From Phycisphaerales bacterium (lineage in GTDB: Bacteria > Planctomycetota > Phycisphaerae > Phycisphaerales > SM1A02): DNA of 64,000 nucleotides. The position numbers and the translations under genes are program-made. Below the pieces are notes generated by a model. It had not been told where the DNA came from and searched no databases. It was given only the letters and a program-made list of their open reading frames with translations. Position 1 is the first letter of the stretch. Every line of letters begins with the position of its first letter. The stretch spans positions 62,001-126,000 of the forward strand of contig SIAD01000003.1 in NCBI GenBank assembly GCA_009691915.1. Reading direction: 5' to 3'. Positions 1 through 64,000 of this stretch are shown here, piece after piece.

Positions 1-100
1 CGATCAGGTTTTTCCAAGCGTGCGGACTCGACTATGTTTCATGCTCCTCGTTCCGCGTCCCTGTGGCCCGGCTTGCCGCAGCGCAGGCGGCGCTGGCGTG

Positions 101-985
101 ATGAAACGATCCCTCGCGTGCTTTGGGTACGCCGCGGTGGCATTGGCAGTGGTGGTTTCCGCGCTCGCAGGATGCGCGGCGAAACCCACGGAGATCGTCC
201 GCGACGATTACACACCTCCGGAACCGGTCCCATCGACCGCACCGCTGAGTTCGCCACGGCAGTACAGCGCACCGTGGTTTGCGCTGCCACCGGCGATCGA
301 CGGAAATGCCGACGCTGCGTGGGATCAGGCCGAGTGGACCGAGGACTTCGTCGACATCGAGGGACCAACCCGCGCCGTTCCGCGTCGGGGCACGCGCGTC
401 AAGATGGGGTGGGACGCGACCAACCTGTACATCCTTGCGGAACTCGAGGAGCCCGACCTGTGGGCAACGCTCACCGAGCGCGATGCAATCGTCTTTCACG
501 ACAACGACTTTGAAGTCTTCATCGACCCTGACGGTGACACGCGTGAGTACTACGAGATCGAAGTGAACGCCATCGGCACGGTGTTCGACCTGTTTCTGCC
601 AAAGCCCTACCGCGCCGCGGGAAAGGCCGATCACTCATGGACCGCCGCGGGAATGCGCTGCGCCATCGGGCTGGAGGGAACGCTCAATGACTCGCGTGAC
701 ACAGATCGAGGCTGGTGGGTTGAGATGGCCCTGCCGTGGACACTGTTCGAGCCTGTGGCCAGCGGCGGTCGCTCCTGGCAGCGCGCGGCGAGGCCGCCAC
801 GGCAAGGAGATCAGTGGAGAATCAACTTCTCGCGGGTACAGTGGACGCTCGAGAAACAGGGGTCGGGATACGCCAAGGTGTCCGGGCACCCCGAGGACAA
901 CTGGACTTGGACTCCGCAGTGGATCGTCGACATGCATGTCCCACAGCGGTGGGGATTGGTGAAGTTCGTGAAGGAGCAGGAATGA
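101..985 (+). CDS. CBM9-like domain lipoprotein
   Basis: Predicted 294-residue exported lipoprotein. The start at 101 (MKRSLACFGY) gives a typical signal peptide with lipobox LAGC, so it should be lipid-anchored; a start at 20 would put an unlikely 27 residues in front. From about residue 75 the protein has the pattern of the family-9 carbohydrate-binding-like fold: IDGNADAAWDQA, WDATNLYILAELEEPD, then NDFEVFIDPDGD and the YYEIEVNA strand, ending with VEMALPW. Such domains bind sugars or act as cytochrome/redox accessory folds; the ligand cannot be read here. Its stop overlaps the next start (ATGA at 982-985), so it is translationally coupled to the dehydrogenase homologue. The family call is fairly firm; the role is unknown. 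Confidence 0.75.
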   Translation: MKRSLACFGYAAVALAVVVSALAGCAAKPTEIVRDDYTPPEPVPSTAPLSSPRQYSAPWFALPPAIDGNADAAWDQAEWTEDFVDIEGPTRAVPRRGTRVKMGWDATNLYILAELEEPDLWATLTERDAIVFHDNDFEVFIDPDGDTREYYEIEVNAIGTVFDLFLPKPYRAAGKADHSWTAAGMRCAIGLEGTLNDSRDTDRGWWVEMALPWTLFEPVASGGRSWQRAARPPRQGDQWRINFSRVQWTLEKQGSGYAKVSGHPEDNWTWTPQWIVDMHVPQRWGLVKFVKEQE

Positions 986-2313
986 CCAGCAGAGCCACAC
1001 CCGAAGATCCCGTCCGCCACCAGTCGGAGATTCTCGAAGCTCTGGGAGTCTCGCCGACGACGGGCGGGCTCTATTCGCAGGTTCTGCAGCGGATGCTGAG
1101 CGCGGCGGAGACTCTGGGAATGCCGCGCGAGCAGCAGCTCATCCTCGCCCGCGCGAAGAACTCGATCACCGTGAACTTCCCCGTTCTGATGGACGATGGT
1201 GAGTGCCAGATGTTCACGGGGATGCGGATCCAGCACAATGATGCGCTCGGTCCGTTCAAGGGTGGGCTGCGGTTCGCCCCGAGGATGACTCACAATGACC
1301 TCGCTGGTCTGGCCATTCTGATGATGCTGAAGTCGTCCCTCCTCCGACTCCCGTTCGGTGGGGCCGCGGGCGGGGTGATCTGCGACCCGACCCTCTTGTC
1401 GCGCGAAGAGTTGATGCGGGTCGTGCGGCGGTTCGCCGCGTCGATCGCCCATCACATCGGCCCCGACTACGATGTGCCCGGCCCGGATGTCGGCGCCGAC
1501 GCGCAGGTGATGGCGTGGTTCGCCGACACCACCGCACAGATGACCCCCGATCGCTCTCGTCAGGGGATGCGCGCGATCGTGACGGGCAAGCCGCCTGAAC
1601 TTGGCGGGGCAAGCGGACGCGAGATTGCCCTGGGCACTGGACTTCTGCACATACTGCGCGACATCCTTCCCGACTTCAACATGAAGGTTCAGGGGCTGCG
1701 CTTCTCGGTGTGCGGGTTCGGACGGATGGGTGCGCAGGTCGCGCGCATGCTCACCGGCGAGGGGGCGACACTGGTCGGCGCGCTCGACCGGCGAGGGGGA
1801 ATCCTCTCGGAGAAGGGGATCGAGAGCGAAGCAGTTGTCGAACGGCTCAAGTCCACCGGTGGAGTTGGGGGCGTACCGGGCACAACGGCCACCGATGAAG
1901 AACACTTCTACAGAGCGAAGCCGGACCTGCTCGTGATCGCTGCGGGCGAGAGCATCGTCAATGCCCGGATCGCCGAATGGATCGGTGCGCCGCTGGTTGC
2001 CGAAGTCGCCCATGCGCCTTGGACTGCCGATGGCGACGATGTTCTCTTCCAGCGCGGCATCGATGTGATTCCGAGCGTCCTGTGCAACTCCGGCGCGGTC
2101 GTGGGGTCCTACCTCGAGTGGGTACAGAACCGCACATACATCCCTTGGAGCCCTACCGAGTTCGACCGACAGATTGAGCAGTATGTCGTGCTGGGTGCGC
2201 GTCGTGTGAAGCTCGCGCGCATGCGGTTCGAAACCGACTGGCGAACCGCCGCCTACGCCGCGTCGCTCGAAAACCTCGGTCGGGTCTACGACCTGCGCGG
2301 CATTTTTCCCTGA
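982..2313 (+). CDS. Glu/Leu/Phe/Val dehydrogenase homologue lacking the catalytic lysine
   Basis: 443-residue member of the hexameric glutamate dehydrogenase family, which normally converts glutamate to 2-oxoglutarate and ammonia with NAD(P). The substrate domain shows K93 (FKGGLRF), K117 (MMLKSS) and D169 (VPGPDVG). The active-site signature reads LPFGGAAGGV, so the usual catalytic Lys of GGAKGG is Ala129 (codon gcg at 1366-1368). The spacing 93/117/129/169 matches exactly K89/K113/K125/D165 of the Clostridium symbiosum enzyme, so this is not misalignment. The Rossmann domain (VCGFGRMGAQVA) and the late motif SYLEWVQNR are intact. It is likely a non-canonical or non-catalytic paralogue. The start at 982 overlaps the upstream stop. 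Confidence 0.88.
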   Translation: MTSRATPEDPVRHQSEILEALGVSPTTGGLYSQVLQRMLSAAETLGMPREQQLILARAKNSITVNFPVLMDDGECQMFTGMRIQHNDALGPFKGGLRFAPRMTHNDLAGLAILMMLKSSLLRLPFGGAAGGVICDPTLLSREELMRVVRRFAASIAHHIGPDYDVPGPDVGADAQVMAWFADTTAQMTPDRSRQGMRAIVTGKPPELGGASGREIALGTGLLHILRDILPDFNMKVQGLRFSVCGFGRMGAQVARMLTGEGATLVGALDRRGGILSEKGIESEAVVERLKSTGGVGGVPGTTATDEEHFYRAKPDLLVIAAGESIVNARIAEWIGAPLVAEVAHAPWTADGDDVLFQRGIDVIPSVLCNSGAVVGSYLEWVQNRTYIPWSPTEFDRQIEQYVVLGARRVKLARMRFETDWRTAAYAASLENLGRVYDLRGIFP

Positions 2314-2326
2314 CGCCGGGGGCACG

Positions 2327-2743
2327 ATGGCGTCGATCTTCACCCGCATCATTCGAGGGGAGATCCCGTCGGACAGGGTCTACGAAGACTCCGCAGTCGT
2401 CGCATTTCTCGATGTGACGCCCCTTTCCCCAGGACATGTGCTGGTCGTGCCCGTCGAGGAGAAGGAGTACCTGCACCAGCTCAGCGAAGAGAGCGCGGCC
2501 GCGCTCGGGCGAGCGCTTCCCAGGGTTGCACGGGCGGTGCTCGCGGCGACGGGGGCCGCGGCCTACAACATTCTCCAGAACAATGGCGCACTCGCGAACC
2601 AAGCGGTGATGCATGTTCACTTCCACATCATTCCGAAGTTCGAGGATGGACGGGGTCTCGGTCTGGTGTGGAAGGCCTCGAAGGCCGAGCCCAACGAGTC
2701 CGCCGAACTCGCCGCGCGGATCCGCGAGAGGATCGGAGAGTGA
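2327..2743 (+). CDS. HIT family nucleotide-binding hydrolase
   Basis: 138-residue histidine-triad protein, full length for the HINT branch. The N-terminus (IFTRIIRGEIPSDRVYED) and PLSPGHVLVVP are characteristic. The catalytic triad HVHFH lies at residues 96-100 and is followed by IIPK. These proteins hydrolyse nucleoside phosphoramidates or adenylylated compounds in the cytoplasm. It starts 13 bp after the dehydrogenase homologue, and its stop overlaps the GTG start of birA, so it belongs to the same transcription unit. The natural substrate cannot be deduced. Confidence 0.9.
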   Translation: MASIFTRIIRGEIPSDRVYEDSAVVAFLDVTPLSPGHVLVVPVEEKEYLHQLSEESAAALGRALPRVARAVLAATGAAAYNILQNNGALANQAVMHVHFHIIPKFEDGRGLGLVWKASKAEPNESAELAARIRERIGE

Positions 2744-3528
2744 CACCTTTGACAACGCCAAGCGCCGCACCGCTATCCGTGTGGCCAGAGGCCCTCGGAC
2801 GCATCGTCGCCCAGAGCACGAGATGGAAGGAGATCGTGGTCCTCCGCGAAACGCGCTCGACGCAGGACCACGCGCGACAACTTCGGCCGGGCGCCGTCGT
2901 TGTCGCGTGGCGGCAGACGCACGGTCGGGGGCGGCTCGGTCGCTCGTGGATAGATACGGGTGAGGACGGACTCGCCATGAGCGCCACCATCGAGGACGAC
3001 CGAAGTGGCCGCGCGAGCGTGATCGCCGGTGTCGCTGCGGCTGAGGCGATCGACCGAGCGTGCACGCAGGCATCGCATGGAGCACTGGAAGTCGGGCTAA
3101 AGTGGCCCAACGATCTCATCCTCTCGCATCGAAAACTTGGAGGAATCCTCGTCGAGGCGCATAGCGGGTGCCTGACCATCGGGATCGGAGTCAACTGTGC
3201 TCAGCAGGAGTTCGCGTCGCCGCTGGGCTCAACAGCGACGAGCCTCGCAATGCACGGGGTCGGCATCGACCGGCTCGATCTGGCGGGGGAGCTTCTGAGG
3301 GCACTCGAACGGTGGCTTGTTGAGAACGACGATAGGGTCGGCGAGGCGTATACCCGCCGCGACACTCTGGTCGGACGACACCACCGTTTCTCGACCCCCG
3401 AGGGAGTGGTCGAGGGTGTCGTGGTGCGGATCGACCCCGCCAAGGGGCTTGTCGTTCGCACCAGCCGCGGCGACCTGCTGTTGTGCGCTTCGACGACGAG
3501 TCTGTGTGCGCCAGATGCTCGATCCTGA
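2740..3528 (+). CDS. birA: biotin--[acetyl-CoA-carboxylase] ligase
   Basis: 262-residue cytoplasmic enzyme that activates biotin with ATP and attaches it to the carrier lysine of biotin-dependent carboxylases. The biotin-AMP loop GRGRLGRSW is at 62-70, KWPND at 121-125 and KLGGIL at 132-137. A C-terminal SH3-like domain (VVVRIDPAKGLVVR) follows. There is no N-terminal helix-turn-helix, so this is a class I ligase without repressor function. I chose the GTG at 2740, which forms a GTGA overlap with the HIT gene; no upstream start lacks a large overlap. The stop at 3528 lies just before the next secreted protein. Confidence 0.92.
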   Translation: MTPLTTPSAAPLSVWPEALGRIVAQSTRWKEIVVLRETRSTQDHARQLRPGAVVVAWRQTHGRGRLGRSWIDTGEDGLAMSATIEDDRSGRASVIAGVAAAEAIDRACTQASHGALEVGLKWPNDLILSHRKLGGILVEAHSGCLTIGIGVNCAQQEFASPLGSTATSLAMHGVGIDRLDLAGELLRALERWLVENDDRVGEAYTRRDTLVGRHHRFSTPEGVVEGVVVRIDPAKGLVVRTSRGDLLLCASTTSLCAPDARS

Positions 3529-3556
3529 GCGATCCCGTCGGCGTATCCTGACCGCC

Positions 3557-4312
3557 ATGGGTTCGTGCCAGATCTCTCGGATCACGCTGATTGCGCTCGG
3601 TGCCGCGATCGCGCTCGGCCCACCGGGGGCAGCGCAGAATGCTGCGCCCCCAGCGCCACCCCGCAAAGCATCGCCTGTCGCTGATGATCCATCGTCGCAT
3701 CAGCCAGTTGAGCCCGCTGTTGCCGATCGGGGCCCGCTCGCGATGCCCGGCCGCCAGATGCCCTACGAGCTTGCGCTGCCGCAGGGATTTGACCGGGTCT
3801 ACCGAGTGCCAGGAAACACCGGCAAGTTTTACCGAGCGAGTGGCGCGCTCTATGCGGTGTTCGACGAGTCTGTCTATCGGCTCTCGAAAGAAGGGGCAAG
3901 GACCGCGGAAGTACCGCCGGGGACCGTGTACTACATCGGACGGCCCGACTGGAGCACGCTTCGCGGAGTGCAAGACATCGAAGCCGGATCGATCATGCTT
4001 CAGGAGCAGATTGATGCCCGCAAGGGACACGCATCGGCGGACGACATCGGTGAGGCGCCAGCGAAGAGCGACACACCGGCCCCTGCGACGACTCAGAGCG
4101 AGCCGCCGGCGGACGCCGCTGCCATCGAGTTTGCGTCGAAGCATCACGATGTCGCTGCGACGACTGGGCGACTTCCCAAGGATGTCGATCGATCACTTCT
4201 AGTCGGCGATGGCCAGGATGTGGCGCCGCGCATGGTGGCGGATGCGCTGTACCGACAGGAGCGCCTCTCTCTCCTGTTTCAGCAGGCGATGAGTCGCCGC
4301 GTGGGCCCGTGA
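3557..4312 (+). CDS. hypothetical exported protein
   Basis: 251-residue protein of unknown function. The start at 3557 (MGSCQISRITLIALGAAI) gives a clean signal peptide cleaved near GAAQN. An in-frame ATG at 3515 would add 14 charged residues. The mature part is Pro/Ala-rich at first (residues 25-60), then a compact segment around residues 60-150 contains GFDRVYRVPGNTGKFYR and the YYIGRPDW strand. The C-terminal third looks disordered. No known domain was recognised. It is one base away from the next secreted protein at 4314 and so is probably co-translated with it, ParA and the VanZ-like protein. Confidence 0.7.
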   Translation: MGSCQISRITLIALGAAIALGPPGAAQNAAPPAPPRKASPVADDPSSHQPVEPAVADRGPLAMPGRQMPYELALPQGFDRVYRVPGNTGKFYRASGALYAVFDESVYRLSKEGARTAEVPPGTVYYIGRPDWSTLRGVQDIEAGSIMLQEQIDARKGHASADDIGEAPAKSDTPAPATTQSEPPADAAAIEFASKHHDVAATTGRLPKDVDRSLLVGDGQDVAPRMVADALYRQERLSLLFQQAMSRRVGP

Positions 4313-4313
4313 A

Positions 4314-6128
4314 ATGAAGACCAGGCCGGCGGTGATGGTGCTCTCGGCGGCAGCCGCCGTTGCGCTGCTTCCATTACTTTGTGTGCAGGCGAGAGCACAG
4401 GAGTCAGTCGGCGGCGCTGGTGCGCCCACCTTCGCACCGGCATTCAACGGGCTCCCCATCACCCAAGACATAGCGACCACCGTGGTGAATCCGATCGCGG
4501 TGCGCGGTGGAGTGCTGCTCCTGCCGCTCGTCCGGCGCAGTGCCGAGGTCGCGTGGCCGATCACGATAGAGCTGACCATGGGGGATGGCCGGTCGCTCAG
4601 CGGCAAGGTGGTCCGAATCGTCGCGCGCGATGGGTCTCATGCAAAGTGGACCGCGCCCGCGAGGGTGGTCGGCACTGGGCCACCTGAAGGAGATGGTGAG
4701 ATCGCACTTCTTGCGCCGCTGCCGACGGACGGCGACGACTCGCTCCATCTGGGCACCCAAGAAGTCGACGCCATCTGGATGGATCCGCTTGCGCCCCCCA
4801 GCGGTCCTCCGCGCGAGGAGCCGGATCTTGGAGAGTCGGACACTCCCGACTCTTCCGCGCCCAACGAGCACTTTCGCGCGGTACTCCAGGCGCATCGCTT
4901 TGGAATGCAGCCACCGGCACCGCACGCTGAAGGCACCGACGGGCTCTACGCGCGGGCCATCGCGGGGCTTTGGTCGGCCGCGATCGCGCGACTTGCAGAG
5001 CAGGACCCGGTTCTCGCCGAACTCGTCGTCAGCGATCTCGTCGGCCGCGCGCGAGGAAGCGACGCGATGGCCGCGCTCAGTCTGGCTGCGTGGGAGACGA
5101 GCGATACCGAGCTCTCCCAGCTCCTCAGGGTGCTGCTCGAGCCGCGCGTAGCCGGAATCGTGCTCGTCGAGAGCGCACGGGCGTGGATCGAAGGGCGTAG
5201 CCCGCTGGCGATCTGGGTCGAACACGACGAGGGAGAGGCGCTGGTCGTGGCTGTCGCGAACCCGCGGAGTGCTGCGGTCACGCTGCAACTTCGCTGGCCG
5301 GACCGCAACGACGCTTTGTTCGAAGGGGAGATCCCCCCAGAGTCGATCGAGTTCGTGCGTGTCGAACGACCGAGATGGGTCGACAATGACGGACCGATCA
5401 TCGACGAGGCACTCGCCGTAGCCATGGAAGAGCGGGGATTGGGACGACTCATCCCCCCAGCCAATCGTCTCGGGGCGTCAGCGCCACGGTCCGCGGTGGA
5501 GTCCGAGGCCCGCGCGCCGCGAATTCTGCTGGCAGAGTCGGACACGACATCCCAGCCGATAATGGTCGGCTCGGGCCGGATCGCGGTGCGTCCGCCCGGT
5601 GTGGGACTCGGAACTCTGATTCCAAGCGCGAACCTCGCGGCGATCCGTGGCGGTGCGCTTCGGGGACCGCCGGTCGAATGGTCGACGAATGTCGGCCTGC
5701 GAAAGCGGCCGACTGGCTGGGAGCTGATCCTCGAGTGCCGCGTGCCCGAGGGCGCCGCACCCACAATCGATGAAGTGACCGTGACCGTCGATGCGGGATT
5801 CCTCCACACGGTGAGGGTCAGTTCGTCGGGCCAGATCATTGCCGGCAACGAGTCCGTCGAAGATGGGGGGCGCGTGGCTCGCCACCGCGACCGCTGGCGC
5901 GCCAGAGTTCCGCTTCCCGATGAGTGGATTGTGGGGGACAGTGGGACGCCAGCGCGCGTCGCCATCTCGGCGCAGAGACGGATCGAGGGTGCTGAGTTGG
6001 ACGCGCCGCCTGCGTATGCGCGCCTGCAGTTCGCAGGTATCGCGCCGCGTGGGACAGACCCTAAAGCGAAGGCTATTCCCGTCGATCTGTCGAGTTGGTC
6101 CTTCGCAAGCGTTACACTCTCTCCATGA
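4314..6128 (+). CDS. hypothetical large exported protein
   Basis: 604-residue protein with an obvious signal peptide (MKTRPAVMVLSAAAAVALLP, cleavage near ARAQE). No catalytic motif or known family was recognised. The first 130 mature residues are beta-rich and include a pattern loosely like a degenerate trypsin fold (PIAVRGGVLLLPLV, VVRIVARDGSHAKW), but no Ser-His-Asp triad is visible. The middle (residues 200-290) is helical and the C-terminal half is again beta-rich. Its stop overlaps the parA start (ATGA, 6125-6128), tying an envelope protein to a cytoplasmic partition ATPase. Function unknown. Confidence 0.7.
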   Translation: MKTRPAVMVLSAAAAVALLPLLCVQARAQESVGGAGAPTFAPAFNGLPITQDIATTVVNPIAVRGGVLLLPLVRRSAEVAWPITIELTMGDGRSLSGKVVRIVARDGSHAKWTAPARVVGTGPPEGDGEIALLAPLPTDGDDSLHLGTQEVDAIWMDPLAPPSGPPREEPDLGESDTPDSSAPNEHFRAVLQAHRFGMQPPAPHAEGTDGLYARAIAGLWSAAIARLAEQDPVLAELVVSDLVGRARGSDAMAALSLAAWETSDTELSQLLRVLLEPRVAGIVLVESARAWIEGRSPLAIWVEHDEGEALVVAVANPRSAAVTLQLRWPDRNDALFEGEIPPESIEFVRVERPRWVDNDGPIIDEALAVAMEERGLGRLIPPANRLGASAPRSAVESEARAPRILLAESDTTSQPIMVGSGRIAVRPPGVGLGTLIPSANLAAIRGGALRGPPVEWSTNVGLRKRPTGWELILECRVPEGAAPTIDEVTVTVDAGFLHTVRVSSSGQIIAGNESVEDGGRVARHRDRWRARVPLPDEWIVGDSGTPARVAISAQRRIEGAELDAPPAYARLQFAGIAPRGTDPKAKAIPVDLSSWSFASVTLSP

Positions 6129-7018
6129 AGCGTGCGCCGGCGAAGTCGAGCCCACCTCCGACGGCTCCGCCAGCGCGAGTGATCGCCCTGCTGAATCAGA
6201 AGGGCGGCGTCGGCAAAACCACTTCGACGGCCAATCTTGGGGCAGCTTTCGCGCTCGGCGGACTGCGCACGCTGGTCGTCGATCTTGATCCGCAGTCAAA
6301 CCTCTCACTGCATTTTGGTCATGAGCCGACGCCCGATCAGCCGACGGTGCGCGACCTATTCATGAGTGACGAGCTTGCGGCAAGGGAACTGGTCCGGCAG
6401 GCGAGGCCAAACCTCTGGTTTATCCCCAGCGACACCGAACTGGCGCTCGTCGAAGGCGAACTTGCTTTGCAGCCCAACATGCAGCACATCCTCGCGCAAC
6501 GGCTCGCGGGGGTGATCACGGACTTTGATGTGATCTTGCTTGACTGCCCTCCCAGCCTCGGTGTGCTCACGGTCAATGCGCTGACCTTTGCGGATGATGT
6601 TGTTGTCCCGACTCAGGCGCAGTACCTCGCCCTGCGCGGACTCGAGAAGCTGCTCGAGACGGTGCTATTGGTCAATCGCGCACTCAATCCGAAACTCTGC
6701 GTCGCGGGTGTGCTCCTGTGCATGCATGAGTCGCAGTCGAGTCACGGGAAGGCGGTCGTCGAAGAGATGGACCAGTACTTCGCGAAGTACCGAGGAAGCG
6801 GGTTGCCATGGCAGGATGCCTCGGTGCTTCGTCCTCCGGTGCGCCGAAACATCAAGCTGGCGGAAGCACCGAGTTTCGGCCAGACAATTTTCGACTACGC
6901 GCCGTTGTGCGCCGGTGCTGCTGATTACCGCGCGCTGGCAAACGAGCTGCGCGCGCGCTGGACTCCCCTGAGAGAGAACCCCCGCGAAGCCGCGACAACC
7001 GGGGCTGCCGCGCAGTGA
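6125..7018 (+). CDS. parA: ParA/Soj-family ATPase
   Basis: 297-residue cytoplasmic P-loop ATPase with the deviant Walker A KGGVGKT at residues 26-32, VVDLDPQSNLS (Walker A-prime region) and DVILLDCPPSLG (Walker B). Family members form dynamic patches on DNA or membrane to position chromosomes, plasmids or protein clusters. A proline-rich 18-residue leader precedes the fold. No parB or parS-like repeat is visible; the neighbours are two secreted unknown proteins upstream and a VanZ/zinc-ribbon membrane protein downstream, with four-base overlaps on both sides. This may be an orphan ParA that positions something other than the chromosome; that is inference. Confidence 0.9.
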   Translation: MKRAPAKSSPPPTAPPARVIALLNQKGGVGKTTSTANLGAAFALGGLRTLVVDLDPQSNLSLHFGHEPTPDQPTVRDLFMSDELAARELVRQARPNLWFIPSDTELALVEGELALQPNMQHILAQRLAGVITDFDVILLDCPPSLGVLTVNALTFADDVVVPTQAQYLALRGLEKLLETVLLVNRALNPKLCVAGVLLCMHESQSSHGKAVVEEMDQYFAKYRGSGLPWQDASVLRPPVRRNIKLAEAPSFGQTIFDYAPLCAGAADYRALANELRARWTPLRENPREAATTGAAAQ

Positions 7019-8139
7019 GTGCGCCGGAACGGATGGGGGCGCGGGGACTCAGGGTGTGGCGGTTGCTTGCGATCTCAGCAATGGTCATGACGAGCATCGC
7101 AACGCACTGGCCACGGCTCACATTCGGGGCGGAGGGCCCCAGCGACAAGGCGGTTCATGCGCTCGCTTTCGGAGTCATTGCATATCTCGTCGTTCAAGCG
7201 AGGTGGATCCGCGGACTTTGGGCAACAGGCCTCGCCATGTCTGGCTACGCACTCCTCGACGAGTCCACCCAGCAATTGCCGTGGTTCAACCGCCACACAT
7301 CCATCGAGGACTACTTCGCGGACATCATCGGAATTGCCACTGCCTGCATGATGGTCTGGCCGTTGCCCATGCCGGCAACTCGACTGGCCAAACTGCGGCA
7401 GGGCCTCTCCGACGCGGCGCGTCGACGATTGCTCGATCGTCCCGCAGCGTGGCTCGCGTTCGTGACGACCGGAGTGCTCGGTGCGATGATCGGGGGAGCC
7501 ATCGGACTCCTCTTTCGGAACCTGGCTTTCGATCGTGTTCGGATCGGCCAGGCGATTCTGGCTGGCACCGTCATCGGTGTAGGGATAGCCATCGCACTTG
7601 CGTGTCGGCCCGCCTTGGCCGCGCATTCCCGCGCGATCCGTGGGGGACGGCTCTGCTTCAAGTGCGGTAACGCGATTGCGCTGGGCGCGGACGCACGGGA
7701 GGGGGCGTGCCTAGGTTGCGGCGCACTGTGGCGCCGAGTTCAATGGATCCTTCCAGCGGACACTGACGAGAGTGGGCGATCCATCAGCACGCGCTTAGCG
7801 CGAACTGTGCTGGCCATGAGCAACGCTCGCGCGGTTGTGATGGTGATCGCCGCCGGCGCGATCGTGGTGGTCTCCTCATGGGCTATGGCATTCTCAGACA
7901 TACTCGTGATGCCGTCCTCAGATCTGCGTGCGCTAGCCGTTGCCGCAGTCTGGGTCGCCGCGATCGCCGTGGCAGAACGATCGATCAGGCTCGCGAAGCA
8001 GAGTCGGCGCGATGGCGAAGGCAACCGTTGCCTCGCGTGTGGTCATGACCTGCACGCCTCGATGGTGGGGGACGACCGTGGGTGCTGCCCGGAGTGCGGA
8101 GCCGAGTTCGCTCGGATCGACGCGGCCGCTCAGGGATAG
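7015..8139 (+). CDS. VanZ-like membrane protein with C-terminal zinc ribbons
   Basis: 374 residues, starting with GTG in a GTGA overlap with parA. The first about 115 residues match the VanZ-like family: an N-terminal helix, then GPSDKAVHALAFGVIAYLV and the loop LDESTQQLP...SIEDYFADIIG. Two more hydrophobic helices follow, then a CxxC pair zinc ribbon (CFKCGNAI...CLGCG, about 214-240). Another membrane pair is followed by a second ribbon (CLACGHDL...CCPECGAEF). The function of VanZ-like proteins outside glycopeptide tolerance is unclear. The last ten bases overlap the opposite-strand lipoprotein gene. Confidence 0.8.
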   Translation: MSAPERMGARGLRVWRLLAISAMVMTSIATHWPRLTFGAEGPSDKAVHALAFGVIAYLVVQARWIRGLWATGLAMSGYALLDESTQQLPWFNRHTSIEDYFADIIGIATACMMVWPLPMPATRLAKLRQGLSDAARRRLLDRPAAWLAFVTTGVLGAMIGGAIGLLFRNLAFDRVRIGQAILAGTVIGVGIAIALACRPALAAHSRAIRGGRLCFKCGNAIALGADAREGACLGCGALWRRVQWILPADTDESGRSISTRLARTVLAMSNARAVVMVIAAGAIVVVSSWAMAFSDILVMPSSDLRALAVAAVWVAAIAVAERSIRLAKQSRRDGEGNRCLACGHDLHASMVGDDRGCCPECGAEFARIDAAAQG

Positions 8140-8615
8140 GGCGGGGGCGCGAATCCTCCCGGGGGGCCGATCAATCGGTCGGGGGACGGTGCATCCACCG
8201 CCTGCTGGGCTGACCCTCCAGTGCCGACCCTGAGCAGCGCAGGGCTCATCATGGGGTCGATCTGATTCAACGCGATCTGCACCGACGCCCATCGCGGAGG
8301 CTTCGAGAAGTTCATAATCGTCGTCTTGCCTCGTGACTGTTCCGAGACGACGCTCCAACCGTGTTCGACGAAGACTGCCCGGGTCTCTGTGATGTTCTTC
8401 CGCGTGTCGGAGACATCGCCACGGTAGATCACTTCGATCGCTGACACCATCCCGTCGGCGTGCTCGATATCCCGCGTGATGATCGGTTCGTACCCGCTGA
8501 CATTGGGGATGTCGCTGTCGAGGACCATCGTCTTGGTGGACCCGCAGCCCGCAAGCGATCCGAAACAGACCGCGAGGAGTGCGAGCAACGCAAGGATTGG
8601 CGGCAGTCGATCCAT
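8130..8615 (-). CDS. hypothetical lipoprotein
   Basis: 161-residue predicted lipoprotein. The signal peptide MDRLPPILALLALLAVCFGS leads to lipobox LAGC. The mature domain (VLDSDIPNVSGYEPIITRDI, VSAIEVIYRGDV) looks like a small soluble alpha/beta fold, followed by a proline-rich tail ending APPPYP. No family recognised. It is a single-gene unit convergent with the VanZ-like gene (10 bp overlap) and divergent from murJ with 32 bp between starts, so the two promoters must overlap the coding ends. Confidence 0.75.
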   Translation of the reverse strand: MDRLPPILALLALLAVCFGSLAGCGSTKTMVLDSDIPNVSGYEPIITRDIEHADGMVSAIEVIYRGDVSDTRKNITETRAVFVEHGWSVVSEQSRGKTTIMNFSKPPRWASVQIALNQIDPMMSPALLRVGTGGSAQQAVDAPSPDRLIGPPGGFAPPPYP

Positions 8616-8647
8616 TGAGCCGATGGGAGGACTCTACCCTCCCGCAC

Positions 8648-10234
8648 ATGGCCCGTCATTTCGAGTTCCACGCGAGAACCGTCTCGGCGCTGACTTTCGT
8701 GAGCCGGGTCACCGGCTTGGCACGCGATGCCGCGATGAGCCGCGTCTTTGGTGCCGGGGCGGTGACTGACGCCTTCGCCTTCGCGTTCATGGTGCCAAAC
8801 CTCTTCCGCCGACTCTTTGGCGAGGGGGCACTCACTTCGAGCTTTCTCCCTGTGTACGCAAAGCTCGAGGAGAAGGAGCCCGCTGTAGCCGCGGCACTGG
8901 CGCGGATGGTGCTCGCACGAGTCGCGGTCTTCTTGGCGGTGGTATGCCTGATCGGGGAGGGCGTTCTCCTGCTGTGTTGGCCCAGCGGCGCGAACGATGC
9001 GGCGACGCTCTCGGCGAAGTTGGTCGCCATCCTCCTCCCGTACATGCCGCTCGTATGCCTCGTGGCGTTGATCGGTGCAATTCTTCAGGTCCATCATCGG
9101 TTTGGTCCCACTGCAGCCGCGCCGATCATCCTCAATGTCGCGATCGTTGCGACTTGCGTCGGACTGATGCCGCAGACGCTCGCTGCCCTCGGGTTCGCCG
9201 CGATCTCGCAGCATGCGCATGTCATGATGGTGGCGTCGAGTGTGATCGTTGCCGGAGTCCTCCAGGTGGCGTGGAGCTGGCACGCCCTGAGGTCGGTTGC
9301 CGTAGAGCACGCTGACGAGCGCACGGCCGCCTCGCGCGCGTTCAGCCGTGTCATTCTGCAGGCGGTTCCCATGGCGCTCGGGCTAGGCGTGCTGCAAGTC
9401 AACACCTTTGTCGACGGACTCATTGCCAGCTACCCAACCATCGTCGGGCCGACGGTGTTCGGCATCGAGTACCCGCTCAAGGAAGGAGCGATGGCGTCGC
9501 TCTCTTTCGCCCAGCGGCTCTACGAGTTTCCGCTGGGCGTCTTCGGGATCTCAGTCGCCACCGCAATCTTCCCGCAACTGTCCCGCGAGGCGCACGACAC
9601 GGATGCCTTTCGTGCGACGCTCGCGCGGGCACTGAGGCTGGTGATGTTCGTCGGACTGCCTGCGAGCGTCGGGCTCATGATGCTGCGGATTCCTCTGACG
9701 GCGGCGGTGTTTCAAGGGGACTCGTTTACTGAGGCGGACACAGCGCGGGTCGCGTCGATTCTCCTGGCATTCGCTCCGGCGATCTGGGCCTACAGCGCGA
9801 ACCATGTTCTCACTCGGGCGTTCTACGCGCGCGGTGAGCCCATGACGCCGGTCATCGTCGCGGTCGCGATGGTCGCCCTCAATTTCCTCCTGAACATCAC
9901 TCTGATCTGGACCCCGCTCAACACCGCAGGGCTCGCGCTCTCAACGGCGACTTGCTCGATCATTCAGATGGTGATCCTCCAGCGGTTGCTCGCCAAGCGT
10001 GTGGGGCCACTCGTCACCGGGGAAGTCGTGACCAGCTGGTGGCGAAGCGCCTTCGTCACGGCCGTGATGGGCGTCGTGCTTCTGGGCGCGATGCAGTTCA
10101 CGCCTGAGAAGGGCTCATGGTTCGTGATGCTGTCGACGCTTCTGCTGCTGGTCGCGGTCGGCGCGGCAACCGCGCTGGGTGCGGCGCGCATGCTCAGGAT
10201 GACCGAACTTCGCTGGGCTCTGGGTCGACGCTAG
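8648..10234 (+). CDS. murJ: lipid II flippase MurJ
   Basis: 528-residue polytopic inner-membrane protein of the MviN/MurJ family, which flips the peptidoglycan precursor lipid II. The N-terminus VSRVTGLARDAAMSRVFGAG and the GALTSSFLPVY segment are family hallmarks, and about 14 hydrophobic helices follow. The family PLKEGAMASLSFAQRLYEFP region and SANHVLTRAFYARGEPMTPV are present. The start at 8648 (MARHFEF) fits the usual family N-terminus; longer in-frame starts overlap the divergent lipoprotein gene. Its presence argues that this planctomycete makes peptidoglycan. Confidence 0.93.
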   Translation: MARHFEFHARTVSALTFVSRVTGLARDAAMSRVFGAGAVTDAFAFAFMVPNLFRRLFGEGALTSSFLPVYAKLEEKEPAVAAALARMVLARVAVFLAVVCLIGEGVLLLCWPSGANDAATLSAKLVAILLPYMPLVCLVALIGAILQVHHRFGPTAAAPIILNVAIVATCVGLMPQTLAALGFAAISQHAHVMMVASSVIVAGVLQVAWSWHALRSVAVEHADERTAASRAFSRVILQAVPMALGLGVLQVNTFVDGLIASYPTIVGPTVFGIEYPLKEGAMASLSFAQRLYEFPLGVFGISVATAIFPQLSREAHDTDAFRATLARALRLVMFVGLPASVGLMMLRIPLTAAVFQGDSFTEADTARVASILLAFAPAIWAYSANHVLTRAFYARGEPMTPVIVAVAMVALNFLLNITLIWTPLNTAGLALSTATCSIIQMVILQRLLAKRVGPLVTGEVVTSWWRSAFVTAVMGVVLLGAMQFTPEKGSWFVMLSTLLLLVAVGAATALGAARMLRMTELRWALGRR

Positions 10235-10251
10235 TGCTCGCCGAGTGCTAG

Positions 10252-11766
10252 TCAGCCGCCGCTTGGTGGAATCGGCAGCGGCTTCAGTGACACGGGATCG
10301 CGCAGGGGCAACTGCGTGGCCAGTCCATCTTCGGGCATGATCTGCGACATGGTGGCCCGCCCCTGCAGGTCTCCCTTGGAAATGTCCGACCATTTGCCCA
10401 CGACGAGGACGGTCATGCTCTTGGGATCGAGATACTTCTGCGCCACCCGCTGGATGTCGTCGGGAGTCACCGCCCGGATGTTGTCCCGGTAGCTATCCCA
10501 GTAACCCGCAGGCCGCGTGGTCATCTCATCCGCCACAAACACGCCGAGCGTTCCGGCCTTGGAGGCGAAGTTTGCCGGGAATGTTTCGATGAAGGAGTTC
10601 TTGGCGATGTCCAGCTCCGAGGCACTGACCTGCGTGTCGCGAATGCGATCAAGTTCTTCGAAGATGATCTTCGCTGCCAGAGCACAGGTTGGGTTCTTGC
10701 TCTCGAACGCCGCGCGGAAAACCCCGGGGTAGAACGCGCCAGCCCTGAACCCTGAGCCCGCGCTGTAGGCGAGCCCTTCGTCGCTGCGGACTTTCTGGGT
10801 GATCCGGCTGGAGAACCCACCGCCGCCGAGGATCTCGTTCATCACGGTGTAGGCGTAGAAATCCGGGTTGTCGCGCATGATCGAGCGCATACCGATCGTG
10901 ACCTTGCCCTGGGGAATGTCCTTCTCGACATAGAAAACTCCCGCAGGCATCTCGTGGGTTGGTGCCGATGGTGGCGCGATCCGTTCCCCCCTCTGCCAGC
11001 CGGCGAAGGCCTTCTCTAGTGCAGCGGGCAGGGTGGTCGGATCGAAGTCGCCCGTTGCCGAGACAATCATGTTGCCGGGATTGAAGACTCTCGTCGCCAT
11101 CGCGCGCATGTCATCGGTGGAAATCGAGTCGACTGACTCTCCGGTGGGCTGCGCGGACTCAAAGTGATCCTCCCCGTAGACGAGGTAGCCCCACTCACGA
11201 GCGCTGATGGCCGCGGCATTGTCGTTGCGCTGCTTGAGTCCTTCCAGCAGCTCGCCCTTGGCGATCTTGAACTTTTCCGCATCGAAGCCGGGGTTTCGCA
11301 GCAGGTCCACGAGGATCGCGAGGCTCTCGTCGAAGTTGGACTTAAGACAGTCCATCGTGGCTGAGCTCGTCCAGCCCGAGGAGTTCACGCCGAGGTTGGT
11401 GGCCATGAAGTCGAGCCGCTCGTCGACCTCGCTGGCCGTGCGAGAGGTCGATCCGCCCTGGCGGATCATCGCGGCGGTCATCCACGCCAGACCTTCCTTT
11501 CCGGCAGGGTCGAGGTTCGATCCGCCCATGCAGGTGATGGTCAGCGTGATGAGCGGGAACTCGTGGCTCGGGAACATGTAAAGCGCTGTTCCATCAGAGA
11601 GCGTGGTGCGATATTCGCTCGCCTTCGGCGGGGTGAACTTCAGTTCCGGGAAGTTGAGACTCTCCGGGCGCGAAGGGATCGCTCCCTGCGCGAACGCGGG
11701 GGTTGCGGTCACGAGCGAACCGAGGCAGACGAGCACGACGGAAAGCGTGGTGATTGTGCTGGGCAT
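10252..11766 (-). CDS. M16 family peptidase homologue, zinc-site-less partner
   Basis: 504-residue exported insulinase-type protein. The ATG at 11766 has AAAGGA eight bases upstream and is followed by a signal peptide ending PAFAQG; a GTG at 11802 overlaps the upstream stop but adds a charged leader. The sequence keeps the M16 fold (LTITCMGGSNLDPAGKEGLA, FNPGNMIVSATGDFDP, GGGGFSSRITQKVR). Where active subunits carry HxxEH it reads GLAWMTAAMIRQGG, so it should not bind the catalytic zinc. It follows the active-site-bearing M16 gene by 32 bp. Such active/inactive pairs form heterodimeric peptidases. Confidence 0.9.
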   Translation of the reverse strand: MPSTITTLSVVLVCLGSLVTATPAFAQGAIPSRPESLNFPELKFTPPKASEYRTTLSDGTALYMFPSHEFPLITLTITCMGGSNLDPAGKEGLAWMTAAMIRQGGSTSRTASEVDERLDFMATNLGVNSSGWTSSATMDCLKSNFDESLAILVDLLRNPGFDAEKFKIAKGELLEGLKQRNDNAAAISAREWGYLVYGEDHFESAQPTGESVDSISTDDMRAMATRVFNPGNMIVSATGDFDPTTLPAALEKAFAGWQRGERIAPPSAPTHEMPAGVFYVEKDIPQGKVTIGMRSIMRDNPDFYAYTVMNEILGGGGFSSRITQKVRSDEGLAYSAGSGFRAGAFYPGVFRAAFESKNPTCALAAKIIFEELDRIRDTQVSASELDIAKNSFIETFPANFASKAGTLGVFVADEMTTRPAGYWDSYRDNIRAVTPDDIQRVAQKYLDPKSMTVLVVGKWSDISKGDLQGRATMSQIMPEDGLATQLPLRDPVSLKPLPIPPSGG

Positions 11767-11798
11767 GGCGTTGTCCTTTCTCTGGCGAGTCGCGTCTC

Positions 11799-13703
11799 TC
11801 ACTTGCCACCTCCGGCAGATTCAAGTTGAGCGATGCGTTCCTTGATCTTGCGCGCCATGAGTTCAAACATGGGCTTCATCGGCGGAGGCACCTGCTCGGT
11901 CTGTCCTTCCATCTGCGCAAGGCCAGCCTTGAGGCCGGCGAGATCTTCGTCCTTCATGACCTGCGCCAACATTTGCTTCGCGCGCGCCTGCATCGGTGCG
12001 GGGAGGGCGGCGATGTCCGGATCCGCTGGCGCCTCGGCGGCAGCACTGGCCTTGCGAAGGAATGTGGCGACAGATCGGTTGGATTCGGCGAAGTACTGGC
12101 GTGCGACCCGCTGGATGTCCGCTGGTGTCACGGCCTGGAGCTTCTTCGGGTTCTCGTTGATCTCTTCCCAACCACCCATCGCCTCTGAAATCGCCAGACC
12201 GATCATCAGGCGGAAGTTCGCCTGCAGCCCCCGGTAGTGGTCGGCCGCGACATTGTTCTTGATCTTCTGGAGTTCTTCCTCCGGAACCAGTTTATCCTGA
12301 ACTATCTTGAGTTCTGCGTACCACGCCTCCTCGAGCTGCTCGGGCGACGCGTCTCCCTTGGTCTCGGCACTGAACGAGAACGCCCCGGCATAGTGACGGC
12401 TGTCCTGTTGGCTTGAGGCGGAGCTTGCGATCTCCTTACCTTCGACCATCGACTTGTAGAGCCGTCCGGTTCGTCCGTTGAGGATCCCTGTCAACATGTC
12501 GAGGGCATAGCTGTCGGCATGCAGTGCCGGCACCGTGTGGTAGCGCACCTCGACCTGCGGCTGACAATCAGCTTCGGCGTTCATGCGCTGCTCGGCCATC
12601 TGTTTGGCCTCGAGCGTGATGACGGGCGGTGGCGGCAGGATCCCGGTCTGGAGACGCGAGAAGTAGGACTCGATCATCGGCTTCACTTCTGCGGGGTCGA
12701 AGTCACCCACGATGATGCCGACGATGTTGTTCGGTCGGTAATAGATGTTCCAGTACTTCATCGCCTCCTCCATGGAGTAGGAGTTGAGGTCGCTGGTCCA
12801 CCCGATCACCGGCCAGGCGTAGGGGCAGGAGATCCAGAACATCGCGTCGAACTGCTCCTGGAAAGCGCCGGTCGGCGTCGACTCCGTGCGAAGTCGCCGC
12901 TCCTCGTGAACGACATCGCGCTCGCTGTAGAACTCGCGGAAGACGCTGTCGTTGAGTCGATCGCTCTCCATCCAGCACCAGAGTTCGAACTTGTTGCTCG
13001 GAACCTGGATGAAGTAGAAGGTGAGATCGAAGCTGGTGAAGGCGTTCATGCGGGCGCCGCCGGCCTTGGTGTAGATCTTGTCGAACTCATCCTTGTTGAT
13101 CGAGCTAAACTGCTTCTGCTCGGCCTCAAGGTCGGCAATCTGCCCCTCAAGTCCCTTGGCCTTCGCGGCCCCATCAGCGGTGGCGCGGTCAGCTCCGGCG
13201 AGCTCCTTCTTGAGATCGGAAATCGTCGTCGTGTTCCCGCGACCCTGTTGACTGTCCATCGACTTCTTGAGATCGGCGCGGAGCTTGGCGAGAACCGGCG
13301 TGTCATTCTTCACATTCCACGGATCGTCGATCTCACCGAGAAAGAACCGCTGATACTGGGTCGTCCAGGTGTAGAGGTTCATCGCGTCCCTGAGCTTCTT
13401 CTGCTCGGCGCGGTACTGCGCATCGCGCTCCTTGTCCGGAGTGCCTATCGTGTTGGTCCCCTTGAACATCATGTGCTCGAAGAAGTGGGAGATCCCGGTG
13501 ATCCCCGGGCGTTCGTTGACGCTGCCGACCTTGGCGAGCCAGCCCGCACTGATGGTGTTGGGTTCGTCGTGGCGCGGGACAAGGATGAACTTCATCCCGT
13601 TGTCGAGGCTGACGATTTCGGGGGTCAGTTGCTGCGCAGGGGCGGCACAGATACCCGCCAATGTGGAGGAGATGGCGACGAACCAGATGGCGGCGTTCTT
13701 CAT
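11799..13703 (-). CDS. M16 family zinc metallopeptidase, active subunit
   Basis: 634-residue exported peptidase. The start at 13703 (MKNAAIWFVAISSTL) gives a signal peptide cleaved after APAQQ. The inverted zinc motif HFFEH lies in GISHFFEHMMFKGT, with the downstream Glu ligand expected in YSERDVVHEERRLR. Between them is an insertion of about 100 residues, partly coiled-coil (LEGQIADLEAEQKQFSSINK), longer than in bacterial processing peptidases. The second M16 domain carries GILNGRTGRLYKSMVEG. It should work in the periplasm with the adjacent zinc-less homologue, degrading or trimming secreted peptides. Confidence 0.92.
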   Translation of the reverse strand: MKNAAIWFVAISSTLAGICAAPAQQLTPEIVSLDNGMKFILVPRHDEPNTISAGWLAKVGSVNERPGITGISHFFEHMMFKGTNTIGTPDKERDAQYRAEQKKLRDAMNLYTWTTQYQRFFLGEIDDPWNVKNDTPVLAKLRADLKKSMDSQQGRGNTTTISDLKKELAGADRATADGAAKAKGLEGQIADLEAEQKQFSSINKDEFDKIYTKAGGARMNAFTSFDLTFYFIQVPSNKFELWCWMESDRLNDSVFREFYSERDVVHEERRLRTESTPTGAFQEQFDAMFWISCPYAWPVIGWTSDLNSYSMEEAMKYWNIYYRPNNIVGIIVGDFDPAEVKPMIESYFSRLQTGILPPPPVITLEAKQMAEQRMNAEADCQPQVEVRYHTVPALHADSYALDMLTGILNGRTGRLYKSMVEGKEIASSASSQQDSRHYAGAFSFSAETKGDASPEQLEEAWYAELKIVQDKLVPEEELQKIKNNVAADHYRGLQANFRLMIGLAISEAMGGWEEINENPKKLQAVTPADIQRVARQYFAESNRSVATFLRKASAAAEAPADPDIAALPAPMQARAKQMLAQVMKDEDLAGLKAGLAQMEGQTEQVPPPMKPMFELMARKIKERIAQLESAGGGK

Positions 13704-13794
13704 GGGACTCTCCAAGGTGGTCGAACCGACTTAGGAAGGGGCATTTGTAGGCGATATTGCCGGAATACGCCTCCATGAGGCCGAGTCTTGGGCT

Positions 13795-15636
13795 ATGGTT
13801 CGCCATATGCCAAACCGGTCACGCCTTGCAATAATCATTGCGGCGGCGAGTGTTGCCGCACCTGCACTCGGGCAGGTTCGCGTACTGAACTACAATTACG
13901 CACATTTGGGCGGCGATCCTGCCTCGATCCAGGCGGTCTTGGCCGCCGCGCACGCCGATAACAGTGTCGGTTGGGCGAAGCCGGTCGATGTGATGATGTT
14001 TCAGGAGGTCACTGGGAGCACCGTCGGCACCTTGCAATCCCTCATTGATGCGGCAGCACCCTCCGGTGCCACCTACGCGCGGGCAACATTTACGACCTCG
14101 GGGAACGAGGACAGCGCCTCCGGGGCGCAGTGTGCGTTCTACCGAATTCAAACCATCTCGGAGACGGTGGCATCGCACGCCGACATTTCAACGGGGGCGA
14201 GTCGCAATGCCGACCGCTGGCTCTTCAGGTTGAACGGCTACACATCGGGTGCGGCGAGTTTCTATGTGTACAGCATGCACCTGAAGGCGTCGCTCGGATA
14301 TGAGGATGTGCGGGAGACCGGAGCCCTTGCGGTGCGGGCCAACGCGAACGCACTCGGGGTCGGTGTTCGCGCGATCTATCTCGGCGACTTCAATGTCTAC
14401 ATCAATACTGAGCCTGCCTACCTCGCATTTATCGCCTCTGGCAATGGGCAGGCATTCGACGGACTAGGCACGGGCTCGTGGGCCGGCGTGGCGAACGCGT
14501 GGAAGCACACACAGAGTCCTCGGCTGGCATCGACGGGACTCATCGGCGGCGGGATGGACGATCGATTCGACATACATCTGGCGACGGCCGCGCTGACCGA
14601 CGGCGAGGGCATAGCCCAGATTCCCGGGGCGTACCGCGCATTCGGAAACGACGGTGATCATTTCGACACAGACATCAACGCCGGTAACAACTCGTTCTAC
14701 CCCTCGGATATTGCGCGGTCCAATGCACTCGCCGATGCGTTGCGCGAAGCCAGCGATCACATTCCGGTGATTGTCGACTATCAGGTTCCGGCGGTGGCTA
14801 GCGCGGTAATGGGGGTGGTGCCCCCGCGCGTGATCCAGGGGGCCTCGGCGTCAGCGCAGGTCACGATCAAGAACATGGCCACGGTCGCCACGCCGCTTGG
14901 CTCGGATGAGCTCGATTACTCGGTAGCGGGCAGCGGCGGATTCGTGGGGACTGCCACAGGAGTCGCCCCGCTTGCGCCGGCACTGGCGACGGTGAATCTT
15001 GCGATGGCGACAACTTCCGTCGGTTCTTTTTCTCCGCAGGCTCTCGTGACAACTTCCTCGGAGGCTGCACAGAACCCATCGATCGCGCTCTCGTCGGCGT
15101 TTACGGTGGTGGCCAAATCGCGCCCTTCATGGAGGGTCGATGCTGTGGCAACGACTGGGTCCTTCGCGGTTGGCATCAACCCGAATGCGACGCTGGAAGT
15201 CGACATTCCGCTTTTCAACTATGGGTACTCCGCGAACCAGTCCAAGTTGGACGCCGACTTCTGGTCGACACCGTTCGGGAGCCCCGTTCAGGTTGTTGGT
15301 TCCCTCCCCTTGGCGATTGGAGCGAATCCCGGCGCGATTCGCATTCGCGTGAACTCCGCGGGCCTTCCTTCGGGGCTGACCATCGTCAACGCAACACTCC
15401 TGACGAGCGACGAGAATGTCCCGGGAGAGTCCGACGCCTCGCTGTCTCTCGCCATCGGAATCACGGTCGCCGGGCCGCCGCCTCAACCGGAGGACTTCAA
15501 CGGCGATGGCGCCGTGAACGCCAGCGATCTGTCGGTGCTGCTTGCGCAGTGGGGAGGCCCCGGCCAGGCAGATCTCAATGGATCAGGAACGGTCGATGGC
15601 ATCGATCTCGGGATGCTGCTCAGCAACTGGGGATAG
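13795..15636 (+). CDS. secreted endonuclease/exonuclease/phosphatase-fold protein with dockerin-like tag
   Basis: 613 residues. A signal peptide (cleavage near ALGQV) leads into the EEP fold with all key residues: RVLNYN, catalytic Glu71 in FQEV, YSMHLKAS, D198/N200 in YLGDFNVY and the pair D321/H322 in SDHIPV. It is therefore probably an active secreted nuclease or phosphodiesterase. Residues 340-560 form two Ig-like beta modules. The last about 50 residues are two EF-hand-like repeats (DFNGDGAVNASDL...LLAQWG and DLNGSGTVDGIDL...LLSNWG). Divergent from the M16 gene by 91 bp. A second ATG at 13807 is an equally good start. Confidence 0.85.
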   Translation: MVRHMPNRSRLAIIIAAASVAAPALGQVRVLNYNYAHLGGDPASIQAVLAAAHADNSVGWAKPVDVMMFQEVTGSTVGTLQSLIDAAAPSGATYARATFTTSGNEDSASGAQCAFYRIQTISETVASHADISTGASRNADRWLFRLNGYTSGAASFYVYSMHLKASLGYEDVRETGALAVRANANALGVGVRAIYLGDFNVYINTEPAYLAFIASGNGQAFDGLGTGSWAGVANAWKHTQSPRLASTGLIGGGMDDRFDIHLATAALTDGEGIAQIPGAYRAFGNDGDHFDTDINAGNNSFYPSDIARSNALADALREASDHIPVIVDYQVPAVASAVMGVVPPRVIQGASASAQVTIKNMATVATPLGSDELDYSVAGSGGFVGTATGVAPLAPALATVNLAMATTSVGSFSPQALVTTSSEAAQNPSIALSSAFTVVAKSRPSWRVDAVATTGSFAVGINPNATLEVDIPLFNYGYSANQSKLDADFWSTPFGSPVQVVGSLPLAIGANPGAIRIRVNSAGLPSGLTIVNATLLTSDENVPGESDASLSLAIGITVAGPPPQPEDFNGDGAVNASDLSVLLAQWGGPGQADLNGSGTVDGIDLGMLLSNWG

Positions 15637-15660
15637 ATCATCGCGTAGGGTGTCGTGAAT

Positions 15661-17958
15661 ATGCGAACAGCCCAAACTTCTCCAGCCGCGTTTCGCGCGT
15701 GCACCCTCGTCCTGGGGGCGGGCCTGACCTCCGCGGCAGCGGCTGTCGATCTCGCCGTGATGAGCGTCGAGATCACGCAGGGTGGACAGTTCGGTGGAGC
15801 GACGACGCTCGTGGCAGGCCGCCCGACCATGGTCCGCGTCAAGGTGGGGGTGACCGGGCAGACCACCTCTCAGGCGAATGTCGATGCGGTGCTCCGGATG
15901 TATGTCGGTGGCCAGCAGCTCGTGGGTTCGCCCTACTTCTCGCGTAACGGACCGATCACGGCTCCCGTGGCTCCCAACTCCGCGAATGTCAACGACACGG
16001 TCAATTTCACCGTGATAGCCCCGGTTAGCACAGATGTTGACTTCGTCGTCGTGGTCGATCCGCGCAATCTTGTAACCGAGACCAACGAGGCGAACAACAC
16101 CTACTCACTCAACAATAAGTCATTCGTGTGCCGCAAGGTTCTGGATGTCGCCTATGTCTCGGTCAACTACACACCCGGCGGCGGGCAGCCGGTCGCAGCC
16201 ACGATCGAACCGGGTGTCGGTGACAACTTCATGCGCGGGATCTATGCGGTGGGAGAGCTCAACTATCACCGGTCCCCGCTTGGCCCGCTGACCTGGACTT
16301 CCAGCATCAACTCTAGCGGTGCCGCGCTGCTCAGTTCGCTTTCGACGATTCGTACTTCGACGATTCCGGCGGCGGGTTTCTCGCGGCCAGAGTTCATATA
16401 TGGATGGCTGCCCGGCAATCCCTACAGCGGGAATGGCGTGGCCAACGGGATCCCCGGCGACGCGGCCTTCGGGAACACGGAATCCTCGCGGTTTCAGCGG
16501 ACCTTCGCCCATGAGATCGGCCACTGCTGGGGGCGCGGCCACACCAGCAACACAATCGCCTATGTCGGGTTCGATGTCGAACACCATCTGGCGAACCCAC
16601 TCGCTCTCGCGCAGACGCATGCGGCGAGCAAATACGATGTGATGGTCGCGGGGATGCTCACGAGCCAGGCGTGGGTCGATTCCGGGACCTACAGCGACTG
16701 CCTCACCGACTCGCGATCCCAGTGCACCGCGGCTTCAGGCGACGGAGACGGAAGCGGCGGTGGTGGGGCCACCGATGCCCATGACGCACATGATGCCCAA
16801 CGGTCGCTTCACCTGTCGGGCGCGTACGACCACGCCGCGAAATCCATCGAGTTGTTCCCGGCAAACCTCGTCGAGATCGTTTCGCCAACCCAAGACGACC
16901 CGCGCGGGGATCTTGTGATCCAGTCTTTTGACGCGCGCGGTGGGCTCCTGACGAGCCTGCGATGGAAGTCGGGCACGACACGCGAGTCGTGCGCAAGCGA
17001 GCCGGGGCATTCGAGTCTGCACGCTCGATCACCGGTGTCAGTGTTCATCCCGCAGGTTGTCGGAGGCGAATTCGTGGCACGCGTGGAGATGCGAGTGCTG
17101 GCATCCGGCCGACTTCTTGCATCGCGCAGCGTGAGCAAGCGCGCGCCAGAGATTTTGTTGCTTGGATCGCGCCTCGTCAGTGGCACGGGAGTGGCGAGCC
17201 ACGCAGGCACAGGACCGTTCGTCGAGATCTTCTGGAACGCAGCGGATGCCGATGGCGACCCGCTGCGCACCGATGTCCACTACAGCCGCGATGGCGGGGA
17301 GTCGTGGTCGGCCATTCAAGCCAATGTCGATGGATCGGCCGCGCGCCTTTCCCTCGCGGACATCCCTGCGGCGATCCCCGGCCGCGGCATTGTCAGACTC
17401 TGCGTCACCGACGGGCTCCGCGTCACGCAGGCAGAGATGCCCGCGGCACTGGGCGAGTTTGGGCCCACCTTTGAAGGTGGCGTCTCCGGCTCAGGCGACT
17501 GGAGCGGATTCCTCGTCAACAATCCTCCTGACATCCATCTTGTGTCGCCGAACTCGAATAATTCCTATCCCCAAGGCGCGGCGGTGCTCCTGCATGCCTC
17601 GGGGTGGGACTTGGAGCAGCAGTACCTCGGTGACTCCGCGGTCACTTGGACCAGCTCGCTCGCCGGAACAGTTGGCACAGGACGGATGCTGCTGGTCAAG
17701 ACGCTGCCTGTGGGCACACAGACAATCACGCTGCAGGGAACCGATGCCGAGGGTCTATCCGTCTCGAAGAGCGTGGTCATCGCCGTCACGGCGCGCACGC
17801 TGGTCACACCCGACATCAATGGCGATTGGATCGTCAACGGCGCGGACCTCTCCGCGGTCCTTGGAAACTGGGGGGGCACGGGGCTCGGCGACCTCGACTT
17901 TGACGGAGTTGTCGGCGGACCGGATCTCACCGTGATCATCTCCGGATGGACCGGATGA
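15661..17958 (+). CDS. secreted metzincin-type metallopeptidase with CARDB and dockerin-like tag
   Basis: 765 residues. After a signal peptide (cleavage near TSAAAAV) comes a CARDB-like Ig module (VTETNEANNTYSLNN, about residue 145). Then follows a zinc peptidase core whose motif HEIGHCWGRGH (H284, E285, H288, H294) fits the full metzincin consensus HExxHxxGxxH, with a likely Met-turn at YDVMVAGM. A Gly/Asp/His-rich linker and beta modules follow, and the C-terminus has a dockerin-like pair (DINGDWIVNGADLS... DLDFDGVVGGPDLT). I chose ATG 15661 (AGGG ten bases upstream) over GTG 15655. Probably degrades external protein. Confidence 0.82.
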   Translation: MRTAQTSPAAFRACTLVLGAGLTSAAAAVDLAVMSVEITQGGQFGGATTLVAGRPTMVRVKVGVTGQTTSQANVDAVLRMYVGGQQLVGSPYFSRNGPITAPVAPNSANVNDTVNFTVIAPVSTDVDFVVVVDPRNLVTETNEANNTYSLNNKSFVCRKVLDVAYVSVNYTPGGGQPVAATIEPGVGDNFMRGIYAVGELNYHRSPLGPLTWTSSINSSGAALLSSLSTIRTSTIPAAGFSRPEFIYGWLPGNPYSGNGVANGIPGDAAFGNTESSRFQRTFAHEIGHCWGRGHTSNTIAYVGFDVEHHLANPLALAQTHAASKYDVMVAGMLTSQAWVDSGTYSDCLTDSRSQCTAASGDGDGSGGGGATDAHDAHDAQRSLHLSGAYDHAAKSIELFPANLVEIVSPTQDDPRGDLVIQSFDARGGLLTSLRWKSGTTRESCASEPGHSSLHARSPVSVFIPQVVGGEFVARVEMRVLASGRLLASRSVSKRAPEILLLGSRLVSGTGVASHAGTGPFVEIFWNAADADGDPLRTDVHYSRDGGESWSAIQANVDGSAARLSLADIPAAIPGRGIVRLCVTDGLRVTQAEMPAALGEFGPTFEGGVSGSGDWSGFLVNNPPDIHLVSPNSNNSYPQGAAVLLHASGWDLEQQYLGDSAVTWTSSLAGTVGTGRMLLVKTLPVGTQTITLQGTDAEGLSVSKSVVIAVTARTLVTPDINGDWIVNGADLSAVLGNWGGTGLGDLDFDGVVGGPDLTVIISGWTG

Positions 17959-18800
17959 AACTTCACGCGTCGACCGCACCTCTTGCCGCAGCGTGGCTTC
18001 TCGCTTCGGCCTGCGCAGCGTCGGCGGCGACTATCGTCCTCACGACCGTAAAGGATGTCACGCTGATTCAGGATCCAGCAGGCGAGTTTGCCCTCGGCGC
18101 GGCGTACAACATTTACGCAGGGCGGGTCGGCGAAAACGCGGGAGGGACTTTGCGTCGGGGACTTATCCAGTTCGATTTCAGTGCGCTGAGCCCGGGGTCG
18201 GTGGTGACGAGCGTCCAGCTCAAGCTCAACATGAGTGCGACTCAGCCCGGGACCTACTCCGTCGGCCTCCACAGGGCGTTGTTGTCATGGGGCGAGGGGA
18301 CCTCGTTTGCATTTGGCGGCGGAGGTGCCGCGCCAACGGCTAACGATGCGACCTGGACCTACCGCTTCTATCCCGGGAGCCCGTGGCCAGTGCCCGGAGG
18401 TTCCTACTCGACCTCTGTCAGTGCGACCAAGAGCATCACCGCGGTCGGTTGGTACACCTGGGGATCGACCTTCCAGATGGTGGCCGATGTGCAACAGTGG
18501 GTCGACCAGCCATCAACGAATATGGGGTGGGCGGTGATCGGCAATGAAGTCACCCTTCAGGCCGTCAAGCGGTTTGACGCGCGCGAGTCTGGCCCGACCA
18601 CCCAGCCACAGTTGATCGTGACCTACACGCCGCCGCCCTCGAATCCGGCCGATGTCAACGGCGATGGCGCCGTGAATGCATCGGATCTCACACTGATTCT
18701 CGGCGCCTGGGGAACGGCACACGCCGCCAGCGACATCGACAACGATGGCATCGTGGGAGGCACCGATCTAACCCAGCTCTTTTCGGCTTGGGGAAGCTAG
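17955..18800 (+). CDS. DNRLRE-type secreted protein with dockerin-like tag
   Basis: 281 residues. The ATG at 17955 overlaps the metallopeptidase stop (ATGA). A signal peptide (cleavage near CAASAAT) precedes a beta-rich domain typical of the DNRLRE family: GRVGENAGGTLRRGLIQFDF, VTSVQLKLNMS, then VADVQQWVDQPSTNMGWAVI. Such domains occur in extracellular surface proteins of planctomycetes and archaea; the ligand is unknown. The C-terminus repeats the tag DVNGDGAVNASDLTLILGAWG and DIDNDGIVGGTDLT. It is the third consecutive gene with this tag, suggesting a shared export or surface-display route. Confidence 0.8.
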   Translation: MKLHASTAPLAAAWLLASACAASAATIVLTTVKDVTLIQDPAGEFALGAAYNIYAGRVGENAGGTLRRGLIQFDFSALSPGSVVTSVQLKLNMSATQPGTYSVGLHRALLSWGEGTSFAFGGGGAAPTANDATWTYRFYPGSPWPVPGGSYSTSVSATKSITAVGWYTWGSTFQMVADVQQWVDQPSTNMGWAVIGNEVTLQAVKRFDARESGPTTQPQLIVTYTPPPSNPADVNGDGAVNASDLTLILGAWGTAHAASDIDNDGIVGGTDLTQLFSAWGS

Positions 18801-18813
18801 ATAGCATTCCGTC

Positions 18814-19587
18814 GTGGACGGGACCACTGCGCTGATCGAAGCAACCGGGCTTCGGAAAAGTTTCGGGAGTCTTGAGGCAGTTCGGGGGATTGACATTCGC
18901 GTAGAGCGCGGACAGGTCGTCGGGTTCCTCGGTCCAAATGGCGCGGGAAAGTCGACATCCATGCGGATGCTCTCCGGGTACATCGAGCCGGACGCGGGCT
19001 CGATCAGGATCGCGGGGATCGATCTGGCGGCGGAGCCTCTGCGCGCCAAGCGAAATCTCGGATATCTCGCGGAGGGTGCGCCGGCGTACGGGGACATGCG
19101 GGTCGAGGACTTTCTAGTCTTCGTCGCGCGGACGCGCGGCTACCGAGGGACTGAGATCCGTCAGCGTGTCGATCACGCGATTGCAAGGGTTCACCTCGAG
19201 CCATGCCGCGGACAGCGAATCGAGACGCTCTCAAAGGGCTACAAACGGCGGACGGGGATCGCCCAGGCGCTCCTGCACGACCCACCAGTTCTCATCCTTG
19301 ACGAGCCCACCGACGGGCTCGACCCCAACCAGAAGTTTGAGGTCCGGCAGTTGGTGCGCGAGCTCGGCAAGACGCGCGCCATCGTGCTGTCGACCCACAT
19401 TCTCGAAGAGGTTGAGGCGGTCTGCACTCGCGCCATCATCATCGACAAGGGAACAACGGTCTTTGATGGGACGCCGAAGGAGCTCGAGGCGCGGGCGCCC
19501 GCGAGCGTCATCAGCAACCGCCTCGATCATGTCTTCCGTGAGCTGACCGCGAGGCGGCCGGGCGCATCAGTTCGGGGGAAGGCGTGA
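18814..19587 (+). CDS. ABC transporter ATP-binding protein, GldA-like
   Basis: 257-residue cytoplasmic ATPase. Walker A GPNGAGKST, Q-loop region GYLAEGAPAYGDMRV, signature LSKGYKRR (the GldA-type variant of LSGGQ), Walker B VLILDEPTDGLDP and the switch His in LSTHILEE are all present. It starts with GTG at 18814, 13 bp after the DNRLRE gene, and its stop overlaps the start of the membrane partner (TGATG). Together they form an importer/exporter of the ABC-2 Gld type, named for gliding in Bacteroidetes; in planctomycetes the substrate is unknown. Confidence 0.92.
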   Translation: MDGTTALIEATGLRKSFGSLEAVRGIDIRVERGQVVGFLGPNGAGKSTSMRMLSGYIEPDAGSIRIAGIDLAAEPLRAKRNLGYLAEGAPAYGDMRVEDFLVFVARTRGYRGTEIRQRVDHAIARVHLEPCRGQRIETLSKGYKRRTGIAQALLHDPPVLILDEPTDGLDPNQKFEVRQLVRELGKTRAIVLSTHILEEVEAVCTRAIIIDKGTTVFDGTPKELEARAPASVISNRLDHVFRELTARRPGASVRGKA

Positions 19588-22223
19588 TGACTCCATCTGA
19601 GCAGCCGCCGCCGACACCCTCGGCCCTCGCGCGAACGATGAGCGTCGCCCGCCGGGAACTCGCCGGATACTTCGCCACGCCGCTCGCCGCGGTGTTCCTT
19701 GTGACCTTTGTCGCTCTCGCGGCACTCCTTGCGTTCCAGGCGGGCGGACTGTTCACGCGTGGTACCGCAGACCTCCGAGCACTATTCCAGTGGCAGCCCT
19801 GGCTCGGGTTGTTCTTCATGCCCGCGCTTGGAATGCGCCTGTGGGCCGACGAACGCCGCAGCGGATCGCTGGAACTTCTCATGACGCTTCCCCTTTCCCC
19901 GCGCGACATGGTCCTTGGAAAGTTTCTCGCCGCGTGGGCATTTGCGTGCGTCTCGCTCCTCTTGACCGTGCCGCTGTGGATCACTATTGCGTGGCTGGGT
20001 GCCCCCGACCAAGGGGTGATCGTCGCCGGATACATCGCGTCGGCACTTCTCTTCGCCTCGCTGCTCTCGGTGTGCGCCTGTCTGAGTGCCTGCACACGCA
20101 ATGCGGTTGTCGCGTTCGTGCTCGGGGTCACGGCATGTTTCGTCCTTCTGTTGAGCGGCTATCCGCTAGTCCTCGACTTCTTTGCTGGATGGGCGCCGCG
20201 AACTCTGATCGAGGCGGTCGCCTCCATGAGCGCGCTTGTCCATTTCGAGGCACTCACGCGCGGAGTACTCGATGTCCGGGACCTGCTGTATCCGCTCTCG
20301 GTCGTGGTCGGAGGGCTCATGATCAATGCCATCCTGCTGCGCGGTCCGGATAGGGCGGTGGGCACGCGCTGGTGGTCGAGCGGGCGCCGCTTGATCGCGC
20401 TCATTGTCGCGGGGGTCGTCCTCTTCAACGCCGCAGCCGGGTATGGACTTGTGGGGTGGCGGATCGACCTCACTCACGAGGGGCTCTACACATTCTCTCC
20501 AGGAACTAGGGCAATCCTCGCGTCGCTGCGGGAGCCGGTCAGGCTCGACTACTACTGCTCGTCAGAAGCGCTCGCGGATGTTCCCGAGATGCGCGCGCAC
20601 GCGCAGCGTGTGCAGGAGTACCTCGACGAGCTCGTCACGCTGTCCGACGGGTCACTGGAACTTCGCGTCATCCATCCGAAGTCCTTCAGTGGATCGGAGG
20701 ATGATGCGCGCGCGGCGGGGCTGATTGTCCACCAGCTGAATGCGGCGGGAGCAACGGCGATCCTTGGACTCGTTGCCGCGGGTCCGACCGGACAGACGAA
20801 GTCCATACCGCTATTCACCCCCGAGAGAGACGCGTTTCTCGAGTATGAGATCACAAGAGCGATCGCCACGGTCGGGCGGACGCGCAAGCCGACAGTCGGA
20901 CTGCTCTCGTGTATGCCGCTCGAGCCACAGCGGCAAACGATGGATGGCTCGCTCGCTCCGCCGTCGCGCGCGCCGCTCGTCGTCGAGCAGATGCGCGAGC
21001 TCTTCAATCTGGTGGAGATTCCGCCGGATGCGGACGCGCTCCCGGACGGGATCGAAGCACTGGCGGTCGTGCAACCACGCACACTTTCGGAGGGGATGCT
21101 CCGGTCGATCGACGCCTGGGCGGTTGCGGGGAAGCCGCTCGTCGTGCTGGCAGACCCGTTTGCAGAGAGCGACACTCATCCCGACTCGCGCGCCATGGGG
21201 ACGAAGGTGCCCGCGACGACCTACGACTTCCCGCTCCTTGCCGCGTGGGGTATCGACATTCCCCGAGATTTCGCGGTCGGCGACATCAACTACACAACGC
21301 GCATCCAGACGGCCGGGCCAAGCGGAGCGATGCGCGAACTGAACTATGTCGCCTGGCTCAGTCTCACGCGCAATGCGCTCAGTCAGCAGGATCCGCTGAT
21401 GGGCGGATTCGAGGCAATCAATCTCAAGAGCGTCGGCGAGATCAGGCGTCGCATGGACGCACCGGCAGAGGTCTGCCCGACGATTGAACCACTGATCGTG
21501 TCAAGCGATGGCTCTCAGCTCATTCAGACGATCAAGCTCGGCTACTTCGGCGACGCCGAGCAGCTTCTGCGCGATTGCAAGCCCGATGGCATCGTGCGAA
21601 CCTTTGCCGCGCGCATCAAGGGGCCGATCAAGAGCGCGTTCACAGAGAAGATTGGAATCGGTGACATCGTGGTTATCGCCGATGTAGACCTCCTCTGGGA
21701 CGACACTTGGGTCAGCACGAATCCTCAGACGGGACAACACACGGCGATTGCCGACAACGGGCCGCTCATCATCGGCCTCTTGGAGCGCATGGCAGGCGAC
21801 CCCGCCGTCGCGTCACTGCGCTCGCGGGGTGGTTTCCGACGGCCCTTCGAGAGAGTGGAGGAACTGCGCAAGGCGGCGGAGACTCGGTACATCGCCCGCG
21901 AGAAGGATCTTCAGTGGGAAGTCCGCACTGCCGAGGTCAATATCGCGCAGCTCCAGAGTCAGGCAGGCGGGACCGAATCAGGAAAGCTGCTCCTCTCCGA
22001 AGACCAGAAGGCAGAGCTTGCACGCCTGCAGCAGACGGTGAACGAGTACCGCAAGGAACTTAGGAGCGTGCAGTTCGGGCTTCGCGAGGATGTCGAGACC
22101 CTCGGTCAGCGACTTCTCTTCCTGAATGTCGTCGTGTGGCCCGCGATCGTCGCCGTCGGTGCCGGTCTCTGGTGCTGGCGCGCCTCGCGCCGCGTCGATC
22201 ACATACGACCTGAGGAGCGGTAG
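19587..22223 (+). CDS. fused GldF-type permease and GldG-type substrate-binding protein
   Basis: 878 residues; ATG 19587 follows the GTGATGA junction (GTG 19584 also possible). Residues 1-260 are an ABC-2 permease with six helices (ARRELAGYFATPLAAVFLVT, GSLELLMTLPLSPRDMVLGK). A further helix then leads to the GldG/auxiliary region (IDLTHEGLYTFSPGTRAIL, then LRVIHPKSFSGSEDDARAAG), which should lie outside the membrane. Residues 750-840 are a coiled coil and the last helix (VVWPAIVAVGAGLWCW) re-enters the membrane. In Bacteroidetes GldF and GldG are separate proteins; here they are one chain paired with the adjacent ATPase. Confidence 0.88.
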   Translation: MTPSEQPPPTPSALARTMSVARRELAGYFATPLAAVFLVTFVALAALLAFQAGGLFTRGTADLRALFQWQPWLGLFFMPALGMRLWADERRSGSLELLMTLPLSPRDMVLGKFLAAWAFACVSLLLTVPLWITIAWLGAPDQGVIVAGYIASALLFASLLSVCACLSACTRNAVVAFVLGVTACFVLLLSGYPLVLDFFAGWAPRTLIEAVASMSALVHFEALTRGVLDVRDLLYPLSVVVGGLMINAILLRGPDRAVGTRWWSSGRRLIALIVAGVVLFNAAAGYGLVGWRIDLTHEGLYTFSPGTRAILASLREPVRLDYYCSSEALADVPEMRAHAQRVQEYLDELVTLSDGSLELRVIHPKSFSGSEDDARAAGLIVHQLNAAGATAILGLVAAGPTGQTKSIPLFTPERDAFLEYEITRAIATVGRTRKPTVGLLSCMPLEPQRQTMDGSLAPPSRAPLVVEQMRELFNLVEIPPDADALPDGIEALAVVQPRTLSEGMLRSIDAWAVAGKPLVVLADPFAESDTHPDSRAMGTKVPATTYDFPLLAAWGIDIPRDFAVGDINYTTRIQTAGPSGAMRELNYVAWLSLTRNALSQQDPLMGGFEAINLKSVGEIRRRMDAPAEVCPTIEPLIVSSDGSQLIQTIKLGYFGDAEQLLRDCKPDGIVRTFAARIKGPIKSAFTEKIGIGDIVVIADVDLLWDDTWVSTNPQTGQHTAIADNGPLIIGLLERMAGDPAVASLRSRGGFRRPFERVEELRKAAETRYIAREKDLQWEVRTAEVNIAQLQSQAGGTESGKLLLSEDQKAELARLQQTVNEYRKELRSVQFGLREDVETLGQRLLFLNVVVWPAIVAVGAGLWCWRASRRVDHIRPEER

Positions 22224-22305
22224 CCGGATGGCGCGTCTATCATCCAGCCTTCAGAGAAGTCACCAGTTACTGGATTCGCCTCAGACCACACCTAAAGGAG
22301 TCGCT

Positions 22306-22479
22306 ATGAGTACTGACAACGCATCGTGCAAGACCTCGGGAAGCTGCTGCAAGAGCCGCTTCTGTCTCATCCTCTTCAAGCTGATCATCGCGGGGCTGCT
22401 GACCTGCATCGCCACCAGCCTGTGGCAGATCGAGAAAGCGGTGGTGCGCATTGCGCCAGTGGCTGCGGCGAAGCCATAG
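22306..22479 (+). CDS. small Cys-rich single-helix membrane peptide
   Basis: 57 residues with a strong ribosome site (aaaggag at 22294-22300, five bases before the ATG). The N-terminus carries Cys residues at KTSGSCCKSRFC, followed by one hydrophobic helix LILFKLIIAGLLTCIATSLW and a short tail. No family recognised. It stands alone between gldFG and the tRNA. The clear Shine-Dalgarno, unusual in this window where most genes are coupled by overlaps, suggests it is well translated. Confidence 0.65.
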   Translation: MSTDNASCKTSGSCCKSRFCLILFKLIIAGLLTCIATSLWQIEKAVVRIAPVAAAKP

Positions 22480-22530
22480 TGCCACGGACCGGAGTCAGAC
22501 CGCGCCGAGCCAGGCCCAAGAGCTAGCCCA

Positions 22531-22566
22531 CAAAAACGCCAGCCGCCTCTCGGAGGAGGCGGCTGG
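22531..22566 (-). terminator. Rho-independent terminator of tRNA-Cys
   Basis: Perfect 11-bp stem (22539-22549 with 22556-22566) and a six-base loop. On the minus strand it is followed by a five-T run (aaaaa at 22532-22536 on the plus strand). It lies directly downstream of tRNA-Cys. The hairpin could also stop transcription leaving the small peptide gene on the plus strand, but lacks T residues on that side. Confidence 0.8.
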
Positions 22567-22570
22567 AGTA

Positions 22571-22644
22571 AGGCCGAGGTGGGATTTGAACCCACGAATA
22601 ACGGATTTGCAATCCGTCCCCTTAGGCCACTTGGGTACTCGGCC
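22571..22644 (-). tRNA. tRNA-Cys (GCA)
   Basis: Cloverleaf read on the minus strand. Acceptor stem is GGCCGAG paired with CTCGGCC. The anticodon arm ACGGA-TTGCAAA-TCCGT has anticodon GCA, and the T-arm is GTGGG-TTCAAAT-CCCAC. The discriminator base is U, as expected for tRNA-Cys. CCA is not encoded (the next bases are TAC), so a CCA-adding enzyme is needed. A strong terminator follows at 22531-22566. Confidence 0.97.
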
Positions 22645-22734
22645 GAGGGAGCGGTATGGTGGCGTGAAGATCGTCCTGCGTCAAACGGAGATTCGTGTCT
22701 TCCCGGTGCGCCTTCTGGCTTAGACTCGCCCCCT

Positions 22735-23031
22735 ATGACCCAATCCACGCAGAGCGCGCCATCGACCACCATCGCCCCCAGTCCGCTGCGAGCGGGACCG
22801 ATGGGACCGTGGGCCGTCGTCCTGCACAACGACGAGACCAACACATTTGACTTCGTGATCCGCTGCCTCCGCGAGATCGCTCGGCTTGAGCTCACAGATG
22901 CGGTCGCCAAGACCAAAGAGATTCATCACGATGGTGCCTCGCGTGTGACCTGCACCCACCGCGAGCACGCCGAGCTCATCTGCGAGCGACTGTGCACACG
23001 GGGTCTCACGGCGACGATCGAACCGGCGTGA
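22735..23031 (+). CDS. clpS: ATP-dependent Clp protease adaptor ClpS
   Basis: 98 residues. ClpS docks on ClpA/ClpC and delivers N-degron substrates. The hallmark VVLHNDETNTFDFVIRCL (NDxxxTxxFV) lies near residues 32-48, and the C-terminal half (ASRVTCTHREHAELICERL) matches the family's last strand and helix. The N-terminal about 25 residues are disordered as usual. No clpA or clpC is adjacent. Its stop overlaps the GTG start of the next gene (23028-23031). Confidence 0.9.
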   Translation: MTQSTQSAPSTTIAPSPLRAGPMGPWAVVLHNDETNTFDFVIRCLREIARLELTDAVAKTKEIHHDGASRVTCTHREHAELICERLCTRGLTATIEPA

Positions 23032-24083
23032 CCTTCGCCGTGCCCGCGGCCTTCACAACTCTCATTCAGATAGCGCTGACCGCGGCCTTCGCCCAGAGCG
23101 TGCCGCAGGCTGAGCCTCCCGCGGCGCAGGGAAGTGCGGCGGTGACTCCAGCCCAGGAGGCTGCGGAGATACTCGCGTCCGGCCGATTCGCCGCGCCTCT
23201 CATCCCTGAGGGCGGCCATTTTCGGCGTGCGCAGGGACGACTCGGTCGGGACGAGTTTCTCGGGGTGTGGACCTTTGATCTCTCTGATCGCGTCAACGGT
23301 GCGGCCAATCGGTCGATCATCCTTCTTCCATCGCAGGCGCTCGATGACATGGTGAGCACGCACCAGGAACGCGCGGCGCAAGGCGCGGAGTCGCCCACGT
23401 TCGAACTCTCCGGCGCGATCTTTGTGTTCAGAGGAGCCAATTTTCTCCTGCCGTCGTTCGCAAACCCAGTTTCGCACTCGACGGCGTCGCCGCCGCTTGC
23501 ACCGACTCAAGCCCCGGCTCCAGCCCCAGGCTCGGAGAGTGCAACCAGCCTTGCGCCGCCGAGCGCGGCGGCACCACTGCAGGCGGCGGAGTCGACTGCA
23601 CCTATCGATCCCGAGACCTTTGCAGCGGAACTCGAGCGCCGGCTTCAGTCGCGCATCGAGAGTGTCCCGACGAGCGCAGCACCGGTCGTGGATGAGGCGT
23701 CCGCGCCACCGAACCCCGATCCACCGGCCGCCTCGATGCCGATGATCGAGCCCGTCCCGATCGTCGTCGTCGGACAACCGCACCTCGATAGGGCGGCCGA
23801 GCTCCTCCCCCCGATGCGCATCCAAAGCCGTCGAGGCACGGTCACTCGTGATCCGATCACCGGGACCTGGCGGTTCATCTTCGCGTCTGGCCACCGCGAC
23901 GAGGGGGATGTCGCGATGGAACTCCTCCCCTGCACCACTCTCACTGCGCTTATCACCCAAGCGCGCTCGAGCACACGCACGCCGATTCTGCTCACCGGAG
24001 ATGTCGAAGTGTTCGAGGGGCGCAACTACCTGCGACCGATTCGCTTCAAGGCGCTTTCCGCGGGCAAGGGCATCGGCCCCTGA
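23028..24083 (+). CDS. hypothetical exported protein
   Basis: 351 residues, GTG start in a GTGA overlap with clpS, giving a signal peptide TFAVPAAFTTLIQIALTAAF cut near AQSVPQ. Two similar beta modules flank a long Pro/Ala-rich linker. The first (about 55-140) contains FRRAQGRLGRDEFLGVWTFD and SGAIFVFRGANFLLPS; the second (about 265-350) contains RIQSRRGTVTRDPITGTWRF and TGDVEVFEGRNYLRPI. The shared pattern RR/GR...GxWxF...GxxxxFxGxNYLxP suggests an internal duplication. No known family was recognised. Confidence 0.7.
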   Translation: MTFAVPAAFTTLIQIALTAAFAQSVPQAEPPAAQGSAAVTPAQEAAEILASGRFAAPLIPEGGHFRRAQGRLGRDEFLGVWTFDLSDRVNGAANRSIILLPSQALDDMVSTHQERAAQGAESPTFELSGAIFVFRGANFLLPSFANPVSHSTASPPLAPTQAPAPAPGSESATSLAPPSAAAPLQAAESTAPIDPETFAAELERRLQSRIESVPTSAAPVVDEASAPPNPDPPAASMPMIEPVPIVVVGQPHLDRAAELLPPMRIQSRRGTVTRDPITGTWRFIFASGHRDEGDVAMELLPCTTLTALITQARSSTRTPILLTGDVEVFEGRNYLRPIRFKALSAGKGIGP

Positions 24084-24146
24084 GTCTCCAAGGTCGTACG
24101 AGTCGCCTCTGGCAGCAACGCCCGGGGTTGCTATTCTCGCTTGCCT

Positions 24147-24629
24147 ATGGCCAAGAAAGAGACTTCCTATCCCACCGTCCACATCGAGACAACGCTCGGC
24201 GACTTTGACATCGAGCTCTGGAACGATGTCGCTCCCAAACATGCGGAGAACTTCCAGAAGCTCGCGCGCAAGGGTTTTTATGACGGGCTGAACTTTCACC
24301 GAATCATCAAGGACTTCGTGATCCAAGGAGGCTGCCCGGATGGCAACGGCACGGGCGGTCCCGGGTGGCAGGTCAAGGCCGAGTTCAACGATCGCAAGCA
24401 CGAGCCTGGCGTTCTGTCGATGGCTCGGTCCGCGCACCCCGATAGCGCGGGAAGCCAGTTCTTTGTCTGCCTGACTCGCGACCACTGCAAACACCTCGAT
24501 GGGCAGTACACGGCCTTTGGCCGAGTGACTTCGGGGATGGAGTCGGTCGAGAAGATCGCTGCGCTGGCGTGCGATCGTAATGGAATGCCTAAGGCTCCGC
24601 CCACGATGACCAAGGTCACCGCGAAGTAG
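24147..24629 (+). CDS. cytoplasmic cyclophilin-type peptidyl-prolyl isomerase
   Basis: 160-residue single-domain cyclophilin that catalyses cis-trans isomerisation of Xaa-Pro bonds. The active-site run FHRIIKDFVIQGG contains the catalytic Arg, and AGSQFFVCL and HLDGQYTAFGRV complete the pocket. No signal peptide, so it is cytoplasmic. Start at ATG 24147, directly before the charged MAKKETSYP. Convergent with a second, exported cyclophilin gene 15 bp downstream. Confidence 0.93.
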   Translation: MAKKETSYPTVHIETTLGDFDIELWNDVAPKHAENFQKLARKGFYDGLNFHRIIKDFVIQGGCPDGNGTGGPGWQVKAEFNDRKHEPGVLSMARSAHPDSAGSQFFVCLTRDHCKHLDGQYTAFGRVTSGMESVEKIAALACDRNGMPKAPPTMTKVTAK

Positions 24630-24644
24630 CAACTGTGTTCGAAC

Positions 24645-25886
24645 TCAGCGAGTTTCCGGGCTCGTTTGGCCCGCACGGTCCGTCGGCTTCACGCGATCCT
24701 GGCGTCGATCGATTCCCGGCATGCGCGCAGGGGCTTCGATGAGCCGGATCGTGAGGATGCGGGGGATCGTCACCGGTCGCCCCTCGGCGACATCCGCAAT
24801 CGGCGTCGCGGCGATCGAGTCGATCACTCGGTTGCCCAGGACGGCATAGCCGAACGCGCAGTACTGGCCGTCGAGCCTCGCGCATCCCTCTCGGCCAAGG
24901 GCGAAGAAGAACTGCGATCCCGCCGAGTGAGGCTCGTCCGCGCGTGCCATTGAAATGACTCCGTAGTCATGCGCCAGCGTGCTTGGCTCGAGCGCAAGCG
25001 CGTACCCAGGACCGCCGTTGCCAGTCTGGGTCGGGTCGCCGCCTTGAATCACGAATGGGTGTCCCTTGCGATCAACAGGAACGACCCGATGAAACCCACC
25101 GTTGTCGTAGAAACCTTCGCGGATCAGTGTGCGGAAGTTCCAAACAGTCGATGGCGCCTCATCTGGGGAGAGCGCGACGCGGATCTCGCCGTGGTCGGTG
25201 CGGATGAGCGCATCCATCTCCGTATAGGTCCTGTACCCCGACAGCACCGGCGGATCGCCGGCGATCCACTTCACACTCTCTTCCTTGATTCGTGGATCAG
25301 CGGCGTCGAGCATCTCGCTCCCCCAGCCGATGACTTTGGTGTACGGCGATGTGGTTCCAGAGCGCATGTCGCGCATGGTGCGAACCGGTGGCGGCTCGAG
25401 GATCGGCTGGACGACGATCGGGGGTCCCAGCGGCTTGTCGGCTTGGGCCAGCTGCACCCAGGCAGCCTTGGTCAATGTCGCAACCCCCGGTAGTGCAGCC
25501 CGCAGATCGACGCGACCCGACTCGATTGTCGCGAGCGAGAGCACTTCCCCACAGGCGTCGAGCAGAAAGAGCGCGAGAGGGCCGTGCGCGTCCCGGATCC
25601 GCACGACGATTTCCACTGGGCCCTCGGGCTTTGAGTATGGACGAACCGGCCGCGCCGATGGAGCTGACGAGGCGCGGTCGCCTGCAGGATCAGAGGTCTC
25701 CTCGCGGAATCTCCGCAGTCGCTCGTTCACCGCCGCGGCCTCAGCCGCTGTCGTCGCAGTAGCCGCAGTCGCTGGTCGCGCTCGCGTCGAGTCCTGGGCG
25801 AACGACGGGGAGAGCGACGACGAGACCACCGCTGCGGCAAGTGCCGCACACCGCGTCAAGGTGCTCGTGGGTCGAAGTCGATTCAT
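24645..25886 (-). CDS. exported cyclophilin-type peptidyl-prolyl isomerase
   Basis: 413 residues. Signal peptide MNRLRPTSTLTRCAALAAAV with cleavage near SFAQD, then an Ala/Thr-rich spacer and an N-terminal domain of about 170 residues of unknown fold (VEIVVRIRDAHGPLALFLLD). The C-terminal half is a cyclophilin: GGFHRVVPVDRKGHPFVIQG with a short insertion between FHR and FVIQGG, AGSQFFFAL and RLDGQYCAFG. It probably folds periplasmic proteins. The C-terminal tail is Arg-rich and likely disordered. Divergent from gatB. Confidence 0.88.
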   Translation of the reverse strand: MNRLRPTSTLTRCAALAAAVVSSSLSPSFAQDSTRARPATAATATTAAEAAAVNERLRRFREETSDPAGDRASSAPSARPVRPYSKPEGPVEIVVRIRDAHGPLALFLLDACGEVLSLATIESGRVDLRAALPGVATLTKAAWVQLAQADKPLGPPIVVQPILEPPPVRTMRDMRSGTTSPYTKVIGWGSEMLDAADPRIKEESVKWIAGDPPVLSGYRTYTEMDALIRTDHGEIRVALSPDEAPSTVWNFRTLIREGFYDNGGFHRVVPVDRKGHPFVIQGGDPTQTGNGGPGYALALEPSTLAHDYGVISMARADEPHSAGSQFFFALGREGCARLDGQYCAFGYAVLGNRVIDSIAATPIADVAEGRPVTIPRILTIRLIEAPARMPGIDRRQDRVKPTDRAGQTSPETR

Positions 25887-25960
25887 GAACGGCGAGAGTT
25901 CACGCTATCACACAAGCGCACGGCTCCGGTCGCGCAGGGGTCGAGTCGTATCATCTCTGA

Positions 25961-27481
25961 ATGACCGACCCGGGTCCAAGATCAATTGCCAAGCGACGGC
26001 TGATCGTTGGCCTTGAGATTCATGTCGAGTTGGCGACGCATTCCAAGATGTTCACTTCGGCGCCAAATGTCGCCAACCCGGAGTTTTACGGCGCGCCGGT
26101 CAACACGCTTCTCGATCCAGTCGTTCTGGCGCTGCCAGGATCTCTTCCGGTGATCAACACCCTGGCCATCGAAATGGCCATGATGGTCGGGGTGGCACTC
26201 CACTGCGAGATCGCCGCAGTTTCCAAGTGGGATCGCAAGAACTACTTCTATCCCGACTTGCCCAAGGGCTACCAGATCAGTCAGTACGACATGCCACTGT
26301 GCGGAAAGGGATGGCATGAGATGACACTTCCCGACGGGACACGCAAGCGCATTGGAATCGTGCGCGCGCATCTGGAAGAAGACACAGGCAAGCTCGTCCA
26401 TGAACTGCCCGGCGGTGGGCCCTGCGAGGGATCGCTCGTCGATCTCAACCGCGCCGGCACGCCGCTGCTGGAGATCGTCACCGAGCCCGACTTCTCCAGC
26501 GCCGACGAGGTCGTCCAGTTCGCCCACGAACTTCGCGACATCTGCCGGTTCCTCGAGGTAACTGAAGGGGTGATGCAGAAGGGGCACATGCGATTCGAGC
26601 CCAATGTGAATCTCGCGCTCACTCGCGTCGATGGCTCCGAAGTCCGCACGCCGATCAGCGAGATCAAGAATCTCAATTCATTCCGTTCGGTCAAGGGGGC
26701 GATCGAGTTTGAGACGCTGCGTCAGGAGCGCGACTGGATCGCCGACGGTCGGACTCAGGGGCGCGGAATGAAGTCGACTAGGGGGTGGGACGATGAGCAC
26801 CTCGAGACAATCCTCCAGCGCGAAAAGGAGGACGCCCACGACTACCGGTACTTCCCCGATCCCGATCTCGTTCCTGTCGAAGTTGACGAGGCGTGGCTCA
26901 CGCGGGTCACCTCGCGGATGAAGGAACTGCCCGCCACGAGGCGCGCGCGCTATGTGGCTGCAGGAGTCAACGAGAAAGATCTCCGACAGTTGATGGATCA
27001 GCCCGAGTTGTGTGAGTTCTTCGATCGGGCGGTTGCCGAGTCGGGTGGGGCGCATGCGACCTCCGCCGTCGCCAAAGTCGTCCTCAACGCGGGGGCAAGA
27101 CGCGCTAATGAGTCCGGTACCACCGTCGCCAAGTTGGGGATCACGCCCACCCAGATCGCGCAGCTTGTCGAGATGCGAGAGTCCGGCGCGATCTCCGCCC
27201 AGAGCGCCGACCAATTGTTCGGTCTCTGCTGCGCTTCGCCTGATGCTCCAAAGGAAATCGCCGCACGCTCCGGACTCCTCGTGACGAAGGACCAGGGCCA
27301 ACTTGGCGCATGGGTCGACGCCGCGATCACAGCCAATGCTCAGGCGGCTTCCGATGTGCGCGCGGGCAAGATGGCGGCGATCGGCCGGATCGTGGGTGCG
27401 GTCGTAAAACAGGCGGGTGGCTCGGTCGATGGCAAGACCGCGCAGGCGATGATCCTCAAACGCCTCGGGGTGGCTCCATGA
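25961..27481 (+). CDS. gatB: Asp-tRNA(Asn)/Glu-tRNA(Gln) amidotransferase subunit B
   Basis: 506 residues, full length. GatB activates the mischarged Glu-tRNA(Gln) or Asp-tRNA(Asn) with ATP so that ammonia from GatA can amidate it. Signatures: VGLEIHVELATHSKMF, KWDRKNYFYPDLPKGYQISQ, SLVDLNRAGTPLLEIV and DYRYFPDPDLVP. The tail (YqeY-like domain) is complete. gatA and gatC are not in the window. Its stop overlaps the hpt start (ATGA at 27478). Presence implies the indirect route to Gln-tRNA and/or Asn-tRNA. Confidence 0.96.
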   Translation: MTDPGPRSIAKRRLIVGLEIHVELATHSKMFTSAPNVANPEFYGAPVNTLLDPVVLALPGSLPVINTLAIEMAMMVGVALHCEIAAVSKWDRKNYFYPDLPKGYQISQYDMPLCGKGWHEMTLPDGTRKRIGIVRAHLEEDTGKLVHELPGGGPCEGSLVDLNRAGTPLLEIVTEPDFSSADEVVQFAHELRDICRFLEVTEGVMQKGHMRFEPNVNLALTRVDGSEVRTPISEIKNLNSFRSVKGAIEFETLRQERDWIADGRTQGRGMKSTRGWDDEHLETILQREKEDAHDYRYFPDPDLVPVEVDEAWLTRVTSRMKELPATRRARYVAAGVNEKDLRQLMDQPELCEFFDRAVAESGGAHATSAVAKVVLNAGARRANESGTTVAKLGITPTQIAQLVEMRESGAISAQSADQLFGLCCASPDAPKEIAARSGLLVTKDQGQLGAWVDAAITANAQAASDVRAGKMAAIGRIVGAVVKQAGGSVDGKTAQAMILKRLGVAP

Positions 27482-28059
27482 CCACAACGCTCGTTCCCGA
27501 CTACTGGCTCGCGCAGGGAGTCGAGCGCGTGCTCGTCGACGAGGAGGCGATCGCGCGCCGCGTGCGCGAACTGGGTGCGCTTCTCGCCAGCGACTTCAAT
27601 GACGGCCGCGACATCGTCCTCATCCCGGTTCTAACGGGCGCGATTGTCTTCGCCGCCGACCTGATGCGCGCGATTCCCACCCGTGTGAAGATCTCGATGG
27701 TCAGCGTCAGCAGCTACGGAGCCGCGACGACCAGCCAGGGTGCGGTGCGGGCGGGATCGCTGCCCAGCGGCCTCGCGGGCAAGCATGTGGTCATCGTCGA
27801 CGAGATCCTCGACTCGGGCGCGACGGTTCAACTGTTGAGGCGCGAGATCGGCTCGCTTGGCGCCGCGTCGCTCAGAGTCTGCGTTCTCCTTCGCAAGCAG
27901 CGCCGGCAGGCACTCGCGACCCAGTGCGAGATGGTCGGATTCGACATTCCCGATGTCTTCGTCGTCGGCTACGGACTCGACTTCAACGACGAGTTCCGCA
28001 ACATGCCCTTCGTCGGTGTGCTCGGCGAGGCGGGCATCAGGGCGAGGAGCACCGGGTGA
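27478..28059 (+). CDS. hpt: hypoxanthine phosphoribosyltransferase
   Basis: 193-residue purine-salvage enzyme converting hypoxanthine or guanine plus PRPP to IMP or GMP. The PRPP-binding loop is VVIVDEILDSGAT (about 102-114), preceded by IPVLTGAIVFAADL and SYGAATTSQG, and followed by VVGYGLDFNDEFRNMP, which carries the base-binding Asp. Length is normal. It is coupled to gatB by an ATGA overlap and to the next membrane protein by a GTGA overlap. Confidence 0.94.
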   Translation: MTTTLVPDYWLAQGVERVLVDEEAIARRVRELGALLASDFNDGRDIVLIPVLTGAIVFAADLMRAIPTRVKISMVSVSSYGAATTSQGAVRAGSLPSGLAGKHVVIVDEILDSGATVQLLRREIGSLGAASLRVCVLLRKQRRQALATQCEMVGFDIPDVFVVGYGLDFNDEFRNMPFVGVLGEAGIRARSTG

Positions 28060-28676
28060 GCCCGGCGCTAGCGGATCCCGCCCAGGACGCACAGTCCGTT
28101 TCGGACCTCCCCCGGGAGGAGCGGCTGGGGCACAGAATCGTCAGCGAAGATGAGACGATCATCCTCATGATCCGCCCGAGCGCGTGGTTCGTCGTGGCCA
28201 CAAGCGTGAATGCGCTGCCTGCCGCAGTTGCAGCCGGTGCGGTGCTGGCACTGGCGACGATTGACGATGCGATTCCGTGGAATACCGCCGGCGCGCTGCT
28301 CGCGTCCCTGGCGATCCTTCTGGCGCGGTTCTTGTGGCAGTCGGTTGACTGGTTCCTGCGCCTCTACATCCTCACCGACCGGCGCATCGTGGTGCGGCGC
28401 GGGGCGATCCCTGAAGTCTGCGAGTGCTCACTGAGCGAGATCGCTGGAATCGGCCTCCCGCGGCGCAGGATCGAGCGCTTCGCCCGCACAGGATCCCTCG
28501 CCGTTATGCGCGGTTCATCGAGCCGTGCGCGCAGCGCGTCGAGGGCGAGACAGGTGGGGCAGACTCGGCGCGAAGGACCGAGGGTGCGTGTCGATCACTC
28601 GCTGGAGTGGAGCGTCATCCGCAAGAGTGACGAGACGCGCCGGACCATCCTTGCTGCGGTCTCGCGATTCCGGTGA
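28056..28676 (+). CDS. bacterial PH-domain (bPH2) membrane protein
   Basis: 206 residues, GTG start overlapping the hpt stop. A cytoplasmic N-terminus (DETIILMIRPSAWFVV) is followed by two hydrophobic helices (about 48-105). Then comes the bPH2 signature YILTDRRIVVRRGAIPEVCE and SLSEIAGIGL, a pleckstrin-homology-like strand set. An Arg/Ser-rich segment and a short C-terminal domain complete it. The family is membrane-associated with no defined reaction. Confidence 0.8.
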   Translation: MSPALADPAQDAQSVSDLPREERLGHRIVSEDETIILMIRPSAWFVVATSVNALPAAVAAGAVLALATIDDAIPWNTAGALLASLAILLARFLWQSVDWFLRLYILTDRRIVVRRGAIPEVCECSLSEIAGIGLPRRRIERFARTGSLAVMRGSSSRARSASRARQVGQTRREGPRVRVDHSLEWSVIRKSDETRRTILAAVSRFR

Positions 28677-28706
28677 CTGGGCGCACGGCGTCCCGCACGC
28701 GAGCAG

Positions 28707-29654
28707 TCAGGACCAGCGGTTCTGTCGTGGATTCGGAAGCCTCGCAGCGACCGCACGAAGTGCCGATTCTTCGTCGGGTCCAATAGCCGTCGGCGCAACG
28801 ATCTGAATCAATGCGTAGAAGTCTCCGGCTGGTCCACTCGCGGGGGCGATTCCCTGCCCTGGAACCCGCAGCCGCTTGCCGCTGGAAGTGCCTGGTGGAA
28901 TCCGAAGTGCGACGGTTCCCTTGAGCAGGGGAATGTCGGCCGTAGTTCCAAGCGCCGCCTCCGCGATCGAGATCGGCACATCGATCGAGATGTCCAGGCC
29001 ATCCCGGGTGAACCATGGATGGGGCGCAATCTTGATGATCAGGAGCAGGTCGCCGCAGGGGCCACCTGCGATGCCTTGGCGCCCCTTTCCGGCGATGCGC
29101 AGCGATCCGCCGTTGGGCACACCGGCAGGGACCTTCACATCTATCGAAGTCACCCTGCCGCTTTCGTCGCGCACGCTCACATTGCGGGCTCCCCCAATGG
29201 CTGCCGTCATGAAGTCAATCGTGACTTCGAGATCGATGTTTTCACCCCGACGCGGGTTCGGCTTGCGCGCACGGCTTCTGGTAGATCCTCCGATGCCGGG
29301 ACCTCGGAAAAAGTCGCCGATGCCACCCAGTCCGCCAAGCATCTCTTCGAGGTCATGCTCGTTGACATTCTGCCACGCGCCCGAGCCGAATGGAGATCCA
29401 GGAGCGCCGCCGCCGCCGGCACCAAACGGTCCTCCCGCGGCTCCTGAGTGCCCGAACTGGTCGTAATGCGCGCGCTTCGCCTCGTCAGAGAGGGCTTCAT
29501 AGGCTTGCTGGACTTCGGCGAACCGTTTCGCCGCCTCCGGCGCCTTGTTCTTGTCTGGGTGATGCTCCTTGGCCAGCTTCCGGTGAGCGCGCCGAATCTC
29601 GTCCGGCGTGGCGGAGCGTCCCACTCCAAGCACCTCGTAGTAGTCGCGCGCCAT
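28707..29654 (-). CDS. DnaJ/CbpA-type co-chaperone
   Basis: 315 residues. J-domain at residues 1-65 with the HPD motif in KLAKEHHPDKNKAPEAAKRF, then a Gly-rich linker (FGAGGGGAPGSPFGSG) and two beta-sandwich substrate-binding domains (VPAGVPNGGSLRIAGKGRQG; LRIPPGTSSGKRLRVPGQG). The Cys-rich zinc domain of DnaJ is absent, so it is CbpA-type. Start at 29654 (MARDYYEVLG) is the family start. It stimulates DnaK ATPase; no dnaK is near. Divergent from the ferredoxin-TPR gene with 49 bp between. Confidence 0.93.
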   Translation of the reverse strand: MARDYYEVLGVGRSATPDEIRRAHRKLAKEHHPDKNKAPEAAKRFAEVQQAYEALSDEAKRAHYDQFGHSGAAGGPFGAGGGGAPGSPFGSGAWQNVNEHDLEEMLGGLGGIGDFFRGPGIGGSTRSRARKPNPRRGENIDLEVTIDFMTAAIGGARNVSVRDESGRVTSIDVKVPAGVPNGGSLRIAGKGRQGIAGGPCGDLLLIIKIAPHPWFTRDGLDISIDVPISIAEAALGTTADIPLLKGTVALRIPPGTSSGKRLRVPGQGIAPASGPAGDFYALIQIVAPTAIGPDEESALRAVAARLPNPRQNRWS

Positions 29655-29703
29655 CGGTGCCAAGTATAGGAGTCGCACGAATCGCGCCGCCTATCATCAC
29701 AGA

Positions 29704-31740
29704 ATGGCGTTGAGGTCGCGGCCGCTCCCCGTCTTGAATCAGCCGAAGAGATGCGCGACGGCGAAGGACAGCCCGATCCGTCCCTCGCGGATGACGCGCC
29801 GACGATTCGCTGTGCTGGTGGCGGTGCAGGCGCTAATGATTCTGCATGTCTTGCAGTGGGTGGCCATGGGATCGACGCTCGGACCCATGGAGCCCAGCGA
29901 GTCTATGGAGACTGTCAAGCACGGCATCGTCACCGTTGGATTCATCGTGTTCGCGCTCGCCATCCTTTCGACGGCGATCCTCGGGCGGTGGTTCTGTGGC
30001 TGGGGATGCCATGTGATCCTGTTGCAAGACTGGTGCGGACAGCTCCTGCACAGTGCAGGTATCAAGCCCCGTGCATTTCACTCCCGGCTGCTGCGGTATC
30101 TCCCGCTGGTGTTGGCTCTCTACATGTTCGTGTGGCCGGTTGTCTACCGACTCGCGGTCGCGCCCTTTGTCCAGCCCGATCTTGCGTGGGATGGCTTCTC
30201 GTGGCGTCTGACCACCGTCGACTTCTGGGCGACTTTTCCCGGATGGCTCACGGCGATTCCATTCCTGCTGGTCTGTGGATTTCTGACCGTCTACTTCCTC
30301 GGACAGAAGGGGTACTGCACCTACGCGTGCCCCTATGCGGGCTTCTTCGTTCCGGTCGAAACATTGGCTGTGGGGCGGATCAGAGTCAACGAGGACTGCG
30401 AGGGGTGCGGCCACTGCACGGCCGTCTGCACCTCGAATGTGCGGGTGCACGAGGAGGTCGCGACCTACGGCATGGTGGTCGATCCTGGGTGCATGAAGTG
30501 CATGGACTGCGTCAGCGTCTGTCCGAAGAACGCTCTCTCTTTCGGGTTCGGCTCCGCTGCGGCCGGGCGCGCCAGGAAGGAGCGCGCGCCGCGAAGATGG
30601 GATCTCAGCCTCCGGGAGGAACTACTCGTCGCCGCAGCCGCTGTGTTCGCCTTCTACTCCGTCTACTTCCCCTTCGGCCAGAGTGCGGCGAAATTCTCAC
30701 TGCCACTGCTGTTCGCCTCAGGGATTTCGGTGTGCGCAGCGTTCATGGCTTGGAAGTCGTCGCTCATCCTGCAGAGGCGCCCAACCGGATTTCACAGATG
30801 GAATCTCGTGCGCGACAGCCGGATCCAGCGCCCCGGGCTCGTCTGGCTAGCCGCCACTCTTCTGGCGTATTCGGCCCTCGCGGACAACCTCGCTCTCAAT
30901 GCTGTCGGGTGGTCGGCGTTCCAACACGACCTCAAGGTGCAGGTCTCCGACAGCGCCGTGTTCGGCGGAGAGCGCGAGAAGATCACCCCGGAGATCGAGG
31001 CCGAGGCTCGCGCTGCGCTCTCTCTTTACGAGATCGCGCGCCCCGTCGGCATGGGCGGATGGTCTCTCTTCCCGGATCGAGGCGAGGCCATCGCCCTGCG
31101 GTGCGCCTGGCTCTCGGCTGTGCTCGGTGAGTACCCACAAGCAGAGTCGCTCTTGCGCGCAGCCTTCCTGGAGGAGCCACGCGAGCCGATTGCGATCATG
31201 CTCGCTCGGACCATGCGCGCGCAAGGGCACCGTGACGAGTCCGACGAGTTCATGCGTGCGATGGTGGCTGACCACCGGGCGTGGGGCGCACTCGAAGACG
31301 AGCGACGGAACTGGCTGCTCTCGGAGGGGCGCGTCGCCGAGGCCGTACAGTTCGCGCGTGATCTAGCCTCGTTCGCAGGCGCGGCAAGCGTCGAACGGCG
31401 GCGCCTGGCGACACTGCTCATCGAAGTGGGTGACACCTCTCAGGTCGAAGAGGGCGTGTCGATTGCCCGTGCAATTATCGCCTCCGACGGCGGAAACCCC
31501 TTCGCGCACGCGGCCATCGCCACTGGATTGCTCAGACTCCAACGACCAGCCGAGGCCGTTGAGCCACTCCGTAGGGCGATTGAACTTGACCCCAGTTTCC
31601 CGCAGTTTCAGGAGATGATCGCTGAGGCACTCGAACAGTCCGGTGAGCCCGCACTCGCCGCTTTGGCGCGCGAGCGAGCGGCCGAGCTTGGCGCACAGCG
31701 GGGGACTCAACCGAGAAGTCCCAGCCACGAACGCGAGTGA
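29704..31740 (+). CDS. CcoG/NapH-like polyferredoxin membrane protein fused to TPR domain
   Basis: 678 residues. Residues 35-60 and later helices span the membrane. CGWGCHVILLQDWCG and GYCTYACPYAGFF are the NapH/CcoG-type Cys motifs. Two 4Fe-4S clusters follow (CEGCGHCTAVC and CMKCMDCVSVCP, about 225-275). More helices come next, then from about 430 a soluble part with at least four TPR-like repeats (RAAFLEEPREPIAIMLARTM, RAIELDPSFPQFQEMIAEAL). Relatives move electrons or reduce copper for oxidase assembly. The TPR extension suggests docking to a partner. Substrate unknown. Confidence 0.82.
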   Translation: MALRSRPLPVLNQPKRCATAKDSPIRPSRMTRRRFAVLVAVQALMILHVLQWVAMGSTLGPMEPSESMETVKHGIVTVGFIVFALAILSTAILGRWFCGWGCHVILLQDWCGQLLHSAGIKPRAFHSRLLRYLPLVLALYMFVWPVVYRLAVAPFVQPDLAWDGFSWRLTTVDFWATFPGWLTAIPFLLVCGFLTVYFLGQKGYCTYACPYAGFFVPVETLAVGRIRVNEDCEGCGHCTAVCTSNVRVHEEVATYGMVVDPGCMKCMDCVSVCPKNALSFGFGSAAAGRARKERAPRRWDLSLREELLVAAAAVFAFYSVYFPFGQSAAKFSLPLLFASGISVCAAFMAWKSSLILQRRPTGFHRWNLVRDSRIQRPGLVWLAATLLAYSALADNLALNAVGWSAFQHDLKVQVSDSAVFGGEREKITPEIEAEARAALSLYEIARPVGMGGWSLFPDRGEAIALRCAWLSAVLGEYPQAESLLRAAFLEEPREPIAIMLARTMRAQGHRDESDEFMRAMVADHRAWGALEDERRNWLLSEGRVAEAVQFARDLASFAGAASVERRRLATLLIEVGDTSQVEEGVSIARAIIASDGGNPFAHAAIATGLLRLQRPAEAVEPLRRAIELDPSFPQFQEMIAEALEQSGEPALAALARERAAELGAQRGTQPRSPSHERE

Positions 31741-31786
31741 CCTCGCGAGGCAAAGTGGCTGTGGCTACTCTTCACCGCTTCCACCC

Positions 31787-32272
31787 ATGCCGCCGACAAG
31801 TGCGTCAAACCTCACGATTGCGAACCTACTTTCACCACAGGCCATCCGAGTCCCATTGGCGGCCTCCGATCGCCGCGCAGCACTTGAGGAACTCGTCGAT
31901 GCCCTTGCATCTACGGGTGCAGTGACCGATCCCGAACTCTTCAAGCGGTCGGTGTGGGAACGCGAGCAGCAACGGTCGACAGGGATAGGCGAGGGGCTGG
32001 CCATTCCGCACGGAAAGTGCGCTGGAATCCTGAAGCCCGCGATCGCGGTGGGTCGGCCAGCGACCCCGATGGAGTTCGGGTCAATTGACCACAAGCCGGT
32101 TCGACTGATCGTCCTGCTTGCGTCGCCACCGGACCGAATGGCCGAGCACATTCAGGTCCTCCACCGGATCAGCAGGATTTTTTCGAGCGTTGCCACGAGA
32201 GAACGGGCGTGCATGGCTCCGGATGCGGTGACCATGTACGCCGAGCTCTGTCAGGCAGATAGCGCGGTGTGA
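31787..32272 (+). CDS. PTS EIIA (PtsN-like) domain protein
   Basis: 161 residues of the fructose/mannitol EIIA type. The phosphorylatable His75 lies in IGEGLAIPHGK, and LTIANLLSPQAIRV and KPVRLIVLLASP are family-typical. No EIIB/EIIC permease is visible, so like PtsN it probably has a regulatory rather than sugar-transport role. It lies 46 bp after the ferredoxin-TPR gene. A second, divergent EIIA-like protein is encoded at 45765-46223 next to antiporter genes. Confidence 0.88.
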   Translation: MPPTSASNLTIANLLSPQAIRVPLAASDRRAALEELVDALASTGAVTDPELFKRSVWEREQQRSTGIGEGLAIPHGKCAGILKPAIAVGRPATPMEFGSIDHKPVRLIVLLASPPDRMAEHIQVLHRISRIFSSVATRERACMAPDAVTMYAELCQADSAV

Positions 32273-32433
32273 GTCTGATAACCAATCACTACTGCCCCCT
32301 GCCTGTTAGAGATTGACGTAAAGCCCATGTCGGGTGTTTGCGCCGGAGCATTTCCGTGATAGGTTTGATCTAGGAAGGCGTGAATTGGGCGGTCAGTTGA
32401 ACTGGCTGACGCACTCGATTCAGGAACTTCCAA

Positions 32434-33120
32434 ATGAACAATCGAACAACTTGGGCGGTCGCAGGAGTTGTTTCCGCCGCTGTCTCACTCACCGCGTCCG
32501 GTGCCGTCATTGCGGCGTGGTCGATGCCAACTGCGGTGCCAACCGGAATAATCGGCAGCAGCTACAGCTATGGCACTGCGAACAGTGGCGACAGCACAGG
32601 CGGATCGTCGTTGTCCGGATTCCACACTCTTGCGACGACGGTCTGGTCATCGCCTTCCGGCAACGGCTCGCTGTACTCACTCAGTTCGAATGGATGGACC
32701 GCTGGCGACTACTACCAAGTCGTGGCGTCCACGACCGGATTCTACGGCGTGTCGATCTCTTGGAATCAGACTCGCAGCAGCACCGGGCCCTCGTTATTCG
32801 CCGTCCAGATGAGTCATGACAGTGGCGCATCGTGGATGAGTCTCGTTAACTACACCGTGATCCAGGCGGGCGGGGTGGGGACCAACACCACCAGTTGGAA
32901 TACGACGACCGGTCAGGCAGCCTTCGATATGTCTGTGGCAGCCGGCGCCATGGGTGATGGGGTTGGCGGACTGATGTTCCGCTTCCGTTCGAACACGACA
33001 TCGACCTTTGCGGGAACCAACCGCATCGACAACATCGTTGTGTCAGGCAGTGCAGTCCCAGCACCAGGCGCGATCGCGCTTCTGGGCATCGCGGGACTCC
33101 TCGCTCGCCGTCGCCGCTGA
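32434..33120 (+). CDS. PEP-CTERM-like sorted exported protein
   Basis: 228 residues. An N-terminal signal peptide (MNNRTTWAVAGVVSAAVSLT) precedes a Ser/Thr/Gly-rich beta domain of about 170 residues. The C-terminus is a sorting signal: VPAPGAIALLGIAGLLARRR, i.e. PAPGA, a hydrophobic helix and an Arg cluster. Such tails are cleaved or anchored by exosortase-type systems and are frequent in Phycisphaerae. The function of the mature part is not recognisable. Monocistronic: 161 bp upstream and a strong terminator downstream. Confidence 0.85.
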   Translation: MNNRTTWAVAGVVSAAVSLTASGAVIAAWSMPTAVPTGIIGSSYSYGTANSGDSTGGSSLSGFHTLATTVWSSPSGNGSLYSLSSNGWTAGDYYQVVASTTGFYGVSISWNQTRSSTGPSLFAVQMSHDSGASWMSLVNYTVIQAGGVGTNTTSWNTTTGQAAFDMSVAAGAMGDGVGGLMFRFRSNTTSTFAGTNRIDNIVVSGSAVPAPGAIALLGIAGLLARRRR

Positions 33121-33145
33121 GGCTCGGCTCAAACTTCGAGTGCAC

Positions 33146-33179
33146 GAGAACCCCGGCAAGTGCCGGGGTTCTCTCTTTT
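33146..33179 (+). terminator. Rho-independent terminator of the PEP-CTERM-like gene
   Basis: Perfect 13-bp GC-rich stem (33146-33158 with 33161-33173) followed by tctttt. It lies 25 bp after the stop at 33120 and is the strongest plus-strand terminator seen in the window. It also separates this gene from the convergent 33223-33600 gene. Confidence 0.85.
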
Positions 33180-33222
33180 CTGCGATCGGGGGCCGAGTTC
33201 GTCGGCGCGGTGTCCGCGTCGG

Positions 33223-33600
33223 TCACTCCCACTCAGCAACTTCCGCACGGATCTTCGCGCGGTTGAACCAGATCGCGAAGAAGACTGGGAGGGGCATTGC
33301 CAGAAGAAACCCTCCGACGACCTGAATCGCCAAGAGTGCGGCGGTCCACTGTCCCGAGTCGGCATCTTCCGCCGCAGTGCGCGACATGACCGCAACCTGT
33401 TCCTTGGCACTGAGAAACCAGAGCCAGGTGCCGCCCAGCACCTTGAGCACCTTGACCGCAGACCAGACGAGAAGCAGTTGTCGCGCGTTGCGACGGCGCT
33501 GCAGGAGCCGCGCACCACCGTAGATCAGGAACACAGCCAGCGCAATGCCGACCACCGAGAGTGCCAGCTGCGGCCCCTGGTACTTCAGCGCGACCGCCAT
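33223..33600 (-). CDS. membrane protein, C-terminal part of a frame-disrupted gene
   Basis: 125 residues from the only ATG in this frame at 33600. Three hydrophobic helices (LALSVVGIALAVFLIYG; VLKVLGGTWLWFLSA; LAIQVVGGFLLAMPLPVFFA). The frame stays open for 32 codons upstream of the ATG and reads like coding sequence (GENGWGDQPAPTGGGSSPSE), yet has no start codon before a stop at 33697-33699. A neighbouring frame encodes a matching membrane segment just upstream (see 33601-33881). No ribosome site precedes 33600. Unknown family. Confidence 0.55.
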   Translation of the reverse strand: MAVALKYQGPQLALSVVGIALAVFLIYGGARLLQRRRNARQLLLVWSAVKVLKVLGGTWLWFLSAKEQVAVMSRTAAEDADSGQWTAALLAIQVVGGFLLAMPLPVFFAIWFNRAKIRAEVAEWE

Positions 33601-33881
33601 GGTGTCAGCAAACGCCTCACTTGGCGATGAGCCGCCACCTGTGGGTGCCGGTTGGTCCCCCCAACCATTTTCGCCGCCGCCGGAAGTACCAGCATGCTAA
33701 GCGCGTCGCAAAGCCCGCCAAGCCCGCCAAGAGCGCCGATGATTCCAATCACGATCGAAAGAATCCCCACTCGCCTGGGCCACCGTGTCCCTGGTGCGAC
33801 TTCGGGGATGAACGAATCGAACTCTGGCGGGGTCAGTTGAGACTGCTGAGTCTCCTTGGGGTAGCGCGCGTGGGCGCCGTG
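33601..33881 (-). pseudogene. upstream frame fragment of the same membrane protein gene
   Basis: In the frame read through 33770, coding-like sequence runs from near the rsmB stop. It has an AAGGAG-like site, then QLTPPEFDSFIPEVAPGTRW, a membrane helix GILSIVIGIIGALGGLGGL and CDALSM. It then degrades (LPAAAKMVGG, HRQVRRLL) exactly where the other frame begins to look coding. The switch must fall between about 33660 and 33700, which includes a GGCGGCGGCG tract. The simplest reading is one gene of about 210 codons broken by a frameshift, real or from assembly. The N-terminus lacks an ATG/GTG before 33770. Confidence 0.5.
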
Positions 33882-35222
33882 CTACTTCAATGCGAGCAGC
33901 GTATGGTAAGAGCCATCCGTCAGTGCAGTGGGCGCATCGCCGAGTTCGCCTCGGGCCGGCCACATCTGTTCTTTCTCCACTCGGGCACCAACACAGCGCG
34001 CCAGCCACTTCGCTTGCTCCTGATTCTCTTCGCGCTCAAGGCTGCAGGTGGTGATGAGAATCGTGCCCTTGGGGGCGACGAGCCCGCGATGGTGTTCCGC
34101 GATCGAGCGTTGAAGCCGCACCAGTTCCTCGAGGCTGCGCTCGCTGAACCGATAGCGCGCCTCCAGCCTCCGCGCAAGAACTCCAGTGTTGGAGCAGGGC
34201 ACATCCAGCAGCATCAGGTCAAAGTGGCTCGGAAGCGCACCTAGTTCCGCAAGGTCGACCACTTTCATGTTGGGAAACTTCTCCGCCCGTGCTCGCAGCG
34301 ACACCATGCGCTTGGCGTCCGGGTCGGTTGCCCACACTTCGGCGTTGGGATGAAGTAGGGCGAACTGCACCGCCTTCGTGCCCCGTCCGGCGCACGCGTC
34401 AAGTATCCGTCTGGGGGAGCGATCACGCGTTGACTCGACCGCCTGCGCACTCGCAGGATCCTGCACGAGGAGGGAGGGTCGCGCCGCCAGCGTCTCGGAG
34501 AGCGAATCGATCGACGAGGTCCAGACATGGAAGGAGGAAACATCGTGGGGAGTAGAGCGCTGCGAAAACGACGCATCGTGGGCGGCGCACTCCCTCGATC
34601 CGTCGTGCACGACTAGCGGCATCTGAAGGAGTCCATGCGCGGCCAGGATTCGTGTCTCTGCGATTCCGCGTGCCACCGACCAGCGAGTCACAAGAGCCAC
34701 CGGGTGGCTCGTCTGCCCGGCCAGCCGGACAAGAGGATCAGCGCTGAACACTTCGCTCGCCAGTCGCACGCACGATCCATCAGGGCAGGGGACAAGATCG
34801 CGTCGATCCCACCACGAAAGATTCGAGCGCGGCTCAGTTCGTTCCACCCTGAGCGCCGCGGCCTTTCTCAGGATCGCGTTGACGAATCCTCCCGCTCCCT
34901 GCGGCAGCCGTCCCCTTGTCCACCGCACCGCGTCGTCAACGATGGCGTGGTCGGGCTCGCGTGGCATGAACAGCAGCTGAGTGATCCCTACGAGAAGAGC
35001 GGCGCGCACTTCGTGCTGCACCTCGAGCCACGGCCGCGAGCAGAGCGATCGCGCGATGGTCTCGGAGGTCAGCCAGTGTCTGATGGTCGCTTGTTCGATC
35101 GCCCCAGCCAGGCCTCCGAGCGCCGCCTCGTCGCCGAAGCGCAGATCGGGGAAATGGGCGACCTGCGCGAGGATGCGGGTCATCGCTCCATCGCGCGTCG
35201 GCGACACCTGACGGATGGTCAC
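33882..35222 (-). CDS. rsmB: 16S rRNA (cytosine-967-C5)-methyltransferase RsmB family
   Basis: 446 residues. An N-terminal NusB-like helical RNA-binding domain ([31 protein letters not shown]) precedes a Rossmann methyltransferase: SAM motif [14 protein letters not shown], motif [21 protein letters not shown] with the release Cys, and motif [15 protein letters not shown] with the catalytic Cys. It methylates rRNA cytosine. GTG start at 35222 overlaps the metK stop (GTGA). Sequence identity to a specific RsmB target site cannot be judged, so the exact cytosine is assumed. Confidence 0.88.
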
Positions 35223-36424
35223 TTGGATCGGGCTTTCACCGCCGACTTGCGAAGCGCGGAGACAACATTCGTACGCTCCCATGTGAAGGTGCCCTTGCCG
35301 CACTCGTCCGGTTCGCGGCCGAAATGGCCGTGGTACGCGGTGTGTGAGTAGATCGGTCTGAGCAGGTCAAGTGTCTCGATGATTCCGAATGGCGTCAGGT
35401 CGAAGTTCTCCTCGACCACCCTCGCGAGTCGCTCGTCGGGAATCTTGCCTGAGCCGTGGGTATCGACCAGCACCGAGGTCGGTCTGGCGACGCCGATGGC
35501 GTAGGCGAGTTGGACTTCGCAGATTTCGGCAAGGTCGGCGGCGACGATGTTCTTGGCGACATAGCGGGCCATATAGGCGGCGGATCGATCGACCTTGGAT
35601 GGATCCTTGCCGCTGAACGCGCCACCGCCGTGGCGGCCGCGCCCACCGTAGGTATCGACGATGATCTTGCGCCCGGTGAGCCCGCAGTCACCGTGGGGGC
35701 CGCCGATTTCGAATCGACCCGTCGGATTTACAAAGACCTTGATGCCATCGTGCCACCAGTCGCCTAGGACGGGTTTGATGACATGCTTGAGAATCTCGTC
35801 GTGCAACTTTCCCTGCGAGGCGTTCCACGAGGAGTCGTGCTGCGTCGAGAGCACGACATTCACGATCTTCTTCGGGGTGCGACCCTCGAACTCGACTGCC
35901 ACCTGACTCTTGGCGTCGGGACGGAGACCGCGGACTATCTCTTCGCGTCGCACCTCGGCCTGTCGAGCGACGAGCCGGTGCGAGAGCATGATGGGCAGCG
36001 GCATCAACTGCCGTGTGTCGCGGCACGCGTACCCGAACATCATTCCCTGATCGCCAGCTCCCTGATCGCGTCGTTTGGCGGCGGACTTCTTGGTGTCAAC
36101 ACCACGCGCGATGTCGGGGGACTGGCGACCGAGAGTCACCAGCACGCCGCAGGATCGGCCATCAAAACCCTTGTCGGCCGAGTCGTATCCGATCCGCAAA
36201 ACCGTCTCGCGCGTGATCTTTGGAATGTCCACATAACCCCCGCAGGTCACTTCTCCGGCAACAACGGCGAGCCCGGTCGTGACGAGGGTCTCGCAGGCGA
36301 CGCGCGAGGTGGGGTCGACGGCGAGCATGGCATCGAGGACCGCGTCGGAAATCTGATCCGCCATCTTGTCGGGATGGCCCATTGAGACGGATTCGGAGGT
36401 GAAAGTGTGGGAATTAGGTGGCAT
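35219..36424 (-). CDS. metK: S-adenosylmethionine synthetase
   Basis: 401 residues. MetK makes SAM from methionine and [19 protein letters not shown] (ATP/Met site), [30 protein letters not shown] (P-loop-like) and the C-terminal region [11 protein letters not shown] are all intact. ATG 36424 gives the normal family N-terminus ([20 protein letters not shown]); longer in-frame starts enter the divergent subtilase gene. No SAM riboswitch is visible in the 91-bp intergenic region. Coupled to rsmB, which uses its product. Confidence 0.97.
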
Positions 36425-36471
36425 TCTGGTGTCCTGAAGAGATAGTTGGAAACGGAGGAATGTACTGCAAA

Positions 36472-36495
36472 GTCGCCATGGGAGACCATGGCGAC
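36472..36495. repeat. perfect inverted repeat between metK and subtilase genes
   Basis: A 10-bp perfect inverted repeat, GTCGCCATGG at 36472-36481 with CCATGGCGAC at 36486-36495, and a four-base GAGA loop (GNRA-type on the plus strand). It sits centrally in the 91-bp divergent region, 47 bp from the metK start and 20 bp from the subtilase start. No T-run follows, so it is not a terminator. It could be an operator or a 5' UTR hairpin. Confidence 0.6.
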
Positions 36496-36515
36496 CTACG
36501 CTTCTTTGACGCACG

Positions 36516-38015
36516 ATGATGCCCACTCGCCCACATTCGAGCTCCGGACTCCTGCGCCTCCTGGCCATCGGAGTGGTCTCGTGCTGTGGCGCCTTGGACC
36601 CTCAGGCAGAGGCTGATGACGATCTCTACTCGCAGGACCATCTGATGGTCAGAGTCAAGCGCGGCGTCTCGCCCGCGAACCTTGATGGTGGTGGGCTGAC
36701 CTTCCGCCGAGATGGCGCGCCGCCCGAAGCGAGCCTAGGACAGATGATGAAGGCACTCGGCGCTAACCGCATTGAGCCAGCCGCTTCACACACCGTCGCG
36801 CACAAGGAGTTCGCGGCGCGGCTTAGCATGGACCGCTGGTACCGCGTTTCGCTCGCACCGGGGTTCGACGCTTTGCGTGCCGCCGATCTTTTGAAGGCGA
36901 CCTGGGATGGCTTCGAGATTTGCGAAGTAGACCCGATTGGGGGACTCGCGGACATCCCCAACGATCCGAGTTTCGCCATCCAATATCCCCTGAGGAACAC
37001 CGGGCAGTCAGGCGGCACTGTGGGCGCCGACATTCGCGCCGTCGCTGCATGGTCCATCTCCACGAGCAATCCAACCCTGACGATTGCCTTTCTCGACAGT
37101 GGCGTATTCCCACACATCGAACTCGACTCACGAATCCTCCCCGGACGGAACATCCCGCTCGACTCGTCGGACACCACCGATGTCTGCGGCGGTCACGGCA
37201 CGCATGTCGCCGGGATCGCCACGGCACGCGGCGCGAACGGTGTGGGGATCGCCGGAGTCTGCTGGGACGCGCTCATTCTCCCGGTTGTCGTTGTCAATCC
37301 GTGTACCGGTCTCGAGTCGTATGTTGCTGACGGACTGACCTGGGCGGTCGACCACGGGGCCGATCTCGTCAACATGAGTCTGCAGTACTCGCTCGGTTCG
37401 GTGTATCTGGAGACTGCGGTGCAGTACGCCGATCTTGCAGGAGTACCGATGATCGCCGCGACCGGCAACTCCAACGCGGCCGTATCGTTTCCAGCCCGCT
37501 GGCCGCAGACGATCGCCGTTGCGGCTTCCGATCGATTTGACCAGCGATGGTCGCTTTCCAACTTCGGACCGGAGGTCGAGGTCACGGCGCCAGGCGACTC
37601 GGTCTACTCACTGAACACCGGCAACCTCTACGCGACGCGCAGCGGCACGAGCATAGCCACAACGCATGTCACGGGGGTCGTCGCGCTAATGCGGTCGGTC
37701 TACCCCGGGATTCGCAGCGCATCGATTCGAACGGTGCTGATGCAGACTGCACGCGACATCTCCCCCCAAGGATTCGACAACTACACAGGTGCGGGGGTGG
37801 TGAACGCCGCCGCCGCAGTCGCCCTGGCGCAGAGCCTTGATCCTGGGCCGGCCGACTTCAACGGCGACGGCTTCGTCGATGGGGTCGATCTTGCGGCGTT
37901 CCTCTCCCAGTGGGGTGCGTGTGCTGCGTGCGACTGCACCGGCGATTTCAATGACGACTGTGTGGTTGATGGCGTCGACATGGCTCTAGTCCTATCCTCA
38001 TGGTCGGGAGCGTGA
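36516..38015 (+). CDS. secreted subtilisin-like serine protease with dockerin-like tag
   Basis: 499 residues. A signal peptide ([16 protein letters not shown]) and a propeptide of about 110 residues precede an S8 catalytic domain with Asp194 (FLDSG), His227 (GGHGTHVAG), oxyanion Asn318 (AATGNS) and Ser379 ([12 protein letters not shown]). The C-terminus has a two-repeat dockerin-like tag ([13 protein letters not shown]...[17 protein letters not shown]...SSWSG) with an unusual Cys insertion (CAACDC) between repeats. An ATG at 36519 is an alternative start. Its end overlaps candidate starts of the BFN gene. Confidence 0.9.
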
Positions 38016-38017
38016 CC

Positions 38018-38509
38018 ATGCCGATCCAAGTGGAACTGTCAAGAATCTTCATCCGCGAGATGGCGGACATGCAGGTGATCGAACTCACAGAGGTGGGGGG
38101 AAGCCGCTCCTTCCCGATTGTCATCGGCCTGACCGAAGCGTGCGCCATCGAGCGCAGACTCAAGGGCTGCGAGGTCACGCGCCCGCAGACTCACGATCTG
38201 CTCGCCAACATCATCGGACTCGTTGGGGCGACCGTGGTTCGAATTGAGATCCCGGAACTTAAGGGGGGAACCTTCTTCGCCAAGATCGTCCTCTCGCACG
38301 CGGGCAAGGAGATCGAAGTCGACGCGCGGCCTTCTGATGCGATCGCGCTCGGCGTGGCGCACCGCGCCCCCATCCTCGTTGCGGAGTCTGTGATTACTGA
38401 AGCCGGTCTCAGCGCTCAGGGGGCACCACCGCCGGCAATCGAGTCATCGGACGACGATGATGACGACGACGCCGCCGACGATGACGACGATGATGATGAC
38501 GAGTCCTGA
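38018..38509 (+). CDS. bifunctional nuclease (BFN/DUF151) domain protein with poly-Asp tail
   Basis: 163 residues. Residues 1-130 match the BFN/DUF151 domain: PIQVELSRIFIREM, FPIVIGLTEACAIERRLKG, RPQTHDLLANIIGLVGATVV and VDARPSDAIALGVAHRAPIL. The Thermotoga and plant relatives have been linked to nuclease activity; in bacteria the role is unclear. The last 25 residues are a tail of seven Asp, two Ala and eight Asp encoded by a GAY repeat. That region overlaps, antisense, the poly-Ser tail of the HAD-TruD gene. ATG 38018 chosen; GTG 38012 and ATG 38000 overlap the subtilase. Confidence 0.88.
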   Translation: MPIQVELSRIFIREMADMQVIELTEVGGSRSFPIVIGLTEACAIERRLKGCEVTRPQTHDLLANIIGLVGATVVRIEIPELKGGTFFAKIVLSHAGKEIEVDARPSDAIALGVAHRAPILVAESVITEAGLSAQGAPPPAIESSDDDDDDDAADDDDDDDDES

Positions 38510-40413
38510 TTGGACTCGTCGGTAGCGCGTCCTACTCGGAGTTCGCCGAAGAGTTCGCGAAGGACGGTTGTGGCAAACGAACCGGGGGGCAGATCGAACA
38601 CGGCCCGTACGAACCCTCCGAACTCGTCGACTCCCGCGTCGATTGATGCATTGGCGAGCGGGATCCTGAGAGGTCGTCTCGCGCCCGGCGGCGGAAATGG
38701 AGCGTCGGCAAAGGTTGCGAGGGACACCCCGAACCTCTCCGCGGCTCGCTGTTCGGCCTCGCGCACTCGGCTGGAACCTTCAAGAAGCTTCGCCCCCAGC
38801 AGCGGGCCGGTGGGCGACAGCTCCATTGCGGCCGCGCGCGCGTTCGCATCCTCGAGGTCGGATTCACCAACTACGAAGCATCCGCCACTCTCGTGCTTGA
38901 AGGCGACATCGCCACAGGCAAGCGACCCGAGCGAGCCGTTCGCGATGCGATCATCAAGCACTCCGTTGAATACCGCAGACTGCAGTGCGGTGATCCAGAA
39001 TCGAAGGAGCTCGCCGCCGAGCGACTTGACTGCCCGTGATGGGGTCCATCCACGAGAGAGTGCCAACGCGACTTTGCGCTCGGCGTTGTCCTGCGCCCCC
39101 CAGAGAGGAACGCTGCGTCCCCACTCGCCGCGGTCGCACGCCTCGCGCGCTTCCCGTTGATAGTCGGGGCAGGGGAGGTCTCCCGCTCCGGTGAGTTCAC
39201 AGACAAGTTCGTCCCATCGCTCCTCAAGGGCGAGTCTTCCGAGTCGGTGATTGTTTAGTCTCATACCGAATCGCTGCGAGCCGAAGCCGTTGGGGACTCC
39301 TGAGGACTCGAGAACGCGCAGTCGCCGCAACACCGTTGGCGCCGTCAGCGGGTCGACACCGCGCACACGGATCACAAAGCGATTTCCTGCGAGGTGTCCG
39401 CGACGGAGTTTGCTTTGGTGACGACGCGACCAGAGCACGATCAGGCGATCATGGACGAGTGCAACGGCCGGTTCGCCGTGGGGAATGTTGATCGAAAGAG
39501 TCTGGCGGGTCTCTGCGCGCCGATCCTTGATTCCGGCGTGGCCGATCGCCCCGAGATCGACCCCGTAGTGACGCGCGACGATCCGCAGGAGTTCGTCGTG
39601 CGCCATGTCAACCTTGTGGACACCGATGAAGAGATGCTCGCCGAGGCCGGATGGTTCGTAGAGAGGGAGCTCATCAACGAGAAAATCTCCGGGCCGTTCC
39701 TTGATGATCCCGCCGACACCTTTGACGCGTGTCACGGTGGCTGAGGCCAGCGGCGATGGCATGGTCGAAGTCGGCATCCGACTGAAGCACGCGAGAGCCC
39801 GAGAGATCTGCGCCGCGGGATCCCCCGCATGGTCGATGATGCTCGCGTGCCAGCCGCCAGCGCGCGCCGCCATCACATTCTCAGGGAGATCGTCGACGAA
39901 GAGAATCTCGTGAGGGTCGCATTCCATGGCTCGCTCGAATGCGGTGAAGATCGCCTCATCGGGCTTGGTCAACCCAAAGAGGTGGGAGGCGTACCGATGA
40001 TCGATCGCCGCGAAGGCAGGGGATGTCGCTTCCATCTGTCGCCAGTGGCGATCGTTAGTGTTCGAGAGGCAGGCGATGGCGATGCCCCGAGCCTTGGTGG
40101 TCTCGAGCAGTTCACGCACTCCCGGGTAGTCACCAAGGATCAGGGAATCGTGCGCGCGCGTGATCTCCTCCTTGGAGTAGAGGCCGCCGAGGGCCGAGTC
40201 GATCGCGGTCACAAACGCATCGAATGAGATTTCACCACGGTGAAGTTTGTCCACGGCCTCTTCGCGCGCGGCGCGTGTCTCGTCACATTCCGGACTCGAC
40301 GCAGGTCGCGGTTCAATTCCCGCGGCGCGGCACGCGTCCTCGAACGACCTGCAGATCCTGACGACAACACCGCCAAGGTCGAGGCACAGAACCTTGGGGA
40401 GTCTCGCGGTCAT
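38416..40413 (-). CDS. truD: HAD-family hydrolase fused to tRNA pseudouridine synthase TruD
   Basis: 665 residues. Residues 1-200 are a HAD phosphatase of subfamily IA type (LCLDLGGVVV with nucleophile Asp, CLSNTND, LTKPDEAIF, ILFVDDLPENV). From about 225 comes TruD, which makes pseudouridine 13 in tRNA. It shows NRFVIRVRG, catalytic Asp in HAGIKDRRAETRQ, GFGSQRFG and a complete insertion domain. The last 25 residues are poly-Ser, read antisense through the GAY repeat of the BFN gene. The ATG overlaps the tadA stop (ATGA), so two tRNA-modification enzymes are coupled. Confidence 0.92.
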   Translation of the reverse strand: MTARLPKVLCLDLGGVVVRICRSFEDACRAAGIEPRPASSPECDETRAAREEAVDKLHRGEISFDAFVTAIDSALGGLYSKEEITRAHDSLILGDYPGVRELLETTKARGIAIACLSNTNDRHWRQMEATSPAFAAIDHRYASHLFGLTKPDEAIFTAFERAMECDPHEILFVDDLPENVMAARAGGWHASIIDHAGDPAAQISRALACFSRMPTSTMPSPLASATVTRVKGVGGIIKERPGDFLVDELPLYEPSGLGEHLFIGVHKVDMAHDELLRIVARHYGVDLGAIGHAGIKDRRAETRQTLSINIPHGEPAVALVHDRLIVLWSRRHQSKLRRGHLAGNRFVIRVRGVDPLTAPTVLRRLRVLESSGVPNGFGSQRFGMRLNNHRLGRLALEERWDELVCELTGAGDLPCPDYQREAREACDRGEWGRSVPLWGAQDNAERKVALALSRGWTPSRAVKSLGGELLRFWITALQSAVFNGVLDDRIANGSLGSLACGDVAFKHESGGCFVVGESDLEDANARAAAMELSPTGPLLGAKLLEGSSRVREAEQRAAERFGVSLATFADAPFPPPGARRPLRIPLANASIDAGVDEFGGFVRAVFDLPPGSFATTVLRELFGELRVGRATDESNQDSSSSSSSSSAASSSSSSSDDSIAGGGAP
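38450..38500. repeat. GAY trinucleotide tract coding on both strands
   Basis: Seventeen codons of gac/gat interrupted by gcc gcc. Plus strand: D7-A2-D8 at the end of the BFN protein. Minus strand, in the TruD frame: a run of Ser (tcg/tca) with two Ala. The two convergent genes overlap by 94 bp (38416-38509), so the tract is coding in both directions. Confidence 0.9.
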
Positions 40414-40985
40414 CGACACACGCCTTTCTTCGCCGCGCGCCGGGCTCGGAAGAACTCGGTGAGCATCCGACCGCATGCGTGGGCCATCACGCCGCCGAAG
40501 ACCTCGACGCGATGATTGAGGCGCGCGTCGCGACAGAGGTCGAAGAGCGTGTCGACCGCGCCGGCCTTGGGGTCGCGCGCGCCATAGACGAGCCGGGCGA
40601 TTCGCGCGTTGACGAGCGCGCCGGCGCACATCGGGCAGGGCTCAAGCGTCACCGCGATCGAGCAGTCGATGAGCCTCCACCCACCGGCATTCGCTGCGGC
40701 CAGTCGGAGTGCGACAACCTCGGCGTGTCCGGTTGGATCCGCAGAGGCTTCACGGAGATTGCCTGCCTCGCCGATGATCGTTTCGCCTCGGTAGATGACC
40801 GCACCAACTGGCACCTCGCCCGCGGCCGCCGCCATCGCGGCGAGTTCGAGGGCGCGGCCCATCATGCGCCGGTCGATCGCGGTGACTCCATCGTGCGAGA
40901 GTCGCCGTCGGCGGGCGATGCGCCGTTGCCAAGGCGCCTTGAGGCGCGAAGGGCGCGGTCCGCCAACACATCGCTCCGACGGCAT
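40410..40985 (-). CDS. tadA: tRNA-specific adenosine deaminase TadA
   Basis: 191 residues. Converts the wobble adenosine of tRNA-Arg(ACG) to inosine. Zinc and proton-shuttle motifs HAEVVAL and EPCPMCAGAL are present, with VPVGAVIY and VYGARDPKAGAVDT. The start at 40985 overlaps the tatC stop (TGATG) and gives a basic about 40-residue leader. An internal ATG pair at 40865 would cut into the first conserved helix (RALELAAMA), so the longer form is preferred though the leader is unusual. Coupled to the HAD-TruD gene downstream. Confidence 0.93.
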   Translation of the reverse strand: MPSERCVGGPRPSRLKAPWQRRIARRRRLSHDGVTAIDRRMMGRALELAAMAAAAGEVPVGAVIYRGETIIGEAGNLREASADPTGHAEVVALRLAAANAGGWRLIDCSIAVTLEPCPMCAGALVNARIARLVYGARDPKAGAVDTLFDLCRDARLNHRVEVFGGVMAHACGRMLTEFFRARRAAKKGVCR

Positions 40986-42037
40986 CACTCGTCCCCGACA
41001 TTTCCCTCGCGTGTCGAGGACCCGCTCGGAGACTGCTCGCGCCGGAATCGTTGTCCAAACTCGCTCAAGACGGTGCCGGTGCCAACGCGCGATACGGTGG
41101 CCATCACGATGAGGATGATCGAGAACTCGTACAGGAGGTAGAGCGGTACTGCCACGATCACCAGCGACAGGAGGTCGCCCGGGGCGACGGCGGCGGCGAG
41201 GATCACGACGCCGAAGATGGCGTAGCGCCGTCCCTTTCGGAGGATCGCCGGGTTGACCACGCCGATCCAACTCAGCAGCAGGAGGACAATCGGCAGCTGG
41301 AAGGCGAGTGCCAGACACATTGCGAAGAGGAGGACAAAGTCGAGGTACTCGCTCAACCGGAACGAGGCCACCAGTGTGCCGGGATGCTCCAAAGGGATGC
41401 GGGCGACTTCGACTCGTGCAGGATCGCCTTCCGCGGGGATGGCCACTCGCAGTTCGCGCTCGGCGGAGTTGATCCAGAACTCTCCAGCCTTGGCCGTCGC
41501 GGGGTCGGTCGGAAGGACCTGCACAATGGCCCCGTTCATCTCGGGACCGGAATCGGTTGCGGAGTCGAGCAACATCGTTGGGGCGACGCTGAAGCCAACA
41601 AGCACACTCAGCATCAGCGGGAGAAGCACGAAGTAGAGGAGCAGAATTCCCGCGGCGGCCAGCAGTGCGCTTCCAGGAAGGAGGAGCCGTACGAACCGCG
41701 CCTCGTAAGAGTGAAGCCCAGGCGCAACGAATTTCCAGAGCTGGTAGAGCACCCATGGCGCCGCGATCACGAGTGCTCCGATCAGCGCGATCTTGAGGTC
41801 CGCCATCATCGTCTCGATCGGGCTCAGGACCGTCAGTTTGGCGGGGAGATTGTTCTCGCGCATCGCGTACAGGAGCGGGGCGCAGAGGACCTCCCGCACT
41901 CGTCCGGCGAAGATGAACAGGACGAGCATCAGCGGAACGGGAACGATCACGCTGAGGAAAACGCGGCGGCGGAGTTCCTCAAGATGGTCGCCGAAACTCA
42001 TCGTCGATCTGGGTGTGTTGTCCACTTTCCGCGACAT
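40985..42037 (-). CDS. tatC: Sec-independent translocase subunit TatC
   Basis: 350 residues, about 90 longer than E. coli TatC. The cytoplasmic twin-Arg recognition segment SFGDHLEELRRRVF, the SPIETMMADLK loop and six helices are recognisable. The extra length is mostly one periplasmic insertion between helices 3 and 4 (about residues 151-225), followed by the normal YLDFVLLFAM. No tatA/B in the window. It is needed here for ActB, which has a twin-Arg-like motif. Start at 42037 avoids a basic leader that would overlap upstream sequence. Confidence 0.95.
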   Translation of the reverse strand: MSRKVDNTPRSTMSFGDHLEELRRRVFLSVIVPVPLMLVLFIFAGRVREVLCAPLLYAMRENNLPAKLTVLSPIETMMADLKIALIGALVIAAPWVLYQLWKFVAPGLHSYEARFVRLLLPGSALLAAAGILLLYFVLLPLMLSVLVGFSVAPTMLLDSATDSGPEMNGAIVQVLPTDPATAKAGEFWINSAERELRVAIPAEGDPARVEVARIPLEHPGTLVASFRLSEYLDFVLLFAMCLALAFQLPIVLLLLSWIGVVNPAILRKGRRYAIFGVVILAAAVAPGDLLSLVIVAVPLYLLYEFSIILIVMATVSRVGTGTVLSEFGQRFRREQSPSGSSTREGNVGDE

Positions 42038-42063
42038 GCGCGACCCATAGTAGGGGGGTCGAT

Positions 42064-42855
42064 TCAGAGATCTCCTGCCAGAGCCGGCCCGAAGAATCTC
42101 ACTGCATTGCGGTCGAGTTGTTCTTCGAGCGCTTCGTATTTCATGTCGTGGACTTGCGCGAGCGCGTGTGCCACATGCACTACGAACCGCGGCTCGTTTG
42201 GCCATGTGCCTCGTTCTGGGACGGGAGAAAGGAACGGCGCATCGGTCTCGACCATCACGCGGTCGAGCGGAACAAGGGCCGCGGCACGGCGCACTTCGGG
42301 AGCGTTCGAGTAGGTGAGCACGCCGGTGAACGAGATGTGTGCTCCCAGATCGAGCGCCATGCGCGCGTCCTCTTCGTTTCCTGTGAAACAGTGAAAGACG
42401 AAGCGATCTCCCGGCAGTCCGCTGGCGCGAAGAATCGGGACAAGTTCGGCGAATGCCTTGCGGCAGTGGATGACCACCGGCCTTTCAAGCCCCGCCAGAC
42501 GCCACTCGACAATGTGGGCGAGCTGCTCGTCAAGGACCTGGCGCTGAAGATCCTTTGGCGGCTTTGGGTGATGGTTGTCAAGTCCGAGTTCCCCCCACGC
42601 GACGCACTTGGGATGCGCTCCCGCCAAACGCATCACCTCCCAGTCGCGCGGTCGGTCGGAATACAAAGGATGGACCCCCGCGGACGCGAAGAGCCTCGGG
42701 TGCTGGGCCGCCAACGCGACCGTTCGTGCGCAGTCTTCTGTCGTCGTCGCAATCGTGATCACGCTGTGGACACCTACCGCGCGGGCCGCCGCCAGCACCG
42801 CATCGACCTTCGCGTCGAATTCGGGGAAAGTGAGGTGGCAGTGGGTGTCGATCAT
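42064..42855 (-). CDS. TatD-family metal-dependent hydrolase (DNase)
   Basis: 263 residues, full-length TIM-barrel amidohydrolase relative. Metal ligands are visible in MIDTHCHL, GELGLDNHH, VIHCRKAF, FHCFTG and ETDAPFLSP. Family members are 3'-5' exonucleases or D-aminoacyl-tRNA deacylases; the natural substrate is uncertain. Lies 26 bp upstream of tatC and 6 bp after an antiporter gene in the same operon. The name does not mean it takes part in Tat export. Confidence 0.92.
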   Translation of the reverse strand: MIDTHCHLTFPEFDAKVDAVLAAARAVGVHSVITIATTTEDCARTVALAAQHPRLFASAGVHPLYSDRPRDWEVMRLAGAHPKCVAWGELGLDNHHPKPPKDLQRQVLDEQLAHIVEWRLAGLERPVVIHCRKAFAELVPILRASGLPGDRFVFHCFTGNEEDARMALDLGAHISFTGVLTYSNAPEVRRAAALVPLDRVMVETDAPFLSPVPERGTWPNEPRFVVHVAHALAQVHDMKYEALEEQLDRNAVRFFGPALAGDL

Positions 42856-42861
42856 CGAGCG

Positions 42862-44217
42862 CTACGGTACGCCCGGCACCGCCACAGTCACGCGCTTGAG
42901 CGCCATGCGCATCACGATCGGCCCAGCGAGTTCGTCGATGGCTATGCAGGCGATGACCACCGACGAGAGACTGCGCGCCCACGGTTCGCCGGGAAACTCG
43001 AGTGACATCTGCGCCACGAGCGCGAGCGACATCCCGGCCTGGGGAATGAACCCCGCCCACGCCCAGCGGATCGCTCCCGGAGAGAGACCACCCGCGCGCG
43101 CGCCGAGGGACGCACCGATCCACATGCTCACCGACCGGGTGGCCGAGAGTGCCAACACTCCTGGCCAGTGCGCCGCGAGACCACCGAGGTCTAGATGCGC
43201 TCCCGCGGCGGCGAAGAAGACGCAGCAGACCGCCAGAAACATGCGGCGGGAGTTGGCGAAGAACGACGCGGTCTCACGGGGGGCGATCGCCCGCATGGTG
43301 AATCCGAAGGTGACGGCCGCCACTAGAGGAACAAGGCCGAGCGCACCACAGAGGGCCACGAATCCCATCGCCACGACCAAGACCAACGCGCCGACTCGGC
43401 GCTCAACGCACCCGATCGCACGCGCGAGTGGCCACGCGAGCGCGGCGCCGATGGCGATGCTTCCCACGAGCCTCCAGGCGATCGCGTCCCAGGTGGGGGC
43501 GAAGGCGCGTGTCGTGCCGGTCGAGGCGACAAGGAACATGACAATAGAGAACGCCAGAACCAAGAGCAGGTCCTTGGACAGGGTGGTTGCAAGCAGCAGC
43601 CGTGCGAACTCTGTCGGGTGTCGCATCTCACGGAGGAGCGCGACCGACACCGCGGAGCTGCTGGTGGCGGCGATGGTCGCCAACAGCGCGGCCTCGTGAA
43701 GTTGGTAACGCAATAGGGAGGCCATCGCGGCGACCGAAATCGAAACAGCCACAATCTGGAATCCGCCAAGCGCGGCGATTGAGCGCAGCCGCGGCTTGAG
43801 GAACGAAGCGTCGATCTCGGAGCCCGCGACGAGCCCGATCATCACGAGCGCGAGCATTTCGGCTGTAGCAAGCCCCGCGAGTTGTTCGGCGTTGACTAGC
43901 GCGAAGGTCGGTCGTCCCAGCACGGACCACAGTTCAGGCCCGATGGCGATCCCGAAGATGAGTTGCCCAGTAAGCGCCGGCAAGCCAATTCGCCGCGCGA
44001 TCCGCCCCGATAGCCACGCACCAAGGATCGTCAGCCCGAGGACGGTCATAGTCTCGCCGGCGGCGGGCAGTGCCGACTGGGGCAGGCCGACGACTCCCTC
44101 ACGGACGAATCGCGCTGCCACGACGAGCGCGGCGAGACCTACGAGTGCCGCCATGAGTGTGAGGATCGATCCGGCACCGGTTCGCTGGCGCGTTCGCGTG
44201 GCCAGGGTTGTGTTCAC
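42862..44217 (-). CDS. cation/proton antiporter-like membrane protein A
   Basis: 451 residues with about 12-13 hydrophobic helices, of the CPA2 fold. Recognisable parts: RIGLPALTGQLIFGIAIGPE (family inlet helix) and LVMIGLVAGSEIDASFLKPR. No RCK/TrkA nucleotide-binding domain follows. It starts with GTG in a GTGA overlap with a second antiporter-like gene, suggesting two different subunits made in fixed ratio. Probably exchanges Na+ or K+ for H+; the ion is not readable. Confidence 0.85.
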   Translation of the reverse strand: MNTTLATRTRQRTGAGSILTLMAALVGLAALVVAARFVREGVVGLPQSALPAAGETMTVLGLTILGAWLSGRIARRIGLPALTGQLIFGIAIGPELWSVLGRPTFALVNAEQLAGLATAEMLALVMIGLVAGSEIDASFLKPRLRSIAALGGFQIVAVSISVAAMASLLRYQLHEAALLATIAATSSSAVSVALLREMRHPTEFARLLLATTLSKDLLLVLAFSIVMFLVASTGTTRAFAPTWDAIAWRLVGSIAIGAALAWPLARAIGCVERRVGALVLVVAMGFVALCGALGLVPLVAAVTFGFTMRAIAPRETASFFANSRRMFLAVCCVFFAAAGAHLDLGGLAAHWPGVLALSATRSVSMWIGASLGARAGGLSPGAIRWAWAGFIPQAGMSLALVAQMSLEFPGEPWARSLSSVVIACIAIDELAGPIVMRMALKRVTVAVPGVP

Positions 44218-45440
44218 GCGCGATCATCCTTGAGATCATCCTGTGGAGGTCGAAGGGCGGTCAGCGCGATGGAACCAAGGGCGACGAGCGTGCCGAGCGT
44301 GAGCAGCTCGGACGCAAGCCCCGACCGATCCTGCACAGAGAATGCCAGCAGCACCACGATCACCAGCGGCGCCTGACGGACCACTGCGCGCGATGCAGGC
44401 AGCGAGTGGAGCTGGGCTGGGGCATCGGCACCGAGCGCGAGTGCCATCACCAGCGGCTTGAGAATGTCTCGCGCCAACGCGATCACCACAGCCGCGATTA
44501 CAAGCCAGAGACACACCACAGGCTCCGCAGGGACACGAAGCAGGAGCCCCGCGAAGAGGAACAACCCTGCGGCTACGACTGGTTCGCCACGGGAGATGAA
44601 TGCAGCGAGAGTGCTGGCGCGAGTACGGCTCGCAGCAATCGTCGCGCCGATGAGCAGTCCGCTGAAGAGTCCTGATCCTCCACACGACACTGCCACCCCC
44701 GCGAGGAGTGCGAGTGCGCCTACGACGACGAGCGTCGTGCGCGCATCATCCTCACGGGAGTCTCGAACGATCGCCACCGCGACCAGCGCGACGGCAGCGA
44801 CGGCCGCGGCTTCAAGAGCGAGCGCCCACAGTCCTGCACTAGGGGCCATCACGGCCACGCCACTGGAGTCGAGATGTGCGATCTGTAGCGAGAGCGATGA
44901 GACAAGTACTGATCCGATCGCCAGCGCGCCCGCACCGACCTGGACGAAGCGAGCGAGTTTCAGCGATGCCTGATTACTGCGGATGCCAAGCGATCGAGAC
45001 TCCGGGTTCCATCCGATGGCGATGGAGGCTGCAGTTCCCGCAAGGACTAGCTGGCCGGCAGCGCTCGGCTCCTGCTGCCACGCACCCGAGAGCGCGGTGG
45101 CTGCGACCGCACCGCCGAGAAGACACAGGAAAAAGTCAGCAGCGATCCATCGCCACAGCGGTCGCGGAATCGCGCGGATCAAGGCCCACTGGCACTGCAG
45201 GCCGACGACGGCTCCGCACCATGCGAGGAGGAGCAGGAGGATCGGCTGCGCGGTTGCGAGCCGATCCTCTGACACGATCCCCGACGCCATCGGTCCGAGC
45301 ACGACTCCAAGGAAGAGGAATCCCCATCCGCCACCGAGGATCCGCAGAAAGCGTTGCTGCCGAGCGCCCCGATCCATCCACCGACCCCCGGCAAGGAGAA
45401 CAATGAGACCGAGCGCCAGCCAGACGAACAGGTCGATCAC
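44214..45440 (-). CDS. cation/proton antiporter-like membrane protein B
   Basis: 408 residues, about 12 helices. WGFLFLGVVLGPMASGIVSE and LLAWCGAVVGLQCQWALIRA resemble the inlet and core helices of CPA-type antiporters, but the sequence is clearly distinct from its neighbour. GTG start overlaps the stop of the PII-like gene and its own stop overlaps antiporter A (both GTGA). Likely the partner subunit of a two-subunit transporter. Confidence 0.78.
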   Translation of the reverse strand: MIDLFVWLALGLIVLLAGGRWMDRGARQQRFLRILGGGWGFLFLGVVLGPMASGIVSEDRLATAQPILLLLLAWCGAVVGLQCQWALIRAIPRPLWRWIAADFFLCLLGGAVAATALSGAWQQEPSAAGQLVLAGTAASIAIGWNPESRSLGIRSNQASLKLARFVQVGAGALAIGSVLVSSLSLQIAHLDSSGVAVMAPSAGLWALALEAAAVAAVALVAVAIVRDSREDDARTTLVVVGALALLAGVAVSCGGSGLFSGLLIGATIAASRTRASTLAAFISRGEPVVAAGLFLFAGLLLRVPAEPVVCLWLVIAAVVIALARDILKPLVMALALGADAPAQLHSLPASRAVVRQAPLVIVVLLAFSVQDRSGLASELLTLGTLVALGSIALTALRPPQDDLKDDRA

Positions 45441-45772
45441 GCCTCAGTTCCGAGCACCCGGATCGACGGGAGAATGATGGCAATCGGGCGATCATCCCTG
45501 GGGAGCTCCTCTAGCCTGCCAAAGGCGGTCGATGCCGATTGATCCGACGCGACGGCAATGACAACTCTGCTTCCGATCGCCTTCGGCAACATCGCCGCAA
45601 GTCCGGCGAAAATCGGCATATCAAGCTGCATGATCGACTCAATACTCTGAGATTCGGCAACTGCAGCACAGGTGACCCCAGAGTCAATGAGAATGTTCAT
45701 GACCGCTTCAAACGATCCGCCGTGCTGGACGAGGACGATCATGAGACTCTGGTTCTGGGCTTTATCAACCAT
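45437..45772 (-). CDS. PII-like small regulatory protein
   Basis: 111 residues from ATG 45772. The layout (MIVLVQHGGSFEAVMNILID, SGVTCAAVAESQSIESIM, then DMPIFAGLAAMLP at 51-63 and SRVVIAVASDQ) looks like the ferredoxin-like fold of PII/CutA-type trimeric sensors. The MPIFAGL motif is what I recall from small proteins beside cation antiporters. Identity to true GlnB is not evident and no uridylylation loop is seen. It sits between an EIIA-like gene (8-bp overlap) and antiporter B (GTGA). Suggested role: ligand-controlled regulator of the antiporter. Confidence 0.6.
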   Translation of the reverse strand: MVDKAQNQSLMIVLVQHGGSFEAVMNILIDSGVTCAAVAESQSIESIMQLDMPIFAGLAAMLPKAIGSRVVIAVASDQSASTAFGRLEELPRDDRPIAIILPSIRVLGTEA

Positions 45773-46223
45773 CCCTGTTGCACTCCTGCTTGAAAAACTC
45801 GCATAGTTCTCCGGCGTCCGTCTCCGAAAGCATCGCCTCCCGAGCATCCCTCCGGGAGCAGATTCTGGCCACCCGCGCAAGGGTTCGCACATGGCGCCAA
45901 GGCTCTTTGGTGTCAGCAAAGAGGCCGACGGCAATGCGGATGTGGTGTGGCCCGAAAAGGACGGGGGCGGCCGTTGTCACGATCACAAGACCGGGGGAGT
46001 CGATCTCTGGCAGGATCGCGTGCGGAAAGGCAACCCCCTCGGGTGTGCTGGTTGGGCCGAGTTCCTCTCGCTCATGAAGGCGAGCGTGGAGGACTTCGAC
46101 TGAGATTCCCGAGAGAAATGTTGTATTGGCCAGTCGGGCAATCTCCATGAGCACCCCATCGCGGGTAGCGGCGGGGCAACAAGGGTGTCCCGCATAGACG
46201 CGGATGCAATGTTCGCCGCTCAC
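45765..46223 (-). CDS. PTS EIIA-like domain protein of antiporter operon
   Basis: 152 residues, GTG start. EIIA type-2 pattern: REELGPTSTPEGVAFPHAIL with the phospho-acceptor-equivalent His68, then LFADTKEPWRHVRTLARVAR and a typical C-terminal helix. First gene of the eight-gene operon, divergent from the respiratory operon. No EIIB/EIIC is present, so it should serve as a phosphorylation- or metabolite-responsive controller rather than sugar import. The region before VAFPHA differs from the PtsN-like protein at 31787. Confidence 0.78.
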   Translation of the reverse strand: MSGEHCIRVYAGHPCCPAATRDGVLMEIARLANTTFLSGISVEVLHARLHEREELGPTSTPEGVAFPHAILPEIDSPGLVIVTTAAPVLFGPHHIRIAVGLFADTKEPWRHVRTLARVARICSRRDAREAMLSETDAGELCEFFKQECNRDG

Positions 46224-46260
46224 AGGGAGAATCTAGTCCACCGGCATTGATCCCCAATCC

Positions 46261-46290
46261 TTGACTGGGCTGCTGTTGGAGGCGTACTCT
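46261..46290 (+). promoter_or_regulatory. candidate promoter of respiratory operon
   Basis: TTGACT at 46261-46266, 18 bases, then TACTCT at 46285-46290, in the 137-bp region between the divergent EIIA-like gene and actA. The -35 is good but the -10 matches only three of six positions. Start of transcription would be near 46297. Confidence 0.35.
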
Positions 46291-46360
46291 GCCCGTTCGT
46301 TTCGAGATTGTGAAAAAAGGCACAAAGTCCGATCGGTTCACTATTTCGCCCATTCCACAC

Positions 46361-47023
46361 ATGCCAGCCAAGAGTCGATTCCTCTTCCCACGGTGGTCGA
46401 ATGCGCTGCTGCCGTTCCTCATCGTGGCAGGCGCGACGATGCCTATATATGCCGCGTTCATCGTCGCGTACGGACTGAGCCCCAAGACGCTCGACCTGGG
46501 ATACCAACCGGTGCAGCCGGTGCCGTACAGCCACGCGCTGCATGTTGGCAAGCTCGGCCTCGACTGCCGCTACTGCCACAACACCGTCGAACGAGCATCG
46601 TTCGCCGCGGTCCCGCCTACGCAGACCTGCATGAACTGCCACACGCAGATCCAGCGCGATAGTCCGAAACTCGAGAAGGTGCGCAGTTCGTACGAGAGCG
46701 GAAAGTCGATCGAGTGGGTAAAGGTTCACAAGCTTCCCGACTACGCCTACTTCGACCACAGTGCCCATGTGAATCGCGGCGTCGGCTGCGTCGAGTGCCA
46801 TGGCCGCGTCGATCAGATGGAAGTCGTCTATCGGTTCTCACCGTTGGCGATGGGCTGGTGCCTCGAGTGCCATCGCGACCCCGACTCACATCTTCGCCCG
46901 GTCTCTCAGATCACCAACCTGGCATGGGATCAGAAGGTCGAGATGACGCCTGAGGAGCGCGCCGCGCTCAAGTCGCTCTATCACATAAGCCCAAGCGAGA
47001 ATTGCTCCACATGTCATCGATAA
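46361..47023 (+). CDS. actA: alternative complex III pentaheme cytochrome ActA
   Basis: 220 residues. One N-terminal membrane helix (LLPFLIVAGATMPIYAAFIV) anchors a periplasmic domain with five CxxCH heme-binding sites: CRYCH, CMNCH, CVECH, CLECH, CSTCH. This matches ActA of alternative complex III, which passes electrons from menaquinol oxidation to the terminal oxidase. Start at ATG 46361 resembles the family N-terminus; a GTG at 46310 would add 17 residues. Last codons overlap actB. Confidence 0.93.
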   Translation: MPAKSRFLFPRWSNALLPFLIVAGATMPIYAAFIVAYGLSPKTLDLGYQPVQPVPYSHALHVGKLGLDCRYCHNTVERASFAAVPPTQTCMNCHTQIQRDSPKLEKVRSSYESGKSIEWVKVHKLPDYAYFDHSAHVNRGVGCVECHGRVDQMEVVYRFSPLAMGWCLECHRDPDSHLRPVSQITNLAWDQKVEMTPEERAALKSLYHISPSENCSTCHR

Positions 47024-50000
47024 AGGACCGGTACTGGCGCAGCGTCGAGGACCTCACTCAGTCCGAGGACTTCCGTGAGTGGATGCACCGCGAGTTTCAG
47101 GATGGCGCGACTGAACTTAGCACCGAGGATCGGCGGCAGTTCCTCAAAGTGATGGGAGCATCGTTTGCGCTAGCAGGTCTCTCTATCGCGGGCTGCCGTC
47201 GCTGGCCAGAGACCCATGTAGTTCCGGCCGCCAATCAGCCGGCGAATCGCACACCGGGGCAGCCCGTCTACTACGCCTCGGCGTGGGAATTCGCAGGGTT
47301 CGCACAACCGATGCTGGTCAAGAGCTTCGATGGCCGTCCGATCAAGCTCGAGCCCAATCCATCCCATCCGTTCGGCGGCGCCGGACTCTCGTCGGTGGCG
47401 CAGGCGCAGGTCCTTGCGATGTATGACCCGGATCGCAGCCGCACGGTGCTCTCAAGAGGCACGCGCTCCACCTATCCGCAGTTCAGCTCGTTCTTCGCGA
47501 CCAAGGCTGCGGCGCTGCGCGCACAGCGGGGCACGGGACTGGCGATTCTCGCGGACTACCGCAGCGGTCCGACCTATGCGGCGACGATGGCTGCCGTGCA
47601 CACCGCGTTTCCCGGCGCGATGGTGGTGGCGTGGGAGCCGCTCTCGCGCGACAACGCGAGTGATGGCACCGCGCTGGCATTTTCCTCGCCGCGCCGCGTG
47701 CTCAATCGATTTGACAGGGCGAAGGTGATCATCTCGCTCGGTGATGACTTCCTGTACTCGACGCCACTGGCCTCCCAATGGGCGTTCCAGTGGTCGAAGG
47801 GACGCGCCATCGAGGCAGCCGATCCGAAGGTCCAGGAGATCACGCGCCTCTATGTAGTCGAGAGCGGCTTGACCCTGACCGGCATGAATGCCGATGAACG
47901 GCTCGCCGTGCGGCCCAGCGGAGTCGTGCTGGTTGCGGCACTTGTGGCTCATGCCATCGGAGCCGGTCAGGGCGACGCCGCGCTGACGGGCGCGATCGAT
48001 GCGATCGCCAGTTCGCCGGCAGCGCAATCCCAACTCGCAGGCAAGGGGAAGGCGATCATCGATGCGATCGTGGCCGATCTCAAGACGCACAGGAGTGCGG
48101 CCCTCCTGACTGCGGGCGACACCGCCTCGCCGTTGACCCACGCGCTCGTCGCGGCCTGCAATCGCACGCTCGGTGCGGACGGAACCACGCTGGCGTATCT
48201 CGACGAGCCCATCGCACCGTCGGCGGCCAATTTCGGCGCACTCGTCGCGGCGATGGGGGCTGGTTCGATCGACACGCTGATCATCCTCGGCGGGAATCCG
48301 GTCTACGACGCTCCTGCGGACCTCGACTTCGGGACTGCACTCGCCAAGGTGCCGCATGTCGTACATCTCGACATGTATGCCAATGAGACGGCGCTTCATC
48401 CCGCGTGCTCCTGGCACATTCCCGAGGCGAGTTTTCTCGAGGCGTGGGGAGACGCGCGGAGCTTTGACGGCACCGTCACAATTCAGCAGCCACTCATCCT
48501 TCCTATGGTCGCGGGTGATCAGGGTGGGAAGTGCCAGATCGAACTGCTCTCGGAACTCGTGGGCGCGAGTGCGCTCGATTCGCAGACGATCGTGCGCAAG
48601 ACGCACGAAGCATCCAGCGGTCTAACTGGGCAGGCGTTTGATGCCGCATGGCGGAGCTGGCTCGACGAGGGTTTCGTTCCGTCGAGCGCGTACGCGGTGG
48701 CGGAATCACCGTTCAACGCTGCCGCACTCGCCAGCGCACTTCGTGCGTACGCGGCGCCCACATCGCATGCACCCGAACTCTCCTTCCTGCGCGACATGAA
48801 AGTTTGGGATGGCCGGTTCTCAAACCTCGGGTGGCTTCAGGAGCTTCCCGATCCGGTCACCAAGATCAATTGGGACAACGCCGCGCTCATGGATCAGACG
48901 CTCGCCCAGACGCTGGGAGTCAGACGCGGCGACATGGTGAAGCTGTCACTCACCACAGGAAACTCGACCCGTTCCATCGAGGCGGTGGCGTGGCCGCTGC
49001 CGGGTCACTCCGCAGGAACCGTGTCACTCGCGCTGGGCTACGGCCGAAGCGGCGCGGGAGTTGGCGCGGTCGCGGAAGCGGCGGGATTCAACGCCTTCAA
49101 ACTCCGCACGACGAACACGCTCGACTGGGCCCCAACACTCTCCATCGAGAGGACGGGGGAGAAGTACGCGGTCGCGCACACCCAGGACCACGGCGCCGCC
49201 GACGCGCTTGTCACCAGCGTTCCGGAGCAGGGGATTCAGGATCGCCTTCCCACGCTCATTCGTGAGGCACCGCTTGCCGTGTATCGGAACCACCCCGACT
49301 TCGCGCGCCATGTCACGCATGTGACCAGCCGACTCTCCCTCTGGGAGGAATCTAACCTCGACGGCGCGCAGTTCCGCTGGGCGATGTCGGTCGATCTGGC
49401 CAAGTGCACCGGGTGCAGCGCGTGCGTTACCGCGTGCCAGGCGGAGAACAACATTCCCATCGTCGGCAAGGATCAGGTCCTGCGCGGACGCGAGATGCAC
49501 TGGATCCGAATCGACCGCTACTTCAAGGGATCGAGCCCCGCCTCACCCGACAGCTTCGCGATTCAGCCGGTGACATGCATGCATTGTGAGAACGCACCGT
49601 GCGAGCAGGTCTGCCCGGTCGCGGCGACGGTCCATGACGCGGACGGCCTCAATGTGATGGTCTACAACCGCTGCGTCGGAACCCGTTACTGCAGCAACAA
49701 CTGCCCGTACAAGGTCCGGCGCTTCAACTTCTTCGACTACCAGCGCCGGGAACCCCAGCGGGAAGAGGGTCTCGCAAAGGTGAAGCCCGAGTACTACGTC
49801 GACGAAGGACCGGACATCTGGCTGCGCATGCAGTTCAATCCCGATGTCACGGTGCGAATGCGTGGCGTGATGGAGAAGTGCACCTTCTGTACGCAGCGGA
49901 TCCAGTCGGCAAAAATCAAGAGCAAGAACGCGTGGGCGATGGCCGGTGGCGAGCGACCGGGAGCCGCAAACTTCTCGATACCCGACGGAGAGATTCAGAC

Positions 50001-50232
50001 CGCCTGCCAGCAGGCGTGCCCGACGAACGCCATTGTCTTTGGCGACCTCAATGTCAAGGACTCAAGGGTCGCCAAGCTCCATCGCAGCGGGCGGTCCTAC
50101 CAGCTGCTTGAGGAACTGAACACCAAGACCCGTGTCCAGTATCTCGCCCGGGTAACGAATCCGGCGACCACTCAACCACCTGGGCATGCCGAGCCATCGA
50201 CCGCCCCCGACCACCCTCACGCAGGACTCTGA
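47011..50232 (+). CDS. actB: alternative complex III Fe-S/molybdopterin-like subunit ActB
   Basis: 1073 residues. An N-terminal cytoplasmic segment is followed by a Tat-like motif [24 protein letters not shown] molybdopterin-oxidoreductase-like domain without visible Mo ligand comes next (residues about 60-760). A ferredoxin domain with four Cys clusters ([44 protein letters not shown]...CQQACP) follows. This two-part architecture is diagnostic for ActB. ATG 47011 overlaps actA. Export via Tat would rely on TatC encoded at 40985. Confidence 0.95.
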
Positions 50233-50252
50233 GCATCCCGAGCATTCAGATC

Positions 50253-51731
50253 ATGAAGATCATGTCGAATTCCTCCAGCAACTCAATGAGGGGCTTCATA
50301 GACACGGACAACACGGAGCAGCCTGTCGGCACGCGCGTTCCGCTCGTCCTTCACATGAAGTCGTTCGGCGAGGTGACCCATCAGGTCTGCCGCGTCGCCG
50401 AGACGAAGCCACCGCTGGCGTGGTATGTGGCCTTCGCGGTCTCGCTGTCGATGCTTGCATTTCTGGGGTTCTGCGTCACCTACCTGATCTTCACCGGGGT
50501 CGGAGTCTGGGGACTCAACAACCCAGTCATGTGGGCCTACGACATCACGAACTTCGTGTTCTGGGTCGGCATCGGGCACGCGGGCACGCTCATCAGCGCG
50601 ATCCTCTTCCTCTTCCGCCAGAAGTGGCGCACAGGCATCAATCGGTTCGCCGAGGCCATGACCATCTTTGCAGTCATCTGCGCCGGACTGTTTCCTGGGA
50701 TCCACATCGGCCGCGTATGGCTGGCCTACTGGCTCTTTCCGATCCCGAACTCGATGGACATGTGGCCCCAGTTCCGCAGCCCGCTTCTCTGGGATGTGTT
50801 CGCGGTCGGAACATACTTCACGGTTTCACTGGTCTTCTGGTACATAGGAATGATCCCCGACCTCGCCACGCTGCGCGACCGGGCCACGGGGAAGTTCCAA
50901 CAGTTCGCGTACGGGCTCGCGTCCATCGGATGGCGAGGTTCGATGCGCCATTGGCATCGCTACGAGGTCGCGTATCTCCTGCTCGCGGCTCTGGCGACAC
51001 CGCTGGTGCTCTCGGTGCACAGCGTGGTGTCGTTCGACTTCGCCGTCAGCCAGCTCCCTGGATGGCATTCCACGATCTTCCCACCCTACTTCGTGGCGGG
51101 GGCGATCTTCTCGGGCTTTGCGATGGTGGTTTCACTAGCCGTACCGGCGCGCCAGCTCTTTGGCCTCAAGGATCTCATCACGCTGCGTCATCTCGACAAC
51201 ATGAACAAGATCATCCTGGTGACAGGATGCATGGTCGGGTACGCCTACTCGATGGAATTCTTCATCGCCTGGTACTCAGGCGCGCTGTACGAGAAGTTCG
51301 CCTTCATCAACCGCGCCTTCGGGCAGTACTGGTGGGCCTACTGGATCATGGTCAGCTGCAATGTCATTACGCCGCAGCTCTTCTGGTTCAAGGCGATCCG
51401 CATCAGTGTGCCGCTGATGTTCGTGCTGAGCATCTTCGTGAATGTGGGGATGTGGTTCGAGCGGTTCGTGATCATCGTCACGAGTCTCGCCAACGACTTC
51501 CTTCCCTCATCGTGGGATCAGTTCGTCCCGACATGGGTTGATATCGGAACGATGGTGGGAGCGTTCGGGCTTTTCGGTACCTGCTTCCTGCTCTTCTGCA
51601 GGTACCTCCCGATGATCGCGATCGCCGAGGTGAAGGCGGTAATGCCGCAGGCGAACCCGCATCCGCACCATGATCACGCGCATGACCCGCATGACCCGCA
51701 GGGCGCAGGTGCCGCCGGAGTGAAACGATGA
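50253..51731 (+). CDS. actC: alternative complex III NrfD-like quinol subunit ActC
   Basis: 492 residues with about ten membrane helices, the NrfD/PsrC fold that binds quinol. Family landmarks: [53 protein letters not shown] and [19 protein letters not shown]. The C-terminus is His/Asp-rich ([13 protein letters not shown]), possibly metal-binding. Stop overlaps actD (ATGA at 51728-51731). It oxidises menaquinol and feeds the ActB/A chain. Confidence 0.95.
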
Positions 51732-52348
51732 CAACCCTCACGCCGACTTCGTCCGCGCACGAGACGCCTGCGAAGGCAGCACCAGCCCCTCTCTACGGCG
51801 TGATGGCCGAGTTCGTGACGCCAGAGGCGATCACCAAGGCAGCCATCGCAGTTCACGCGGCCGGATATCGCTTCTGGGACTGCCATGTTCCGTTTCCGGT
51901 GCACGGGCTGGACAAGGCGATGGGAGTGAAACGCACCATCCTTCCGTTCCTCGTATTCGGCGCGGGGCTCACGGGCATGATCCTGGCATTCTGCCTGCAG
52001 GCGTTCACGAACGCGGCCTCGTTTTCCCTCTGGGCACTCGTGTGGGTGTCCGGCTACCCGTTCCTGATCTCGGGCAAACCGATGATGTCTATTCCTGCCT
52101 GGATACCGGTCATATTTGAGTTCACCGTGCTCCTGTCTGCCCTCGCCGCCGCGGGGCTCATGCTTGGTCTCAACCATCTTCCCAGACTCTCGCATCCGCT
52201 GTTGTCGAACAATCGATTCCGCCGTGCGACCGATGACCGCTTCTTTGTGGTGATCGAGGCGCGCGATCCGAAGTTCCTACGGTCCAAGACAGAAGCGTTC
52301 CTGGCGTCGCTTGGTGCCACGCATGTCGAAGCCGTGGAGGACCGCTGA
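51728..52348 (+). CDS. actD: alternative complex III subunit ActD
   Basis: 206 residues with two central helices. The DUF3341 pattern is clear: [60 protein letters not shown] and the C-terminal soluble half with [11 protein letters not shown]. ActD bridges the complex subunits; no cofactor. Coupled to actC (ATGA) and actE (TGATG). Confidence 0.94.
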
Positions 52349-53016
52349 TGCCACGAATCATCGTCTACACACTGCTCATTCTGACCCTCCTGGCGATCCT
52401 CCCACCGGTCGTCATCGCGCAGGTCCGGTCGAAGCCGAATCCGAACCTTCCGATCAACCTGATCCAGGACATGGACCTTCAGGCGAAGTTCAAGGCGCAG
52501 TCCATGAACGACTTGTTCTCCGACGGCCGTTCGCAGCGCGTTCAGGTCGCCGGAACCATCGCCAGGGGCGAGGCCGCTCTCGACACGCACTTCAATCAGG
52601 GAGTTGTCGACGGTCAGTGGGCCTCGTCGTTTCCCGAACGGCTCCCGGCGAACATGGAACTCATGAAGCGTGGAGAGGGGCGATTCAACATCTACTGCTC
52701 ACCCTGCCATGGGTACTCCGGCGGTGGCAATGGCGCGGTCAACCAGCGTGCGCTCGAACTCGTGGCCAATGCTGACGGTCCGGTGAATGGGACGGTATGG
52801 GTTGCGGCGAAGAGTCTTCACGACGCGACCATCACGATTCAGCCTGTCGGGCAGCTGTTCAACACAGTGACCTACGGGATTCGAAACATGGCTGGCTACC
52901 AGTCGCAGATTCCCGTCGAGGATCGCTGGGCGATCGTCGCGTATGTGAAGGCACTTCAGCGAAGCCAGGATGCCGCCCTCAACGATGTTCCTACAGACAA
53001 GCGGGGGGGACTCTGA
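52348..53016 (+). CDS. actE: alternative complex III monoheme cytochrome ActE
   Basis: 222 residues. An N-terminal hydrophobic segment (VYTLLILTLLAILPPVVIAQ) anchors or exports it. A cytochrome c domain carries CSPCHGYSGGGNG and a likely Met ligand in IRNMAGYQSQI. The leader region MDLQAKFKAQ is also seen in other ActE proteins. ATG 52348 shares a base with the actD stop. The heme passes electrons toward the oxidase. Confidence 0.92.
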   Translation: MPRIIVYTLLILTLLAILPPVVIAQVRSKPNPNLPINLIQDMDLQAKFKAQSMNDLFSDGRSQRVQVAGTIARGEAALDTHFNQGVVDGQWASSFPERLPANMELMKRGEGRFNIYCSPCHGYSGGGNGAVNQRALELVANADGPVNGTVWVAAKSLHDATITIQPVGQLFNTVTYGIRNMAGYQSQIPVEDRWAIVAYVKALQRSQDAALNDVPTDKRGGL

Positions 53017-53019
53017 GCC

Positions 53020-54351
53020 ATGAGCGCATCGGTCACTACATCCGCTGACCTCTCCGACCGCAGCATCATGGGAGACGAACGCTTGGTGCGTGTCTCGCGC
53101 ATGGCGTACACGGTTGCGGTCGCCGCGCTCGCCTTGGCAGCGCTGGTTGCATGGCGACAGGGCGATGCCCACGGCTTCGCGATGATCTGGCTTCAGAACG
53201 GTCTGTTCGTACTGTCGCTGGCGCTTGGTGCACTCTTCTTCACCATGATCCAGCACATCACCAACGCCGGGTGGGGGATCTCAGTCCGCCGCGTCGCGGA
53301 AGCGCAGGCGGCAAATCTCACTTGGATCTGGGTGCTCTTCCTCGTGCCGATGGGCTGGTTGTGCCTGACGAACCACGAATGGGCTGGACACGGCCACGGT
53401 CTCGCGCTCGTCTGGCCGTGGGCGGACATGGCGCACATGAGTGCCCACGCCCACGCCGAGGCAAAAATCGTCCAGGCCAAGGCCGCCTACCTGAATGTCC
53501 CGTTCTTTCTGATCCGAGCAGTCTGCTACTTCGCGGTGTGGGCATTCCTCTCGGCATGGTTCCTGCGCACCTCGCGTCGACAGGACGAGACCGGGGACCC
53601 CGCGCTTTCCGCGAAGATGCGCAAGGGTGCGGCGGTGTCGCTCATCCTCTTCGCCTTGACCGCGACCTTCGCGTCGTTCGACTGGATCATGTCGCTCTCG
53701 CCGGCGTGGTTCAGCACGATGTTCGGCATCTACTTCTTCTGTGGCACATGCGCGGGTGGGTTCTCGGCAATAGCCGTCGCATGCCTTCGCCTGCAGTCGA
53801 AGGGATACCTCCGAGGTGTCATTACCGCAGAGCACTATCAGGATCTGGGAAAGCTCATCTGGGCATTCGGTGTCGTGTTCTGGGCGTACATCGGGTTCAG
53901 TCAATACATGCTGATCTGGTACGGCAACCTTCCCGAGGAAACCGTCTGGTTCCTTGCGCGCCAGATCGGCAGCTGGGGGTGGGTCAGCTTCGCACTGCTC
54001 TTCGGCCACTTCATCATTCCGTTCCTGTTCCTTCTCTCCCGCTGGACGAAGCGTTGGCGCGGCACGCTGATGATTGGTGCGCTGTGGATGCTCGCCTTCG
54101 CGTGGATTGATCTCTACTGGCTGGTGATGCCGGTGGTGCCAGCGGATGCCGCAACCTTCGATACCTACGACGCGCTCAACCTCGCGTACTCGACGACGAC
54201 GACTGGGCTGTCGAATCCCCTCAACTACCTCGTGCTCGCCGGATTCCTGGGAATCAGCATCGGGACATCAACGCGGCGCCTCTCGCAGGGTTCCGTCCTT
54301 TGCCGCCGCGACCCGAGGCTTGCCGAGAGTCTCCGCTTCGAAAACATCTGA
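53020..54351 (+). CDS. actF: alternative complex III membrane subunit ActF
   Basis: 443 residues, about ten helices. ActF lacks cofactors and resembles a truncated ActC-like half. Landmarks: FFTMIQHITNAGWGISVRRV, SFDWIMSLSPAWFSTMFGIY, LIWAFGVVFWAYIGFSQYML and LDLYWLVMP-like segment near the end. A His-rich loop (HAHAEAK) lies after helix 3. Completes the ActABCDEF set in canonical order, three bases after actE. Confidence 0.93.
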   Translation: MSASVTTSADLSDRSIMGDERLVRVSRMAYTVAVAALALAALVAWRQGDAHGFAMIWLQNGLFVLSLALGALFFTMIQHITNAGWGISVRRVAEAQAANLTWIWVLFLVPMGWLCLTNHEWAGHGHGLALVWPWADMAHMSAHAHAEAKIVQAKAAYLNVPFFLIRAVCYFAVWAFLSAWFLRTSRRQDETGDPALSAKMRKGAAVSLILFALTATFASFDWIMSLSPAWFSTMFGIYFFCGTCAGGFSAIAVACLRLQSKGYLRGVITAEHYQDLGKLIWAFGVVFWAYIGFSQYMLIWYGNLPEETVWFLARQIGSWGWVSFALLFGHFIIPFLFLLSRWTKRWRGTLMIGALWMLAFAWIDLYWLVMPVVPADAATFDTYDALNLAYSTTTTGLSNPLNYLVLAGFLGISIGTSTRRLSQGSVLCRRDPRLAESLRFENI

Positions 54352-54376
54352 GTCCATCCACACGCGACCTACAGAC

Positions 54377-54778
54377 ATGTCACACCACCCAACCACAGCT
54401 CCAGCAGTTCAGATCGACGACCCCGAGGCGGGCCAGACCTGGGTGGCCGCTCTCTCCGGCGTGATCATTCTGGCGGCCCTCGTGGTGGCGACCTGCGTCT
54501 TCTACTTCCGCGTTGAGCAGGAGGAGGTTGATCTCAAGGTGATCGATGTTCAAGACCAGTGGCTCGCCGGACTCAAGCAGGAGCAGGTTCGGGAGATCTC
54601 CGTCTACCAGAAGTACACCGTCACGGCCCCAGATGGCGCTTCGCTGCCGCGGATTCGGATCCCTGTGACGCTAGCGATGGAACTGGTTGTTCGGGATTTG
54701 AAGGAACACAAGGCTCCAGTACCAGCCCCACACCATGACGCTGCTGCTCATCCCGATCCAGGAGCGTCGACCAAGTGA
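54377..54778 (+). CDS. small single-helix membrane protein between actF and sco
   Basis: 133 residues, ATG 54377. A short acidic N-terminus (AVQIDDPEAGQTW) and one membrane helix (VAALSGVIILAALVVATCVF) precede an alpha/beta segment of about 70 residues outside the membrane (VEQEEVDLKVIDVQDQWLAG, SVYQKYTVTAPDGASLPRIR). A His/Pro tail ends it. Not recognised as a known Act or Cox subunit. Stop overlaps the SCO start (GTGA). Likely an accessory subunit or assembly factor of the ACIII-caa3 pair. Confidence 0.7.
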   Translation: MSHHPTTAPAVQIDDPEAGQTWVAALSGVIILAALVVATCVFYFRVEQEEVDLKVIDVQDQWLAGLKQEQVREISVYQKYTVTAPDGASLPRIRIPVTLAMELVVRDLKEHKAPVPAPHHDAAAHPDPGASTK

Positions 54779-55665
54779 TCCGTCGCGCGTCCATTCTTGT
54801 CTTCGGCGCCGCGTTCCTGACGCTGGGCGTGTGTCTGACCTCAGCGCACGCACAGTCGTCGCAGGCTCCCTACGCGCCGGGCGAGGCCCCAATCGTGGCG
54901 GACGGAGTCGCACCCGAGATGGAGGGCGTCGACATCACGGAACACCTCGGCGGCAGCGTGCCGCTCGACCTCGCGCTGATGAACGACGACGGGACACAGA
55001 CGACCATGGGCGCACTGCTAGCCGCGGGTCGTCCCGTGATGCTCCATCTGGGCTACTACAAGTGCCCGATGCTTTGCACACTTGTGCTCAACGAAGGAAT
55101 TCGCTCGCTCGCCAAGGTCGACCTTTCGATGGGTAAGGACTTCGACCTCGTCTCGATCTCAATCAGCCCCAAAGAAGGGCACGAGCTCGCCCACGCCAAG
55201 AAGCAGGGGTATCTCGCGGAGTACTCGCGCCCGGGAGCGGAGAAGGGAATGCGGTTTCTCACCGCAGTTCCAACCGCCGTGGGCGAGACCGCGCCCGGAG
55301 CAATCGCCGACGCCGTCGGATTCGGCTACAAGTTGCTGCCTAGCGGCGAGTACTCGCATGCAGCGATCTTCGTCATGCTCGCTCCGGATGGGCGAATCGT
55401 TCGCTACCTCTACGGAGTCCGGTTCGATCCCGCGACAATGCGTATGGCGATCGTCGAAGCGGGCGAGGGGAAGATCGGAACGCCGCTGGATCGTTTCATT
55501 CTCTGGTGCCATCAGTGGGATCCCTTAAGCAAGGGGTACTCGCTTCTGGCCTTCCGAGTCATGCAGGTCGGCGGAGCGATCACCGTCTGCGTGATGGCCG
55601 TCGGCCTCGTGTGGATGTTCGCCCGCTCCGCGCGACGGGCGCGCCTTGCCCCCCACGCCGCCTAG
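54775..55665 (+). CDS. SCO1/SenC copper chaperone for cytochrome oxidase
   Basis: 296 residues. Signal peptide (ASILVFGAAFLTLGVCL), then the thioredoxin-like SCO domain with copper ligands C97 and C101 (GYYKCPMLCTLVLNEG) and the distal His in GEYSHAAIFVML. An extra C-terminal membrane helix (VGGAITVCVMAVGLVWMFA) tethers it, unlike short SCO proteins. It loads CuA of CoxB, encoded next. GTG start overlaps the preceding gene. Confidence 0.93.
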   Translation: MIRRASILVFGAAFLTLGVCLTSAHAQSSQAPYAPGEAPIVADGVAPEMEGVDITEHLGGSVPLDLALMNDDGTQTTMGALLAAGRPVMLHLGYYKCPMLCTLVLNEGIRSLAKVDLSMGKDFDLVSISISPKEGHELAHAKKQGYLAEYSRPGAEKGMRFLTAVPTAVGETAPGAIADAVGFGYKLLPSGEYSHAAIFVMLAPDGRIVRYLYGVRFDPATMRMAIVEAGEGKIGTPLDRFILWCHQWDPLSKGYSLLAFRVMQVGGAITVCVMAVGLVWMFARSARRARLAPHAA

Positions 55666-55674
55666 GACACTCCC

Positions 55675-56787
55675 ATGCCATCGATCGCATCCACTCTCCT
55701 CGCGCAAACACCAAGCCCGTTGACCCCTGCGGACTTCTGGCTCCCCATCGGCGCGTCGCAGCAGGCGGCCGGTGTCGACTGGATGTTCACGGCGATCAAC
55801 TGGATCTGCTACTTCTTCTTCCTGCTCGTCGTGACCATGATGGTGGTCTTCGTCGTCAAGTACCGGGGCAAACCTGGCGCGCGATTCCGCAGTGATGCCC
55901 CGACCCACAACACGCTCCTCGAACTGTCCTGGTCGGTCATCCCGCTGCTCCTGTGCATCGCGATCTTCTGGTACGGGTTCAAGGGGTATGTCGATCTGTC
56001 GACACCTCCCAAGAATTCGTTTGATGTGAATGTCACCGCCTTCAAGTGGGGGTGGCAGTTCAAGTACCCCAATGGAGCGCAGTCGGACAACCTTGTTGTC
56101 CCCGCCAATCGTCCCGTGCGGTTGACGATGCGGGCCACTGATGTGCTCCACTGCTGCTTCATCCCTGCGTTCCGGGTGAAGAAGGACATCGTTCCAGGGC
56201 GCTACTCGACCCTCTGGTTCCAGTGCGATCACCCGACCGGCCTCGACGAGGCGGCGGGATACCACCTCTTCTGCGCGGAGTACTGCGGTACCGGCCACTC
56301 CAACATGAATCGCCGTGTGCTCGTGCTGCCGCAGGCGGAGTTCGACGCCTGGATGGTCAAGCAGGCCGCATGGCTCGACGAGATTCCCGATGATGAGCTG
56401 TACTTCAAGGCGGGCCCCAAGATCTATGCGCGCTGCCAGCAGTGCCATTCGCTCGACGGGACGGCGGGGCTCGCCCCCACCTGGCAAGGATTATGGGATC
56501 GCGTCGCGAACCCAACCGGTGCGGTGCGGTTCACCGACGGGAAGAGCTATGCGGATCTCATCGGCCCCGGCAAGGAGTTCCCAACACCGCAGGACTATGT
56601 CCGCGACTCGATCTACAACCCTGGGCACTACCTCGTTGCCCCCTACGGCAATGTGATGCCGACCTTCAAGGGGCAGCTCAATGATCGCGGGATTGATGCT
56701 GTGATCGGGATGATGCAACACCTAGACGAATTCAACGCCAAGGGAGTCTGGACGAAGGCGACTTCTGCCAAGGATCCAGCGAAGTAA
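55675..56787 (+). CDS. coxB: caa3-type cytochrome oxidase subunit II with cytochrome c domain
   Basis: 370 residues. Two membrane helices (INWICYFFFLLVVTMMVVFV; SWSVIPLLLCIAIFWYGF) come first. A CuA cupredoxin follows with ATDVLHCCFIPAF and the binuclear copper site CAEYCGTGHSNM. The C-terminal cytochrome c domain has heme site CQQCHSLDG and Met ligand in GNVMPTFKG. This defines a caa3 enzyme that accepts electrons directly on its own cytochrome c, probably from ActE/ActA. Confidence 0.96.
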   Translation: MPSIASTLLAQTPSPLTPADFWLPIGASQQAAGVDWMFTAINWICYFFFLLVVTMMVVFVVKYRGKPGARFRSDAPTHNTLLELSWSVIPLLLCIAIFWYGFKGYVDLSTPPKNSFDVNVTAFKWGWQFKYPNGAQSDNLVVPANRPVRLTMRATDVLHCCFIPAFRVKKDIVPGRYSTLWFQCDHPTGLDEAAGYHLFCAEYCGTGHSNMNRRVLVLPQAEFDAWMVKQAAWLDEIPDDELYFKAGPKIYARCQQCHSLDGTAGLAPTWQGLWDRVANPTGAVRFTDGKSYADLIGPGKEFPTPQDYVRDSIYNPGHYLVAPYGNVMPTFKGQLNDRGIDAVIGMMQHLDEFNAKGVWTKATSAKDPAK

Positions 56788-56814
56788 CGACTTGATGCAC
56801 GCGAAGAGACTCCA

Positions 56815-58533
56815 ATGACGACACTAGACGCCCCACGGCACGACATCTTGGACACGACCGCTTCAAGCGACAACTACCTGACGCATTCGCGCGGGTTCCT
56901 GTCCTGGGCGCTGACCCTCGACCACAAGCGAATCGGCGTGATGTACCTCATTGCCGTCCTTGGGTCGTTCCTCGTCGGCGGGATCTTTGCGCTGCTCCTT
57001 CGCACCGAGCTCCTGACCCCCGGACGGACCTTCGTCGACGCCGACACCTACAACCAGTTCTTCACCCTGCACGGGGCGATCATGGTGTTCCTAGTCATCA
57101 TCCCGAGCATTCCCGCAGCCCTCGGGAACTTCGTGCTGCCGATCATGCTGGGCGCAAAGGATGTGGCGTTCCCGAGGCTGAACCTGTTCTCCTTCTACCT
57201 GTGGGTCGGCGGCGCGTTGTTCACCCTCTACTCGCTGGCCGTTGGTGGCTTTGACACCGGGTGGACCTTCTACACGCCGTACTCGACGACGACGACCACT
57301 GGCGGCGTTGTTCCTGTGCTCATCGGCGTGTTCATCCTCGGGTTCTCCTCGATTTTCACCGGGCTCAATTTCATTGTCACGGTGCACAAGCTACGGCCGC
57401 CGGGGATGATCTGGTTCAAGATGCCTCTCTTCCTGTGGGCGATCTACTCGACCGCGATCATTCAGGTGCTGGCGACGCCAGTGCTGGCGATCACGCTGTG
57501 TCTGCTCATTGTGGAGAGAACACTCAACATCGGGATCTTCAATCCTTCGATGGGCGGCGACCCTGTGCTCTACCAGCACTTCTTCTGGTTCTACAGCCAT
57601 CCTGCGGTCTACATCATGATCGTTCCGGCCATGGGAATCATCAGCGAGATCATCGCCGTTCACTCCCACCGACACATTTTCGGGTATCGGTTCATCGCAT
57701 TTTCGTCGATCGCCATCGCGATGTTCTCGTTCATCGTCTGGGGCCACCACATGTTCATTTCGGGTCAGTCGGGATTGATGAACACGATCTTCTCGCTCAT
57801 CTCATTCAGCGTGGCGATCCCCTCGGCGGTCAAGACATTCAACTGGACGATGACGCTCTACAAGGGGACGATCAGCCTGACCGCCCCCATGATGTACGGG
57901 CTCTCATTCCTCTTTCTGTTCACGATCGGCGGGCTGACAGGACTGCACTGCGCGACGCTCAACACCGATGTGCATCTTCATGACACCTACTTCGTGGTCG
58001 CGCACTTTCACTATGTGATGATGGGATCCGCGCTCATCGGAATGATCGGCGGGCTTCACCACTGGTGGCCCAAGATGACCGGGCGGATGTACCACGAGGG
58101 GACGGCCATCACCGCCTGCATCATCATCTTCATTGGGTTCAACCTGACCTTCTTCACGCAGTTCATGCTGGGAAGTCAGGGGATGCCGCGGCGTTACTAC
58201 GACTACCAACCAGAGTTCCAGATTTACCATGTGATCTCGACGATCGGCGCGTACACGATGGCAGTCGGATTCGTGATCACCGCCGTCTGCTTCGCGCAGA
58301 GCCTCATGTCCGGCCGTCGCGCACCAGCCAACCCTTGGGGCGGACGAAGTCTCGAGTGGCAGTGCGCCTCGCCGCCGCCGCATGACAACTTTGCAACTAC
58401 TCCAACGGTCGGTGACTGCTACAACTTCACCGCAGTTATCTGGGACGAGAAGCAGCAGGGGTACATCGTCGATCGCACTCTTGATCCGGACATGCCGCAC
58501 AGCACCGGCGCGAAGCCCGGAGGTCACTCGTGA
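56815..58533 (+). CDS. coxA: caa3-type cytochrome oxidase subunit I
   Basis: 572 residues. Heme and CuB ligands are all present: HGAIMVF (low-spin heme), YSHPAVY with the CuB His and cross-linked Tyr, WGHHMF, and [13 protein letters not shown]. The D-channel Glu of A1 oxidases is replaced by the YSHPAVY form, assigning it to the A2 subfamily. The K-channel Lys is kept in PSAVKTFNW, with Ser in place of the usual Thr. C-terminal tail ends [11 protein letters not shown]. Stop overlaps coxC (GTGA). Confidence 0.97.
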
Positions 58534-59504
58534 GTCAGATCACGGCCGAGAGGGATCCGCACCTGCACGGCGGCGCTGATGCGGACTCAGGCCACGCCCA
58601 CTCGGGTGAGCACGCCAAGTACTCCTTTCTGGCTCACCACTTCGATTCGCCCGCCCAGCAGTTCGACTCTGCCAAACTGGGGATGTGGCTCTTTCTCGCG
58701 ACCGAAGTCCTCTTCTTCGGTGCGCTGTTCGTCGGCTACGCGGTCCTCAGGAGCCGATTCCCCGAAGTGTTTTCGTACGCGAGTCACTACCTCGACACGA
58801 CCATGGGCGGGATCAACACCGGCGTACTCATCGTGTCGAGCCTCACCATGGCGCTCGGCGTCTACTTCGCGCAGCGCGGCAGGAAGTTGGCGCTGATCAT
58901 CTGCCTGTGGCTGACCATGGCCGGCGCGGCCGGGTTCCTCGTCATCAAGTACTTCGAGTACTCACACAAGATCCACGCGCATCTGGTGTGGGGGCCGACC
59001 TTCTACATACCGCCTCACAACGAGTTTGGAAACGAGGAGGCAACTGCCTTGGCGCACGCGCCGACACCCGCGCCCGCGGCGGTCGGCGTTCCAGTCCATT
59101 CCGCAGTGGCCGCGGTAGGACCCTTGGGAACGGCCCCCATGGTCGACGCCTCGGTCATCAAGCCCGCGAGCGTTGGTCCGACAGGGCTCAGCGCGGCGGC
59201 GGTCGACCACCGACTTGCTGGCGGCGGTGACATCATTCCCTACGAGATGCCGTCGGCGCACCTTGAAGACCCGAACATGCCGCCGAACACGCATCTGTTC
59301 TTCTCGATCTACTACGCGATGACCGGGCTCCACGGCATCCATGTTGTCGTAGGAATGTTCGTGATCGGCATGCTGATCCATCGCGCCACGCGCGGAGACT
59401 TCGGCCCCAACTACTACACCCCGGTCGATCTGGTGGGCCTCTACTGGCACATCGTCGATCTTGTGTGGATCTTTCTCTTCCCGCTGTTCTATCTGATTCA
59501 CTGA
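58530..59504 (+). CDS. coxC: cytochrome oxidase subunit III
   Basis: 324 residues. Helices include [20 protein letters not shown] (family signature), [20 protein letters not shown] and the last pair [20 protein letters not shown] and [20 protein letters not shown]. Between helices is an unusual Ala/Pro/Val-rich insertion of about 80 residues (59030-59270), not expected in CoxC. N-terminus His-rich ([17 protein letters not shown]). GTG start coupled to coxA. Confidence 0.94.
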
Positions 59505-59520
59505 GCCAATCGAGCCTCCC

Positions 59521-59952
59521 ATGTCACAGCCCAATCAACCCTCGCACGCCACTGATGTCGCCGCGGGTCACCCGCTGGTCGGCCACCTCGTGGGCATCAA
59601 GACCCTCGTCACGACCGCCTCCGCGCTCCTGTTCCTCACCATCGTGACGGTCATCGTGCGCTACATCGACATTGGGGAATTCAACATCTGGGTCGCGATT
59701 GGGATCGCAGTCATCAAGGCCGGACTGGTGGCTACATTCTTCATGCACCTGAAGTGGGACCGTCCATTCAATGTCCTCGTGTTCATGGGGTGCTCACTCT
59801 TCGTCATTCTGATGATGGCCTTCTGCGTTCTGGACACGAGCCAATACCGCGCGACCCAGTACACGGGCAACGCGACACTGGTGCAGGAGACGCTGGACGC
59901 GCACGCCCCGGGCGCGCCGATCACGCAGAAGAGGACGGAAATCAATCCCTAG
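59521..59952 (+). CDS. cytochrome oxidase subunit IV (CtaF/CoxD-like)
   Basis: 143 residues with three helices (TLVTTASALLFLTIVTVIVR, WVAIGIAVIKAGLVATFFMH, LVFMGCSLFVILMMAFCVLD). The motif IKAGLVATFFMHLKWDRPFN is characteristic of prokaryotic subunit IV. N- and C-terminal tails are polar. A small cofactor-free subunit that stabilises subunits I and III. Starts 16 bp after coxC. Confidence 0.92.
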   Translation: MSQPNQPSHATDVAAGHPLVGHLVGIKTLVTTASALLFLTIVTVIVRYIDIGEFNIWVAIGIAVIKAGLVATFFMHLKWDRPFNVLVFMGCSLFVILMMAFCVLDTSQYRATQYTGNATLVQETLDAHAPGAPITQKRTEINP

Positions 59953-60010
59953 CCGGAGCCGCGAGGCATTCGCCACCCCCAGCCAGCGCGACCAGGCGTC
60001 GCGGCTTGGG

Positions 60011-60547
60011 ATGATGGTGTTCCTCATCGTCGTCGCCGTGCTCTTTGTGGCGGCAATTCTCGGCTATCTCGTGGTACGGCTCGATGCGACACACGGCATC
60101 CCTTGGCGCGACGCCTCTGTCCCGGGACTTCCCAAGACCCTTCTCCTGAGCACTGGCGCCTTGCTCGCATCGAGCAGCATGCTTCATCGTGGAATCATTC
60201 GCGCGCGCCATGGCGATCGCCGGGGGTGCGCGGTGAGCGTGGGAATGGCGTACTGGCTCGGCGTCCTCTTCGTCCTCCTGCAGTGCGAGGCGTGGTGGTG
60301 GATGTGGCGCAGCCATGTGGCGATCACCGACAGCCTGTACGCCTGGACCTTCTATGTGCTGACCGCGCTGCATGCTCTTCACATCGTGGGCGGGCTCTAT
60401 GGGATGGGGCGCACGCTGCGCAGCGCCCGCGCGGGCAGGTACACACCGGTTTCGCACAACGGTCTCATTCTCTGCTCGATGTACTGGCATGCCCTTGATG
60501 CCATCTGGATCGTGCTCTATGCGACACTGTGGATCGGATCGCGGTAG
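60011..60547 (+). CDS. cytochrome oxidase subunit III-like protein
   Basis: 178 residues from ATG 60011, with five predicted helices; the end WHALDAIWIVLYATLW and HALHIVGGLYGMG match the CoxC family. The frame remains open upstream past 59945 and reads FATPSQRDQASRLGMMVFLI, like the N-terminus of CoxC proteins (..KLGMWLFL). The real start may therefore lie upstream with a non-standard codon. It is the last gene of the respiratory operon and a second subunit III type. Confidence 0.85.
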   Translation: MMVFLIVVAVLFVAAILGYLVVRLDATHGIPWRDASVPGLPKTLLLSTGALLASSSMLHRGIIRARHGDRRGCAVSVGMAYWLGVLFVLLQCEAWWWMWRSHVAITDSLYAWTFYVLTALHALHIVGGLYGMGRTLRSARAGRYTPVSHNGLILCSMYWHALDAIWIVLYATLWIGSR

Positions 60548-60571
60548 GCGCGCCGCTATCAAGTAACTGAG

Positions 60572-61699
60572 TCATCGGGCCATCGGGTGGAACGCGTTCC
60601 ACGCGAACCAGCGGCAGGGGACCATGAGCGGCGGTGGTTCAGAGTCGACGAGCACCGCGCCGTAGACCGGCACCAGCGACCACATCCGCCGAACGCCGAA
60701 CGCCGAGGTGTCGACATACCCCTCAGCGGTCGTGCGCAGAGACTCCATGAATCTGAGCGGTACGACGCGCCATCCGTCCTCCGCCCTCACGCCGATCACC
60801 ATGGTCATGTCGCTCAGTGCGGTCTGGACGAGTCCCGCAGCAGTTGGGTTGATGGACTCAAAGGGCACGGATGGATCCGCCTCGGCGAATGCCCCCAGAC
60901 TGGCGACCGGAAATGTCGGCGTGCCGTCGCGCCAGTAGCGCTTGTAGTCGAACTCCTTCATTCTGCGCCAATCAGAGTCGTTGGGCATGGCGATCGTTGT
61001 CTCGGGGTGGATGAGGAACCACGAGGCCCATGTCGAGACCTGGACGCCCGGTAGCGGCGTGAGGCGTTCATTGCGACTGCACGCCGGTCCCGCGATCGGA
61101 CCGAACGCCAGCTGCGACCAGAGGCTCGGAGAGGGTGAGTCGGGCGACTTGTCGTACATCACGAGGTTGTTGTCTAGGAGAAGGCCGCTCACTCCGAACT
61201 GCAGCGTGCGGTCCCCGACTCGCCGATCGAATACCACCGCGCTGTCGCAGAGTGGGCTGTAGGTCACTGCGATGGGGACTCCGCCAAGCTCGTCGTTGAC
61301 GATCTCGTGCACATTGAGCAGCTGGAGCGGGTACGCGCGTGTTTCGGGTCCGATCGTGATCCCGATCACCCGATCTTCGGGGACTGCGTACTTGTTTCGC
61401 TCCCTCTGATTGCGCTCGGCGATCTCGTTCCCAGGGACAGTCCTGGGGGCGTCGAGGCTCGCGAGGAAGTCGCGGGGATTTCCGCTGGCGACGAGGGCCG
61501 CAGCAGGGACACGGAGATTCGACAGGTCGAACCCATAGGTCGCGGGATTGCGTCCATCGCCGATGGGTCGCTGCCCCGATAGGGGACCTACGAGAGCGAA
61601 GAGAACGACCGCCACCACACCCGCCAGTGCCAAGGCAATCACCCATGTCGCGGAGCGAAGGGACACGCTAGCCGCACGAGCGTCTGGACCGCTGCTCAT
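60572..61699 (-). CDS. DUF3179 domain membrane-anchored protein
   Basis: 375 residues. One N-terminal helix (VIALALAGVVAVVLFALVGP) precedes a soluble DUF3179 domain: VIGITIGPETRAYPLQLLNV, HEIVNDELGGVPIAVTYSPL and CDSAVVFDRRVGDRTLQFGV. The function of the domain is unknown; a conserved Cys-Asp (LCDS) is visible. The ATG overlaps the ctaB stop (ATGA at 61696-61699), so it is co-translated with heme O synthase, an unusual pairing that may hint at an oxidase-assembly role. Confidence 0.86.
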   Translation of the reverse strand: MSSGPDARAASVSLRSATWVIALALAGVVAVVLFALVGPLSGQRPIGDGRNPATYGFDLSNLRVPAAALVASGNPRDFLASLDAPRTVPGNEIAERNQRERNKYAVPEDRVIGITIGPETRAYPLQLLNVHEIVNDELGGVPIAVTYSPLCDSAVVFDRRVGDRTLQFGVSGLLLDNNLVMYDKSPDSPSPSLWSQLAFGPIAGPACSRNERLTPLPGVQVSTWASWFLIHPETTIAMPNDSDWRRMKEFDYKRYWRDGTPTFPVASLGAFAEADPSVPFESINPTAAGLVQTALSDMTMVIGVRAEDGWRVVPLRFMESLRTTAEGYVDTSAFGVRRMWSLVPVYGAVLVDSEPPPLMVPCRWFAWNAFHPMAR

Positions 61700-62709
61700 T
61701 GGGTCTCCATCGGCGAGTCGGGGGACACAATGACCGCGCCCCCACGGACACCCGCCCCTGCCGAAACCGGCCCGCGGTCAAGAACCATGGAGAGGAGCAG
61801 GAGCGGGAGATAAGAGATGCTTGCGAAGAAGACGCGGCGCGCGTTAGCGTCGCTCCTCGCGAAGAGAAACCGTGTGCTCACCACCGAGAGCCAGCCTCCG
61901 AGGAGCAGCGCCGAGGCGGCGTACCACCAGCCCGCGATTCCGTAGATGACCCCCGAGAGCGCCAACGGGATGAGCGTCAGGCTCGTGAGCACCATCGTCT
62001 GGGCTGTGATCTGCCCCGAAGGATCATTGACCGAGAGCATCGCAAAGCCGCCGCGCCGATAGTCGTCGCGGTACATCCACGCCAGCGCCATGAAGTGGGG
62101 GAGCTGCCAGACGAAGAGGATTCCGCCGACTATCCACGCACCGGGTGCGAGCGATCCAGTCGCCGCTGACCATCCAACCATCGGTGGGATCGCACCGCAG
62201 ACCGCCCCTACGAGTGTGTTGAGCGTGGTCAAGCGTTTGAGGGGGGTGTAGATGGCCGCATAGATCACGATGTTTCCCACCGCCAGGAGCGCAGGGAGCC
62301 ATCCATTGAAGCTGACGAGAACGCTGCCACCCGCGTATGCCGCCGCGAGCGCGCCGACGAAGACGGCGGGCGCCGGGAATCGGCGTTGCGCCATCGGGCG
62401 CCCCTGCGTCCGCGTCATCAGCGAGTCCCTTCGCGCTTCAATCAGTTGATTGAGCATCGCCGCGCTTCCTGCGCACAGGCCGGTGCCGAGCATCATCCAG
62501 AGGAGATTGGCCCAGTCGATTTCGCTGTCGGGTGCGACGACAAAACCCGCCGCCGCTGTGACGAGCACCAAGGCGTTGAGACGCACCTTGACGAGTTCGC
62601 CTAGCGACTCGGCAAGCCTGACTCCGCGGGCTCTCGTCGAGGTCGCTTCGATCTCCGTAGTATAGAACTCGCCATGAACGACCCGTCGACGGCGCGCCGC
62701 GGACTGCAC
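61696..62709 (-). CDS. ctaB: protoheme IX farnesyltransferase (heme O synthase)
   Basis: 337 residues, UbiA-family prenyltransferase with nine helices. The first Asp-rich motif is degenerate here (NQLIEARRDSLMTRTQGRPM, corresponding to N-x-x-x-D-x-x-x-x-R-T), and the second catalytic region is present as YRDDYRRGGFAML. It converts heme B to heme O, the substrate of CtaA next door. The only in-frame start before helix 1 is GTG 62709, which overlaps the ctaA start (62674) head-to-head by 36 bp. Confidence 0.94.
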   Translation of the reverse strand: MQSAARRRRVVHGEFYTTEIEATSTRARGVRLAESLGELVKVRLNALVLVTAAAGFVVAPDSEIDWANLLWMMLGTGLCAGSAAMLNQLIEARRDSLMTRTQGRPMAQRRFPAPAVFVGALAAAYAGGSVLVSFNGWLPALLAVGNIVIYAAIYTPLKRLTTLNTLVGAVCGAIPPMVGWSAATGSLAPGAWIVGGILFVWQLPHFMALAWMYRDDYRRGGFAMLSVNDPSGQITAQTMVLTSLTLIPLALSGVIYGIAGWWYAASALLLGGWLSVVSTRFLFARSDANARRVFFASISYLPLLLLSMVLDRGPVSAGAGVRGGAVIVSPDSPMETQ

Positions 62710-64000
62710 CTTGCCATCGGATTCGCGACTACTGTCACCATGTGGGCCATCGGCTATGTCGCCTTGATGCGCCCGGGAGTCGTGGCGGGAGAGGCCCTCT
62801 TCGCGGTGATGGTGCTCGCGGCTCTGGTCGGTGGATTTGTCGGCGGGAAACTGGCCGCGTCCGAGGGGCGTCGGGCCAGTGCCCGTGGCGGAGTACTCGT
62901 GGGGCTCGCATGCGCGACCACGAATCTGCTCATCATCGGCAGCCTCTTCGACCGCGACACTGAGGCACGAATCTGGCAGGACCTTGGCCTCTGGGTCGCA
63001 GGGCTATATGCATCGACAGCTGTCATCGCGGCCATCGGCGGGCTCTTGGCGGGGACCGGGAGGCGTTGGCGTCCGCGCATGAGCGCGACGGCAATCTTTG
63101 CCCTGACGACTTGCGCAGCGATCTTCCTCCTGCTCGTGACGGGCGGATTGGTGACCGGGCTTGAGGCGGGGCTTGCCGTCCCCGACTGGCCCAACAGTTT
63201 CGGTCACAACATGCTCCTCTATCCGATCGCCGAGATGAAGGGCGGGGTCTACTACGAGCACGCGCACCGCCTCTATGGGATGCTGGTCGGACTCTCGGCG
63301 ATCACACTGCTCGTCCTAGTCCTGAGGAACGAACCCTCGCGCGCGGTTCGTGCGCTCGCGGTCGTCGGCTTCCTGATGGTTGTCACGCAGGGGATCCTCG
63401 GGGGGATGCGCGTGACTGGTCATCTCACATTCTCACAGAGCGCGGGGGACTTGGCACCGAGCGTGAGGCTGGCCGTCGTACACGGAGTGCTCGGCCAGCT
63501 TGTCTTCGCGGTGTATTGCCTCATCGCCATCATGTGTTCGCAGCGGTGGTGTGATGTCTCCACGCAGCCATCCGACGACGATCGGCGCGGCCGCCGACTG
63601 AGCAGCGCGCTGGTTGTAGTGCTGCTAATCCAGCTCATCTCCGGTGCTCTCTACCGCCACTACCAGATCCCGGTTCCAGACGCGGCTCCGAAGCATCCGG
63701 CATGGGCCATGCACATGCATCTGACCTGGGCCGTCGTCGCCCTCGTGACCACGCTCTTCATCGGGCTCCGCGCGATGCGGTTTCCCAAGGCGCTTCGACC
63801 GCTTCCACAACTCGGCCACGGGATCCTCATGCTGGTGGGGATTCAGGTACTCCTCGGGATCGGCTCTCTCGTGGCGGTGATCGTTCGCAAGGGCGCAGAG
63901 ATCCCGACCTCAGAAGTTGTTCTTACGAGCCTGCATCAAGTGACCGGCGCGTTGCTCCTTGGAACAAGCGTGATGCTCGCTGCGTGGTGGAGGCGACTTA
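62674..64000 (+). CDS. ctaA: heme A synthase CtaA with N-terminal membrane extension (partial)
   Basis: At least 442 codons; the gene runs off the window end with no stop seen. From about residue 143 it is CtaA/Cox15: LTGGLVTGLEAGLAVPDWPN-like region, then YEHAHRLYGMLVG with E195/H196 and later His-containing helices (VVHGVLGQLVF, MHMHLTWAVV, LHQVTGALLL). It oxidises heme O to heme A for CoxA. Residues 1-140 are an additional four-helix membrane domain (FATTVTMWAIGYVALMRPG, GGFVGGKLAASEG) not part of standard CtaA. Start ATG 62674. Confidence 0.93.
   Translation, partial: MNDPSTARRGLHLAIGFATTVTMWAIGYVALMRPGVVAGEALFAVMVLAALVGGFVGGKLAASEGRRASARGGVLVGLACATTNLLIIGSLFDRDTEARIWQDLGLWVAGLYASTAVIAAIGGLLAGTGRRWRPRMSATAIFALTTCAAIFLLLVTGGLVTGLEAGLAVPDWPNSFGHNMLLYPIAEMKGGVYYEHAHRLYGMLVGLSAITLLVLVLRNEPSRAVRALAVVGFLMVVTQGILGGMRVTGHLTFSQSAGDLAPSVRLAVVHGVLGQLVFAVYCLIAIMCSQRWCDVSTQPSDDDRRGRRLSSALVVVLLIQLISGALYRHYQIPVPDAAPKHPAWAMHMHLTWAVVALVTTLFIGLRAMRFPKALRPLPQLGHGILMLVGIQVLLGIGSLVAVIVRKGAEIPTSEVVLTSLHQVTGALLLGTSVMLAAWWRRL

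Follow-up and report, generated by a model that had tools for sequence, protein, structure and literature searches.

In E. coli, unphosphorylated PtsN binds and inhibits the K+/H+ antiporter YcgO, and it does so at the C-terminal CorC/RCK region of that protein (PMC11808508). PII-family control of transporters follows another principle, exemplified by SbtB, the T-loop of which is inserted in SbtA (PMC8352866). Both principles are known separately; their combination is apparently undescribed, and no account of a joint EIIA–PII–CPA module was found in the open-licence literature searched.

The window analysed here, a 64,000-nucleotide stretch of DNA from a Phycisphaerales bacterium, carries on its minus strand four consecutive overlapping genes in the order EIIA–PII–CPAa–CPAb. 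The first two overlap by 8 bp, and PII/CPAa and CPAa/CPAb by 4 bp each; the coordinates and overlaps given in an earlier note made from the sequence alone were right. The locus resembles PtsN–YcgO in pairing an EIIA of the PTS_EIIA_2 family with a CPA antiporter, in the phosphorylation state that would serve as signal, and in having no sugar permease. On the other hand, YcgO is a single CPA1 protein with a PtsN-binding C-terminal RCK/CorC region, whereas the module encodes two CPA proteins without this region, has its EIIA within the operon, and adds a PII-like protein. With SbtA-SbtB and AmtB-GlnK the locus shares a gene for a small PII-fold protein beside that of a transporter and, where this protein has its T-loop, a conserved motif; it differs from them in transporter fold and oligomer and in the presence of an EIIA, and the module PII is about 12-15% identical to its counterparts there. 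PII-family genes also lie beside genes for DUF1538 (PF07556) membrane proteins, which we take to be antiporter candidates, at three loci (L082, L083, L210), but that membrane family is unrelated, the PII is closer to canonical P-II, and no EIIA adjoins.

The EIIA and PII-like proteins

The EIIA gene (45765..46223, minus strand) has a GTG start and encodes 152 aa, with a match to PTS_EIIA_2 (PF00359) of 57.2 bits against a Pfam cut-off of 27. A GxxxPH phospho-acceptor site is present, with His68 in GVAFPHA (46017-46037, minus strand), and this active-site motif is kept in nearly all module EIIAs. Against the PtsN/EIIANtr equivalog TIGR01419 the protein scores 33.5 bits, the cut-off being 138.7; judged by its sequence, it is a member of the EIIA family and not PtsN proper. 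The same genome has genes for HPr (C18:324395) and EI (C5:18577). HPr was found in 31 of 32 module carriers, yet also in 58 of the 61 family members overall, with or without the module; its presence is therefore not specific to the module, and we dropped its co-occurrence as specific support. A second EIIA gene, which the earlier note does not mention, occupies about 31.6-32.3 kb of the window.

An AGGAG stretch is found upstream of the PII-like gene (45437..45772, minus strand), inside the EIIA gene. A promoter scan returned no sigma-70 site, a result that carries little information. The 111-aa product has no direct Pfam match, and none to P-II (PF00543) up to E 10, while module orthologues at two other loci pass the P-II cut-off of 25, with 33.3 bits (L112) and 37.7 bits (L130). 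The family profile matches the GlnB structure 2eg1 at E 1.7e-6. The AF2 model (pLDDT 86.8) matches SbtB 5o3q in Foldseek at E 7.7e-5 and the PII-like protein 3dfe with Z 10.4 and an rmsd of 2.1 over 78 residues, its closest folds including SbtB and GlnK1. On these profile and fold tests the protein is a divergent member of the PII family with a predicted PII ferredoxin-like fold. CutA appears among the fold matches, but the sequence profile finds GlnB/GlnK and not CutA, and we rejected a CutA-type metal-tolerance identity.

At the T-loop position the window protein has, instead of the Tyr51 region, an MPIFAGL-type motif (residues 52-58; 45599..45619, minus strand) that aligns to IYRG of the GlnB T-loop. 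Across 38 sequences, Phe55 and Gly57 of the motif show conservation of at least 90%, and we propose that the motif is the contact with the transporter. The canonical GlnB/GlnK traits sought in the window protein, namely T-loop Tyr51, the 2-oxoglutarate residues and the B-loop GDGK, are absent; the GlnB residues for 2-oxoglutarate and uridylylation are not conserved in window-type PII, and the B-loop reads PRDDRP. Given that the B-loop glycine motif is missing from the window-type (Phycisphaerae) proteins, nucleotide binding by the window PII is doubtful, in contrast to SbtB, which binds adenyl nucleotides.

Two CPA-fold proteins that are not equivalent

The last gene, CPAb (42862..44217, minus strand; 451 aa), matches PF00999 (CPA/Na_H_Exchanger) at 76 bits against a cut-off of 26.2, and its profile finds the structures of NapA and NHE6 with E values of 2e-8 to 2e-9. 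The TM5 site, SKDLL (43564..43578, minus strand), contains an aspartate, Asp216, that aligns with the second Asp of the NapA DD pair and is invariant both in our CPAb alignment (44/44) and among second-position genes (71/71); Arg361 is likewise kept in 44/44. CPAb is the proposed catalytic antiporter. It resembles Kef/NapA-type CPA2 proteins in this TM5 Asp and in a full-length match to NapA, with a CPA2 TIGR00932 score (59.4 bits) that stays below the NCBIfam cut-off of 238.3. The module differs from those systems in lacking RCK and KefF/G and in encoding a second, acid-less CPA-fold protein, and the TM5 pair of CPAb is mostly KD (Lys215 and Asp216 in the window) as opposed to DD, ND or QD. 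Neither CPAa nor CPAb has a TrkA_N or TrkA_C match up to E 10, nor a YcgO-type CorC/RCK cytoplasmic region, in keeping with the earlier description of both as antiporter-like proteins without RCK domains. The transported ion would be K+ or Na+.

CPAa (44214..45440, minus strand; 408 aa) has no Pfam match, PF00999 included, and no PDB sequence match of its own, and the CPAa proteins of L067 and L112 give sub-threshold matches to PF00999. Homology to CPAb nevertheless extends along the entire protein (hhalign probability 99.8%, E 8.6e-28), and the AF2 model of CPAa (pLDDT 91.5) matches NapA 5bz2 with Z 27.1 and an rmsd of 4.9 over 364 residues. CPAa is accordingly predicted to have the full antiporter (NapA/NHE) fold, the modelled chain ending with the membrane domain. 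The essential TM5 Asp is absent, the site reading GAGALAIGS (44910..44936, minus strand), and the acid is missing from CPAa in 35 of 38 planctomycetes, the window included, and in 7 of 10 Aminicenantes. The two membrane proteins, both taken as antiporter subunits in the earlier note, are not equivalent: CPAb always keeps the TM5 Asp and CPAa lacks it in most of these planctomycetes and Aminicenantes, a distinction that is new here. Despite this loss CPAa is intact and conserved.

These features admit the explanation that CPAa and CPAb are separate homodimeric antiporters, merely co-expressed and co-regulated, with CPAa using a TM4 glutamate in place of the TM5 Asp. At the TM4 position CPAa reads WNPESRSL (44988..45011, minus strand), and among planctomycetes the motif W..E.[RK]SL tracks loss of the TM5 acid, being present in 29/29 acid-less CPAa outside the fused clade and in 0/3 that keep the acid; given this Glu, CPAa may not be inactive. 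Arg324 at the TM10 position is invariant in CPAa and Lys328 nearly so, the acid is kept in Myxococcota first subunits, and only one CPA gene is present at some Gemmatimonadota loci, all of which would suit independent antiporters. However, neither the TM5 acid nor the TM4 motif of planctomycete type is present in CPAa of the fused-clade planctomycetes and of seven Aminicenantes, only the first gene of the pair has lost the acid, and the strict CPAa-CPAb order with its overlap suggests joint assembly. We consider two separate antiporters unlikely, if a serious alternative.

Distribution of the module and the target of control

At least eight phylum-level lineages have these genes in the order EIIA–PII–CPAa–CPAb, and chance gene order was rejected on this recurrence. 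In 64 of 99 distinct PII loci, PII has as neighbours an EIIA and one or more CPA genes (51 have both regulators and a pair of CPA genes, 8 have both regulators and one CPA gene, and 5 have a fused EIIA-PII and a CPA gene). A search begun from CPAa found EIIA-PII alongside in 14 of 15 genomes, and of another 20 loci from Acidobacteriota, 19 had EIIA next to PII. Single ORFs that combine EIIA and PII occur in two phyla (planctomycete family f15 and Acidobacteriota locus L208). Conserved co-occurrence, which the earlier note had suggested checking, thus spans many phyla, and neither of the outcomes it had named as counting against its reading, a 111-aa protein that is not PII-like or synteny only in close relatives, was obtained.

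An alternative places the main target of EIIA and PII elsewhere, for instance in transcription or metabolism, with the antiporter genes being downstream targets or operon passengers and not direct binding partners. Several targets are known for E. coli PtsN (PMC13104625), four loci (L197, L198, L200, L204) have EIIA-PII without a neighbouring transporter, and about 20 of the 99 PII loci have neither partner, three generic P-II loci being among these. Most loci, however, pair with an ion transporter, and the families are unrelated: besides the CPA pair, CLC lies beside EIIA-PII in KSB1 and Calditrichota and nearby in two Acidobacteriota-phylum loci, and a CitMHS-type gene lies near the pair in a looser cluster. 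This range of partners makes the EIIA–PII pair look like a portable control unit for transporters, and we regard a principal target elsewhere as quite improbable.

The PII-like protein might instead be a passive assembly or stability factor, leaving EIIA phosphorylation as the sole real control input; the missing glycine motif and GlnB ligand residues of the window-type proteins would accord with this. Most relatives in other phyla, however, keep a G-x-G B-loop, which is intact in the Calditrichota orthologue for example, and Myxococcota retain PII with the CPA pair and no adjacent EIIA, so that PII is kept without EIIA; we give a passive PII little credence. Finally, a sugar-type PTS permease, with CPA proteins in place of EIIC and an EIIA that phosphorylates the transported substrate, would suit an EIIA first in the operon and the presence of EI and HPr, but was rejected as highly implausible since the operon has no EIIB or EIIC gene, the whole genome has no PTS_EIIC (in line with the earlier remark that nothing for sugar transport is near), and the fold of the CPA proteins is the one known from H+/cation antiporters.

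A candidate two-input antiporter

The reading we favour, with somewhat better than even confidence, is that the products of the four genes are a catalytic CPAb and a modified CPAa, which together make up an ion/proton antiporter, and an EIIA and PII pair that exerts protein-level control over it. The coupling of an ion transporter to a phosphorelay and a PII-type sensor, as earlier suggested, is retained, but not its "two channels", both proteins having the antiporter fold. Exchange would be the task of CPAb within a CPAa–CPAb heteromer. EI and HPr would phosphorylate His68 of EIIA, the state of which would follow PEP supply, and by analogy with PtsN and YcgO the unphosphorylated EIIA may inhibit or gate the antiporter; because YcgO is bound through a CorC/RCK region that the module CPAs lack, the docking site of EIIA must differ. 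The PII-like protein, a probable trimer, would bind a small ligand and might use its MPIFAGL loop to dock on the transporter, as SbtB engages SbtA with its T-loop. Transport would then require that both inputs, energy supply and ligand state, permit it. In this model we infer the direction of control, complex formation, the ion and the ligand.

Stoichiometry speaks against the model: PII trimers fit the trimeric SbtA and AmtB, and CPA antiporters are dimers. So do a CPA pair without EIIA-PII (L073) and the Myxococcota loci that lack an adjacent EIIA.

More tentatively, and with the balance of our judgement somewhat against it, a portable two-input unit of EIIA and PII, sometimes fused, may gate ion transporters of several unrelated folds, and in many phyla may be joined to a heteromeric CPA antiporter of which one subunit lost its ion-binding acid and turned regulatory or scaffold.

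If the model is true, a single ion/proton antiporter would be tied directly to two long-known sensors of metabolism, the PII family and the phosphorelay fed by PEP, and this in phyla for which there is almost no transporter physiology. The two CPA proteins would also be a natural example, in planctomycetes and Aminicenantes at least, of paired antiporter-fold subunits one of which has lost the catalytic acid. With EIIA and PII already joined in one chain, the fusion proteins are a ready reagent with which to learn whether both inputs work in concert.

Gene order and distribution of the module

The four genes lie on the minus strand, in a planctomycete genome of 2.27 Mb (G000:C33:62001-126000), and each overlaps the next: the EIIA gene (46223..45765) overlaps that of the PII-like protein (45772..45437) by 8 bp, which overlaps CPAa (45440..44214) by 4 bp, which in turn overlaps CPAb (44217..42862), the last of the four, by 4 bp. 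TatD comes next, at 42855, and on the opposite strand a respiratory cluster diverges from the module, beginning at about 46265. This cluster (46265-59952, plus strand) looks like an alternative complex III together with an oxidase, with ORFs of multihaem cytochrome and iron-sulphur/molybdopterin type and COX1 (56788-58533, PF00115). Elsewhere in the window, 36516-38015 (plus) encodes a subtilase-like protein with a C-terminal dockerin-like repeat pair (12 protein letters, not shown), and convergent ORFs at 38000-38509 (plus) and 38416-40629 (minus) overlap tail to tail, the same DNA giving a poly-Asp C-terminus on the plus strand and a poly-Ser C-terminus on the minus strand.

The module is patchy in its own lineage: at family level CPAa turned up in 15 of 61 genomes, and at phylum level PII turned up in 27 of 392. 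EIIA and PII adjoin CPAa in 14 of the 15 CPAa genomes; at the exception, locus L073, a CPAa-CPAb pair stands at 4761-7831 and the upstream EIIA-PII is absent. A scan of species genomes returned 76 loci from many lineages (names as in the records): Planctomycetota, Gemmatimonadota, Aminicenantes and other Acidobacteriota, Nitrospinota, Nitrospirae, Latescibacterota, CSSED10-310, KSB1, Calditrichota, Deltaproteobacteria and Myxococcota. Among 99 distinct PII loci, which were collected via PII, so that the counts cover PII loci rather than antiporters in general, 51 have EIIA with two CPA genes, 8 have EIIA with one, 5 have a fused EIIA-PII ORF with CPA genes, and 10 (7 of them Myxococcota) have two CPA genes but no EIIA alongside; the remainder are contig ends, loci with CLC partners, or PII with neither partner. 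The Myxococcota loci L153-L159 read PII and then two CPA genes, with adjacent EIIA absent, and two loci (L060 3098-7039 and L144) have the order EIIA-CPA-PII-CPA-PII, with two PII genes.

EIIA and the PII-like protein

Judged from the sequences, EIIA and PII belong together. They form a single ORF in planctomycete family f15 (L064, L065, L066, L078, L080), with the EIIA His retained in the alignment, and another fusion occurs in Acidobacteriota (L208). EIIA adjoins or is fused to PII in 19 of 20 further Acidobacteriota loci, most with the CPA pair before or after EIIA-PII and four without a neighbouring transporter.

The window's 111-aa protein itself has no P-II match; its relatives do, with scores that pass the cut-off in L008, L112, L130 and L128 and fall short of it in L005 and L006. 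A profile of 38 relatives found GlnB among solved structures at E 1.7e-6, the MPIFAGL motif falling on the T-loop IYRG, and the AF2 model (pLDDT 86.8) resembles SbtB, GlnK1 and other PII-like proteins. Since in the window protein neither the B-loop glycines nor the residues that GlnB uses for 2-oxoglutarate and uridylylation are conserved, the residue evidence makes a nitrogen sensor of the classical kind less likely. The genome, which is 96% complete, yielded no canonical P-II protein.

The window EIIA scores above the PF00359 cut-off (57.2 bits) and below the PtsN equivalog model (33.5 vs 138.7 bits). EI (contig C5) and HPr (contig C18) are both encoded in the genome, in which no EIIC was found. 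The window holds a second PTS_EIIA_2 protein (31619-32272, plus, 101.6 bits), whose frame overlaps the end of a 4Fe-4S dicluster ORF (29644-31740), and a third EIIA gene adjoins the HPr gene (C18:323927-324634). In L086 (5490-5984) the EIIA of an otherwise complete module may have lost phosphorylation, because IPN replaces the expected active IPH.

The two antiporter-fold proteins

CPAb belongs to the CPA antiporter family (PF00999, 76 bits); by profile it aligns with NapA and NHE6. The TM5-site Asp is present in all 71 sequences of the second CPA gene. In the window this residue, Asp216, pairs in the alignment with the second Asp of the NapA DD pair, the first being mostly Lys in CPAb (28 of 44). 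Arg361 is invariant. CPAa had no match by Pfam or PDB sequence search; it is homologous to CPAb over its entire length, and when modelled (pLDDT 91.5) it takes up the NapA/NHE fold (against 5bz2, Z 27.1, rmsd 4.9 over 364 residues).

The first CPA gene lacks an acid near the TM5 site in most planctomycetes (35/38) and Aminicenantes (7/10) and in a few others (3/12), whereas all Gemmatimonadota (6/6) and Myxococcota (7/7; LDD in L153-L159) have one. That the acid is missing in both planctomycetes and Aminicenantes suggests that it may have been lost more than once. CPAa looks intact rather than decaying: the copies read all have an open frame, and two residues, Glu286 and Arg324, do not vary across 44 sequences. 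CPAa could be a non-catalytic subunit; that its acid has instead been relocated is a real rival, because a TM4 motif, W..E.[RK]SL, tracks the loss, occurring in 29 of 29 acid-less planctomycete CPAa outside the fused clade and in none of the three that have the TM5 acid.

Proposed regulation of ion transporters

PtsN in its unphosphorylated form binds the K+/H+ antiporter YcgO and inhibits it (PMC11808508), PtsN has several potassium-transport targets (PMC13104625), and SbtA receives the inserted T-loop of SbtB (PMC8352866). Control of a CPA antiporter by EIIA and control of a transporter by PII are each already known separately; in the literature searched we found no description of the two combined, of an EIIA-PII fusion, or of an acid-less paired CPA subunit. 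Beside what was observed directly, namely the gene set, fusions, folds, residues and the EI and HPr genes of the genome, we propose that EI and HPr would phosphorylate EIIA His68, that the PII-like protein would bind a small ligand, and that both EIIA and PII would bind directly to the antiporter, a putative CPAa-CPAb heteromer presumed to transport an ion.

EIIA-PII also occurs with CLC in place of CPA genes. A CLC transporter with CBS domains (PF00654, E ~1e-100) lies directly downstream in L130 (5221-8068, Calditrichota) and L102 (4663-7513, KSB1), and in L128 (2341-6342) and L194 (1-4046) CLC is upstream, separated from the pair by two genes. The cluster at L081 3225-7194 comprises a CitMHS-type transporter, a PII protein, a DUF2225 protein and EIIA, and a more canonical PII adjoins a DUF1538 membrane protein in L082 (4067-5129), L083 (2582-4722) and L210 (3363-4563). 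These CLC, CitMHS-type and DUF1538 partners, together with the lack of EIIC in the genome, support the reading that EIIA-PII regulates ion transporters and does not belong to a sugar system.
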